DNA from: Cliona cf. orientalis
Lineage: Eukaryota; Porifera; Demospongiae; Clionaida; Clionaidae
Length of the DNA stretch: 64,000 nt
Assembly (NCBI GenBank): GCA_963930775.1
Contig: OZ005702.1
Span: 7,792,336-7,856,335 of the forward strand
Reading direction: 5' to 3'
Both the position numbers and the translations under genes were made by a program. Positions 1 through 64,000 of this stretch are shown here, piece by piece. The notes under the pieces were generated by a model. The model was not told the DNA's origin and did no database searches. It saw nothing but the letters and a program-made list of their open reading frames with translations. Each line of letters begins with the position of its first letter. The stretch's first letter is position 1.

Positions 1-1
1 G

Positions 2-3000
2 ATGGAGCTGAATAACTCTGGCCAATAGCCATTTTTGTGGTAGCAAACCATCTTCTTGCAACAATACCACGTCTCCAACTTGGACGTTTCTGGCTGGGGA
101 ATGCCACTTCGTAAATTTACGAAGGCTTGCAAGATAATCCGTCGACCATCTCTTCCAGAAGTGGCGTATGATAGCTTGACATAAATGCCATCGACGCAGG
201 AGCGTGATTGATCTATACGATTCAACAGGATCAGGAAGAGACTCGAGAGGACGGCCAATCAAAAAATGGCCTGGCGTCAGTGCTTCCACACCATCGTCAT
301 CGTTCGGAAGAGGGACTAGAGGTCGGCTATTTAAGCACGCTTCTATCTGTGCAAGTAGAGTGGAGAACTCTTCAAAGGTGAGTTTGACGTTAGTCGTCAC
401 ACGTCGCAAGTGCTTTTTTAGGCTCTTGACTGCAGCCTCCCATAAACCGCCAAAATGGGGTGCGTGTTCAGGTATAAATTTCCACGCAATCTTCTGGGAT
501 GAACAAAATTGGGAGACGTTTGCGTTAGTTTTCTGCAATTCGAGAAACTCAACTAATTCTTGCAACTCACGATTAGCTCCAACAAAGTTTGTTCCATGGT
601 CACTCCAAATCAAAGACGGTTTACCTCGTCGTGAAATGAAGCGCCGAAGGCAGGCTATGAATGCGTCAGAAGTAAGATCGGATACTAGTTCTAAATGAAC
701 CGCTTTGACAGATAAGGATACGAATACACAAATGTATGCCTTAACAACAATTGGTTTGCGAACGTACCCGTGTTTGATGAATACTGGGCCTGCATAGTCA
801 ACACCGACTTTGTCGAACACAATATCTGGGGTCACACGCTCCTTAGGTAGCTGGCCCAAAATTTGGGGTTGAGACTTCGCAGCATTACGCCTGCAAACAG
901 TACATCCACGGGTAAGCGATCTAATAGCTTTAGTCCCAGCGACAATGTGAAATCGTCGACCAAGTGACGCTGTGAGAAGAGTGGGACCAGCGTGTAACAA
1001 ACGTAAGTGTTCAGACTGGATAACAACTTTCGTAAGCACATGCTTGCCGTTCAAGATAACAGGGTGCTGAGTTGCATAGGGAAGTTTCGAATTTTGATCT
1101 CTGCCACCCACGCGTAGGAGTCCACTCGAATCCATGAAAGGATGCAAAGGTAGAATTGAACTAGAGTTAGATAGGACAACTCGTTGCTTGATGGAGTGTA
1201 TCTCGTCTGAAAAACATTCTTGCTGTGCAGTTGAGAGAAGGTAGATCTCGGCTGCATTCAATTCGTCCACAGTAAGAACAGGTGAAACGTTGATAGCGTT
1301 CAATCGATTCTGTTTTCGCATACGACAATTGTGGAGAAATCGCATACTCCAAGCAGTGACTCGTATCAATCGATCGAAGCTGGAGAATCTTCCAATCTGT
1401 ATGATTGATGTCCTTGGTGCAATTGTGGTGTGGAGACAGATTTCATTCTTTTCTTCGGAGATTTCATTGGGAGGAATATTCAACTGTTCTGGCCAACAGG
1501 TCGGCATGGATCGAAGCCACTCAGGACCACTCCACCACAAGTGATGCTCTAAAAGCTCTGATGGGAATAATCCTCGTGACGCGCAGTCGGCAGGATTATC
1601 AGTACCATTGACGTGATTCCAGCGCTCAGGAGGGATGTTTTCAACAATGGAGGAGACTCGATTTCCTACGTACGTTTTGAAACGTCTAGGATTACCAACT
1701 ATCCAATTGAGCACGATAGTGCTATCAGTCCACGCGAAGACGTTGGTGGAGGGTATATGAAGTACTCCTTGGACATGGTGGAGAAGTTGAGATAACAAGT
1801 GAGCACCACATAGCTCAAGGCGAGGGATGGTTAACCGTTTGATAGGTGCAACCTTTGTTTTGGAGCACACAAGAGAGACTTCAACGCTTCCATCTGAGCC
1901 AGTCATGCGGAGATAGATGACACCAGCATATGCTTGTTCGGAGGCGTCACAAAAGCCGTGCAATTGGATTGAAGCAACGTCGACAGACTTTGAGAAATAG
2001 TAACGGGGAATGAGTTTGCGTGAAAGGAGGTCAAGCTCAGCTCGCCACTGTAGCCAATCAGCGTGGATTTGCGGTGGGACCGTATCATCCCAACTGACCT
2101 TCAGCTCCCAAAGCTGTTGGAGAAGTATCTTGACCTTGATCATTGTGGGAGAAAACCACCCAAGGATATCAAACGTCTTTGCAACGTCTGAAACGAGGAA
2201 TCGTTTGCTGACATGTTCAATTGGGGGGAGTTTGGCAATTGTTAGGCGGAAGTGGTCCTTGCTAGAGTTCCACTCAATTCCCAGAGTTTTCGTGTACTCA
2301 CCAGTGTTGGGAATCTGTTGCATTGACTGAGAGTCCCTGAGGTCAGGAGGAATTCGCTCAAGGACAGTTAGCTCACTGGATCGCCACTTGCGTAGCAGAA
2401 AGCCTGCTTTAGAGAAAAGCTCTTGTAACTGTTGCTGCAGTGTGATTGCTTCGTCCACAGTATCGGCACCTGAAATGCAATCGTCGACATAAAACGAATC
2501 GTTGACTGCCTTTGCAGCAAGGGGGTATTCAACGCCGAAATCGATAGCATTCTGTTTTACAGACATGTTTGCAGCAAAGGAGGATGCCGACACGCCGAAC
2601 GTGACTCTGGTCATCCGATAGTCAGAGAGTTGTTCACCGGGACTTGATCGCCACACGAAACGATGGAAATCGCGATCTGATGGGACCAGCTTCACAGCAC
2701 GATACATGCGACTTATGTCGGAAGTGAGGGCAACACGATGAGATCGAAACCTCAAGAGTACGTCGATTAATGCTGAGTGTACGGTGGGACCAACTTGCAG
2801 AGTGTCATTAAGAGACACCCCAGTGGACGACTTAGCCGACGCATCGAACACAGCTCGTAGTTTTGTGGTGGAACTCGATTCTTTCCTGACAATGTGCATG
2901 GGAAGATAGAAGGTATCGTGATGAGGTTTTGACAAATCGGCTGCTGGGACTCGTTCTGCATGTCCCATGTCGAAGTATTCCTTCATGACATCATCAACGT

Positions 3001-5422
3001 CTGCGAATTGGCCCTTTGCAGTCAATGAACGTTCCAGCGACAAGTATCTTCTGACTGCTTGAGAACGTGATTCGCCGAGAGGCTGGGCGTCTGGCTTTCT
3101 CGGTAGAGGAACAACAAATCTCCCATCTTCACGAAAGTGGTGTACTTTGAAGTGGTTGACTACTGATCTTTCCTCGGCAGACAGAGAAACAGTCTCGACG
3201 GGCTTCTCCTCTATTTCCCAAAATTTACGCAAAATATCATCTCCTGTGAGTATCGATGTGTGATGAGTGGCTATACGAGTTGAAGGTGCACAGGATTTGG
3301 TGTTCCCGGCAAGAACCCAGCCAAGTCTGGTTTCAAACGCTATGGGAGATCCGTGCGGACCTGTCCGCCGGCCATGCAACATAACCTCCACGAATACGTC
3401 AACGCCGAGGAGCATATCAATTCTGCCAGGGTGACCAAAATTCGGATCTGCTAGTTGAATGTTAGATAAATGTTTCCATTTCGAATCAAACGATATCGAG
3501 TGCAAGGGCAAGTCACAAGTAACTCTTGGTACAACAATGGCTGTGACGTGAAATATCTCACTCGGAGATGTCCGGGAGGAGAAACTGAAGCGTGCGATAG
3601 GCTGAAGTGTGGACTTGTGAGACAGTCCAGCTACTCCGGAGATCACTGCACTTTGACTAGTACGAGGCAAGTTGAGACTCTGAGCCAGGCGCTCCGAGAC
3701 GAAGGAGGCCGAGGAAGCACAATCGAGGAGGGCTCGAGCCTCTGCCGTGGAGCCATCCGGAGCATTAACAAGAACGCAACACGTCATGAGAAGTGAATTT
3801 GAAGCCAACCCGGAGGCTGCGTGTGAGGGGATCGAAGGATTAGTAGTAGTATGAGCAGGATTCGGAGATCCAGGGACATTAGTTGTGGGAGTGACGGGAG
3901 ACTCGGCCTTGGGATCAATGTGCAGCAAGGTATGATGGGGCTTTTGACACTTTCGGCAACGGTTGAGCGATCGACATTGTTTTACGAAGTGACCAGGACG
4001 TAAACAATTCATACAAAGATCGTTGGTTTTCAGCGTGGCAATCATCTTATCATGAGTCAGTCCTTTGAACTTGGAACAGGTGTGAAGAGGGTGTTTGCCC
4101 ACCTTGCAAAGCATACAGTTGTTAGTGAGCTCGGAAGTGCTCGCAGTGAAGGAAGCGATAGGTTTGCCTACAGACGATAGTCTTTTGGCAGAGGGAGCGT
4201 CGTTCCGTGACGATTTCTTACTTTGATCGGTGACGGAAGTTTCGGAGGCTTGTGCTCGGAGATTGATAAATTCCAATAGCTCTCCGTAATGCGGAACACT
4301 GGTGGCAGACTGGCTGTGCTTTTGCCACTCGAACATTGTGTTGGTATCTAGTTTGAGCTCGAGCACTGAGGTTATAAAGGGACCAGATGGCTCATAGTCC
4401 ATGGCCTTTAGCGCTCGAAGGTGTTGCTGAACCGTGTCATGTAAGCGTCGTAGCTCTCTGCCAGTGCCTTCTTTGAGAGAGGGTGTTTCGAGAATCATAC
4501 GTACATGCGTTTGGTGTATAAGGCGAGGACGATCGAAACGCAATTGAAGGCTCTCGATGGCCTCCGCGTAGTAGTCGCCAGAACGAGATAATCCTTCAAT
4601 GACCTGTTTGGCTGATCCTCCCTTCAGGGCGTGCTGGAGGTACACTAGTTTTTCTGAATTAGACAGGTTGGTGCGTCGGTGTACTGCTACGCAAAATTGC
4701 TCCCAGAATGATCTCCAGTGCAATATGTTTCCATCAAATGTTGGAACATCCAATTTCGGAAGCTTTACTCCTTTGCTATCAATAGGAGTCGTTTCATGAG
4801 CAAGAGGTTTCAAAGATTTCTTTATCAACAACGAACAGTCAAACAGGGCTTTGTCCAAACTAGCTTGCGAGGTATTGAGCTCATCTCCGTCCTCCAAGTC
4901 AATAGATAAGAGGCTGGTCCGGATGTCACTGAGCTCCTTCTTGAAGTCGGTCAATTGCTCCTCGTATTGTCGGAGGACGAATGCATCATCTGAGTCTCCT
5001 TTCAGAGCCGTAACAGCATCTTTAACGGATGAGATTGATTTCTGTAGTCGAGCAAGTCTACGAGACGCAATCTTACGAGGATCAGTATCGCTGGACGGGG
5101 AAGCAGACAGAGTGATTAGCTGCTGTACACGAACAGCCAGAATAGCCATTTCATCGTCATGATTGTCAAGAGTTTCTTGTTCGCTTGCGAGAGTCGCCTC
5201 ATCATCAACAAGGTCAACTAGAGCGTAGTGGTAAGTTTTGAAGTCCTTATCCAAAGATTCCAATTTCAATTTCATTTGCTGCGCGAGGTCAAAGGTCCCC
5301 GCCTGATCAGCTTTGCTCTCGAGATCTTTCAGTTTGGTATTGAACCGAGTGATAGAAGCACGCGTAATCCCTCTCCTTTTCTTGCAGTTAGAAAGGGAAC
5401 GTGCCGTTGTTTCTTCAGCCAT
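2..5422 (-). CDS. BEL/Pao LTR retrotransposon gag-pol polyprotein (partial, runs off window)
   Basis: The minus-strand frame opens at ATG 5422 (MAEETTARS) and has no stop down to base 2, about 1,807 codons, so it is intact as far as visible. Order from the N-terminus: a charged helical region; a DUF1759-type gag segment from about residue 215 (LPKLDVPTFDG); zinc knuckles including a canonical CCHC, CMNCLRPGHFVKQC, near residue 465; an aspartic protease of the A17 type (ALLDCASSASF, ~562); reverse transcriptase with the catalytic FYVDD box at 2472-2495; an RNase H-like segment (FCDASEQAYAG, ~1152); the integrase zinc-binding motif (GCTVCRR); the integrase DDE core (VDYAGP, SDHGTNF, GGLWEA) between about 830 and 430; and a DUF5641-type tail (VGDVVLLQEDG) cut by the window edge. 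Family knowledge: BEL/Pao elements encode one polyprotein processed by their own protease. The open frame suggests a young, possibly active copy. Confidence 0.95.
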   Translation of the reverse strand, partial: MAEETTARSLSNCKKRRGITRASITRFNTKLKDLESKADQAGTFDLAQQMKLKLESLDKDFKTYHYALVDLVDDEATLASEQETLDNHDDEMAILAVRVQQLITLSASPSSDTDPRKIASRRLARLQKSISSVKDAVTALKGDSDDAFVLRQYEEQLTDFKKELSDIRTSLLSIDLEDGDELNTSQASLDKALFDCSLLIKKSLKPLAHETTPIDSKGVKLPKLDVPTFDGNILHWRSFWEQFCVAVHRRTNLSNSEKLVYLQHALKGGSAKQVIEGLSRSGDYYAEAIESLQLRFDRPRLIHQTHVRMILETPSLKEGTGRELRRLHDTVQQHLRALKAMDYEPSGPFITSVLELKLDTNTMFEWQKHSQSATSVPHYGELLEFINLRAQASETSVTDQSKKSSRNDAPSAKRLSSVGKPIASFTASTSELTNNCMLCKVGKHPLHTCSKFKGLTHDKMIATLKTNDLCMNCLRPGHFVKQCRSLNRCRKCQKPHHTLLHIDPKAESPVTPTTNVPGSPNPAHTTTNPSIPSHAASGLASNSLLMTCCVLVNAPDGSTAEARALLDCASSASFVSERLAQSLNLPRTSQSAVISGVAGLSHKSTLQPIARFSFSSRTSPSEIFHVTAIVVPRVTCDLPLHSISFDSKWKHLSNIQLADPNFGHPGRIDMLLGVDVFVEVMLHGRRTGPHGSPIAFETRLGWVLAGNTKSCAPSTRIATHHTSILTGDDILRKFWEIEEKPVETVSLSAEERSVVNHFKVHHFREDGRFVVPLPRKPDAQPLGESRSQAVRRYLSLERSLTAKGQFADVDDVMKEYFDMGHAERVPAADLSKPHHDTFYLPMHIVRKESSSTTKLRAVFDASAKSSTGVSLNDTLQVGPTVHSALIDVLLRFRSHRVALTSDISRMYRAVKLVPSDRDFHRFVWRSSPGEQLSDYRMTRVTFGVSASSFAANMSVKQNAIDFGVEYPLAAKAVNDSFYVDDCISGADTVDEAITLQQQLQELFSKAGFLLRKWRSSELTVLERIPPDLRDSQSMQQIPNTGEYTKTLGIEWNSSKDHFRLTIAKLPPIEHVSKRFLVSDVAKTFDILGWFSPTMIKVKILLQQLWELKVSWDDTVPPQIHADWLQWRAELDLLSRKLIPRYYFSKSVDVASIQLHGFCDASEQAYAGVIYLRMTGSDGSVEVSLVCSKTKVAPIKRLTIPRLELCGAHLLSQLLHHVQGVLHIPSTNVFAWTDSTIVLNWIVGNPRRFKTYVGNRVSSIVENIPPERWNHVNGTDNPADCASRGLFPSELLEHHLWWSGPEWLRSMPTCWPEQLNIPPNEISEEKNEICLHTTIAPRTSIIQIGRFSSFDRLIRVTAWSMRFLHNCRMRKQNRLNAINVSPVLTVDELNAAEIYLLSTAQQECFSDEIHSIKQRVVLSNSSSILPLHPFMDSSGLLRVGGRDQNSKLPYATQHPVILNGKHVLTKVVIQSEHLRLLHAGPTLLTASLGRRFHIVAGTKAIRSLTRGCTVCRRNAAKSQPQILGQLPKERVTPDIVFDKVGVDYAGPVFIKHGYVRKPIVVKAYICVFVSLSVKAVHLELVSDLTSDAFIACLRRFISRRGKPSLIWSDHGTNFVGANRELQELVEFLELQKTNANVSQFCSSQKIAWKFIPEHAPHFGGLWEAAVKSLKKHLRRVTTNVKLTFEEFSTLLAQIEACLNSRPLVPLPNDDDGVEALTPGHFLIGRPLESLPDPVESYRSITLLRRWHLCQAIIRHFWKRWSTDYLASLRKFTKWHSPARNVQVGDVVLLQEDGLLPQKWLLARVIQLH

Positions 5423-5546
5423 CGTATTTGTTGAACACGATACACGATGATACGACAATATGGCGGCCACACGAGCACGTGGCCACGAACGAAAATGAGA
5501 GTTCCGAGATTGAGACTGCCAAAAAAGATCGCCGTTTCGAAATTAA

Positions 5547-5563
5547 TCCGGCTCGAAGGACCA
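5547..5563 (-). other. Primer binding site complementary to tRNA-Tyr
   Basis: The plus strand reads tccggctcgaaggacca, the 3' end of a typical animal tRNA-Tyr including CCA. The minus strand therefore carries TGGTCCTTCGAGCCGGA, a 17-base primer binding site. It sits about 125 bases upstream of the gag-pol ATG at 5422, where a retrotransposon needs it, and next to the inferred LTR end. The assignment to tRNA-Tyr comes from memory of the vertebrate tRNA sequence. Confidence 0.75.
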
Positions 5564-5567
5564 ATAA

Positions 5568-6051
5568 TGTTTGTACTCCTTCTCGGATGCTAATAGATAC
5601 TTAAATGTAGTCAATAGCTACATCCATGCACACATGCATACTTCACTCACTTTTCATTACTTTCTCTAAATATACGAACAAAAATTAAAATTTAAACATG
5701 AATAAGCAAATGAGAATGACGACCATTAACAATCAAGTTCAGTACCAACAACAACCAACATACAACTAACCAAACACAACACTAATGACCTCTGAACCCT
5801 GCCCCCAGCCCCTGCTGACTCAGCACACACCATGACGACTGGAGTGTGATGGCCCGGCCGGACTGAGAATGGAACCACACAACTAACAAAACTGAATAAG
5901 ACAAACATCACAGAGTCAGTGCACAAGGACAAACTTATTGTCACTGCTGACATGTTCAGTAGCTGGAGTCCAACTCACTGCCCGGACTGAAACTGTGGCT
6001 CCAGTCAACATCAAAGTTACTACTGAGTATAGCTAACTCTTACTGTGCACA
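5568..6051 (-). mobile_element. Probable 5' LTR of the BEL/Pao element
   Basis: On the minus strand this interval begins TGTGCACA and ends GTACAAACA, that is TGT...ACA, and its inner end lies four bases from the primer binding site. A TATATTTA promoter-like motif is at about 5668-5675. The outer boundary was chosen because the sequence beyond 6053 resembles flanking genomic DNA that recurs at about 6650. The second LTR lies outside the window, so neither LTR identity nor the target-site duplication could be checked. The outer end is uncertain by tens of bases. Confidence 0.45.
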
Positions 6052-6074
6052 CGGAGGGGGGACTGTAAGGATCA

Positions 6075-6375
6075 GTACGATTTTCTGTTAATTCTCCTTT
6101 AAATCCACCAATATGCAACATCTTGAGAGAGTTATTGACAGTGAGAGCACTGGCCAGAGAAGCTGCTCCTTTGTCCGTTATATCACATCCACCAATCCAG
6201 AGTTCCTTCAGTTGCTTGTTTTTTTGGGGGTCTCAGCCACATGGCTTATTCCTAAATCTCTCAAATTATTCGAACTAATGTCCAACTTCTCCAGAGAGCT
6301 ATTTTGAGCTAGTGCTATCGATAGATCTTTGGCCCCTATTGAAGTGATGACACAATTGTACAAGATTACACGGTG
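6075..6375 (-). pseudogene. Frameshifted duplicate of NLR leucine-rich repeats
   Basis: The minus-strand translation repeats the tail of the NLR gene to its right: LAQNSSLEKLDISSNN here matches LAQNSSLKKLDIGWNY there, and TDKGAASLA and TVNNSLK recur. After GISHVAET the copy has one base fewer in an A-rich run, so the repeats continue in another frame and the first frame ends at a stop. It lies beyond the NLR stop (6995) and beyond a good polyadenylation signal (6753-6758), so it is probably a dead partial copy. A short motif around 6054-6082 (ggatcagtac) also recurs around 6651-6680, supporting local duplication. It could instead be an exon of a lost neighbouring paralogue. Confidence 0.7.
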
Positions 6376-6994
6376 AGTTTGAGTAACTGCTCTGCGCACT
6401 CTTGGCCTGCAGTGAGGGGTGTGGTCTACACCATAATTTAATAGTTCGGCTTTCATCTACACATATGCACTGTACTAACTGGCATGTTCCCTCCATACTG
6501 TATAATCCATACTGTTAGTAGCTCATGCATATTAGCCAGCTTATCCCATGATATCATACATACTTGTACTTACCATTAAATCTTTGATTTGTGTTGGTCA
6601 GTTGTAGTGTTGTGGTCTTAGCTAGTCATGTGACATCAGCAAGCAAGGGAGGGGGGAACTGATAGGATCAGTACTTGGACGGAGCACAATGTGAAGTAAC
6701 TATAGTAGCTGCATCAATGAAAGGTGCAAGTAGAACAATCCACTTTTTAAATTTTATTAAGCATACGAACATGTAGTACATGTAGAGACATTGCAAACTG
6801 GTATGATACATGCATACAACATACAGTATACCGTATAAGTAGAAATTTTCATTAGGAGAAAATGATTAATATTGCCAATTTCGCCACCTACTATCATCGG
6901 TGAAAATTTTATCATGTTAATTTTTGCCCTGTGTTAAAGATTGCACAGAGGATATGGCGACCTTTACTGCATTGGCGAAAATCTTCTCCATGAA
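6376..6994. other. 3' flank of the NLR gene, no other gene seen
   Basis: AT-rich sequence without a credible reading frame. It contains the polyadenylation signal and the second copy of the ggatcagtac-type motif near 6665. Confidence 0.5.
6753..6758 (-). terminator. Polyadenylation signal AATAAA for the NLR gene
   Basis: tttatt on the plus strand is AATAAA on the minus strand, about 235 bases past the NLR stop codon. This is a plausible 3' UTR length and places the transcript end before the 6075-6375 fragment. Confidence 0.5.
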
Positions 6995-9900
6995 CTATTC
7001 TGCAATAGCTACAAAGGTAGCTGGATTTGGCGAAATTTGTATCCAGCAAAATCTTTTAAGCATACAGTGCTCACCTTCAATTTTAATGGGTGGGAGTCCA
7101 TTTCTCTTCCTTGCTTCATTGACCTTCCGACTTAAATAAACAGCAGTACTAGGGCCAAAGTTAGGAGGAATGGCTAGTTTCACAAACAATGATTTCTTAG
7201 CTAATGAATGAGCTATTGTTGAGAGCCCATCTTCTGTTAGTGCTCCTTTATATCCACCCATATGCAACAACTTGAGAGAGTTATTGACAGTGAGAGAAGT
7301 GGCCAGAGAAGCTGCTCCTTTGTCTGTCATTCCACAATCACCAATCCAGAGTTCCTTCAGTTGTTTGTTTTGTTTGAGGGCCTCAGCCACGTGGCTTATT
7401 CCCTTATCACCCACTAAATAGTTCCAACCAATGTCCAGCTTCTTCAGGGAACTATTTTGAGCTAGTGTTCTTGAAAGATCTTCAACTCCACTTGAAGTGA
7501 TGCCACAGCCATTCAGAATTAAAGCCCGAGTCTTGAGTGTAGCAGTTTCTCCTACAGCTTCAGATATCAAGGATGCTCCAGTGTCTCCAATTTGATTACG
7601 TGACAAGTATAGATGTTCAACGCTGGTTTCCTTACCAGTGAAAGAGGAGAGGAAAAAACTAACAGAAAAACAGTCCAGTGAACTAAGTGAGGTCTCACTA
7701 AGATCTATCTCATATTTTAGACTCTCAGCTATATAAAGACAGAGGGCAGGATCCTTAGCGTTGTGTAAACAGCGAAGAAGAGACACTAAGAAAGGCTTGG
7801 GCTTTTCTTTGATGATTTTATCAATAATATGACGAGAAGTAACTATGATAAAACCTTCAAAATTGTGCTTTGGTGAAAGGAATATGGAGGGTAAGTAAGG
7901 TTTCAGCTCATCAAAGATCCACAGAACACCACAGCCATCAGTGGCTTGTAGTCCAGCCGCTATTTTTTGAGTGTTCTCAACAACAGGAAACAGGTCATCT
8001 ATGATAGTACAGCCAATCACAACTAAACTTTTTAGTATAGTACTCTCTCTAACAGCTTGAAGAACATAGAAAGTCCCAGTTACTCCTATTGGATTTTGTG
8101 ATATATCTAAATGTAGACGTTGAAGCATTTTAGCAACATGTGAAGCACCTTCATCATGAATAGCATTAATAGTTACCAGGTCAGTATAACCGCTCACTGA
8201 CAGATATTTTATAACACACTTTGCACCAAGATCACCAATTTGGCATTGGGCAAGATTAACACTAATTTCCTTACCAACAATAGAGGAGAAAAAAAAACTA
8301 ACAGAGAGACAGTCCAGTGGACTGAGTGAGGTCTCACAAAGATCTACTTTATACTTCAGTTTCTCAGCTACATAAAGGCAGAGGGCAGGATCCTGAGCCT
8401 CGTGTAAGCAGCGAAGAAGAGCCACTAAGAGAGGCTTGGACTTGGCTTCTACTATTCTATCAATAACTTGGCGTATCCCTGAACTCTTCAACTTGGTGAT
8501 GGCAGCATAAAACTGAAACACAGCAGCAAAACGAGGCTGGTTGAACAACTGCTGGAATTGAGATACCTGCTCACTATCTGATAACTTTGTGGTTATATAA
8601 TAGGCTGATAAAACCTCTTGGATTGATAGGTGAAGAAAATTATAGAACACTGACTTTCCACTTTGGAGAAAGCTCTCTATTGCTTGAAGAAGACTGAGTG
8701 TGTTGGATCCTTGAGGCAAGTCACTGGAAAAGAAGGTCACTTTGTTCTCCATCACACCATGATAGGCAAGTTCACAGAGACACTGAAAAGGCTCTCTCAC
8801 TGCTTCAATCCTGGAAAGATCATCTAAAGATGCTAGCTCGCTAGATAGGACATGACCTCTGCCCTCCCTATCATAATGGCGTTGAATGCAGCTGAGAATG
8901 ACTGATAAGTAGATTTCATACTCAGTGTTGGGTAGTGATTGATCCCTGTATTTGAAAGTGTGCACTATGAAAGCAGCATTGAGTGGAAGGTAGCAAATGC
9001 TTTGTACCACAGGGTTCTCTTGGATTTTCTCAAGTAGGGCTTCTAAAGCTTTGGTGTCTCCCTTGAGACACTCAGTGAAGTACTGCCTCTGCTCCTCTGG
9101 GGTGAACCCCAACACCTCAATTCGTGAAGAGACCACTGGGTGTAGGTCACCTGATGAAATTGGACGAGAGGTGACTATCACTGAACATTCACTTAACATT
9201 TTCTTGATAAGTAGACAGAACATGGATTCTTGCTGTAGGTGAGGTGGGAGCTCATCCCACCCATCAAGGACCCACAGGACACCACATCCATTAGTAGCTA
9301 CCAGTTCAGCAGCTATCTCCTCAGCATTTTCAACAGGAAGCAGGTCAGCTATGGTCTGTGCACTTTGCACTGCTGGGTCTCGTAACTGGACAAGGATCAC
9401 AACAGTGAATTGTTGAAATAACTCTCCTTTGCCCCATCTCTGACAGATGTTGACTGTTAGAGTACTCTTGCCAGACCCTGGGGCTCCTTCAATCAAAATG
9501 ATCTCACCTCCATGTAGTGTGTTTCTGAAGATGTCTTCAAGTTCCACTGGAGATTTAGCATGAAGAATATCATCTACCCTACCACTGATGGTCATTTGTA
9601 CAAATCTGTCTTCAATATGACCTTGTTGCACTCTCTCTCTCTGGATCATAGCTAGTCGGAATATTTTCTTTGTTGGTGAAGGAATCCATTCAACTGGAGA
9701 TGGCGAGCCCTGGGACTGCTGGTATCTTATCCTTAGTTGAATACCAAGCGGTGTTAGTTGATAGTTATACAGGCACATACCACCAAGCTGTAGTGAATGT
9801 ATGTTCATTTCTTGAAAGAGCTCAGTCTGCTTGAGATCGAGTTGATTAGCAGATTTTAGTAACTCTAATGCTAGGCTGGATGGTACATACCACTTAACAA

Positions 9901-12900
9901 AAAACAAGCCATGGCCAATAAATGAGCCACTTGTTTCTGTCTCTATTTTATCCATGATAAAACACATTACATCAACATTAACAATGTTGCAGAACCTAGC
10001 TTGAAAATTGAGCAGTCTTGCTAGTCTGCAATCTGAAGGCTCTTCTCTGTTTCTACTCTCAACGGATACGAAATACTTGGAAGTTTGAGATGGGATAGGT
10101 GGTAAAGATACTAGCTGGTCTACAGTTGAATCTCTTGTATACATTGATATGATTTTATGATTAAATGATTTTAATACACTCTTCAAGCAATCACTGCCAA
10201 ACTTGTCTATGACAGTGGACAGGATTCTAAAGTCTAAAACTGAGAAAGGGAAGTCATGCTTTAGAAATACCTCACTTAATTGAATACTTGTATTACTTTG
10301 AACTTTTGGATGCTGGTCGATCAAATATGATGATAGCTCATTCTCTGATATCTCTTGCACTTTCAATTCACATACAATTTGTTTATACATGGTAAAGAAC
10401 TGAGATTCAAAGTCACTTGGATGCATTTGTAACCACATTACATCAATCTCAGTGTCACTTAAAAATATCCACATTTCATCCAGAGTAAGGGAGATGATTT
10501 TGTACTCCTGATAAAAGCTAGGGAAAATATTTCTGGTAAATTTCACTATGTAAAAAACTGCAGCTGATGGTATATGCCAGCTAACAGTGAATGAACCGCT
10601 CACTTTCTTGTGCACTTTACCCATAACAAAACATACTTTATCAATGTTAATCATGGAGCAGAATTTAGTTTGAAATTCGAGAAGCTTTTCTAGTCCATAC
10701 TCAAAGGGTTCACCTATGATTTTACAATCAGCTTCAAGGAAATTTTCAGGAACTCTTGACTGGATGGGTGACAAGTCTATAATATTAAGCTGCTCTAAAG
10801 TTGACATAAAGTGGCAATAGGATTCCATTACTCTCTTTAAGCAATCACTACCAAATAGTTCTATTACAATTGTAAGCATTCTGAAGTCTATCAAAGATAT
10901 AGGGAAGTTGGGGCTTAAAATTGCCTCGCTGAGCTTGACACTAACATCTCGTTGAAGGATTGGTTGCTGGTCCATCAAATATGATGACAACTTATCAGTG
11001 GCTGTTGATCTTCCTATTCCATCTACCTCACACAATATTTGCTTGTGCATGATATGGAATTGATCATTAAATTCTGTGTCACCCACATGCATCTTTAACC
11101 ACATTGCATCAATCTCAGACTCACTCAAGAACAGCCACACTCCATCCAGGGTAAGGGAGGTGATTTTGTATTCCTGGTAAAAGCTTTGATCAACATATCT
11201 GGCACATTTCACTATAACATCAGACACTAGGGCTGATGGTACAAGCCAGCTAACTGTGAATGAACCACTTATTTCCACGTTGACTTCATCCATGATAAAA
11301 CATACTTCACTAAACCTGGCAATCTTACAGAATCTGGTTCGAAACTGGAGCAGTTTTTCTAATCTGCAGTGTGAAGGCTCTTCCATAATTGTACACTTTG
11401 CTGCTACGAAATGTTTCCAATGCTCAGATTGGAATGCTGACAAGCTTATTAGTTGCTGTGCAGTTGAATGCTTCATGAAGATTGACATGTAGTTGCAATA
11501 GGATCTCATCACTCTCTTCAACCAATCACTACCAAACCTCTCTATGACAGCCTTAAGGACTCTGAAGTCTATAAAAGATGCAGGGAGCTCATGATTCAAA
11601 ACTGCCAGACTTAACTGATTACTTATTTGCGATTGACAAGGTAGTGAATGAAAGTAAAATGATAAACGCTCCTTTGATACATTTTGCACTCCAATTTCAC
11701 ACACTATTTCCTTGCACATGGTACAAAATTGGTCTTTAAATATTGTGTCACTCACACGCAATTGTGACCACATTATATCTATCTTGGCCTTATTCAAAAA
11801 CAGCCATAATCCATCCAGGGTGAGGGAGGTGATTTTGTACTCCTGGTAGAAGTTTTGGTCAACATTTCTGGTAGATGTCACTAAATCAACAACAAGGGCT
11901 GATGGTACTAGCCACCTAACTGTGAATGAACCACTCATTTCCATGTTGACTTCATCTATAATAAAACATACTTCATTAAGACTGGCAATCGTACAGAATC
12001 TGGTTCGAAACTGGAGCAATTTTTCTAATCTGCAGTGTGAAGGCTCTTCCATAATAGTACACTTGGCTGCTACAAAGTGTTTAGATTGGAGTACTGACAA
12101 GTTTATTAGCTGCTGTGCAGTTGAAAGTTTCATGAAGATCGACATATTGTTGCAATAGGACCTCATCACTCTCTTCAAGCAATCACTACCAAACTCTTCT
12201 ATGACAGCCTTAAGGACTCCAAAGTCTACAAAAGATGCAGGGAATTCTTCTTCCAAAACTACCAGACTTAACAGATCGCTAATTTGCTGTTGATAATCTA
12301 GTGACTGGAAGTACAATGACAGACGATTCTTTGACACATTTTGCATTTTCATTTCACACACTATTTGCTTGCACATGGTATGAAACTGGTCTTTTAATCT
12401 TGTGTCGCTCACAAGCACCTGTGACCGCACTACATCACTCACAGATTCATTCAAGAACAGCCACATTCCATCACGGTGAGGGAGGCAATATTGAATCTGT
12501 GATAGAGGCTGTGGTCAACCTTTTTGCGAGATTTCATTATTTTTGAAACAAAGGCTGGTGGTACAAGCCAGCTAACAGTAAACGAACCACTCGTTTCTGT
12601 GTTAACTTTATCCATAATAAAACGGAGTTCACTGAGGTCAGCAATCGTACAGAATTCGGTTCGAAACTCAAAAAGTTTGTCTAATTTGTACTGTGAAGGC
12701 TCCTCCTTGATACTACACTTGACTATGGAATATCCAGAAGGCTTAAGTTGAATGGCTGACAAGCTAATTAACTGCTGTACAGTGGACTTCTTCAAAAAGG
12801 TTGACATGTACTTGCAGTATGAACTCATTACATTTTTTAAGCAATCACTACCAAACCCTTCAATTGCAGCAGCAAGGACTCTGAAGTCCACAACAGACAC

Positions 12901-13841
12901 AGGAAGATTATGATTCAAAAGCTCAAGGCTTAACAAGTAACTTGTACGTTGGTGACACTTCAGCAAGTTCTTATAGGATGATAATAGCTGGTGCCTTGTT
13001 TTCTGTGCCATTTCTAGTTCATACACAATTTGCTCGTACATGGTGTGGAATTGGCCTTCAAATTTTGTGTCACTCACATGCAGCTGTGACCACATTGCAT
13101 CAATCTCAGTATCACTCATAAAAAGCCACATTCCATCCAGGGTAAGGGAGGTGATTTTATACTCTTGATAGAAGCTTTGGCTTAGATTTTCAGTAGATCT
13201 AACTACATCAGAAACAAGAGCTGATGGTACTAGCCACCTAACAATGAAGGAGTTTGATTCTATAACTGCCACCAGATGAAAGACAATCTCAGACAGTTTT
13301 ACTTCACTGCAAAATCTCTTTCTAATTGTATTAAGCTCTTCTAAAGTGCATTCACTTGCATTTCGGCCAATTTTGGCCTTTATCAGAGAAAATTTTGGTG
13401 GGATTTCTGTTTGGCCAGGCAAACAATCTATTAACTGTTTGATTGTTGTCTCCTTCATGAACACTATTATTTCACTACAATAGGACCGCATATCTTTTCT
13501 TAATCCTTCACTACCAAACTTCTTTATAACATATTCAATCAATCCATAGTCTATAAACGATGTGAGAGGATTGAGGTGAATAATAAACAATTTATTAATT
13601 TGTGTTTCTCTACACATTCTTGGAATCTCCTTTTTTATGGAGTCATAATATTCTTTCTTTAACAATGGTGGTAGACCTGTTAATTTATCTAATAATGTGG
13701 GCACGGTCATGTCAGGTTTAGCTTCAAGTTCAAGTCTAATCCTGGTTCGGAGACTATCAAAACGATCTACTAAATTTTCAATTTTGCTGGCTACGTCCAC
13801 TGGTTCATGACTGCCTCTGTCATCAACTTGGTCCAGTTGAC
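6995..13841 (-). CDS. NLR exon 4: six modules, NACHT, LRRs and NACHT remnant
   Basis: The acceptor TTGGTTGTAG|GT joins in phase to the Death exon. The upstream part is open to 12451; a second frame opens at 12466 and runs 1,823 codons to the stop at 6995. Contents in order: six modules (about 13800-9780); a basic linker; NACHT with P-loop near residue 994 of the second frame, Walker B near 1060 and the sensor-like VIVTSRP; a helical region (LLRCLHEAQDPALCLYVAEKL); leucine-rich repeats; a remnant of a second NACHT; the helical region again; and four to five ribonuclease-inhibitor-type leucine-rich repeats (NSSLKKLDIG, NNSLKLLHMG). A donor-like AAG|GTGAGC near 7072 could add an alternative 3' exon. 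Confidence 0.85.
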
Positions 13842-16800
13842 CTACAACCAAAATATTCCAAAAGAAAGTGCATATCATGTGAAACATTCCCTACACTAAT
13901 AATTTATGCAATAAAGATAACTCCGTGTTCCAAATTTTTGCATTAAGTTTGCGTTAAGTACTACTCAAATGCAGATCAATCAGGGCATAGCTGACTGCAA
14001 TTATGTATGACAGTAACGCTGTAACAGAGATCTCTAGAGCACACAATGTCATCCACTTGCATGCTATAGCAATAGATCCATTTGTGATACAATCCTAACC
14101 TATACTGAATATGAGAATGCGTAGTTCAGTAATAGCTGCAGAACCAACTGGCGGTGCAAGTGATAGGTCTGGTCAACCGGCTCAAGTCGCGCGCCCCAAT
14201 ATACACATATACGGAGCATGCGCAGTTTGTCGATGTGTCCTAGTTCGAATTATGGCGGGTACAGTAGTGAGGTGTAATACTTTTCATGAGGGACGAGGGA
14301 TGTAGTCTCTAAGTTTTTCATTACGTCCAGAGTCCCAATCAACAAATCGATTCGGCCTCGCGATGAGGTAATTATGATGAATAATGATGAAACCTATGAT
14401 GAAATGATGATGAAACCTATGATGAAATTGGGTGAAGACTGCTTCAAAATGTTTAGCGCGCATGATAGGTTGCTGGGACCCAGAAGAGATCGTAGAAGAG
14501 ATCGTGGACTATCCGATGATATCATTATGGCGGTTCTCTCAGTTCGCTTTCTCTAGCGAGCTCGCTTTCAGGGCAGGGGGATTTCCCTATTCAGTCGAGC
14601 ACATGGCAGGTGAAGGTCAACCGGCTCAAGCTGCGCGCCCCAATAGTGTACGCGTATACGGAGCATGCGCAGTTTGTCAATGTGTCCTAGTTCGAATTTA
14701 TGGCGGCGTCTTCATGAGGGACTCTGGACGTACATGTATAGTCTCTAAGTTTTTCATTACATCCCGAGTCCCAATTAGAAAATCTATTCGGCCGACCGAT
14801 GAGGTAATTGTGACGTAAAATATGACGAAAATGCGGTTAAGACTGTTTCAAAATGTTTAGCGCGCATGAAATCTTGTTGGGGCCCAGAATTCGAACCTAG
14901 CGTAGAAGACATTGCGGACTATCGATGAGATATGGTGATTTTCTCAGTTCGCTTTCTTTGGCAAGCACGCACTCGGGGGGATTTCTCTATTCCGTCTATA
15001 TATAGCACATGGCAGGTACTAGGTGGAGGTCACATCCGGGTCAACCGGCTCAAGCCGCACGCCCCAATATTCGCGTATACGGAGCATGCGCAGTTTGTCG
15101 ATGTGTCCTAGTTCGAATTATGGCAGGTACAGTAGCGAGGTGTAATACTTTTCATGAGGGACGAGGGATGTAGTCTCTAAGTTTTTCATTACGTCCAGAG
15201 TCCCAATTCACAAAAAACAATTCGGCCTCGCGATGAGGTAATTATGAGTAATGATGAGTAATGATGAGTAATTGATGATGAAATTGCTTTCAAAATGTTT
15301 AGCGCTCATGAAAGATTGTTGGGACCCAGAATTCGAACCTAGCGTAGAAGACATCATGGACTATCCGATGATATCATTATGGCGTTTCTCTCAGTTCGCT
15401 TTCGCTAGCGAGCTCGCTTTCAGGGCAGGGGGATTTCCCTATTCAGTCGAGCATGTGGCAGGTGAAGGTCAACCGGCTCAAGCCGCGCGCCCCAATATTG
15501 TACGCGTATATGGAGCATGCACAGTTTGTCGATGTGTCCTAGTTCGAATTTATGGCGGCGTATTCATGAGGGACTCTGGACGTAGTCTCTAAGTTGTTCA
15601 TTACGTCCAGAGTCCCAATTAACAAATCGATTCGGCCGCTCGATGAGGTAATGATGATGAAACCTATGATGAAATTGAGGTGAAAACTGCTTCAAAATGT
15701 TTAGCGCGCATGACAGGGTGTTGGGACCCAGAATTCGAACCTAGCGTAGAAGAGATCGTTGACTATCGATGAGATATGGCGATTTTCTCAGTTCGCTTTC
15801 TTTGGCGAGCACGCACTCGGGGGGATTTCCCTATTCAGTCTAGCACATGGCAGGTGGAGGTCACATCCGGGTCAACCGGCTCAAGCCGCGCGCCCCAATA
15901 TTCGCGTATACGGAGCATGCGCAGTTTGTCAATGTGTCCTAGTTCGAATTATGGCGGCGTATTCTCATGAGGGACTCTGGACGTAGTCTCTAAGTTTTTC
16001 ATTACATCCCGAGTCCCAATTCACAAAAAACAATTCGGTCGCGCGATGAGTAATTGATGACGAAAGTAATGATGAAATGATGATGAAATTGCTGTGAAAC
16101 TGTTTCAAAATGTTTAGTGCGCATGAAAGGTTGTTGGGACCCAGAATTCGAACCTAGCGTAGAAGACATAGTGGACTATCGATGAGATATGGCGATTTTC
16201 TCAGTTCGCTTTCTTTGGCGAGCTCGCACTCGGGGGGATTTCCCTGTTCAGTCAAGCACATGGCAGGTGGAGGTCACGTTCGGGTCAACCGGCTCAAGCC
16301 GCGCGCCCCAATGTACGCATGCGCAGTTTGTCGACATGTTCTAGTTCGAATTTATGGCGGCTACTTTTCATGAGGGACTCGGGATGTAGTCTCTAAGTTG
16401 TTCATTACGTCCAGAGTCCCAATCAACAAATCGATTCGGCCGCTCGATGAGGTAATGATGATGAAACCTATGATGAAATTGGGTGAAGACTGCTTCAAAA
16501 TGTTTAGCTCACATGACAGGGTGTTTGGGCCCAGAATTCGAACCTAGCGTAGAAGAGATAGTGGACTATCGATGAGATATGGCGATTCTCCCAGTTCGCT
16601 TTCTTTGGCGAGCACGCACTCGGGGGGATTTCCCTATTCAGTCTAGGCACATGGCAAGTGGAGGTCACGTCTGGGTCAACCGGCTCATGATCAAGCCGCG
16701 CGGCTCAATATACGCGCATACGGAGCATGTGCAATCTGTTGACTTGTCCTGGTTCGAATTATGGCGGGTACGGTAGCGCGATGAGGTACTTTTCATGAGG

Positions 16801-19800
16801 GACTCTGGACGTAGTCTCCAAGTTGTTGATTACGTCCAGAGTCCCAATTAACAAATCGATTCGGCCGCTCGATGAGGTAATGATGATGAAATATGATGAA
16901 ATGATGATGAAACCTATGATGAAATTGGGGTGAAAACTGCTTCAAAATGTTTAGCGCGCATGACAGGGTGTTGGGACCCAGAATTCGAACCTAGCGTAGA
17001 AGAGATCGTGGACTATCGATGAGATATGGCGATTCTCCCAGTTCGCTTTCTTTGGCGAGCACGCACTCGGGGGGATTTCCCTATTCAGTCTAGGCACATG
17101 GCAAGTGGAGGTCACGTCCGGGTCAACCGGCTCAAGCCGCGCGCCTCAATATACTCGCATACGGAGCATGCGCAGTCTGTCGACTTGTCCTGGTTTGAAT
17201 TATGGCGGGTACAGTAGCGCGATGTGGTACTTTTCATGAGGGACTCTGGACATAGTCTCCAAGTTGTTCATTACGTCCAGAGTCCCAATCAACAAATCAA
17301 TTCGGCCTCGCGATGAGGAAATTATGATGAATAATGATGAAACCTATGATGAAATGATGATGAAACCTATGATGAAATTGGGTGAAGACTGCTTCAAAAT
17401 GTTTAGCGCGCATGATAGGTTGTTGGGACCCAGCTGGTTCGAATTTATGGCGGCGTATTCGTGAGGGACTCTGGACGTAGTCTCTAAGTTTTTCATTACA
17501 TGCCCAGTAGAAATTTACTTTTCTGCGGTTATTAGGTAATGATGACATAATCTATGAGGTAATTGCTAGAAAACTCGGGGCCTTCATGGAGCCGGTATAT
17601 ATGTAGAGTATCTGACGCATGTATCCAGCGAATACATTATAAGCTGAGCGCTAGTTTCTCTGCGAAGTACCGCCGGCCGAACTTCACGCGTTCTCTTGGC
17701 TGACGTAATCCCGTGGATAAATAAAGCTTGCCTTGTGCTATATATAGCACACGCGCGGTGTGCCATGCCGCGACTAACCTGATGTTCAGAAGCTGTCGAG
17801 TTTGTCTCCTGTGATTGTAAAGAGCCTGGCACGAGGCTATCTCAGACTCCATCTCTGCGATTGAGGCAATGTGTGTACGCACTATATTGACGACCTTTTA
17901 CCATATTAACCACTATGCAGCTACTGGGCATGTGGTCAAATTTTCATAAATAAATTTATAATAATATTATTGTGTAGCAAATACTTGTCCATCATAACCA
18001 TACGGATTGTCTATCATACCCATGATGTCATGTTTCAATAGCATTCACAGCCGGACATGGAAGAAAATCAACACAATAAACTGGGCCAAATGCATAATAT
18101 TACGTCATTCAGAACAGATGAGGATGTCGTGCGCTCAAGTATCAAATAATAGTACTTTTTCAAAAGATTTCCACAGTGAACCTATTGCTGTCCACTTTTG
18201 AGTCTTGGTTCATCGAGAGCTTGCATTATCAAGAAGCGAAGAAGGCAGAGATGGAGCTAACAAAATGGATAACCAATTAGCAGGCCATAACGTATGCCTC
18301 TCACTATAATCTATGCCCCCACCCTCATAATGTAACACGGCTCTGGGCAACTCTTGAGGTCAAAGTGTCCATGCATGTACATGTAATCATATCTTGGCTC
18401 AGATCTAAACTTTTGGCATCAGGCTGTCCAGAAAGCTAACATCGAGCTAGCCACAATTAGCAAAATCTGTACCATTACTATATTATAGCAGTTGGTTGGT
18501 GAGCAATTGACTCCATATCTTTAATAGTAATGAAGACAGTAACTGTTGATGAAATGTAACTTCTTCCATGCTTTAGTAGAGTGATATACTATCACAATGA
18601 GGGTACGGTAATCTTAGTCTGAGTACTGTAACAGAGCTATAATAGTACGCTATTAAAATTAACACATATATAAAAATAACATTATTATTGCAATTAATAC
18701 ATCATATATTGAACTTTGACCCGTAATACAAACATTTGCATTGTTACTCGTGCTTCGCACTCGTATTAACAATATACGGCAATGAACTCGTGATATTTCC
18801 CGGTATCGTCGTTCTACTATGGCAATAAGTATATAGTAAAGCAAATAATTATACTATACCACTGGTGGTATATGCTTCCAGATGAAGTATAAAAGCCTCA
18901 GTAGTCCTCACATCAGGTTGTCCAGAGAGTTGAAAAATGATCTGACCAAATATTTGTGTTTGATCATGATATTCTGCCATCTGTATCGAGAATGCTACAC
19001 CTTGGACATGAACTGGACGTACCCACGTGTTGTGTAGCTATATAGTCTACTCCCCAATCCCAGGAATATTATATATACCAGTACATGAGTAGCCAGCAAT
19101 TAACCTTACTTGTCATGCACGTTTGCTGCAGTCATGCCTCCATGTTCAATATATAGCAGCCACAAACTGGAGGTAATCCAGCCAAAAGGGAGGGCTTAGT
19201 GCAGACTGAATGTCATAGTACATTTCCTTACAGCTACTCATTATTAGAGTACAAGTACAATTAGAATCATGGTGATGCTAAAGGCGTGGGAGTTTGACAT
19301 TATGAATAGTTTTTGTTCAGAGCATGAACAACTCTTGATCGAACGGTGAATAGTACTGTTGTCTTCATTGGGCGCATGCGCTTATTAGACAATGCTTAAC
19401 AACAGGAAGTAGGTATGCGCTTATTAAAAAATACGTGCTTAAAGGCATTGTGTCACGATATAAGTGGTGATTGTTACTAAATTTAGATCTAGTATACGGA
19501 CTCGCGTTGTCAAAAATAGCACACATGCAAAATATTGTCGCGCGCTCCTCGTGGATGCCAGAACCCATCGAAAGACAAGGAAAGGACTAGCTACTCGTCG
19601 CGCTGCTAGAGGACTGGTATCTCTGTCTACTTTTCTGACCTACTCTCGCTCGCTAAAGGTAAATCTACTCGTGGTATACTACCTTGCACGTGGTAGATCT
19701 AGCTAGACAAAAATATCGCTACTCTGGCACAGCCGACTCTCACCCGTCCTTCTGATAGATCTCTTACCTTCCTCCGCTAGCTGAAGACCTTCCAGCTCCA

Positions 19801-22800
19801 ACACTCGAGCCTTTCTTGGGCCAATCGCGTTCTGCTACCGCGAACTATAACCGTTGATTGAAAAGTGGCTGCCAGATTTCAATCTAATGGGCGCGGTTAC
19901 ATCACGTGAGACACTAATTTACTAAAAATAGCCCTTATATCGTGGCACAATGCCTTTAAAAGCAAGTGTGCTTATTAAAAGTAATTAATTGCTATGAGGA
20001 CTAACTAATTTACCTGTGGTACATTGCATCATTTCCTTTTCCAGCTCCTCAGCCAGGCTACCCAGACCAACAAGAGAGCTGCGTAATGCTGTACATAGTG
20101 CTCCTAGAGTTGGATCATAGGGGTGGTCAGCTGTTGGCCACTGGACCCACTGACTAAGCAGCTCTTGTAGGTAGCTCACTGGAGCCCCTGTCAACAGTGC
20201 AAGCATGCCAGATATGATATTTAATTCAGGTTGGATGAATCCAAGACTGAGACCAATCATGTCCCATTTAGTGCTGTAATTTCGGAGCAGTCGCATGAGG
20301 TGAACAAGGTCCTTCTCACTCAACTTCACTCCCTTAGCTCTATTTGGTTCTGAAGATACAAACTTATGATAAACTTAGATAATGAAAGTGACAGAGATCA
20401 ATAGGGAAGGTGGAACACACCTAGACCCCCCCCCCCCCCCCACTCCCTCCCCCCTCGGAGAATTGCTTGATGTAGTACAGAGTATCAGATGTCATTAACA
20501 GAAGATGTAAAACATTTCTGGGAGGTATAGATCCTCCTATTGAGCATGCTTTAATCCTCCCCCCCCCCCCCCAAATTAAAATTCTCTCTGAATTGATTGT
20601 ACCTGATTTCAGATGTAACTCATGTGAGGTATTAGGAGCTGATTCTGACATTTGACTTTCAGGTTGACAAAGTTCAAGAGCTCCCACACCAATTTTCAAC
20701 TCAGCCTCTTGATTTCCTGCCTCCTCCTCCATTGGACAGCTTGGCTCCGCCCCTTGACTGACATCACCACCACTGAGCTGAATAGCTGAGTATGCATAGT
20801 TGCCAAGTTTATGAGAGGAGAGACCGGGACAACGTATAATATAGAGTTAACGAGCGCAAAGCGCGCGTGAAATTTTATTGACCACGCCCACTTTCGGACG
20901 ACCACACCCACTTTCGGGCGATTATGTGTTGCCACACCCACTAAACATCGAGATATACGGACTGAAATTCGATAGTGTACTGAGTTTATGCTTGTGCCAC
21001 ACCTCCATTTGTGCAATCGAGCTGGATTCCGAGACAATGCTGTAAAATCAGGTAAACCGGGACACAACCGGGACATAGGGCCTAATTCCGGGACTATCCC
21101 GGCCAAACCGGGAAACTTGGCCACTATGAGTATGGTAGCAAGGTGATCTGACTGAGCTAGCTAAATGGCTAACATAGTAAAGCCTCTTTGTACATACCAT
21201 GCATATCCAACCCCTGATACAAGGCCACACAAAATATATTGTTTGTTTCTAATCCCCACCCGTGTGCACTTCGTTTACTTTTGATATAATTATCATAATG
21301 GGCACAGGATCATTGCATAAATATGTCATGTTGGCTCTACAGTCCGCACGCAGGGGTCAATATTTCTTTACCCGATTACGTCTTCCTAAATAGACCATGC
21401 GAGTGTGGTTTCTTCGCTAGAATGGCCCTGAAGGGTGGATCAGTGCTTTGAGGTAAGAATAATAATTTTGACTTCATACAGGTAGTGAGATACAGCACCC
21501 TCAATTATCTAAAATGCCTGGAGCCCTAACACAAGACAGATGAAGACTACTGGATCCCATATAGATACAAACCATTAAATTTTCTTAGTTCGATGGCCTC
21601 AGCCTATATGTGGATTCTGGCAGGTACAGTGCCCATTCCTGGCAAAACAATTATTCATTGTGCATCAGCGCCGGCGGAGCCAGTCCGGTTGGTCAGGCCA
21701 TAACCGGACTACTTTTTCATAGTTTGCCTGGGTAATGATCGTTAACTCTATCAATCGTGTGGTAAAGGTCGTCAAATAACTTGCATGCTTCATGATTTGA
21801 ATGGAAGGTTGTCCAGACCAAGGGCTTATTGAGCCGCCATAGGCGGCGAGAGGGCATGTAATGTATGTAGACGGCGAAATTCAACATGTTACTAAAAATA
21901 GATTTTTTGGACTAGCTATGAAATTCTGTTTGATGGCTTGTCAGCCCGTTCTTTTCGAGATTTGACAAAGAAGAGAGGCTATCATGGTCCTTTCAGGTGG
22001 TTCTCAACGCTGCCGAGTGTCAGAAACAAAATCGAGCTGAGTTTGAGTCTCCAGCAGTGTAAAGCTCCCGTTCACTTTACCGCCTAACGACAGAGACAGA
22101 AGCGATGGGGTAAGCTTCTATTGAAGACTAGCTTAGAATGGAGACCTTCGATGTCTCATGACCCCAGCTTAGTCTGATACAGCGTGTGATGGCGTTTTGT
22201 CAGCTGAGGGCTGTTTTTCACCGCCACCGTCTCTGATCGACTCGAGTATAGCCTCGTTTTCACTTGTCTCGACGATTGGTGTTGCCTTCTGGATCTTTGG
22301 TGCTGCCAACAAAGGCTTAGCGTGGAAGTAGGTCGCTATAAAACCAGGTACAAACGTTGCCTATACTAGTTTGTTCATTGAATGTTTTGCTATTTTTAGT
22401 AACAATTAGGATTTTGCCGTCTACGTTAGCACTATGCGGGTTACATGCCCTCTCGCCGCCTACGGCGGCTCGATAAGCCCTTGTCCAGACCTAGCTTCTC
22501 CAGACTTCACTAAGGTATCACTATCTTGGTCCTAGTACAGAAATATTTAAAGTCTTTTAAATTTAAGCTCAGTCACTTATATTAGAGTGAGCCACATAGG
22601 CCATGGGATCATAGCTACATGTAGTACGAAAAAAGGAATTAGCTGTAAATTTCCGAATCTTGGATATCTTGTGAAGCTAGTGTGCCTGGCTGTTAAAATG
22701 GGACTCAGAAGCTACCAAAAGCAGTCTCTGAGACTGTTAACTTCAAACTTTTCCTGGGGGAGCATGCTCCCAGACCCCACTACTTTCTGCATGCATATGC

Positions 22801-23364
22801 ATGCCACTACCCAGCTAGATTTGGCCTGACCACATAAAAATTACTTCCTCTGGTCCTGCACATGCAGTAAGAATGCTCCATGGACAATCAATACCCTGCA
22901 TGCAGACTCGATGGACACGTGAAAGGTTCGTTTATGCTCAGCATTTTGGCTCTGACAGCAATCAAAATCAACTGCCCCCCGTGTATACTTTATAAATTTC
23001 TATAGGATGAGCAACAAACTATTTACTTTGTGTGGCCTAATCTGCTGTGCAACTCACTTTGGTAGGCAGAGCTCAGACTCTCCACAACTTCTTTAGCACA
23101 CGCCACCTCTGATAGAATATCAAGGAGCTCCGCGAACTTTGATGGAGCCAACTCTATTTTATTTCTTATTGCTTCAATCAGAATGGTTGCTTGCTCTGTC
23201 GAGGTGAGAGAGATATCCAGCATCTTCAACATAATCTCCCCTGAAAGGAAACCTTTGCTGAGAAGTAACCTTGCCACGCCCAGGGGTTCGTTCGACAACG
23301 CTAGCATAAGATCGTGAGTTCGAATCGTGATCGCCTTGAGTTCGGGGGACGGATTAGATGCCAT
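6995..23364 (-). CDS. NLR-type immune receptor: CARD-Death-six tandem modules-NACHT-LRR, split by a frameshift
   Basis: Four exons fit together: 23364-23058, 20785-20603, 20349-20014 and 13841-6995. Each intron is GT-AG and all three are phase 1, so the frame is continuous until the lesion. The exons carry a CARD-like domain, a linker, a Death domain, six ~220-residue modules, NACHT (P-loop GAPGSGKST at 9461-9487, Walker B VLWVLDGWDELP near 9250-9285) and leucine-rich repeats. The coding exons total 7,673 bases; one base more would give a whole number of codons, about 2,557 residues. That base appears to be missing near 12475. Family knowledge: NLRs are cytoplasmic sensors that oligomerise through NACHT and signal through CARD or Death partners; sponges carry many. 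Having both CARD and Death plus a six-fold module array is unusual. The gene could be a pseudogene, or the lesion could be a sequence error. Gene-level confidence is high; the exon joins are inferred. Confidence 0.85.
7640..8000 (-). other. Remnant of a second NACHT domain inside the LRR region
   Basis: The segment ENTQKIAAGLQATDGCGVLW copies ENAEEIAAELVATNGCGVLW of the main NACHT, and IIVTSRHI copies VIVTSRPI. The following LLRCLHNAKDPALCLYIAESL copies the post-NACHT helices. The Walker B acidic cluster DGWDELP is reduced to FDELKPYLP, and no P-loop precedes it, so it should not bind ATP. The reading frame is kept. It looks like a tandem duplication of the NACHT-to-LRR block followed by internal deletion. 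Confidence 0.75.
9780..13800 (-). repeat. Six tandem ~660-bp coding repeats inside the NLR
   Basis: Each unit encodes about 220 residues: a helical half with FRVLKAVIE-FGSDCLKRVM-SYC, a middle with EEPS-----LEKLL-FRTRFC, and a beta-like half with SGSFTVSWLVPSALV, ending YQEYKITSLTLDGMWLF. The SLTLDG-type ends fall near 13140, 12470, 11815, 11148, 10480 and 9785, a period of 655-695 bases. Units 3 and 4 are nearly identical at DNA level (compare 11922-12158 with 11256-11492). Unit 1 and unit 6 are the most divergent. The module resembles, from memory, an unnamed helical-plus-beta segment found next to Death and NACHT domains in cnidarian and sponge proteins. I cannot assign a Pfam name. Confidence 0.9.
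12464..12485 (-). other. Single-base deletion (frameshift) within module 2 of the NLR
   Basis: At the end of every other module the DNA reads, on the minus strand, a CCTCCCTTACCCTGGATGG-type string encoding SLTLDG. Here one base is absent (CCTCCCTCACCGTGATGG), so SLTLDGMWLF becomes SLTVMECGCS and then a stop. Both sides of the lesion are otherwise well conserved, so the break is recent, or a sequencing or assembly error. Confidence 0.8.
13842..14109. other. NLR intron 3, proximal part
   Basis: Intron sequence between the main exon and the satellite array. The ATG at 13887 lies in this intron upstream of the acceptor at 13842-13843 and is probably not used. No other feature was seen. Confidence 0.5.
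14110..17515. repeat. Satellite array of ~400-440-bp units with inverted-repeat hairpins
   Basis: About eight copies; the landmark gagtcccaat recurs at about 14330, 14766, 15198, 15610, 16011, 16414, 16839 and 17280, and the last unit is truncated near 17513. Each unit contains a near-palindrome whose arms read gggactctggacgta and tacgtccagagtccc around a spacer of about 18 bases (gtctctaagtttttcat). Arms occur in two main variants, tctggacgta and tcgggatgta. The unit also carries gcatgcgcagt, two ttcgaa sites and a variable gatgatgaaa microsatellite. The short frames in it are not proteins. It lies wholly inside NLR intron 3. Confidence 0.9.
17516..19438. other. NLR intron 3, middle part; no gene seen
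   Basis: About 1.9 kb of intron after the satellite. There is a perfect palindrome gtgctatatatagcac near 17736. Short open frames around 17584-17882 have no splice support or recognisable motif. Confidence 0.5.
19439..19959. mobile_element. TTAA-flanked MITE (piggyBac-like termini)
   Basis: The left end is TTAA then aggcattgtgtcacgatata, and the right end is tatatcgtggcacaatgcct then TTAA. The inverted termini match over about 22 bases with one difference, and TTAA directly repeats at both ends. The body is 513 bases (19443-19955) and has no transposase. Family knowledge: TTAA targets are used by piggyBac and some Kolobok elements. It is a non-autonomous copy 55 bases from the Death exon. 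Confidence 0.8.
20014..20349 (-). CDS. NLR exon 3: Death domain
   Basis: Acceptor TATCTTCAG|AA leads into PNRAKGVKLSEKDLVHLMRLL. The pattern KWDMIGLSLGF, then SYLQELLSQWVQW, then LGALCTALRSSLVGLGSLA is a classic Death-domain spacing (helix 2 W-IG-LG, helix 4 LL--W, helix 5 L--AL-----G---LA). The donor is CACAG|GTAAAT at 20013. Family knowledge: Death domains assemble signalling platforms with other Death-domain proteins. The ends match exons 2 and 4 in phase. A TTAA-flanked MITE lies only about 55 bases beyond the donor. Confidence 0.85.
20425..20450. repeat. Poly-C tract
   Basis: A run of C around 20426-20442, with a second around 20561-20574, in the short intron between the Death and linker exons. 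The C runs invite replication slippage and sequencing error. Confidence 0.8.
20603..20785 (-). CDS. NLR exon 2: acidic linker
   Basis: Acceptor TACTCAG|CT, then a 183-base open frame giving SGGDVSQGAEPS and MEEEAGNQEAELKIGVGA, ending at donor TCAG|GTACAA. Both junction phases (2 bases in, 1 base out) agree with the flanking exons. The protein is acidic and Ser/Pro-rich, a likely flexible spacer between CARD and Death. The polypyrimidine tract at the acceptor is modest, so the 5' boundary is the weakest join in the model. Confidence 0.6.
20786..21810. other. NLR intron 1, distal part; repeat-like but no gene
   Basis: This holds four close copies of ccgggac between about 20820 and 21110, and an inverted pair agtccggtt / aaccggact near 21680-21712. 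These look like decayed transposon sequence but no boundaries could be set. Frames here lack splice or domain support. Confidence 0.4.
21811..22491. mobile_element. MULE-like MITE with 9-bp target-site duplication
   Basis: The direct repeat gtccagacc occurs at 21811-21819 and 22483-22491. Between them a 663-bp element begins aagggcttattgagccgcc and ends with the inverse of aagggcttatcgagccgcc. The terminal inverted repeats match over about 42 bases with two differences, then again more loosely up to a shared ttactaaaaatag. Nine-base duplications are the hallmark of Mutator-like elements (family knowledge). There is no transposase frame, so it is non-autonomous. It sits in NLR intron 1. Confidence 0.85.
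22492..23057. other. NLR intron 1, proximal part; nothing recognisable
   Basis: AT-rich intron between the MITE and the CARD exon donor. No domain, repeat or RNA feature was seen. Confidence 0.5.
23058..23364 (-). CDS. NLR exon 1: CARD-like domain and start codon
   Basis: ATG at 23364 opens about 102 codons of helical protein (MASNPSPELKAITIRTH...). The six-helix style and the segment IRNKIELAPSKFAELLDIL are CARD-like. It ends YQ then A, at the donor AAA|GTGAGT (GT at 23057-23056), phase 1. Family knowledge: CARDs recruit CARD-bearing adaptors or caspases. The 520 bases upstream, before the SCAMP stop, must hold the promoter. A Death-effector-like fold cannot be excluded by eye. Confidence 0.75.
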
Positions 23365-23883
23365 CTTTAGCGGTGGACCAGGTAGCGAGAGTTGATCTTC
23401 GAACAGGAGAGTTCTTTTTCACTCGAAATAGATGAGCTAGCTCAAGCGCTCACAGATCGAGTTTGTGATTAGATCACGTGACAGTACATGGATCCGGTTC
23501 TATTCCTTGAGCGATCCATTCCGAAATATCTATCATTCCGATCTGGATGCAGGCATGCATAATATTATATTATAGTGGCATAATTATATTCACATAGGTG
23601 TTGAGAAGGCTGATTAATTTTTTAAGGCGTCCTCATTAGAGAGAAATAGACTGTCTCGTGCTTAGTGGATGCTTAATTTTCAAAAGCATGGCAACAGTTG
23701 ATGTAAGAATGAACACACAAGATAATACTTTTTCTTTCAACACCAGACATGCATGCATCAGTACAAATAACAAGGTGGAATCAAAAATTAAACACTCTAA
23801 AGGAACATCTCTTTACTTATGTAGACAGCTTCAAAATAAAACACCAGAAATAGAGTAAGCACACTAGACCAACAATAGGAGAG
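23365..23883. promoter_or_regulatory. Spacer with NLR promoter and SCAMP 3' UTR
   Basis: 519 bases separate the SCAMP stop codon from the NLR start codon, both on the minus strand. It must hold the SCAMP transcript end and the NLR promoter. No clear TATA box was seen near the NLR start. Confidence 0.4.
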
Positions 23884-26800
23884 TTACTTGCTGTCATAAG
23901 CTGCTGATACCCCAGCCTTGACGCCAGACTTGACCGCTCCACGCACATACTTGTTCTGGGCTGCTCCACTCACCCCTTCCTCCATGGCACTGTTGATGGT
24001 GTGGCCAGATGAACGGTAGTACCGATGGATCTAAAACAAATAATTTTGAAGAAAAATGGGGGAGGGGATAAATAGAGGAGCAAACTTAGCATAAGAGTAG
24101 CAAATATCAAATCCTACTCATTGCAAAAACAAAAAGTAAGCAAGCATTGCACTTTTCTATAATCTTGGTAGTGCTTGTAAGATACAATGTATTACACTTC
24201 ATGCTAGAAAAGTCTCTGTATTCGCTACCTTTGTGAAATATTCAAAAAATATATTATAGTATGCATAAGTTAAAACTTGGCTCATAACCCACATCCTAAG
24301 CTAACAATACACACATAATATTATTAATGCAATCCTCACCATTACGATGGCCACTATGAGGACTGGTATTCCAAATAGCCAGAGGAACCCCATGATGATG
24401 TACATACCACCAACAGCACTCTTCTGCTCAGAGCGCTCACCTTGGAAGAACGTGGCACCATTGAAGTAACCACTGGAGAGAAATAGAGTTCAATCGTGAC
24501 GATGATCACTGTCAGCCACAGTCAAATATTTGCGGGTGTAATGACATGTGCACATGTGACAACCTTTGCCAAATATTAGGGACTACTTTCAATCATTCGG
24601 TAAAGGGTGCTGAATAATTAAAAGGGACGGATTTTTTTGCTGTTTGTCAATTACTTACGCTGCTCCGAGGTTAGGTATTCCAATGGCATTGAGGATCAAG
24701 CTGAGACCTTGGAAGAACAGGATAAAGAAGATCCACATGAACGCTAAAGAGCTGTCCCTCCTGGGAGGGTGGACAAAGAGAGGGAGAGAGGGAGAAATGA
24801 GGGAGAGCCACAGAGAGTGGGAGGGGGAGAGGGGGAGAGAGAGGGGGGGGGGGGGAGATGACAACCACCAATAACAATAATCAAGTCCACTCACTTGTAG
24901 GCATAGTAAGTTGGTAGGAACCAGCAGAACAGACTGGCTGGTGCAAACAGCACAAGGTAGAGAATAGACACACCCATCGTTACAAGCTCTTTCGGATCAA
25001 TGATAGCACCAATGATACACACAATAACATTGACTATCAGAAGCAACCAAAGGTCTAAAAGAGAGGATGCCATGGGGACAAAAGAGGGGAAAGAGAAAGA
25101 GGGAGAGAGAGAGAGGGAGGGAGGGAGGGAGAGAGAGATTGCATGTAAATAATCAGAAGTCAGCACGCCAATACTACAATAGCGCCCGTCAGCAGCCAAC
25201 TTACAGATTAGCAGTGCCAGTAGCAGATAGACCTTCCACTGTTCAGATGGAGGGACCTCCACCTTTACATTGATGTAGAAGCATGGCTTAAAGGGGGTAG
25301 GGCAAAACTTGGGGAACGGGGGGAAGTTGTTGGGACGCTCTCCAACACCAAGCCGCTCGATGTTCCTCTCTCTCTCGCTCAGCGCAGCCTCTCGACGAGC
25401 TATCTCCTAAACGTTTACAACAATGGATACAATGAACACACAATTGTCATGAGCTTCATCTTTCACAATGAATCCCACCCAAATGGATTCACATAGTATC
25501 ACTCGTATACAGTGGAGTCTCTCTATTAAGGAACTCTGAAATAACCACAACTCTCTACTAAGAACGCTGCCTATTGTCCAAGCCAACAGATTTGGAAATG
25601 AAAAAAAATTCCACTAATTAATAAGGTTTTCAACTGAAAAGCTGAAAAAGTTTACCTCTTCTCTCTTTCTTAGCTCATCATCTTGAAAATTATTTGGCTG
25701 TGGAGGAAATAATTTCATATCATAATCATAATATTATTACAGCCCAGTATCACTACCGGAGGATTGCCAGCCAACACTGCCGCTCATGTATGGAAAACAA
25801 TGTAGTAAACATTCAAAGCCAAACTACCAAAAAATTTCATTAGGCACATAAAACTTACCATATACTATAGTAGCTATCTTCTACTACTACCCAAAGCAGG
25901 CAAACTTACTTAATCCCAAGCCACTTGGGTGCCTAGCCTCAAGTAGTTAAAGCTCGCTTGCCCCACGGGAATTCCCCATAGGTACAGTACATTACTTGTG
26001 ATATTTAAAAGCTTACAGCAGGAGCATATGCAGGAGGCAGGTCCTGGTCGGGCTGCATGATGGCTGGCTCCGAGTCCTGGGGTCTCGTTGGGGCTGGGGG
26101 ACGCTCCTTTGATTTCTTCTTCTCTTTAGTCTTCTTCTCTGTCTTGGTGGGAGGGGGTGGGCGCACAGGCTAGGCAAAAAAATAAAAAACAAGTGGTAAG
26201 AGAAGACTACACTTGTAAAGACGTGGTATGCCAAATTATAACTGTAGCTCACATGTCACATGTACATGTACAACTCCACTAATCTGCTGAGTCGGTATAA
26301 CTCTCTATGCATGCTAATACAGTGCATCTAAAGGCTCGAAGGTCAAAATAGTTTAGCTCGCTTTCAATAAACAAACATCACACAATACATGAGGAACACA
26401 CGTGCATATACGTACATTCCTATGTTTTACAATGCATGCAACATGAATAGTGATAGTATGTAGTGAACACCACAACCTGAACTATATAGACATCAATCTG
26501 CTCATCACTGTTTATGAGCAGCCAGTCACATGATATCACATGAGGGTCATTTTGGAACTAAGGTGGGTGGAGGATACAAGCCTAGGTTCCACTGAGTTAG
26601 CAAAACCTGCTACCACAATGGCTGACCCCCATTACCCACAATGCTAGAGGACACCTCCTGAATCTCAATTACAACACAACAGGGTCACAAAAATCCTTCA
26701 GGTCTAAACAACTGGTCGAGGACTCCTATCCTAGACATAAAGGCATTCAAATTAGTAGACACTCGGAGGTACAGCATATTATGATATATACAAAACTACC

Positions 26801-27612
26801 TCTGAAACGAGGATGCCATTCCTTCTAAAAGCAGACACTAGGTCTCAGCTACTTAAAACTGATATATATTGTACATGTACTTCATACCTCTGGTTCTTTT
26901 TCCTTGACTCCTTCATCTGCGAAGGGGTTGTAGTCATCCTGACCTGCTCCCGGCTGGGCGGATGTGGCAGCTGTCACTGATGGATCCTAAACAACACAAG
27001 TAGTTATAGTGTGTATACATGTATGAATTAGGCAGTAGGGGATTATATGCCAATAGCAAATCTCAACACCTAGTACTCGCATATGCCACAGACACGAGTG
27101 TTAGATACTTAAGCATAAGTACCTATATGACTGGCTGGGTACACTTGCATGCACTTAATATACGTGGCTGCATGTACACTGCCATTTGCTTGTGTACATA
27201 CATGCACGTACATGTACATGTACATACTAATTGCACATAGACAGCGCAAGGTAGTACCTAATATCACTTGTTAGCAAGCTCGAGCTCATATCGATATCGC
27301 ATATCACTACCCACACTTAACACAACACAGATGCAACCACTATAGCGGAACATAAGGCGGCGGACAAGATATCTAAATAATGCGCACCACTATTGCTAGG
27401 TACCCACCCCCTAAAAATTTTTCACTTTATTATCCACACTTAGTGTTTCTCTCTCTTACTGCAATCGTTGGTATAGATATATAATACATAATCCTAGCGA
27501 TGTGGCTTGGAATGGTGGCCAAATCTATTCTACAGAGCGCATGCGTGTGCGGTCAACTCACGGCGAAAGGGTTGATGCCCTCGGGATCAGCAAACGGGTT
27601 ATCGTCCGCCAT
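23884..27612 (-). CDS. SCAMP: Secretory carrier-associated membrane protein (SCAMP)
   Basis: Nine coding exons join in phase: 27612-27562, 26986-26888, 26169-26017, 25697-25656, 25406-25205, 25054-24895, 24760-24659, 24472-24340 and 24030-23884, giving about 362 residues, the usual SCAMP length. The N-terminus has NPF repeats (DDNPFADPEGINPF, DDYNPFADEG) that bind EH-domain proteins. A proline-rich, then charged helical part (ELRKREEEIARREAALSER) precedes NNFPPFPKFCPTPFKPCFY and four membrane spans. The segment CWFLPTYYAYK between spans 2 and 3 is the conserved SCAMP E-peptide (CWYRPIYKAF in mammals). SCAMPs act in vesicle recycling and exocytosis at post-Golgi membranes (family knowledge). 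It shares a promoter region with the gene on its right. Confidence 0.95.
24764..24856. repeat. GGGAGA-rich tract in a SCAMP intron
   Basis: Polypurine sequence on the plus strand, ending in a run of 13 G, directly beside the exon ending at 24760. On the transcribed minus strand it forms the polypyrimidine tract of that exon's acceptor. A second such tract lies at about 25080-25140 in the next intron upstream. Confidence 0.8.
25080..25140. repeat. GAGAGG-rich tract in a SCAMP intron
   Basis: Plus-strand purine array (gagagagagggagggaggga type). In the minus-strand transcript it is the pyrimidine tract before the acceptor at 25055-25056. Confidence 0.8.
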
Positions 27613-27888
27613 TCTTATTCAGTCTGCTTCACAAACGTTCAAGAAGACCAAGATAATCCTAAAACTGTGAAAACTCTCCTCTTACAAACGTCTTGGACCT
27701 AAGATAACCCCTCGAAACAGCAAAGGGCACTTTTGGAAGTTTATGTCATGTCACGAGACACCTGTGATGAATTTTCAACCGTACAGTGCAGTCGGGGATG
27801 CCCCGAGGTTAATTGAATTTCTTCTCTAATTCTACGAAATGTTGTGAAATTTCAAATTCATTCAAACACATGCAGAAAAGGAGGAGAA
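27613..27888. promoter_or_regulatory. Shared bidirectional promoter between SCAMP and KHDC4
   Basis: The two start codons are 276 bases apart and point away from each other. No TATA box is visible in either direction, as is common for housekeeping divergent pairs. No other gene fits in this space. Confidence 0.6.
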
Positions 27889-30794
27889 ATGGGGTAAGTA
27901 AAGTTGCTACTTTGAACGTATCAAACTTGCCTGACCTTCCTTTTGTTTCATTTTTTTAATATGTATTTCCAGAGACGAAGAGCCTCCGAGAAAGAAGCGT
28001 CGCTCAAAATGGGACATCACTCCTTCAGCAGAACCTAGCTCTATAGCTCCCACAGCTGGAGCGACGGTGTCCTCGCAGCCAGCGCCGGCCCCTAGCGCCA
28101 TTGAGCCGGCCAGTAATGTACCCTCCAGCGCCATAGCAGCGGCAGCCGCTGCCAAGATAAATGCCATGCTAGCCTCTCAAGGAAAACTAGCCAAAAGTGA
28201 CCCTCCTCTGGCAAAGGTTAGTATGTCTCCTTAGCTGTATATTTAATAAATTTGATGGTAGCAGTGGTAAGTCCTGCTTTGCATGCTTTGTATGCCAGTT
28301 GAAGAGAAAGGATGAAGGCTGGCTGAATGTCCTGCATGCATGTACACACAGGGATACCAGTTCTTATGGAGGGGAAATTAAACCTATTTGAATTTTCAGT
28401 AGCCTTTTTTATTCCCTCATTTTATACAATATTGATACTGTATATGTTTTTTTTTGTTCACGTAAATTCTACAAGCGTACTTTCTCTCTGTATATTGCTA
28501 ATTATTGCTAATAATTTACTATTGATCATGTTCTTCCCGTCAGCCCACACCCCCCACACCCACACTCCTCCCCCCTCTCCCAGCCTCACACTCCACACTG
28601 GCACCCTCCGCTGGTGGTCTCCTCAAACCTGCCGGACTCCTGGCTCCACCCACCACACCTCCACTCTTCACTCCAGGAGGAGGGGTAAGGGTCTGTGTGT
28701 GAGAGATTATGCGATTGTGAGTGGTTGGTAAAGGGTCGTCAGGTGCAAGTGTGCCATCTCTATTTGTGACCATCCACGAGAAAACCATGCATAATGCGCT
28801 GAAAAAATTTTTTAGTTAAGGCCACCATTACCAACTACAACCTTTGAACTATTGCTCCAGCAAATTTGAAGCCTCTAGCCCGTGTAGTCATGGAGATATG
28901 AGCAAAAATGTACCCGGGTCGCCCGTACTCGAGTATTGCAAAAAATTGCAATGAACATTGCTACGTACGTTGCACGCGGAAGTCCGTATACTCGCCGTTT
29001 ATGGTAAATACGTGGCCCCCCCCACCAAGTCAATGAGCTAGCTAGCTGCCAAAACGCTCGAACGAGAGCAGCAGCTAACGTTTCGATGGAAAAGAACAAG
29101 AAGACAAGCGTGTCTAAAGATCATTAGTACAAAAATTCGAAGAAAGAAGTGACTGGAGAGTTTTTTCTGTGCAGCTGCTGTGCTTGCCTACCTGCAACTA
29201 TGGCAACGGCTCCGTATCATGGACGGCCAATGTTAGCTACACGGCCGACTTCTTCGAGCCATAACTCAGTAAGTATAGCGTTCTAGAAGCTACGAAGCAG
29301 ATTCTTGTGTAGAGGAATGATTCCTCTATCAATCCGTACAAAAAAAGTGAAAATCGATAGTTATCACTATAGATGACTAAATTGGCCTGTATCTCAGATT
29401 GATATCCAGCGCATTATGCATGGTTTTCTCGTGGACGGTCACATTTCATGATAAAAATTCTGTAGCTTTATCATCTATGATCAATCCCAAACTTATGAGG
29501 AGTAAATTGCTTGTGTACATGTACATGTACCATACATGTACATGTGTACAATTACCACATCCCTAGTAGCTTCATTGTATGTGGTAAAGGGTCACTATGT
29601 ATGTACGTAGCATCCTTAAGTTATGCAATGTTATGTAATTGTCAAATGCTCTAAAGTGGCATAACTTGAAAACGAAAACAGATGATACACTTTAAAATAT
29701 TTCTAGAATCATTTCCATAATATTCACCTGTATCTGTGCCAAATTTCATAATTTAATACCCTTACGATTCGATACATTTACTATTTCAGAAAAATAAATT
29801 GCTACTAGGGATATAATAGGGTATAGCTTTTACATGTACTACGTATGTATGTATAATACTTCTTATCTCCGACAGCCTCACTATGTTCAAGACAAAGTGT
29901 TTGTAGGTCTAGAGCAAGCGCCTGAGTCGTTCAAGGTGGTGGAGAAGCTTCAGGGTCCGGGAGGCTCTTTCCTGCAACACATTGCCACTCAGACGGGGGC
30001 AAAGGTCTTCCTCAGGGGTCGAGGGTCAGGGTACATCGAGCCGACCTCTGGGAAGGAGTCGTTTGAAGCTCTTCACGTTTATATCAGGTATACGCACACA
30101 ATGCAGATCCTTCTACTTAACCATAAATCCTTCAAAAATTCTTTGAAAACTCACCAATATTTCGTTTTATGCCATTTTTTGTGTAGGATGATAGTGCAAT
30201 AATTAATTTACCATCGTTACTTTGTTTTGTACACACTGCCACACTAGTCACCCTAATAAATCAGGTCTTGGTTCAGCTCGTAAGCTGAGTGAATCGCTCA
30301 TAGAGACGGTCAAGACAGAGTACGAGACGTTCAAAACATCTCAACAGAAATCTGCACCTCTGGGATTTGGGTCTTCTTCGGGATACACCCCACCACCTCC
30401 AGGTAAACTGTATGTGTGTCTGTGTGTGTGTCTAGTCCTGTGTACACGTGTGTCTGTATGCAATATTGGATATTGTAATTACATTGTAGTGTTGTCAACA
30501 TTATGAAACTGCGCAAATTGACGACCTATACCTAATAGAGTCGTGACGACCATTACCTATCTATTCACATATTATATACGTTCTCTTGTTGCAGCTCATG
30601 GCTATGTGAATCCCTATCAGACGAGCTTTCCTCCTCCTGCTCCGGGGGGAGCTGCCCCTCCCCCTCCCAGGTACCCCCCTGCCCCAGGCTATGCTCCTCC
30701 CTATCAAGGACAGGTGAGTGAGTTTCAGTCTGAGTGAATTTGAGATTTTCTTACATTTACGCCGTTTTCTCTCTCTGCCTCCCTCTCTGTCTGT

Positions 30795-30828
<34 letters not shown>

Positions 30829-33800
30829 TTCTTTTCTTTTAGCCTCCCCCTCCACCTGGTCCAAACTATGGCTACTATCCCCCTCCAGGGGGCGGCGGAG
30901 AGCCTCCCCCTACAGATGTCTATGGTGCTCCCCTCCCTCCCCCTCCACATCCGGGGGCATTCTACCCTCCCCCTGGCCCCCCTCCCTATGCCACTGGCGG
31001 GGCGGAGTTTGGTGGCGGAGCCCCACCCCCTCACCCTGGTCACTTCCACCCTCCGTCCCACCTCCCGCCCGCTGGATCTATGGAGTCACATGATCAACAC
31101 ACCTTCTATAGGTGAGCTAATGTCCTGTTAGCATGAAATTTTGTCACAAGCCAAAATCAACCTATATCAAGATTTTCATTTAATAGATGTTATAAGTATC
31201 TGATGATCAATAGTTACATTACTGGCGATCCATTTTAGTTTTCAGAATCTACTGTGCAGTGAAATTCTTGATATACCGTGTTTATGCAAATAAAACGAAA
31301 GATCTAATTAGCGCAAGAAAATTCGCGTTCTAGGACTTCTCATAATACATGTTAATGTAGAGTGTGACAACCTTTACCAGAAAATCATGCTAAAATTAAA
31401 ATTGTAATTATTTGTTTAGCTTGCGTTCTATTAGCATAAACATGGTAGTATCTGGTGTATCTACAGTACATCATTTTTCTGCCTAGTGCCGTCTTCTACC
31501 ACTGTGCTTCACTGCAGTTTACTGTTGAGCTTTAATAATAAATAATTATCCGCTCTATTACATAACTTGACACCACTCACTCATAGTAATTTTTAGTGTT
31601 TTCCCTAATTTATATAATTAACGCTGAGCACGTGTGGAGCCAGTCTGCTGCGTTGGACTAGAAATTAGATCTAGTCTTGATCAGTGTAATTAATGTGTGG
31701 TTTCTGTGAAGTGCAATGAGGCTTGGAGAGCAGTCTGGGCAAGAGAGAGAGAAAGAAGAAATAGTTTCTTTCATTAACCACGTTCTCTTAATTAGATAAA
31801 GGTGCATACCAGCCGTGAAAAATTGAGTTTCATAGTCGGTAGTAGAATGCCAAACTGTGTTAATTCATAAATGGATAACTAGGAATGAAGATTGGGGAGC
31901 AAAATATATTAATTTTTATTCTTACTCTAGTATTGGGCAATGCCACGACTTGACTGAAATCTGATGAAGTAATTAGTATAGTCCTTAAGTATTAGCCCCT
32001 TCCTTATTTCTATGGCTAAGCTTCTGATTTGAAGTTACCCACAGAATCTTTCACTTTGATCTCAAAATTTCAATCCTCAGAATGTACGTAACAATAGTGT
32101 TTGAGCATTATTATTAGTGAAACCTGTTTCCTTAGCAATTTCTAGTGATATGAATATCATAATTGGCACAGTTGAAATAATAGACGAGGGTGTGTCACTA
32201 TTAATTAAGATATTAGTAGTTATTAATTGTACTGGAACAATAGATCTGGGTGTGTCCTCACGATTTGATACTAAAATGGTAATTTTCACTTCAATCTTGA
32301 ATATCTATCATGTTTTAGTCTAGTTGTGGCATGACGTGTCGGCTCTTTCCGCCAGCTAATGTCAAGGTGGCGTTTTTTTAACAGCTGTCAGAGTATCGGA
32401 TCATGTTACAGTGGATTATGACAAGAAATGATCCACATGCCTGGCAAGTGTACGCCATGAATGATAGCAAATCAAATTGCCAGACAGCTTGAACTATTAT
32501 CAGAAGCTTATCAGACATTAGCCATGCATGGAACTCGCCAGAAATACCACATGGACGATGTATAAAAGCCTTGTGTACATGTACGTACGTGTGTGTATGC
32601 ACAGGTGCTGCTTTCGTGCCTTTTTATTGGGTGTGTCAGGGCACGTATATCGGGGATAGTTTCCCACAGGAATAGCTTATAGGGTGTATTGTAGAAGGTG
32701 AGGATTGAGGGTCTTAAGATTATGTTTGCATGTATGAGGGTATGCATTTGGGAGTTGCATGTGCTGATTGTATGTGCCCCTATTGTGTGTGTGCATGTCT
32801 GTATGTCATGCTTATGAGCAGCTTGTTGCAGTGGTTAAATCTTGGGCTCCCAATCCTGCCTGGGTTCAATTCCCACCTGGGCCTTGCTGTTGTCATTTGA
32901 ATGACTTTATCCCCATTGCTCAAGTATACCTAGCTATTGATGAGTTCCTAGCCCAGCTCCAGGATAATATTCCAAATATGTCAGCTCATTGTGCCTCTGT
33001 TTGATGCCCGGAGGACTCTACATGTAGTCGTAAGGGGGCGTGACCACGTTAGTTGGCAGTATTTGCCATTGCCATATTATCACACGGCATGGCTTTCTTT
33101 GTGTGAGTGTGGTCAGGTGCTCAGGATTAGCACATGCTGAGCACATTAACCTGATTCATCTTTTTTATGATATTTTACTTCATTGTAATTATAATTATAC
33201 AAGTTAGTCGTGTTCGCTCGCGTGCTCTTGCATCCGTGTACGTAATCTCTCACCTTTGGAGGCTCTTGAGGCGATACACGGCATGTTTTGTACTCCAGGT
33301 TATGCAACAATGGCAGTAATTACCATTCTGCTTTTGTGCATAGTACTACGTGTAGTATGCTTTGTAAGCATCGTATATACCTGAACACAGTGCCAGATTG
33401 CTCCCTGGCAGTACATCGGCCTAACAGAGCATTTCTTTGATTTTGGAACTAAATGCTTTGATGTGATGGTAAGCCCTGCCCAATCCAACTATGCCCTTTT
33501 GTCATATCTTCAATAATTGTTCTTTTTTTTGGGAGAATACTGCACACATACACATGTGTACACACACGTGCATTCATACATGTATAATATACCGTACTTG
33601 CTCTCCTTTGTAGACCACACAATCGGTCCCCTGAGCCTCCACCAAAGAGAAAATTTACTGAACAGGTAACTTAATTTACTGGCAGCACTCCTATTTTTGA
33701 TTTAGAATTTTTTTCTGTTCAGGTTGAGAAGCCAGCTGATGCTCCTGAAGATGACACACACAGTGAGGTGAGTAATTAACAGGGACTTACCCCTCCCATT

Positions 33801-36800
33801 AAGACCAGTGTGGTTATACATATTAAACATGATGCTTAATTTGTGAGTTGATTACCTTTTGGTCTGGAATGCATAGCCTGCATGACATTGCCAATTAAAA
33901 TAGCACTGTGGTCCTAAAATTTCATACTTAACAATCTAACCTCCCAGCATTCATCAATACATTAAAACACGCTCGCAGACAGACAGACACACACACACAC
34001 GCACGTATACGTACATGGGCCGCTTCAAACGCATACCTTAGACGGCCACACACAAATGTTAGTTTTTACTACCTTGCATTTCTACCCCAGATTGGTTAGT
34101 GGTGGGGGTCTGATTCAACCCAGCACACCTCTGACTCGTGATGTAATAAAACCCTTTATAAATCCCTCGAGCGTTGCTAACTCGATTATCACGGTTGCAA
34201 AATATTCGAGCAATCTGCATAATTTTTTTAACAGTAAGTTAGTACTCCCCAGCGTTTAACACTTACATAATGTACGTGATTGGTTGAACTATTGAGTGTA
34301 TCTGATATCCCTAGGGACTTGAGTGTGTGTGTATGTGTGTACATATCTAAGTAGGAGTTACCACAATATTGCTAAGTGGCCATTAACTGCTCATTAATTA
34401 GTGGTTTTTTGAAAGACATTTATGAGTATTATTAGGCTAGCTTGAGAATTTAGGGTGTTGGCTGTCCAGCGAGTGATGATACAACATTTTTGAGATATTT
34501 TTTAATTCATCAAGGGTAGTGCCCCTTTATAAAGAATATCGTTAATTAGTCAGCCGTTGGTAATTAGGGATGCATATTTCGATGATTATTTAACTAATTG
34601 TAACATGAAGAGGAGCTTCATATCATTAATTAGCTTGTGACAGTCGTTGAAAGCCGATATCTTTGCTAAGGTTTCGTTGAGGGAGGGGGAGTGCGTAGCA
34701 TGCCCCTTACGTAATAGGTGGTTAATGAAATTCATCTGTTGGTGCTTAAAAATTGAATTATTGGTTAAGTGTACACATACACTGGGATAGCATTATAGAA
34801 ATATGCATTTGAAGCCATGCATCTTATATACCCTTCTATAAATACAAGTATGTTTGATGTGTCACAATCATGGGATAATGTGACTGGAACACTTCTAACA
34901 GCATGCTCTAGTACAATCGAGTGCCAGTTAGTATAGCGCGCATGCGCAGATGAAGACCACACCCCTCACTGGAGGCCAAGAGTAGTTGATCAAACTCACC
35001 GTGTAATGCAATGTAATGGCGAAGTTCTCACTCAGCTCGAACGTCGAATCTACCACCAGACCATGACAAAGAGCAGACATCGCCTCTCGCTTCGCTCGAG
35101 GCTCGGTGGCCTGCCGAGCAGGCCTGTCGAAACGCGCACCGCTCGCTCGAGCTCGAGAATGCATCCCTATGGCCCCTAGGCCTTGGCAACCTCGTTTGTG
35201 CACACGGCACAACAATTCTGACCAATCGTGAGTCTTCTGAGCTTGTAGGAGAGCGCATCTTTTATGCCCTCCAGGTTAGGACACGGACTATATAAGAAAA
35301 TTGATCGTCTGAAAAATATTTTTCGTTGTATATATATAAATAGTTAGATGTTGGGTTTGGGTTGCACTGCTTCGTAGAATATGCAAAACCAGCCTCTAAC
35401 TATTAATTTTTGGTAGCAGTCACTACAGACCCGTTAACATACTAAATAAATGACCCTCTATCACCTCTAACTGTCGCATAATTCGGGTTGAAAATTATGT
35501 TGCTATGGTAACTGCTACCTAATGACAATAGAGGTGTGTTAATATTAATATTAAGGTTGTATCCCATAATTAGTTTTTTCTTGTCTGATCCACTTTGAAT
35601 ATGCCAACAGGGAGATCACAAAAAAAATATTTTTAATGGATGTCTGATCTATAAAAAAAATCTATTCATAGAGCGTAGCTAATTTCCATAGCCATTTATG
35701 CTAATTAACCTCATCCTGTAGTCCGGCAGTGCTAGCTGATAAGCTGGGGAAACAGTCTCACTTTGAACAGTTGTAGCCTCGACACCATAATGAACCATAT
35801 CCTTTTACGCTGATTGCAAGCTTCCCTCCTGTGCAGTCTAAGAACTTTGCTTTTATAGTCGAGGATCGGTCATAAACATTTATGGGATATAAATATTATG
35901 CAACTGCTACTGTACCATACAAGTGGTATTATATCTCTCTTCCATCTTGGCAATGATTATCATCCAATTTAGCCTGGCTTTGATGGTCTGCTAAACTAGC
36001 GGGGATAAAGTTTATCTCTTCGACCACATGAAAACTGGTAGACAAATTTTGTGTTACTACTGGACATGACCACGATTCTAGTTGTGTGTCCACCGGACAT
36101 AGATAGTAATTGCTGATCCTACCAAACCTGTTTTTCTGGTCGGCCAGCCCTAGCCGCTGTCTATTAGCGCTGACATCATCAATATTTGTCCGCCAGCGTG
36201 TCTGCGGTTGAGAGGGAGTGCTCGGGTTGTCTCGTTATCTACTCGTTAGTTATTCCTTTGATGTTCCTCCGAGCTGCAGTGACGCTATGGGAACGGCACG
36301 GAGTACCTTCGGTAATAATCCAATTATTGCCTTCATTAATAATGATTATTTCTTTAGTTCTATATAGTGCACACTGGCAATATATCGTAATAGTATGCTT
36401 GTCAATATTATGTTAATGCATTGAAAATCAGTAAATAGCGGGTTCATTAATAATCCAATTATTTGACCCTTTAAATCATCTACTAAAGTGCTGGTGATGC
36501 TCTATGCATACTTGTCGATCCAATGACGCGACTGTGTGGCACAGCTTTGAAAATCAGTTAAATATTATTTCATTTGTTGTCGCTGCGGAGTAGCAGAATA
36601 CCGAATATGGGTAACTATTAAAGGAAATACGTGTTTACCTAATGGTGCATCTGCCTTTCTCAAGTAATGTCCCCGTATTGATACCAGACTAGAGGTCTAT
36701 GTCGGCAAAAATTACAATTTCTATCCTCTTGTGTTGGAACGGTAACATGTATGTACGCAAGGCAAGATCACGAGGCTTTTACCGCAGTTACAATACATCA

Positions 36801-37844
36801 ACAAGCATGGTCAATTATCGTCTGTGTAATTGTGTTGACCTCAGCCTGGGTACATTGTATAACCCCTATTAGCCTAATCACCAATCCAGACCCTTTCATG
36901 TGAACATGAATCGCTCAGTGAGAGCCTAATATTCATTTTATGCTCAGTAGATGATATTGTACGGCCGCGTACATGTACGTTTGTATTTGCATATCCATGT
37001 ATGTATATAGATGGTATTATTTAATCTTTTTATGTGCTTCATTGCATTAACTGTCTCTCCTGTCTTGTGTGTATGTGCTGTGTCTGGCCCCAGCATCTCA
37101 GTATCTCAAATGCAGGCAGCAGTACTTCAAGCAGCAATGCTTCAAGTCAGGAAAAGAGTTCAGGAAATGGATGGACTACAACTCAAGATGCTGCAGCTCC
37201 ACCTTCTAGGAAGTTCTCAGAGGGGCTTCCCCCTGTCGTTAGTGCCTCTACTAACGAGCCAATGGGTGGAGTTAGTGGGAGTGGCCCACCTCCTCCTCCT
37301 GCTCCTGCTAAGGATGATAATAGTGGGGGTGTGGCTAGTGGCGAAGGGGCAGCCCCTGTCAATGAAGGATTAACGACTATGAAACCTCCCAGTTTCCCAC
37401 CTCCTTCTAAATTCAAGGAGCCTTCAGCCATGCTTCCCCCTCCCTCTCTACCTTCTCGATTTGCTAAAGGTACGTACATACGGCTATGAGTATGCATATG
37501 TGTATTACTTTTGCACGTGTGTGTCCCTTGTGTACATGTCACATTCTTAGTTGATGTATTTTCTTTAATTCTGCCACCTGCATGGCTTGGTTCCCAAAAT
37601 TAGATTAATGCTGTGTATATCATTTTATATTTTATTTTTAGCCTCTCCATCTTCCACCAAGACGGCTGCTACACCAAATGCAACAGAAACAGCTGATGCG
37701 ACTGCTGACTCAGCAAAAAAGGCTCCTACACCCAGCACTGGTAACCATGACAACGACGACTCTGTTGGCTCCCCGAAACCTACCAAAGTACTCTCAGCGC
37801 TGGTTGCCTATGGCGACGATAGCGATTCTGACATCGACACATGA
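27889..37844 (+). CDS. KHDC4: KHDC4 (BLOM7/KIAA0907) orthologue, KH-domain splicing factor
   Basis: Eleven exons join in phase: 27889-27893, 27973-28216, 28544-28684, 29876-30087, 30248-30402, 30595-30713, 30843-31111, 33614-33665, 33723-33767, 37094-37469 and 37642-37844, encoding about 606 residues. The start ATG (27889) is set by phase; the next exon reads [15 protein letters not shown], matching the RRSKWD start of KHDC4. [15 protein letters not shown], then [24 protein letters not shown] and [15 protein letters not shown] follow the second (KHDC4-type) KH domain. Long Pro/Gly/Tyr-rich stretches follow, then KRKFTEQ and the acidic [11 protein letters not shown] tail. The human protein binds RNA and influences splice-site choice (family knowledge). 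The first KH region expected between residues about 130 and 210 is absent. Several introns hold mobile elements. Confidence 0.93.
28766..29442. mobile_element. 677-bp terminal-inverted-repeat element in a KHDC4 intron
   Basis: The left end reads gtgaccatccacgagaaaac and continues to cataatgcgctg; the right end is its inverse with one mismatch in 36 bases. ATTT occurs immediately outside both ends and may be the target duplication, although four bases is weak. The interior has no transposase frame. It occupies over half of the intron between the exon ending 28684 and the exon starting 29876. Confidence 0.75.
30768..30842. repeat. CT-rich tract at a KHDC4 acceptor
   Basis: Almost pure pyrimidine sequence (tctctctgcctccctctct type) leading to the acceptor AG at 30841-30842. 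It serves as an exceptionally long polypyrimidine tract for exon 7. Confidence 0.8.
31112..32810. other. KHDC4 intron 7, first part; no feature seen
   Basis: AT-rich intron. Short open frames near 32077-32323 and 32378-32747 have no splice or domain support. Confidence 0.4.
32811..33150 (+). mobile_element. tRNA-derived SINE in KHDC4 intron 7
   Basis: The head carries a pol III A-box-like sequence (gcttgttgcagtggtta, from 32821) and, about 30 bases on, a B-box-like gggttcaattccc at 32862-32874. This spacing is tRNA-like, but no full cloverleaf with a good acceptor stem forms, so it is not a tRNA gene. A unique-looking body follows to a T-rich stretch near 33160. The 3' end was placed by eye, and no target duplication was found. 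Confidence 0.5.
33768..37093. other. KHDC4 intron 9 (3.3 kb)
   Basis: AT-rich except for a GC-rich patch at about 34936-35270 containing ctcgctcgagctcgag and gcgcatgcgcag. That patch may be an old insertion or an internal regulatory island. I see no exon, RNA gene or bounded transposon in the rest. Confidence 0.4.
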
Positions 37845-40800
37845 ATCTAGCGTTAAAAGTGCCAAATCAGCACTTATCATGCATCACCAAAAAAATATTT
37901 TCCACGTAATCTATTGCTTTTGTGTGTATCGTGATACTGTGAGAGATTGCACTTTACCAATTGCATGCTCTTTCCCTGGAGTGTATCCACTCTGTCTCTG
38001 CATGTTTCATGTGGTTCCTAATTGTGACCTGCTAAGTGGTTTATACATTCCATGTCTGATGTCATGATTCGAATGTTTGAGTCAATTTTAGTTAAGTTTT
38101 TCCTTTTAGAAATTCTCTAGTTCTGATCTAATGATAAGCTCATTAGTTAGCGCTGTGTGCGTGTGACACTTTTTCGTCATTTCATGAAGTATGATTGTAC
38201 CCATGTGTGTGTGTGCATATGAGCGTGTCATGATGCATATTATGTGTCTGTAATCCTATAGCATATCGGTCACCCTCCCCTTTTCCAGACGCAAGCTAAG
38301 TACCAATGATTGAAGCTTTCAATAACTTCTCCTAGTGTGTGCTTGGTAATGCCTCTATCATTGTTCCAGAACATCCCATAAAAAAGGCCCGTTTTTTTTA
38401 CACACGTCAGACGTATAATTTTGCACATTAATTTTTTCCATAATTTCTCATCCTGTGGCAGCGCCTTCAGTCTTTGTTTCAACATAGTTTCTCCTTGTTC
38501 AATCAGTCACTTAGCTACGGCGTGACTGTCCAAAGCCTACTCCCCTTCTGAGAAAAATGCACAACTAAAAAGTGGAAAGCCATCACGTTGAAAACGGATG
38601 CATGCATGAGTTTTTCACCATATTACGTAATATTATTATGCATGCCGTAGCTAATTTTGTGGGGGAGAGACTGCTACAGTACATCATGTCTTGCCCACCC
38701 CTTTTCAAAAGAAACGTCAGAGAAACACCTCTTGATAGCTGAAACTATGATAGTGTTATAACCTAATGAAGTTAAGCTGAGTATTATACTAATTTGTACT
38801 CGAATCCATGACCCCCCCTTGGCCTCACCTGGAGGGGTGGACCTGCGTGCATGTGGGTTGTGCTTTTTGTTTGTCACCCGATACAGGATGGAATCATCAG
38901 CTTGGAAAGAAGAGATACTTTTGAGGATATCTAGTTTCACTCTGGGATTAGTTGTGAAGTGTGAGCGGACACTCTATTGGAATGTTTCATTATCTCTTCT
39001 AGCTCTCAACCTTGGGCCTTCTAAATCTAATCGTTTTCTGTTATCTTTAGAAAGTGCTAACAAAAGGCAATTTGCATGAGCTGCTTAATTCAATTTTGAC
39101 TGTTTTTGGTTAATTTGAAGCTTTCCTAGTGTGATAATTTTCCTGCCAACCCCCCACACATCTCTCCCCCTCCCCTGCATCGGTTGCTAGGATACCTGAT
39201 TTAATTTCCACACATTTGGTGATCTGTATTTTACTAGCTGTGTTTGATAGAAGAAAGGAGATCTCTTGCATGTGTTAACGATGTGTGCTGAACACAGCAG
39301 CCATATATTAATTGCCAAGTAATATGAGCATAAATTTTATTATTAATTATTATTAGTCGGAACAGCTGAACTGAGCCATTGTTTATATACTCTCACGTTT
39401 TTGATAATAGGACTGTATTGTCTTTGTGGTGTAGACTGACAAGTAGCATAATGGTATATAATCGAGCACAACTTCAACTGAAGCATGGTTCCTTCCTTGA
39501 CAAGGTGCCTTGTGCCGCCAGCTTGTACCTTAAAATTTAATTTTAGTAAAATTTCTGAGAGAGCAACACTTTGTTTAATCTCATTACCAGCTGTTCCATG
39601 TTGCATGCTCGTTAAGCACATTCCCAGCTGTACTTTGATGTTGGAAACACTGAGAATTGGCATTCCAGAAAAGTCTACTACATCTGTCTCGGCTTAGTTC
39701 GGCACTAATTAAAACTTTGATAAAATGTTTGTACTTCATAAATGCTCATCAAGTAGTTGATGCTCGTACAAATTAAACAAGTGGTTTGTTTACAAACTAC
39801 TAATAACTGAACAATTAGTGCTAGCGTGCCACCTCGATCGTAGCTGCTAAAATTCTATTTAGCTTTTCTCGATCAATCAGGTGGTTGCATGTAGCGCTAA
39901 TTAGGTGTATCAGTAGGTGTGTGTAGCTGTAATTACTTTGATTTCAGCATTAGTACAGAACAAAGGATGTCTCGTTAGGTGTATCTCCGTGCGGTGATAT
40001 CACCTAGCACTACCATAGACTACGTAGTCTTATAGTATCTATGACACTGCCATGTGCATCGTTGCTAAGCAGCTGTGTGTGAACTTGACACGAGTTGCGG
40101 TTTGCACTAGTGATATTATAGTGCTCTTAACAACGCATGTCATTCACACCCCTTAATCAGAGCACCGAGCGTGTGCAGCGTGTGCTACATGTATGTATAG
40201 TATTATATAGCTCTAGAGAAAATTTATTATTACCAGTCGAACTATCAAATTTACCTTTAAAGATACGTCCACTCTGATCACTGAAAAGGGGATACACGGA
40301 CTATACCATCAAAATGTTAAGTTTCTCGTACCAGTTGTTGCTAGATCTTATGTGTTTCAGGATCGAATTCGCAAAGCCGCTGAAGACATAACAAGAATTA
40401 GGTTACATGCTCAACCTGTCTCTGGTTAGCACAAAACAGTGCCATACAGCTGGTTCAACTCACCAATTCCTACCCAACGATATCCGTACTCCTATGCTGT
40501 GGCTGGGTTTTTGGCGCAGTTTCTTAGATACAGGGTTGCAGGAAAAAAATAGAATTTTAATCCAATTAATTTAGAATTTTGTCACCCATGCATTTCACAA
40601 GTGGTGGCTTAACCCCTTAGAAAAAGAAGCCTAGAGTTTTCTAACATTAAGTAGTGAACCCTTTCAAGCTTTTGATTCACTGGATCTTCCATGGAGCCAC
40701 TGGATCACGCATGGATCTCTACTGATGAGAAATGGCTTGGCTGATTCCATCAAAAAACCAACCATTATGCAATATTGATCCTAACTCAATCCATTATTAC

Positions 40801-41273
40801 CAACTATTGCATAATGGACTGCATAATCCAATCCCATTATTGGCTGATAGAATATCTCAAAGACTACACATGTAGCAACTTCAAAGCTTATAAAAGTGTT
40901 AGACTGGACTCTCTCAAGCTCAATCCAATTGGTTCTCTCACCTATATAAAGTATGTATTAAGTTTGCAGTATTCAAATTGCTCCATTATGAAACAGCTGG
41001 ATGTGTTCCCTCCACTATTCCACATGCTAAGCACTCGTCCTCCACAATTAAAGCATGTGGTCTGATCTCCTGCATTGCTGTGGACCCGAGAACTCACCAT
41101 GATCAGAGTCGATTTGTCTGCCATGGCCCAACAGCTACGTACATAGGACCGACCATGTTTACAGCTACTAATTCTTTCAAAATAATTAACGCATCCCGGC
41201 ATGACCATGTAACCCAAGTGCCTGCAGGCATGCATGCTCACTCCGCACTCTTAAGCTTCTAAGCTTGTGCAGC

Positions 41274-41297
41274 GGGGGGGGGGGGGGGGGGGGGGGG
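41274..41297. repeat. Poly-G run (24 bases)
   Basis: Uninterrupted G tract; likely length-polymorphic and able to form G-quadruplexes. Confidence 0.95.
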
Positions 41298-41510
41298 CGT
41301 TCCAGGGTGGTCCCTTGAGCTAAAGTGTGCCATACTTAACACTGACCACAAAAGTGGTTAATTAGCATTAGAGTGACCAGATTCTGAAACCTTATATTCC
41401 CTCAGGAATCTCTCCACTTTTCTGTTTACTGATTAGTTCACTGATCTAGGTTTCTCCCGCCATGCTCCGAGTTGAATGCAAATGAGACTGAGGTGTGTGA
41501 CAAGCAATTT

Positions 41511-41535
41511 GTGTGTGTGTGTGTGTGTGTGTGTG
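41511..41535. repeat. (GT)n microsatellite
   Basis: Twelve and a half GT units, followed by gcacgcacgtgtg. Confidence 0.95.
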
Positions 41536-43431
41536 CACGCACGTGTGTTGCCATGGCAATAATAAGCAGCGGTGTGCATCATCCTAGAATCGATAATAGA
41601 GGTGAAGGGTCACAAAATAGTATCACTGATCTTCATTCACAATCAATAAAGTTGTCAGCACAGAGCATAATGTTATTGTTTCTGAATTGCTCCACTCCAC
41701 ATCATAGCTGCTCCGTGTCCCACATCCTCAGTATTATACTGTACATGATCATGGAACGCTTGGCTTACTGGGCAGGTGTGGTTGGTGGCCCAGCTGGTGA
41801 CAATGCCGAGGGGTTAGGGAGGGGCTGGGGGAGTCAACGCACAATGATACTTTTTTTATAACGAGCAATTATTATTGATAGCATGTGAGTGCTAGTCCAC
41901 CCTCCACATGCATCATTCGGTTCTGTTCGCAATGTGCTGCTGGTTGGCATGGAGTGTCCGTTCCTCTGTAAAGGGTGTGATCCACGTGTATTGAATGAAT
42001 GGTTAGATAGAAAGAACAGTTACTGTGTAGGAATTCATGCATACATACACTTTAGATAATTATTACAATAATTCCATACTTCATTATACGTCTATAAACT
42101 AGATTTCTAAAAGTTGACTATATAGAATAATTTAATTTTACACACTAGAGTAGTGCCATCTGTTCTAGTTATTGTCCTTTCACCTTGTCACACCGTCTTC
42201 TCTTTATGCTGCTTATTAACTGCATGCCAGCCCGTGCCTTCGTTAAACTATTAACCATCAGTCACACTAGTAACTGTGAAGGAAGGCTCACCAGGCCATT
42301 ACCTAATAACACTATGAAAATTAATAATGAAATACTTTCAATAATTATTCATATTAATTTTTATTGTTTAACCTGAGGCTATAGATGCTCGCCATCCAAA
42401 AAGGCAATTATTGGATCCTAATTTCTCATTTCTTGTGATGCAATTTTACGCATACCGCAACCTCTTGTGTGTAGCTATAGTTCATACTAGCTAGTTATAG
42501 CCTTATTGGGCTACACTGTTGCCATGACAACGCCAGGTGGGATGCTTGAGAGAGGCTGATAAATAAGGAAGTGCATATGTTGCCATGACAACGGATATAG
42601 TTATGATGAATACACATGCAGCTGTGGTCAATTGTAATAAAAAAAACAATGTACCATATTCTCATGCAGAATCAATTATATCATAGCTATCATTGTGATT
42701 AACATGCATGAGCAAGCCATATTCAATATTATCATAATATGTAACTGATCGATCGATTATCAAAATTTGTTGGATATCCTTTTTCAAATAAATAACAAGA
42801 TTTCACACACACACAATGTCATTAATGAGGGAATATACATCAGCCATGTGAAATAATAATACATTTCTAGAAATAAGTCATTGTTAAAATGGAATTGGGG
42901 GGAGCTGACAATTGAACTTAGATTTGAATAATGGTAATCATGTATAATATATAAATTTGAGAATCTTTGCCACAAAAACCACACACATAATATAATAACT
43001 ATAGCCATACAATACCAATAAAAAGTGCAGGATTGTTGCCAATGTATAATAATACAGAATTAAATTTTAGCAGTAATGTCCTGTTTTGTTCCGTCTGTGT
43101 GTCAGTATGGTGTAATTATAAGATTAGTACTTGTTAGAAATGCTATGTACCAAGTTAGTCGTTTGGTTTACATTAATAATTTTAACTAACTAAAACAAAA
43201 AAGTTTAAATTTACATCTATGGTATAGATAATAACAATAAGAGAATGGGCTTTGAGGGGACAGAGGTCAAAAGCAGAGCTGTGATAAAAACTATATAATA
43301 TATGCCAATATAGATTTATAATCTTCTTTTTACCCTATAATATAGATTCTATGAATCTTGTAATCCAATTATTCACCATAGCCAAGTGATGAAGGTTTTG
43401 AGATATAGTTCAGTGTACTATAAGTTGCTAG

Positions 43432-46338
43432 TTAATACGGACGGTTGCTTTGGGTAGTTGTGGTGGGAGAGGGGGTGCTAGTTCCTTGCGTTGTCGTTGG
43501 ACATCGTACGGGGGGACGCGGTGTAGGACAAGTCAACTCAACATCGCTGAGGTGGTAACACTCGCACTTAGACTGCTGTGTAACAGTAAAATCTCTATAG
43601 ACATTTCCAAATCCTGGAAAGTCGCTGGTTGGACGGCAGATAAAGGTCCTCTTTCTCTCCACGTTGTTCTTGATTCTGCAAATCGCCTCCTGGCCTTCCT
43701 TTTGGCAGCGGCTTTCACAGGTAACTTTGCGAACGTAGTGTTTCTCCTCCAAGATGGTGCAGGTGTAGCTGATATGAGTTTCGGGATCAGTGTAGGGTCT
43801 TGACTCATTGGACTTATCACGTGTAATGCCACAGTGTCCACTTACTGCAAAGAATAAAAGGTTTAGTAATGATTAGTTTGTTAATGACAAGAGAAATTTA
43901 ATTTTAGCTATTTTTATTATTATAATGGAGATGGTGAACTCTTGACTTAAGAGTCATAGGCTGATGCTGTTATACGTCAGCATCCATGGGATGGGGCACA
44001 TGCCGCGTTAACTCCCTTCCTTTGAATATGCTCTCTCACTGTCTGCTAAGATTGCAGTGAATAATAATAATAGTAATAATAGTATGCTCCACACACTCAA
44101 ATACTGCTTGCTCAACAACAGTGCAACTCACAAAATATAGTCTAGAACTACCTAAGCCTTCGCCATCACGGAATAGTTAATGTCAATCTCATAAACTAGT
44201 TAGTAAGAATTGAATACTGATAGACTCACCAGCTGTGGCACTGTCCGGTGCTTTGAAGGTATTGCACTGCTGTTGAGAGCTTCCAGGTTCGTTTGTCAGG
44301 TTGACTTCATCTAGAGAGGTGAGATTGCTATCCTCGGGCTGGACTTGACCACCATTGTCTTCATTGGAACATGGAGACTCAGGCTCAGACGTGCTAGCCG
44401 GTTCTGTGGTTGTAACTTCGTCAGTTGTAGGCTGTAGATTGAGGAAATACATTGTGAATAACATCAAAAATGTATAAGGCTGCATGTGTATGATTAATAT
44501 TAGTTATGGTGCGAGCCTGGGAGAGAAGCAAGCTGTGTATCCTACAGTTGGCGAATTAGGAATTAAATTTCATCCCTTAAAGCAAGTTAGCCATCTTCCA
44601 CTAGATAAATTGCTGGATTGTCTAATTGTGGCGCAGTGGGCTTAATTGGAATTAGCATATTGTCCACACTGGCTGTGATTTGACCACTATAAAGCTAACC
44701 AGGCTGTGAAAGAGACAGCTCTTGGGAACAGCCAGCCTCCAGGTGGCCAATTATCAACACTCATCAGCTGGCAGGCCAAGAGAAGCCATTGCCTGCAAGC
44801 AAAGCAGCATGCAGCTCTGCACATGCATGGCACTTCTGTACCCATGTGTAAAATCCAGTTAATCCTGTTTAGCAAACTAGCTAAGATCACAGCCTGACGT
44901 TGGATAGAAGTGTGAATGCTCTATATAGTTGAGTCTGTGCTAAACATGATTCATAATATTAAATGCTTGGTCTTAATGGGTGGTCTATGATTTTTAAAGT
45001 GGCAAGTCTGATTCTCACAGTCACAAGTCCTTAACGATGGTCCGCTATTGTTGTGTACGCCTTATTCTACCAAAGTCTGGGAACACTGCCGTAACGACAG
45101 CTGTGAGCACGCCACGGTTGGGAGGGGACCACACAAAGAGCTAGAAACCCTTCCTCCCAGTTGGATGATGTATTTTGATCGATTCTGACGCTACAGTGAG
45201 TTTGTGTATTGCTACCGCATTAACGTTAGCTTAATTCATGCTAGCATGGTATGCGTACCGTTGAGTGTGTGAATGCTTTTTTAAATTTTATGCAAACTTA
45301 CCGAGCAGCGTTCGAAATGTTGCTTCTCGTTCTCGATGAATTCGTGCTCTTTGAATACAACTGTATATCTGTAAATAAACAAGCAACGAAGTATCAATTC
45401 ATCATTCTGTATAGATACTTATGGCCATGCAAAAAGACACTACTGTATTAATACATGAACATAGTAATAATATAGATGTATTGATGTAAACTATCGTTAA
45501 TAGTTTACCTACCTGAAGACGACCAGGGTGTGTAGGTCGTTGAGTGAAGGAGCTCTGTAGCCAACTTTCAAGGACATTCCATTCTCTCCCAGGAAACATC
45601 CACCTGGACTGCCCTGGTCCTCACAACTAGTAATAGTCATACAAAACAAATCATAAACTCTTTGCATTGAATTGCATGATGCAATGTATTAAAATTAATA
45701 ATAATTATCTAAAATTGACTGCAGCTGGAGTGCACTTACTAATGAGAGATGTGAGGGTTGTCACAGACACTATCTTTCTTAGTGTTTCTTGGTGCAGGTC
45801 CCAGAGGGAAGTCTCCTGCGACGGGATCAAGGAGCCATAGAACACCCATCATTTTCTTATAGTTAGATCGTAGCTCAACTGTAGAGTGATAGAGAAAGAT
45901 CGATCAATTTATGCTTAGTCAGCAATATCGGCGCCTAGTTTAGTCTTGGCGCGCATTCATGTGGCTTTTTTTGCTCAATTTGCGGAACGCGCGCACTCCG
46001 CACGTAGCTGATGGCTGCTTTTGCAGCGTAGCTAGATATCTAGCTATGAGTCAACTTTTAAATAAGCATGCAAGTTTTCTCTCCCTTTCTCGAATCGACG
46101 AATGAACTCTCATACCTTCGTATTCCTGCTCAGGCTCGTAGCATGACACTTCTCTTCCATTCTTCAGCAGAACGAGGGAAACGTTTCCTCTCTGCAGCAC
46201 CAAGTTCTGTCCGGGATGCGTCACATGTAGCTCTTCACATACAGTGGTTCTTGTCAGTCTGTTCGGCCACGAGGCGGATAATTGCAGCGAAGCCCCGAGC
46301 AAAAGGATGCTTAGTGCTAGTCTTTGCAAGGAACACAT
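43432..46338 (-). CDS. Secreted cysteine-rich protein with C-terminal cystine-knot-like domain
   Basis: Six exons join in phase: 46338-46116, 45878-45740, 45626-45513, 45368-45302, 44431-44230 and 43844-43432, giving about 385 residues. The start (MCSLQRLALSILLLGASLQL) is a clear signal peptide. The middle (residues ~75-180) has paired cysteines (SVCDNP, HYCEDQ, GGCFLG) and ends VVFKEHEFIENEKQHFERC. Exon 5 is a Ser/Thr/Glu-rich linker. The last exon holds ten cysteines in CTCK-like order: GHCG, YTC, CESRC, AIC, FIC, CEC, TC and RC, then a Pro/Thr-rich tail ending NRPY. It is probably extracellular, perhaps a growth-factor antagonist or matrix protein; the function is inferred only from the domain type. 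The knot motif C-x-G-x-C is C-E-S-R-C here, so the family assignment is tentative. Confidence 0.75.
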
Positions 46339-46445
46339 TTTCACAGCTCCAACTTGGAATAATACAAGCTCGCTATCACGATTCTTTTTCTCGTTCTTGG
46401 ACAGTAGCTGAAGCTTTGTCTGGGCCAACAAAGGTTGCCAGCTGT

Positions 46446-46453
46446 CTTTTATA
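46446..46453 (-). promoter_or_regulatory. TATA box of the secreted-protein gene
   Basis: cttttata on the plus strand reads TATAAAAG on the minus strand, about 110 bases before the start codon at 46338. This would place the transcription start around 46420 and leaves an 80-base 5' UTR. The other genes in the window show no such box. Confidence 0.6.
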
Positions 46454-46459
46454 AAACCC

Positions 46460-48849
46460 CGCGCATGCACAAGGGGTCTGACCGCCCACACACATTAAAT
46501 TCCGAAATCAATTTTGGATCTGACCTAGTACCTCCGATCGCGTGCTAGCGTGAGTGGAAATTGAGAAAATTAATGATACCATAGTCATCTGACGTGCAAA
46601 ATGAATATGAAGGGTTGAAGTGTGCAGCTCTGCAAAGGAAAACGAGTCTAGCAATATTCTTAGCTGCAGGATCTATTGACCATTGCATCAATGCTATGTT
46701 TTCTTTAGCTACTGAGTAACAACATGAACAAAGTTGGCTGAAACAGTGCAGTGTGAGACTCTATTAAGTTTGCAGTCTGTTAGAAAGAAAACTATATCAG
46801 AGGTTGCATCGGAAAACAATCCAACAGCAGGAGAAATTAAATAATACTGGTATAAGTATTTTCACAATCAGTTCTGAGTAAGCTTATATAAATATTATGG
46901 CTAATGTTTCATCTGAATAATAATTGATAATTAATTTTGTAGGAGCATGCAGTATACCACAGTAAATAGTATCAGTGTAATTTTCAGTCAGCTGTTTAAT
47001 ACAAGGCACAATATTAATATTGTACATAATTATGACACATGCACTGTTTGTTGCTATGCTTGATCTGCTGTACAGAAATTCCACAATTAGAAAAATAATT
47101 AGGCAGATCTCTATAATACTCCAAGACTGTGCATGTGTGTGGTATGGAATCACTGCAGCTCTTTCTCTCTGTCACAATTTAATGTCCTATATACCATTTT
47201 CACCACACACAGTGTGCACATACTAGTGCATACAGCTCAGTATGGTGTGATCTTTGCGAGAGAGAATGCCAAGATTGCAACACTTTTCAACAGGAAAAGC
47301 AAACAGTGCATGTTGACCATGACAGAGAAACTGTGCTGGACTGAATCATATAAAATTTGATTGGATCCACAGCTGTCCTGAGCGTAGTAAACCACCAATT
47401 AGAATATTATTATCCAGGCCTCCCTATACCCATGCATATACCAGTAATCATAGCAAAGTGATCATGCATTCACTGAGAGCGAAACAATTTAAACTGATAT
47501 CAGAACTGGATGATCACTGTATGACAGTGGTTTTGATAAGGATGACTGTTCAACTCGAGTGGTCTAATTATTACATTGCTACCTGCATGCTACCGCATAC
47601 TGTTGCTAATTATAAAGCTAACTAGTGTGTCATGAGTGACCACGCTAGCTACCTACACAACAGTACTAGTGTATTCTACCTCCATTGTGCATAAACCTAT
47701 GTCATGTATAAAACTCTGACAGAACTACAAAATTAATTATCATAGCAAACTAAGTCTTTTAAAAACTCAATTCTTAAATATGCAGACGGAATGCTTTAGC
47801 AACAGATGTGCATCCATCTCTGATTGTTTAAAGTCCTCTATCACTGAATTTGAATTCTAAAAGTCACCTCATTGTGAAATAGGGAGGCGGGAGCTAGAGA
47901 ACTTATTTGGTAACAATAGCACGCTCCTGGTTCATAAACGATGGCCAAAGTGCACAGTGATATCAGTGATATGCATGCCCCCAAAAGACAACATGTGTCC
48001 AGTGGTCTGGTTAAAGCAAATTAACATGATTATCAGTGGCTGGAGTATGCCTGGAACGTTAGCCACTTTCACCGCACAAACACAACATTTCAATCTTAAG
48101 AGTGGCCTGGCGGTTGTACTCCTCAAAAGCACGCGACACTGCAGCTACCCATTATCTACATTAAGGGTCTGGTTGCCATGACTACTGGATAGAAAATTGG
48201 TTTACAGTGGACAACTTATCTAACCTTATGTAATCCAATTATGGTCGATGGACATCTCGGGAAAGCGAGCGTGTCTCATCATGGATTAAACAAAGAGCTG
48301 TAGGGCAATACTTTCCTTTCATGTGTCTGGCTGAGCTGTCTGGATAAGAGCACTGTACTCAGAGTAGTGGGTGTCCAATAGAGGGTAGCATGAAAAGAAG
48401 ATGATAAGTGGATTGTACAACTTGCTGTGATAGCTGTATAAACTGTGGCCCTCTAAGTATTACAAGGACATGATGAGCACACAAGAATAATGAATAATAG
48501 CTTGCTAGGCACATATAATACAATTTTACAGTCTTGCGCTTACAAGCATTAGCTATCTGAGCAATATCAGTGAAAGAAATTCCCCACATAATATTAATTA
48601 CTTTATAGCTGTGTTAATTCTTACCATGACAGCTTTAGTATTAGAAGGGGGAAAAAAATGACTTTTGATACCGCAATAACAAGGTGATCACACATTAAAG
48701 TTATACATAGTGCACATATTAATAATAAACTTAATATGAGAGAGATTGAGAGTGTGATGGTGTATGATAGTTTACCCGTGTTATGGCTAGGATGACCCAA
48801 CACATTCAAAACAATCCAACATCGCACACCAAAAGCTGGCCGATTTTGG
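46460..48849. other. Intergenic region, nothing recognisable
   Basis: AT-rich sequence. No splice-supported coding segment, repeat boundary or RNA gene was seen. Confidence 0.4.
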
Positions 48850-51748
48850 TTACCGTGGCACTATAAAACAAACACAAATATAAAGACCATCAAACCATCA
48901 TTTCACAAGCATAAAGTGATCAACCCACATCAACAGTACCCTCAGGGATGGTATCAAACATAACTGCACCATAAATGACTGCGGTGGCAGAAAGCATGCA
49001 GCTCAGCAGCAAAAACAAATGTTAACACCTTAGATATTTGAGGTGATGGGAGGTCACAGTGATTAAAGGTGTTTTTGTCGACGTATATGTGTCAGCTGCA
49101 TGGTATGGCCAGGGGACAAGTATACAATAACTGAGCAATAAAAAAGAACATTACACATTAGGATTATCGTGCGTCAGAACATTCATTGTCATCGGTACTA
49201 CTAGTTATACATGTATGTACAGTGTATGATGCAATGAAGTGCAACAAAGTGTGGGGTGAGTACAGTTGCATCATATTCACGCATGAACAAAAAGTAACTT
49301 CAGATATGACATCATTCTGAATCCGCAGACTATCTCGATCTCTGACTCAGATCATGACGACTCTAGGTACACCAACCTACGTACCCGCAAATAAGGTCAG
49401 TTTGTCGGAAATCCGAGCCATCTTGTCGTGCAGGATGAGCAGCAAGACAGACATGAAGACTAAAAATCGAGAGAGGATGGTAGAGACAGATTGACAGCTA
49501 GAGTGAGGGGGAAGGAGGAAGGGGGGAGGGAGGTTGAAGGGGGTTGGGTGGGTGGGTGGGGGGGGGGGGGATCAAGTACTAAAAGTTATATAATATTGTT
49601 GCCCCATAAGACTAGTACTAAATTTCAAGTATCATGCTAAGGTGGTTGGAAGTAAGGAGAGACTACTAAGTCTTGTGGGTTGTATTAAGGTGGTGCAGTA
49701 TTAGTGACCGCTTTTTTTTGAGCTGGTAGTATGTTTAGTTGACAAACAGCACACAGCAAACCAATAGTGTATAGAGCAACATATAAACATGACTGCCTTA
49801 GAGGCTGGGCATGTGTAACTGTGCTAGTAATTAGAGGTTTGGATGGTATGATTATACTGGAGGAACAAAAGAAAATCTCTTTTGAGAAACGCTGCAAATA
49901 CACCATACTATTAGCTTATAAATATTTACTAGATCAAAGGCACTATTGGGCAGTTTTCATAATAATGTACACAACTTCTACTAAGGGAACTACACACAAA
50001 ATCTGCTTTCTATCCTATAATAATATCTTTCATGTTTTGGATCATGCATATCACAGTATACTAGCTATTGCAGCATTTGAGGTGGTCTATAGATCCATGC
50101 ACAGTCAAGCTATCTAGGAGGATGGATATTAGGTATGTCATAGTTAGCTTCCTGCATGCAGTTTGGTGTGAATAATTTATGAAACTTGAGTGCATGAATC
50201 CATATTCATGACTAAGATATAATTTTTCATCGAAATTCACGGAGAGATGTTTTAATTGCCTAGGGGAAGCGGGTGTACATACATACATCAAGATTTGTGA
50301 AAGGGAAGACAGAAAGAAATGAGACGTGATCGATCTAGATGTGGGAGAGACCGGAAAAACAATCTAAAACTACGGCCAACCTACAACGCCCTAAGGTTAG
50401 AGGACCTTTCATGGCAATATCAGTTTAACCACAGCCCAATATCACCTTACATAGCACTCGACGTATGCGGTGGACATACATACTACAAGTATGTGTGGTG
50501 GACAGCTCGAGGTATGAAGGTGTACCAACGTAGTTGGCGATTAATGTAATATAACCCCCTCTGGTTGACTCTATAATGAAATACAACCTTGACTGATACC
50601 AACGTGCCAGCAACTTGGCTAGCAGCATGACTATGGTATACAACTATGATATGAATTAAGGTGTGAGTTAACGCTTATCCCATTAAGGAGTGTGAATCTC
50701 AGGTATGTATGTACGTACATCCCTACTGATGATAAAAAAGCCACTATGGGCATATATATGGAAAAATGTAGATTTTTTATCATTCTATGGACACGATAAT
50801 GGATACTTTGGCCAATCTTACTTCTCTCAAGCTCAAGGGCACGTGCTGCTCGATTTCTATGATTGCATTGCAATAACTGATCATTCCCATATCATTATAC
50901 GACTAATACATTTGTAGCAGCAGCTAATGTACGAGTTGCAAGAAAAACTCCAATAATTAGGTTGTAGTTCTATCATACTTTAAAAGCATAGAGTCCTACA
51001 TTAAGGTTATAATTATTACAATTCATTATGCAACAATAAATACTAATAATTAACTGTACACACTATGCACATGGTATTACACATTAGAATGAGCACACGT
51101 CATTAATAATATTATCTTAAATGGATGCGTGTTTCGCACCATTGAGTTGAGTAAGTATGTTGAACATGAAAACTCAGCGACACCCACACTTAGTCTAACG
51201 ACTATATTTGGAAGTGATAGACAATCAGCTCCGCCTAATGAGGTTACGATGGACTATAATGGAGGCATGGGAGGGAGGGGATATTAAGAATGCACGCATG
51301 GGTTGAGTGAGAGGAGGGGATGGGAGGGAAAACCACAGAGAAACAGGTAAATTATTCGCACGCTAATCCAATCAAGATTTCGACAACGTCAATGAATTTG
51401 GAACGAGGGAGGGAGGGTGCCACACACACGACATGTGCACGCAGTTCCAAACTCCCTGACGTGACTTGTCCAGTTTGAAAGTAATCAGCGTTTCAGTCCG
51501 CTGTCTACCGCAGTTTCACTAGCTAAGGGTGTAGATACGTATTGTTGTAATGTAACAAAATATATTACCATGGCAATTAAGCTCCATGGCAATAGTCTAA
51601 GATCAACCACAGTTCATGATAAGCTGCGGCGCGGGAAGGGCCCGGGAATGGCCGGGGGGAGGAAAGGGGATCAACGAGAAGCAGGAAATCAGATACTTAC
51701 TAATGTGGACAAGGGCGAAGCACAACCAAATTAAGTGGCAAAAAGAGG
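48850..51748 (-). CDS. 3' exons of an unidentified multi-pass membrane protein
   Basis: Four segments with good splice sites chain in frame: 51748-51701, 49459-49385, 48978-48940 and 48860-48850, all joined at phase 1, ending in TAA at 48850-48852. The translation is hydrophobic: SFCHLIWLCFALVHI, FMSVLLLILHDKMARISDKL, TLFAVIYGAVMFD, then TIPEVPR and stop. It predicts two or three membrane spans and a short tail. I do not recognise the family, and the first exons were not found. The 52119-52211 candidate upstream is out of phase with the exon at 51748, so at least one exon is missing or that candidate is unrelated. Confidence 0.4.
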
Positions 51749-52118
51749 CTGGAACAAGAGAGTAATTTGAAAGCGATTGATTGACCATACCATTTATTTA
51801 TCATACAGCACTTGGGGCCACACATACTGCACACATCAGCATGATCACAGCATCAGCTAGTGCTCTAATGGACCGCCCGCCTTGTCAGTAGATTTAGAGA
51901 GGAATGTCGAAGAGTTCAAGTACTCCTTACTCCCTCTCTCCGTTCCCAAAATTTTCAACCACACACACCACAACTACATACAATACTGCTTTCCCTCATT
52001 GTCATAATAGCCAACAAACTGTATAATTATACAGTCACAAAATAATTATGCATGTGAATTAGTATTAATAAGCATGGCTGAAAGATGATAAGAAAGGCCG
52101 AGTTAACGGCACACGTAC

Positions 52119-52211
52119 CGGGCCAGTGATGTCAAGAATAATTAGGGCGTCAAAAAAAGAGATAATCTCATTAACAGCTGCTACAAATTGATCATCACCA
52201 TATCTAGAGTG
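52119..52211 (-). CDS. Candidate internal exon, unidentified
   Basis: Ninety-three bases between a good acceptor (ATCATTGCAACAG) and donor (CCG|GTACGTG), with one open frame only, HSRYGDDQFVAAVNEIISFF then DALIILDITGP. It looks protein-like and partly hydrophobic. It may belong to the membrane-protein gene whose last exons lie at 48850-51748, but the phase does not match directly. Confidence 0.3.
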
Positions 52212-53300
52212 CTGTTGCAATGATAATAAGTAGCTACAGGTGAACAAACTACCTATGTGGGATGCAGAGGGAAAAGAATGAAGAAAATTTATACACACGA
52301 TGTGTACAATCATCAAATGTAATGATGGCGCCTTAATCTAATAAAAACGCACGCTTAATGAAGTGTGGCGCTTGAGGAGATGCAATTCCCAGCGGTGGAT
52401 GGACGTGACGCGCATGGCCTAACAGCTGTCACTGCCGGAAAATAGTGTACAGAAAACACATAACTGATCACCCGCAGAATTTTTAAGCGCGCAGATAGCA
52501 TACCATATCTACCCATAAGGGGACAGTATATCTGGACTATTATCTATCCAGATGTACTTACAAGTGCCTCTCTCTACCAACACATGCACCCAAACCGCAT
52601 CCCATATAGGTATGACCCAATTAGTAGCATACTTATCACAGTATTATTAATCCACTTAGTGAGCGCTAATGGAAATTATGGCCAACGTAATTGTTGGTTA
52701 AGACCAGAGGGCTTGTGGCTGTTTCTCTCAAGTGGCTAGCAGAGTTATGCATGAACTTTTTAGGGAGGTTTCTCTCAACTGATAACAAAAAAAAAAGTAT
52801 GGTAAGGGTACTCCAGTAGAGATTTTAGAGGCTTCCTAAGTACAACTAATAATACAAAAAATATGTTAAAAGTCCCATAAACAGCTCCGGTATGGTTCGA
52901 GGTATGTAAGCACATGTCCAGAGGGTGTTATTTAGACTAGATGTGGTCAAATGGCAACATGCATGCTGGTAGAATTGGCTAAAACTACAGCTCCCAGCTG
53001 GTAAGCTCTGGTATGCAAGGGATCGGATGCACTTCAAGTGCAAGGATTTTGTTTAGACTAGAGGTGGTTATCACTTCAGCTGGCAAAGCTGGACAAGAAA
53101 GCATTGATCCACTATGTACACAGGCTATAATATTGTAGAGCAATCACATTTTCTCTGGTTTAATACACACAAGTGTGAAAAAATTTGCTGCAACAGCAAA
53201 TACTGGGATATTATTATGCAGTAAACATAAAATTTGCACACGCATAATTTAACCAAGGTTGGTTGAAATGATGTCATCTCTAAGTCATCAATCATCACTT

Positions 53301-53501
53301 TTAGTATTTTTCCAAACTTTTCATGAGCTCCCTTTTCCTCTTTTCCAGTTCCTTACTGACCACGTCGTCATATCTCTGGCGCATCTTGTGAGCTCTGGAG
53401 GCAGCTGTTCCAGACCCAGAGGGGTCACCGGCTGAGTCCATACTCCGAGAGGGAGCACCTCCACCAAGACCTGCCTTACTGTCGCGAATGTCTGCCCTCA
53501 C
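53301..53501 (-). CDS. Last exon of an unidentified gene with charged helical C-terminus
   Basis: An acceptor AAAG|GTG preceded by a very long pyrimidine tract (the 53505-53645 purine array on the opposite strand) opens 66 codons ending at TAA 53301-53303. The sequence VRADIRDSKAGLGGG is followed by a Ser/Gly-rich stretch and a basic-acidic helix, RYDDVVSKELEKRKRELMKS. The end is likely a coiled coil. The upstream exons should lie above 53.7 kb on the minus strand, but I could not identify them. Confidence 0.5.
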   Translation of the reverse strand: MRADIRDSKAGLGGGAPSRSMDSAGDPSGSGTAASRAHKMRQRYDDVVSKELEKRKRELMKSLEKY

Positions 53502-53504
53502 CTT

Positions 53505-53645
53505 TGGGGGTGGGGGGGGGGGAGGAAGGGGAGAGAGTAAGAGGGAAAGGAGAAAAGGAGAGAGGGATAGAGAGGGAGAGAGAGGAAGGAAGGGAGAGAG
53601 GGAGAGGGAGAGGAAGGGAGAGGGAGAGAGAGAGAGAGAGATGCA
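53505..53645. repeat. GGGAGA-type polypurine array
   Basis: About 140 bases of nearly pure purine on the plus strand, starting with a G run and ending (GA)n. On the minus strand it is the pyrimidine tract of the adjacent acceptor. Confidence 0.9.
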
Positions 53646-53699
53646 AATACCATTATTCATTATTCTAGTCCAGCATTATTCTTATCTAAAAATGGTGTA

Positions 53700-56600
53700 C
53701 TAGAGGCAGATTAGCGGTTGTAATTCTACCACCGCTGGCAATTACTCCATCGACATATGATATACGTATCACAATTAATCCCATCATCCCATAGTAAGAA
53801 CTAGCAGGCAGAGACGATTGCACACGTCGAGATCCCCAGAAACCCACCCCCCACGCTAAATATTGCCCCACAAGAGCCGACGATCCATGTATATCATTAC
53901 CAACGTCCATCCCTCATTTTCCTTATCCTTCAGCATCCAATAACCACACCCCCACATACATACTGTATAATAATATTACTATGATGTTATAGTCAAATCA
54001 GCCGGTAGCATAAGGTGCACTACCAAATACGATGATGGACAAAAAGATACGTCTAGGTCATTCTTTATAACTACAACTCTGCAGTATTTCGTGGGAACTA
54101 CTTACACTGAGTCATATGGTGTATCCCAGCAACCATGGAGGCATGTGGTCTAAAAAAAGTGCTAGGCTTCTGGTAACTACTACTTCATACCCTTTTTTAG
54201 AGCATGCTGCTTTGTTGAGCTCACAAGGATCAGAAGCTTAGAAGCTCAGAAGCTCAAGAGGGTCGGCCAGCTGTGTTTTAATACGACACTAGGTGGAATT
54301 GGCCACATTAGCCAAACCATTAACTAATTAGTGGGCCCTTAATTCAATTATAAGGCCCAGCATAAGTGGGAAAACGAGCTAACATTACCCAAAGCATCAC
54401 CTACTAAGCAGTCCCACAGATGAAAGAGGTGGGGGAGGGGGGAATAGGAGATACTGGCCAAATTGAGACACTTCACTATGTAGCTAATCTCTACATTATT
54501 ACAGAGTAATATTGATGACCTGCTCATTGATAAGTTGTACATGTATATGCATACATTCATCATACTAATATATTATTGTGGCATGCTGATCATGAGCTGA
54601 GCAGCATCAACATAAACTTAGTTTGGTGAGTGTATACAACATGCATCTCCACCGGCACAGAATTGAAAATTTGGTCAAAAGGATACACACGGTACCAGAA
54701 GATGATCCCCCTGGAGACTGTCATGGGGTGAGTCTCAATAACTCTTGATTTGGACATCACGTCCAAAAAACCGACGGTCATGGGACTGCAGTTCATCAAT
54801 GCAACTTCCTTCGCTAACAATAATATTATTATTTACATGTTACCTTAATTAGTAACATCCTCAGGCATACCATAATGGAAAAAATCTTATGCCACAGCAA
54901 TGTACTTCAGGAATAAAAATACAATTACCTAGCAATGTGCATGTACATGTATCTCTCTTCCACCACTAGACTTCCATTAGGGCCAGGGCTACTATATCTT
55001 TAGTTCCCCTATTGGACAATATGATATCATGACTGGTTTTACAGAAAGCTCGACCAACGCCATGTTAGGTACCCTTCCAGGATACCAACCATCATGGGAC
55101 TTCCTTGATGGATCGATCTTGCATGCAGCGGGACATGATCTTGAGCTATCTATACTGAATGAAAATTTGATAATAATTTAGTCTATCTAGAATAGTAATC
55201 ACAGGAATGTTTAGGAATAATGGTATAGCGGTTACTCATGTTGCACCATAAATATAATATAAATAAGTATCCCAGTTTCACAGTGGCTTCACTACTTGAA
55301 ATGCCTCCCTCGCATGGTAAATATGTAGACAATGGTCTTAGTTCCAATTACACAATCACGTGGTAGCCTCAAGGGGAAAAACTGCCACGTACGTGTATAC
55401 ACATCCTTATAAATTATTAATGGTTATTAGTGAGATATATTATAATATTTGGTATAATTATTATGTTACTATGATAACAACATCTAAGACTATTCTCCAG
55501 TAGAGCATCCACAGTCAAGTCATGTTAAAAAACTAACAAAGCAGAGCTACCCTAGCCCACACTAATTCAATCAGTGTACAGTGCCAGTATGGTGGAGCAC
55601 TGGTATACCATAGCAACAATACCAAGTACCTTAGCTGAAATCATCTAAGGTATACACATAGTAAGATATTTCGTTAGCTACATAATTATAGACGTATGCA
55701 GGAGCATAATTATGTAATATCCCCTGAGGTTTGGAGAGTGATAAAAAAACTACAGATCATATCCAGGTTGGTCACCTGACGTGATCCACCATACACGCAC
55801 GCCTGCTCCAACCTCCGTTCCTAAATCACATTCGGCAAAGATAAGCAGCATGATCCTATCTTTGCAGTTCAGTGATTTAACACCACTCTCACGGAAGAGC
55901 GAGATATATTGCTCCTCGTACTATACTATATAGCCACAAATTCCCCACAATGGAGGAAAGAAGAACCGTCGCGTATTCACCCCTCCACAAATTTCCTTGT
56001 GAATAATTATCACAATATGATTTTAGTTACAACTTCCTTTAGAATATATATACAGGCCACTGCCATGGTTGATAGAATAATACAAATGAGTATAATGATT
56101 ATTAAATCCAATGCACTAACCATAACTACTGGTATCTGCTTTCTACAGAAAATCATATTATGACACTGTACATATGTTCACTATCGAAGTAAATGAAGTA
56201 AAATGATGCCATTTAAGATCCAAGTCAGAGACTTCATAAAGTTGATGTTGTCTTCAACAGATCATTATAATGAGATTGGTGGTTTGAAATACCATATATC
56301 ATTATCCAGCTTTCACTCACATTCTTATGCTCTGTGTTCAATCCTCACCTCTAGCACATGCAGTGCAGTCTCTTTGATACCACATAATACGTGTGTAACA
56401 CAAAGTACTGTCTGGAAATTTTTGCCCTGGAGTGAAAAATTGCTTTGTGAAGTACGTACGTAGCTATAGGTGACAGCCAGTCTTCTTGCGTTCCCACGAG
56501 TCATGTGGCTAAGGTCAGCCTCAATGGGATCAGTTATGGTCAATTGAGTGTTTTGAAGTGCATGCTGTGGTCTTCTGCCAGCTCCCCACTCCGCCATTTT

Positions 56601-57929
56601 TGTGGAGGGTGCTGCTAATTCATGCGATGACCCACATAATATTATCACAGATTATCCACACGCCGCGTACGGATGCCAATTAGTACCAAATCAAAGGGGT
56701 GACTGGCCATTTTTGGTTATCTCTATCTTTCTCATGGGAACACTAAAAACCCAATCATGGTTTCAAATGTCACACAAAAACACAACACAAAGGAGCTTCA
56801 CAATTACCACAGCAGATACGATATACACGCAGGCACGCACACATACACTTTCGTAGCCAATGGCTTCAAGATGAATGGCTCATGTGGTATACGGAGCTCC
56901 TGTCACTCATCGAAGAGTGTGCTCAGAAGTTAAAGGCTTCAGCTAATACACTAGCTGTGCACGTATGCACGCATGCACGCAGGCATTAGCTCCTTCCCTT
57001 AGTGAAGGAAATTTGAAACCCGAGAGGCAAAGGCTATGTTAGGACACTGATAGAATAGGAAGCCTTGATGATAGGTACCTTACCAACTAACCTGAATGGT
57101 AAGAGCTAGCTCCTGACACTATTAAAAATAGTCCCAAACTCATATATTATAGATATTATTTCATTTATTGATTGAAATAAATAACCATGTTTGGAGATAT
57201 AGCTGTATTGTATATTTACAAAGCAAATGTGACTGTTTTCCCAGGATGTTTCTGATGCAGTGCTAGCTGGCATGCATGCAGAGAACTTTTAAGAAGACTT
57301 AGGAAGAAAATACGTACAATGGGAGAAATAAGTCCCTGAAAGCCACGGAAGGTCAGGAATGATAGTTCATCGTGTGATATCACAGTTGCTTAGCAAAACA
57401 CTAAAGTTGTATATACCCTTTCTAAGATGAAGTAATGAAAAGGCCCCTGTCATTATATTAATAATTTTAAACATCAGGAAAATTAACGAATCATGCACCC
57501 CCTCCTGGCAAATAAAATTATTATGGTGAATAGTGGTGATGTCAGTCCAGGACCATGCACATAAAATACATATAAGAAGAGAATACTATCTACAGCACTA
57601 GCTTCCTCTACAGAAATGGCTTTATTAACTGAAAGGAAGGGATTAATAAACAAAGGAAGCAGAAATATTATATGGCATAAATACATGCAATCATGCTTAG
57701 TTTTATGGTCAATCCTTACTACTTTAGGAACTATCTAATACATAACTGGCATTGTAATTTAATGCTGTAGGAACAGCTAGTGCAGTTATTTTTCCTGAGA
57801 AAGGAAACTAACCCTGCAAAGGAAGGACACCTTCAATCACGCACCAGCCGACGTTTCAAACGCAATGACATCATGCTTGCACAAACAACGAACAAACATA
57901 ATAATTACCTGCTATGACAATCACCCTCT
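53700..57929. other. Non-coding or intronic region, no gene supported
   Basis: AT-rich. A 76-codon minus-strand frame at 54590-54820 and a shorter one near 54420-54470 look somewhat protein-like, but neither has a convincing donor and acceptor pair. They may be exons of the gene ending at 53301. Nothing else was recognised. Confidence 0.35.
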
Positions 57930-57971
57930 ACCAAGAACCTCGACATACCAAACATTACCAAATAAGTTTAG

Positions 57972-58017
<46 letters not shown>

Positions 58018-58290
58018 GAGGGGGGTACGGCATTCAACCAAGATTGATACACCAGCGGACATTTCTTAATAATGGCATTGCAAAGAATGAACGTACATAC
58101 TTGCTATAGCTACATAGTACCCTAGCTACCAAGAACCTCAACATACTTAGATCATAGCTGTAACAAATACTGTACATGTAATTTGATTGGTTACTGACAA
58201 ATATCTATGGATGTAGCATGTGTGTGTGTGATTGTGTGTGTGTGGGGGGGGGGGGGGGGAGGGAGGGGGATATGACATTATACCAAGATT
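57930..58290. repeat. Degenerate tandem duplication with GT repeats and G runs
   Basis: ctaccaagaacctcgacata at about 57930 recurs as ctaccaagaacctcaacata near 58128. Each copy is followed by a tagcatgtgtgtgtg repeat (57973-58013 and 58216-58243), a G run and a shared motif accaagatt. The period is roughly 200-250 bases. Confidence 0.7.
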
Positions 58291-58429
58291 CATAAATCAC
58301 GACGACCAATAAATAAATAAACATTAATTTGAGTTGAGGTAACTAGGATTACATGTCCATACCTGTGGCCACTGAGGTGTGCAAAATAAATAAGACAATG
58401 TCATATGAATAAACTAGAAGTATCCATGT

Positions 58430-58455
58430 GGGGGGGGGGGGGGGGGGGGGGGGGG
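58430..58455. repeat. Poly-G run (26 bases)
   Basis: Uninterrupted G tract. It follows the GT/G repeats at 57973-58260, and a poly-C run of about 15 lies at 59154-59168. Confidence 0.95.
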
Positions 58456-58459
58456 CACA

Positions 58460-61313
58460 CCTAGGGATGGACACTGAAACCACACACACACACAACAGTT
58501 GTTCATCATAGTAACTATGACTAGGAAAATAAACCAACCATATTTAGCTGGAACAGTTGGACCGGGTAACCAAATCACAAAGAAAGTTCGTTAATATAAT
58601 AAATATTGTTGTCCACGGTGATGATGTCTTACGTAGATATACAGTACGACCATCTTGTAAATGAATAACAGTCAATATTATGTATTTTTAGGTAATTAAG
58701 GAGTGTAGAATAGATAGAGTAATATTACCCTACACGTACAAAGGCTCTGTGGTCTATAAAAACGCAATTGTTTATAAACTTAATTAAGCATAATTTGTTC
58801 AGGGGCGTGGGTATCTTAAGGCTGGGGGAACCCAATACCATAACCGAGCTTCATGGTGATGTAAATATACAGCGTGGGGGTTTGCAACTGAAGCTATCTA
58901 CGTAGCTAGCTAGTGGAGGATATTGAAAGCAAATCAGGGAGCATATTAATTAACACTACCTCTAGAAGGCATAATCCTAAGATTGCACGAATTTCAAAGT
59001 AGTCATAATTATTATTATACTTATACATAGCATTAGATAATTACACAGCTCCCAACATATTATTATATAACTTGTAGCAAAACATCTAAGCTTACCTACC
59101 CAGTAGCACACTGTGTTCAACTTCAGCCCAATTTTGGAAACCAGAACCTAGTGCCCCCCCCCCCCCCCACCCCCTCCCCCTCTCCCAAGAAGCACCTTAA
59201 AACCATAATTTTTTTGTTTATGTCCTGAGACAGTAATTGGGATGATCTATGGACCACTGCACGTGTTTGTTGGGACAAGGAGTGTGCCCTGAAGCTATGA
59301 AAGAGCAACCATGGGAACCCCAGGCCCTGGTGATCTAGCCTAGACCAAGGAAATGCACTGGAAAATCATTAAAATTTAATATTTATCAATATCAGGCAAT
59401 TGATAACCACTGCATGTGTTTGGTGGGACAAGGAGTTGTGCCATGAAGCTATGGAAGGGCAACCTTTCTTCTACTCTGGGATTCCCATGGCTATGGTGAT
59501 CTCACTCATTTAGCCTAGATCCAGGAAGGAGGGGAGAGAGAGAGACAGAGAGACAGGTGGCTTGGTTCGCTAAGTACCTTTTCAGCTAGAGGCTTCTCTG
59601 AGTGGAGTGATAAAGGCTCACCACTGAAGGTTGGAAAAGGAAGTAAACACTAGGTCGAGGTCAGCCGCTAAAAATTGTAAATTCAGGCCTCAATCAATCT
59701 GACCCAGGGGGCTCTACCTATATACAACCTATAGCTATTAAAGGCGTGGTGAGGGGGCTCTAGGAATCCTTTTCCCAACAGCCTGGGGATTTAAAATCTA
59801 CAAATAGCAAATGATCTCTTGCAAGTTAGCAAAAAATGGTGTTAGTATAATTGTATGTATCACACAGACATGTACGTAATATGAACATCAAAGGAGCTAT
59901 TTTTAGAAGAGGGGGAGTCCTGAAATTCCCCATTAAATTAGTCGGCCCCCCTTCCATCAGCACTTATATGCAGTGACAATACATAGTGAGACAAACACAA
60001 TATTATATCAGCATAGCTAGTATTAAGAAATGAGCAAACTTGGCATCAACAATGACAGCTGGCAGCTCGAAAGATGATGCCGCCATGGTAGCAAGGAATG
60101 CGCTGAATCGTGCTGGATGCACTCCGATCCATTAGCTAATGTCGAAGGCAGGACAAACGGAAGCTAATAAGTGAAGAAGAGAACGTGCTACCCTCCATTC
60201 ATCCATTCATCGATCACATTTCATATCACTAATTATTGTTTTCCTGAGCAGCTGGTGCCTGGTCTGTGACACACCACACAAATCATATGCCTCATCCCAT
60301 GCATACCATTGGCTATAGAGAGGAGCGTGCTTTTCACGTGCACACTTTGTGCCAATACCCCTTCATACTATAACATAGCTGTACTGTAGTGACCTTTATG
60401 TATACAGTGTGTGTGTGTGACTATCATTACAAAGTGGTTTCATCAGGGGGTGAGTGGTTTCATCAGAGGGTCTGGTGATTTCATCGAGAAAACCTCTGCT
60501 CCAAGCCAAATAGTTGCCACTGCAGGGTTGAATGCATGCAGTAGCTAGCTAGCAATGGCATGCAGCGGGGCAATGGGAGAAGCCAGCTCACACTCTCTTA
60601 GCAAAGTAGTCACAACAGCTCCATTCACTGGAAACCTACGAACGTACATTTTATGCAAAATGAAAGTTACATATATAGCACCACTAACAGGTCTCCTTCC
60701 CGAATCACCTAAACTCTCAGCTACCACCTGCAGCTCAGGCTGTCCACAGTCTAGAACAGTCAACACAAACAACTGATGCAAGAATTGATTCTACATATGT
60801 ACCAAGAGCACCAACGTAGCTGGATACACATCCTTTTGGTTGGGAAACACTTTGGAATTAATGGGTGAGTGGTGAAAGGTCTATCGTACATAAAACCTGG
60901 CCCAGGCATGCACGTGTTGTGTTAGATCCAATAGCTGGCTTGCTACCAGCCCGATTGATTGCAAGAGACAGCTTTATTGCACCACCGTACTCTATATTTG
61001 TGTGTACCTATTCAAAAATGACCTTGGCTTCAATGGCCAAATGAAAATGATCTTGTACAGGTGCAGGTAAGTATGTGTGTGTATGTGCAGATGTGTCCTA
61101 AAGTGCAAGACTTCAAAACAGTATTTACTAGTCTAACTGGGTGTTAACATCTGAATAGGTAGGTGTGTATTGCAATGAGCTAGCTATGTGCTAGTGGGTC
61201 ACATCTGTAGATATTTAATTTAGCAAATTCATACGTACAAACATAGACTCGCTCCCATGCAGGGCTAAAATGTACTACCTTTATTATAATCATGCCAGCT
61301 TGCACACCCGGAG
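58460..61313. other. Non-coding region with a dispersed ~65-bp duplication
   Basis: A segment at 59245-59306 (ccactgcacgtgtttgttgg) recurs at 59399-59465 (ccactgcatgtgtttggtgg), sharing acaaggag and gaagctatg. No gene was found; a frame on the minus strand near 60545-60781 lacks a convincing donor. Confidence 0.4.
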
Positions 61314-61407
61314 CTGTACACAACAGTAACCATAGCAACCACACTAAAAATACTTATACAGATACTGTACACAAGAGTAACCATAGCAACCACACTAAAA
61401 ATACTCA
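61314..61407. repeat. Two-copy tandem duplication, period 51
   Basis: ctgtacacaacagtaaccat at 61314 and ctgtacacaagagtaaccat at 61365 begin two nearly identical 43-base blocks. Confidence 0.9.
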
Positions 61408-61602
61408 TAATGTACTTCCAACCATATAGTATTGGCCAGCAAGATGTGGAGTATAGCTTAGCTAATTAAAGACTACCAGATATAGTTACAGTACTAAACT
61501 ACAATGATACCTACTGCATTTACAATGTACTTACCGGCTAATTAACATGACAAATAAAAATACGAATTACCCTCAGTGAAGTTTACAAGCTACTAAATAA
61601 TA

Positions 61603-61738
61603 GTTAGACACTGTTTAGGAGGTTTCTACGTGATTTAGAAGACCGAAGGGCTCTGTGTAGAATCCCGAGCGAAGCGAGGGTTCTACTGAGCCCTGAGGTC
61701 TTCTAAATCACGTAGAAACCAACTAAGCAGTGTCTAAC
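61603..61738. mobile_element. 136-bp fold-back (palindromic) element
   Basis: The left arm gttagacactgtttagg... and the right arm ...ctaagcagtgtctaac pair over about 60 bases with few mismatches, including a perfect 24-base core around tttctacgtgatttagaaga. The loop centre cgagcgaagcgag is itself symmetric. It would fold into one long hairpin. No protein frame is present and no target duplication was seen. Confidence 0.75.
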
Positions 61739-61820
61739 CTGTTTAGATCCTAGCAACAATGCCCAAAAGCTTGATACATAAACTGCTGCCTAGCAACAAC
61801 CCTAACTATAGGCAAGAAAA

Positions 61821-61884
61821 TTTACATGATTTTCTACAGAGCTTTACATGATTTTCTACAGAGCTTACATGATTTTCTATGAAG
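61821..61884. repeat. Three-copy tandem repeat, period 22-23
   Basis: tttacatgattttctacaga occurs at 61821 and 61843, with a third, diverged copy from about 61866. Confidence 0.9.
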
Positions 61885-63855
61885 GATAGATACTTCAGTT
61901 TAACCAATCAGATTACAGTATTTGTTACAAGTAGGATCTAACATTCAATACCCTTATTAGGACGATTAATGCCCATCTGCAAGTGCTGATATCTTCAAAG
62001 CATGTTGCTTATAGAGCCCAGGACACTAGGACATCAGTACTTAAGATAAGGGTACCAAAGGACTTGAAAAGCAGTCTCCACAGCAAAGGGGTCGTATAAA
62101 TGACGGATTCTTATTAACCCCAGGATGTGGTAGGACCACTTAGCCATGACATAAGCTACTTCCACCTACTGATATGTAAACAGTTCAATAGCCTGCAGGC
62201 CTGCTGCTGCTTTACTTAATTAGATTAAAAATCAATTTCTCTTAACAGCTTTTGGTATCCGCCCACTCATTATGCAGCCAGCCCTCTGTGAGGGGAAGTT
62301 CCTGTCAATTTAAGTAATTAACTAAACACACTAAATAATGGACACAAAGATGAACTTTCACCTCTAGCAGGTAGCTACGATGTAGCAGAGGCACTGATCT
62401 TAACTCTCCCACTCATACAAGATGACAGAATGTGCAGCAGTGTCACTGTACCTGCCTTTGACTTTGTACTTGAGGTTTTAAGTAATTATTGAGCTGAAAG
62501 CCACACACACAAAAAAATCACCCACACAAATGACACACATACACATACATACACTCACGTACACACACCCCTGAGCAGAACAATAATATTATGTACCATG
62601 ATTATTGCACTCTGTGCCCACCCAATCGCCAATCGCCCACCAATCACAAGGATTGTTGCATAACCACCGGAGGTCAGATGAAAGATGAGAGGCAGATTGT
62701 GGTGGGCGCACAGGGCACCGGAGAAATGAATAATATTGATCTAGAGTGTCGAAATCAATTGTCCATAGAGAATGACTTGAGCAATCTTGGACTAGTCCAG
62801 GTAGCTAGGTATGAGTCACCTAATTAGTTAGTGGGTGGATTAGAGGGGCAAGCAGGGAGGGGAGGGGGGTAACAGTCAACAAACTTAATTATCCATAGAT
62901 AATGGTTTATTAAGAACCTCAGAGTACGTAGTTGAAATATATAGGATCACCAAGGAGACGGGTGCATAGTTAAGAAGATGAGCATTAAATGAAAGAGATG
63001 AAGCCAATTGCCCATGGAGAAGGACCTCATACTGATCTTCAACCACAGAGTACAGTGACAAGGTTCGAGGTACTATTTCGAAATCACTCTACCATGACTA
63101 AATTTCCCATTAACATGAAGATTAGAAATGCAATCACTTACACTTTGCATACAGCACTACCTCCATCAATGAAGAGGTATGTACCAGAACAAAAGTTTCC
63201 CATACTTTCACTGCAGACCATACTCAATCACTGTACCTCTCCTGGGGCCAATTTTTCAAAACTGCAATTAATCAATGCACCAAAACTTCAAATCTGCACT
63301 GAAAGGGACAGCAATTACTGTTTTTTTTACTGTATGAAGCAGTCTATTGACAGTGAGGTTTCAGAGATTAAGCAGTGAATTTTGATAGTTTTGCCACGAG
63401 CAGATGCAATGTATATACAAAAAAAATTAATAATCAAGAGAATAATAGCTTTATGCAAAACAGAGATCCTGAAAGAAAAAGGATTCTGTAACCGCAATGA
63501 ACAGGGATGCATCACGGGTTAATAAACACTGATATCTTACAATTAACCACTAGAAGGAAGTACTTAGGCCCAGCGTGTACAAACAAGCCACTGTTTACAT
63601 ACAATTATTAGTGGTTAATTACTGGTATTACAACACTTCAAGTCCCCAGGAAATCTGGAAATGGACTAGTCAAATATCAATGTACCACCAGCACCACCAC
63701 TCTATAATATTATCACGGAAATCTTAGAAATGCTTCCTTCAATATTATAGCAAATATGGAGAAGAAGATTTAGTGGGGCCCCCTACGTAGATGGACTTAT
63801 CTTGATAAATTAATAATTATTATGGTCAGCAGCCTATGAAAAAGCATCCTTTTCC
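61885..63855. other. Non-coding region, no gene supported
   Basis: The longest frame (62989-63378, plus) has no recognisable motif, unusual composition and no splice context. I treat it as chance. Confidence 0.4.
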
Positions 63856-63921
63856 TCTCTCTCTCTTTCCTTTCTATCTTTCTTCCCTTTCTCTCTCTCT
63901 CTCTCTTTCTCTATCTGTCTC
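63856..63921. repeat. CT-rich microsatellite
   Basis: Tracts of (CT)n and cttt between about 63856 and 63921, near the window end. Confidence 0.85.
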
Positions 63922-64000
63922 TACTAAGCCATTGCCACCTTTCTTAACTTAGGGGAAATCCCTTTGATCTATGCTAGCCAATTAAGGCTATCACACTCCA

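Follow-up and report, generated by a model that had tools for sequence, protein, structure and literature searches.

RAIDD/CRADD joins a CARD and a Death domain in one polypeptide, as does the sponge receptor family described here, but it is a small adaptor without a sensor body. Vertebrate TRADD contains one TRADD-N and is not known to have a CARD, NACHT or LRR. According to the passages of a 2021 survey that treat this protein (Kaur et al. 2021, PMC8195603), it combines TRADD-N with a Death domain, and its TRADD-N binds the MATH domains of TRAFs, a partner that the sponge family would share along with the two domains. The same source describes TRADD-N proteins of the NCOA6 clade in Amphimedon, which resemble the family described here in having one to three Death-like domains, TRADD-N, a variable C-terminus that includes LRRs, and a large expansion. 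In the passages devoted to them, TRADD-N tends to single copy and NACHT-LRR is not named as a C-terminus, whereas the present family has four to six tandem modules. The sponge NLRC, NLRD and NLRX receptors, as presented in parts of PMC12909245, likewise possess NACHT and LRR with an N-terminal CARD or Death domain and show large lineage-specific expansion; unlike the present family, they are sorted there into CARD or DEATH categories, not both, and are given no TRADD-N array. For amphioxus NLRs, a section of PMC2575513 presents CARD, DD or DED as alternative connectors. Abundant NACHT, Death and TRADD-N-like domains have also been described for sponges in portions of PMC12909245 and PMC8195603. 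Sponge NLRC and NLRD receptors and proteins with Death-like domains plus TRADD-N are already known; what may be new is the combination of CARD, Death and array, for which an earlier description is possible. An NLR with a CARD, a Death domain and a 4-6-fold TRADD-N-like array before NACHT-LRR was not found among the titles and abstract openings listed by searches of open-licence literature.

We analysed a window of 64,000 nucleotides (C14:7792336-7856335, C14 being its contig) from the Cliona cf. orientalis assembly, which comprises 216.8 Mb in 149 contigs. The gene of interest lies on the minus strand of the window. Exon 1 (23058..23364, 307 nt) carries the start codon and a predicted CARD (102 aa), exon 2 (20603..20785, 183 nt) encodes a 61-codon linker, and exon 3 (20014..20349, 336 nt, phase 1-1) encodes a putative Death domain. 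Exon 4 (6995..13841) holds six repeated modules of ~220 aa each, followed by NACHT and LRR. The three introns (20786..23057, 20350..20602 and 13842..20013) are all GT-AG and in phase 1, and the third contains a tandem repeat with a 447-bp unit (~7 copies, 14396-17342). The original prediction, made from the letters of the window, had named CARD, Death, six modules, NACHT and LRR in this order and on this strand, with these three introns, and all of this stood. Exon 2 was implied but unnamed in it, and proved to be a conserved linker.

The window copy (W) was compared with two paralogs on the same contig, B (C14:5005889 onward, plus strand) and C (C14:7752229 downward, minus strand). Both have exons of 307, 183 and 336 nt, and their splice sites agree with those of the window copy in position and phase, with the donor and acceptor of intron 1 placed identically. 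Their spliced proteins are open (2,386 codons in B and 2,713 in C), and exon 4 forms a single open frame in each. Since the same exons and splice positions recur in two open paralogs, a family architecture running from CARD through linker, Death and modules to NACHT and LRR is well supported as real at the level of sequence. The dN/dS ratio among W, B and C was 0.38-0.73 over the CARD, linker and Death exons and 300 codons around NACHT, with the modules outside the comparison, which indicates that the compared regions are coding and weakly constrained. A further relative, gene J (C14:7885188, plus strand), has its CARD spliced directly to the module exon, in phase 1 and in frame, giving a protein of 2,169 aa; among the matches listed, no linker or Death match lay between its CARD and module exons. 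The number of modules per array was six in W and B, five in J and four in C. Paralog C contains two complete NACHT domains within one frame. Two complete NACHTs in one open frame were recorded at L041-L043 (C14:7737257-7744586) and at C14:5415115/5417281, and such frames seemingly stem from duplication of a unit made of a module end, NACHT and LRR.

The window copy changes frame where module 2 ends, near 12.48 kb: the minus-strand ORFs 13890-12451 and 12514-6995 lie in different frames. The spliced reading consequently ends at codon 738 of the ~2,557 spanned by the four exons. A continuous frame from CARD to LRR, as a single gene would require, is present in the predicted splicing of paralogs B and C and absent from the window copy, which is probably a pseudogene or a broken allele, or at most the source of a 738-aa protein with CARD, Death and two modules. 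A shared intron at the break was also considered and was ruled out, as paralogs B and C read open across the site. The break might be an assembly error in an intact gene, given that just one frame step is involved and that open paralogs exist. We consider this possible but doubtful: the window sequence itself is broken, and other array loci are also split among several open frames (e.g., 574/443 and 233/1274 aa), although introns are possible there.

The recurrence of the architecture was assessed through matches to the CARD exon, of which there were 70 in all, 47 of them on C14. The counts that follow are lower bounds, as the best candidates were scored, and an absent exon may simply be unlisted. 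At least 38 of the 47 C14 CARD exons had same-strand modules within the next 25 kb downstream, and CARD, Death and modules followed each other in order at at least seven, six of which also had an LRR exon. Together with the matching splice sites and phases in B and C, these seven loci support the claim that two death-fold domains precede NACHT-LRR in one gene. Among the matches listed, a Death exon came after 10 of 21 close CARDs (≥66% identity) versus 0 of 26 distant ones (50-59%; Fisher P 6.8e-5, the copies being related and so not independent). By eye, 13 of the 14 genome matches to the linker exon were near a same-strand Death exon, and the linker was present at 12 of 14 near-full-length Death exons of ≥74% identity. 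From this pattern, linker and Death appear to form a two-exon cassette in phase 1-1 that is carried by some family members only. The cassette measures 519 nt and is frame-neutral, so that it could be skipped.

The same searches bear on whether CARD, linker and Death could make up a separate RAIDD-like adaptor gene lying merely upstream of a module-NACHT-LRR gene. Three CARD-Death pairs had no listed modules within 25 kb, and for the linker-Death pairs near C14:7494196, C14:7509297 and C14:2364387 the 25 kb upstream contained no listed CARD, while the pair at C2:2295494 had a weak CARD alone, 21.6 kb upstream. Intron 3, moreover, is long (6.2 kb) and repeat-rich. Against these points, W, B and C agree in the position and phase (1) of the splice sites at their Death and module exons, the CARD-to-module splice of gene J uses this phase too, and order and strand are kept at seven loci; we regard a separate adaptor gene as improbable. 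At locus L046, a minus-strand ORF (4082-5998) with a phage-integrase-type (tyrosine recombinase) match lies beside a CARD-Death pair that has no nearby modules, and this ORF may belong to a mobile element that split the gene.

When the CARD, Death and module exons of the window were scanned with Pfam, none was identified, and an NCBIfam scan covering the CARD exon and the two exon-4 frames was equally unproductive. Searches against the sequences of solved structures with CARD, Death and module alignments returned weak unrelated rows only. For CARD, none of 11 sequences (the window exon and 10 paralogs) was matched by Pfam. The predicted model of the CARD exon matched the fold of CARDs, and the exon is homologous to a protein of the same genome that exceeds the CARD Pfam cut-off; fold and homology support the predicted CARD in exon 1. 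In the family of the Death exon itself, one of nine members matched PF00531 (E 0.015). All eight sampled relatives elsewhere in the genome matched this model (E 4e-9 to 0.046), two of them over the cut-off, and homology thus supports a putative Death domain in exon 3. Genome-wide, a first look gave 1292 Death domain candidates, 150 of which were scored. HMM searches, which the original prediction had proposed as a check, confirmed its NACHT on the window sequence; those for CARD and Death failed on the window exons, with both matched in relatives within the genome. In passages of PMC12909245, NLRC is reported absent from 7 of 11 sponge genomes on the basis of a HMMER and SMART pipeline, and the window CARD fails Pfam here. 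Since Pfam misses the CARD and Death exons of this family, sponge counts of such NLRs in the literature may be too low.

The NACHT domain (9065..9502, minus strand) was over the cut-off of PF05729 (E 2.9e-21), with Walker A at 9461-9487 and Walker B at 9251-9277. C-terminal LRRs (7145..7684, minus strand, outer limits estimated) were detected by LRR_6 over its cut-off (E 1.4e-15) in the same 1839-aa frame, the best stretch being aa 1630-1650 of the 6995-12514 frame. With a NACHT that has both Walker motifs and C-terminal LRRs in the same frame, the predicted products of the window family classify as animal NLRs. Inside the LRR part lies a remnant of a second NACHT with its helical region but without a P-loop (7565..8002, minus strand, ~440 bp), overlooked previously and recognised because two stretches, of 90 and 66 aa, share 63% and 53% identity, respectively, with the first NACHT unit. 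Just past the stop of the gene, LRR-like fragments in two short overlapping frames (6020-6456, minus strand) resemble its last LRRs by eye. A long open gag-pol-type frame occupies 2-5542 on the minus strand. In it, DUF1759 and Pao peptidase A17 exceed their cut-offs and RT is matched weakly; these matches identify it as a putative BEL/Pao-type retroelement beside the gene, continuing past the window edge. An RNA-family scan across the window found nothing.

The six modules are arranged in tandem on the minus strand: module 1 (13117..13812), of a first-position type with a helical half and a TRADD-N-like plait; module 2 (12469..13137), with the frame break at its 3' end; modules 3 (11795..12472), 4 (11126..11815) and 5 (10460..11146); and module 6 (9767..10480), of a last-position type. 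Structure prediction, proposed earlier for each module, was carried out for module 4 with the six window modules as input. The best of five models had a pLDDT of 80 and a pTM of 0.75 (the pLDDT of the five spanned 80.0 to 50.4), and it comprised about seven helices followed by an RRM-like beta-alpha-beta-beta-alpha-beta plait. The fold description of Kaur et al. 2021 (PMC8195603) characterises TRADD-N as RRM-like and places a uS motif in the turn between beta2 and beta3. The uS-motif position was occupied by S in 46 of 48 modules, and the residue before this position was G in 31, A or S in 3, N in 9 and another residue in 5. On a tree, first and last modules mostly clustered by position while middle ones of different genes intermixed (supports not inspected), which suggests that arrays grow and turn over in the middle.

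Profile comparison related the modules to TRADD-N over both halves. An hhalign comparison of the modules with 19 two-part sequences, in which both halves were taken as one stretch (12 loci, 9 over the TRADD-like_N cut-off), gave Prob 95.4, P 1.9e-8 and a score of 58.7; none of 100 column shuffles scored above 20.75. Narrower profile-profile trials gave P values of 0.0054 (modules versus TRADD-like_N), 0.00033 and 0.0021. Against a profile of the L047 type, P was ~0.002, and in the 0.0023 trial 40 column shuffles reached 22.56 versus 28.0. Since the narrower alignments gave P 0.0003-0.005, the strength of the 1.9e-8 value depends on the wider alignment. A genome search with TRADD-like_N found 46 places, none in the module arrays, and a helical half was located 61-109 bp upstream of TRADD-like_N at 23 of the 24 over-cut-off loci and at 39 of the 46 overall. 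Single-module relatives form a second family in the genome (L047 on C19, L048 on C3 and L049 on C6), and an iterative HMM started from them reached loci with Pfam TRADD-like_N. Like the window family, these relatives have a CARD-like domain and a module made of a helical and a TRADD-N-like part; unlike it, they have a single module and an FN3 domain, with a second CARD-like domain in L047 and L048. NACHT lies in the same open frame as the CARD-like domains and the module in L047 and L048, L049 having been covered in part, and a Pfam Death exon was found upstream of L048 (C3:4931314) and L049 (C6:11058992).

The plait could instead be a ferredoxin-like domain unrelated to TRADD-N. The modules have no direct Pfam match, their narrow profiles reach only P 0.002-0.005, and the PDB matches are SEA, ACT, ribosomal protein S6 and Nup54 folds. 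A Foldseek search with module 4 gave no match at E ≤0.001 and general ferredoxin-like folds by VIA; the absence of TRADD among the matches listed excludes nothing. An unrelated plait nonetheless has little chance of being correct, as the P 1.9e-8 profile match is in register over both halves, the uS motif is present, and the helical half is paired with TRADD-like_N elsewhere in the genome. The modules are probable distant members of the TRADD-N superfamily, each with a predicted helical half and a TRADD-N-like domain. What had been described as a long modular spacer is accordingly not a mere spacer; plait, uS motif and profile match point to probable TRADD-N adaptor modules arranged in tandem.

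Scarcity of MATH domains had counted as an argument against TRAF partners, as the older model PF00917 found one domain in the genome, and this argument was overturned by the TRAF-type MATH model PF21355, with at least 150 domains (150 of 150 scored were over the cut-off, out of 344 candidates). In its discussion of partners, the 2021 survey (PMC8195603) disfavours MATH as a universal TRADD-N partner, partly since no MATH expansion was seen. For this animal, the 150 or more domains remove the argument from TRADD-N expansions without MATH expansions; modules and MATH domains may bind each other. The adaptor repertoire of the genome, with these MATH domains and the Death candidates noted above, is strikingly large.

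We consider it fairly probable that the window gene belongs, with its frame broken, to an NLR family expanded in tandem, and that the open members of this family contain a built-in multivalent TRADD-like adaptor of four to six modules. Beyond the observed domain order, conservation and copy numbers, we infer a mechanism in which the LRRs, and perhaps module surfaces too, would sense a microbial or self signal, and NACHT would exchange nucleotide and then oligomerise. Clustered CARDs and Death domains would nucleate death-fold assemblies and recruit caspases and Death adaptors, while oligomerisation would multiply the TRADD-N array and so recruit many TRAF-type MATH proteins. A TRADD-like adaptor would thus be built into the receptor, linking cell-death to TRAF/NF-kB-type outputs, and array length might act as a gain setting. 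The original prediction had suggested two adaptor pathways in one sensor, which stays conjectural; if the TRADD-N reading is true, CARD, Death and TRADD-N would each offer an adaptor surface, making three kinds.

Alternatively, the array may be a recognition or decoy surface, its variable copies sampling ligands together with the LRRs, and only CARD and Death would signal. The intermixing of middle modules among genes, with first and last ones mostly grouping by position (supports not inspected), would fit such a role, as would the array lengths of four to six and the high entropy of TRADD-N families other than NCOA6, TRADD and DEDD2 proper, as noted in part of PMC8195603. We hold this to be unlikely, though worth weighing: 46 of 48 modules retain the interaction serine, in keeping with a conserved partner, and TRAF-type MATH domains are many in this genome. 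Returning to an adaptor role for the modules, we tentatively propose, as a possibility in which our confidence is low, that the adaptor layer has been taken up into the receptors of this NLR family. The sensor itself would display CARD, Death and a tunable tandem TRADD-N array and dock directly onto an expanded TRAF-MATH set, so that a single oligomer might set off caspase and TRAF outputs together. How strongly it signals, and along which branch, would then depend on the number of modules and on the optional linker-Death cassette.

Since this animal combines a TRADD-N-like array of many copies with no fewer than 150 TRAF-type MATH domains, the question of the invertebrate TRADD-N partner becomes testable in it. 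The family suggests that NLR sensing and TRADD/TRAF-type signalling, which reside in separate proteins in vertebrates, can be united in one invertebrate polypeptide.
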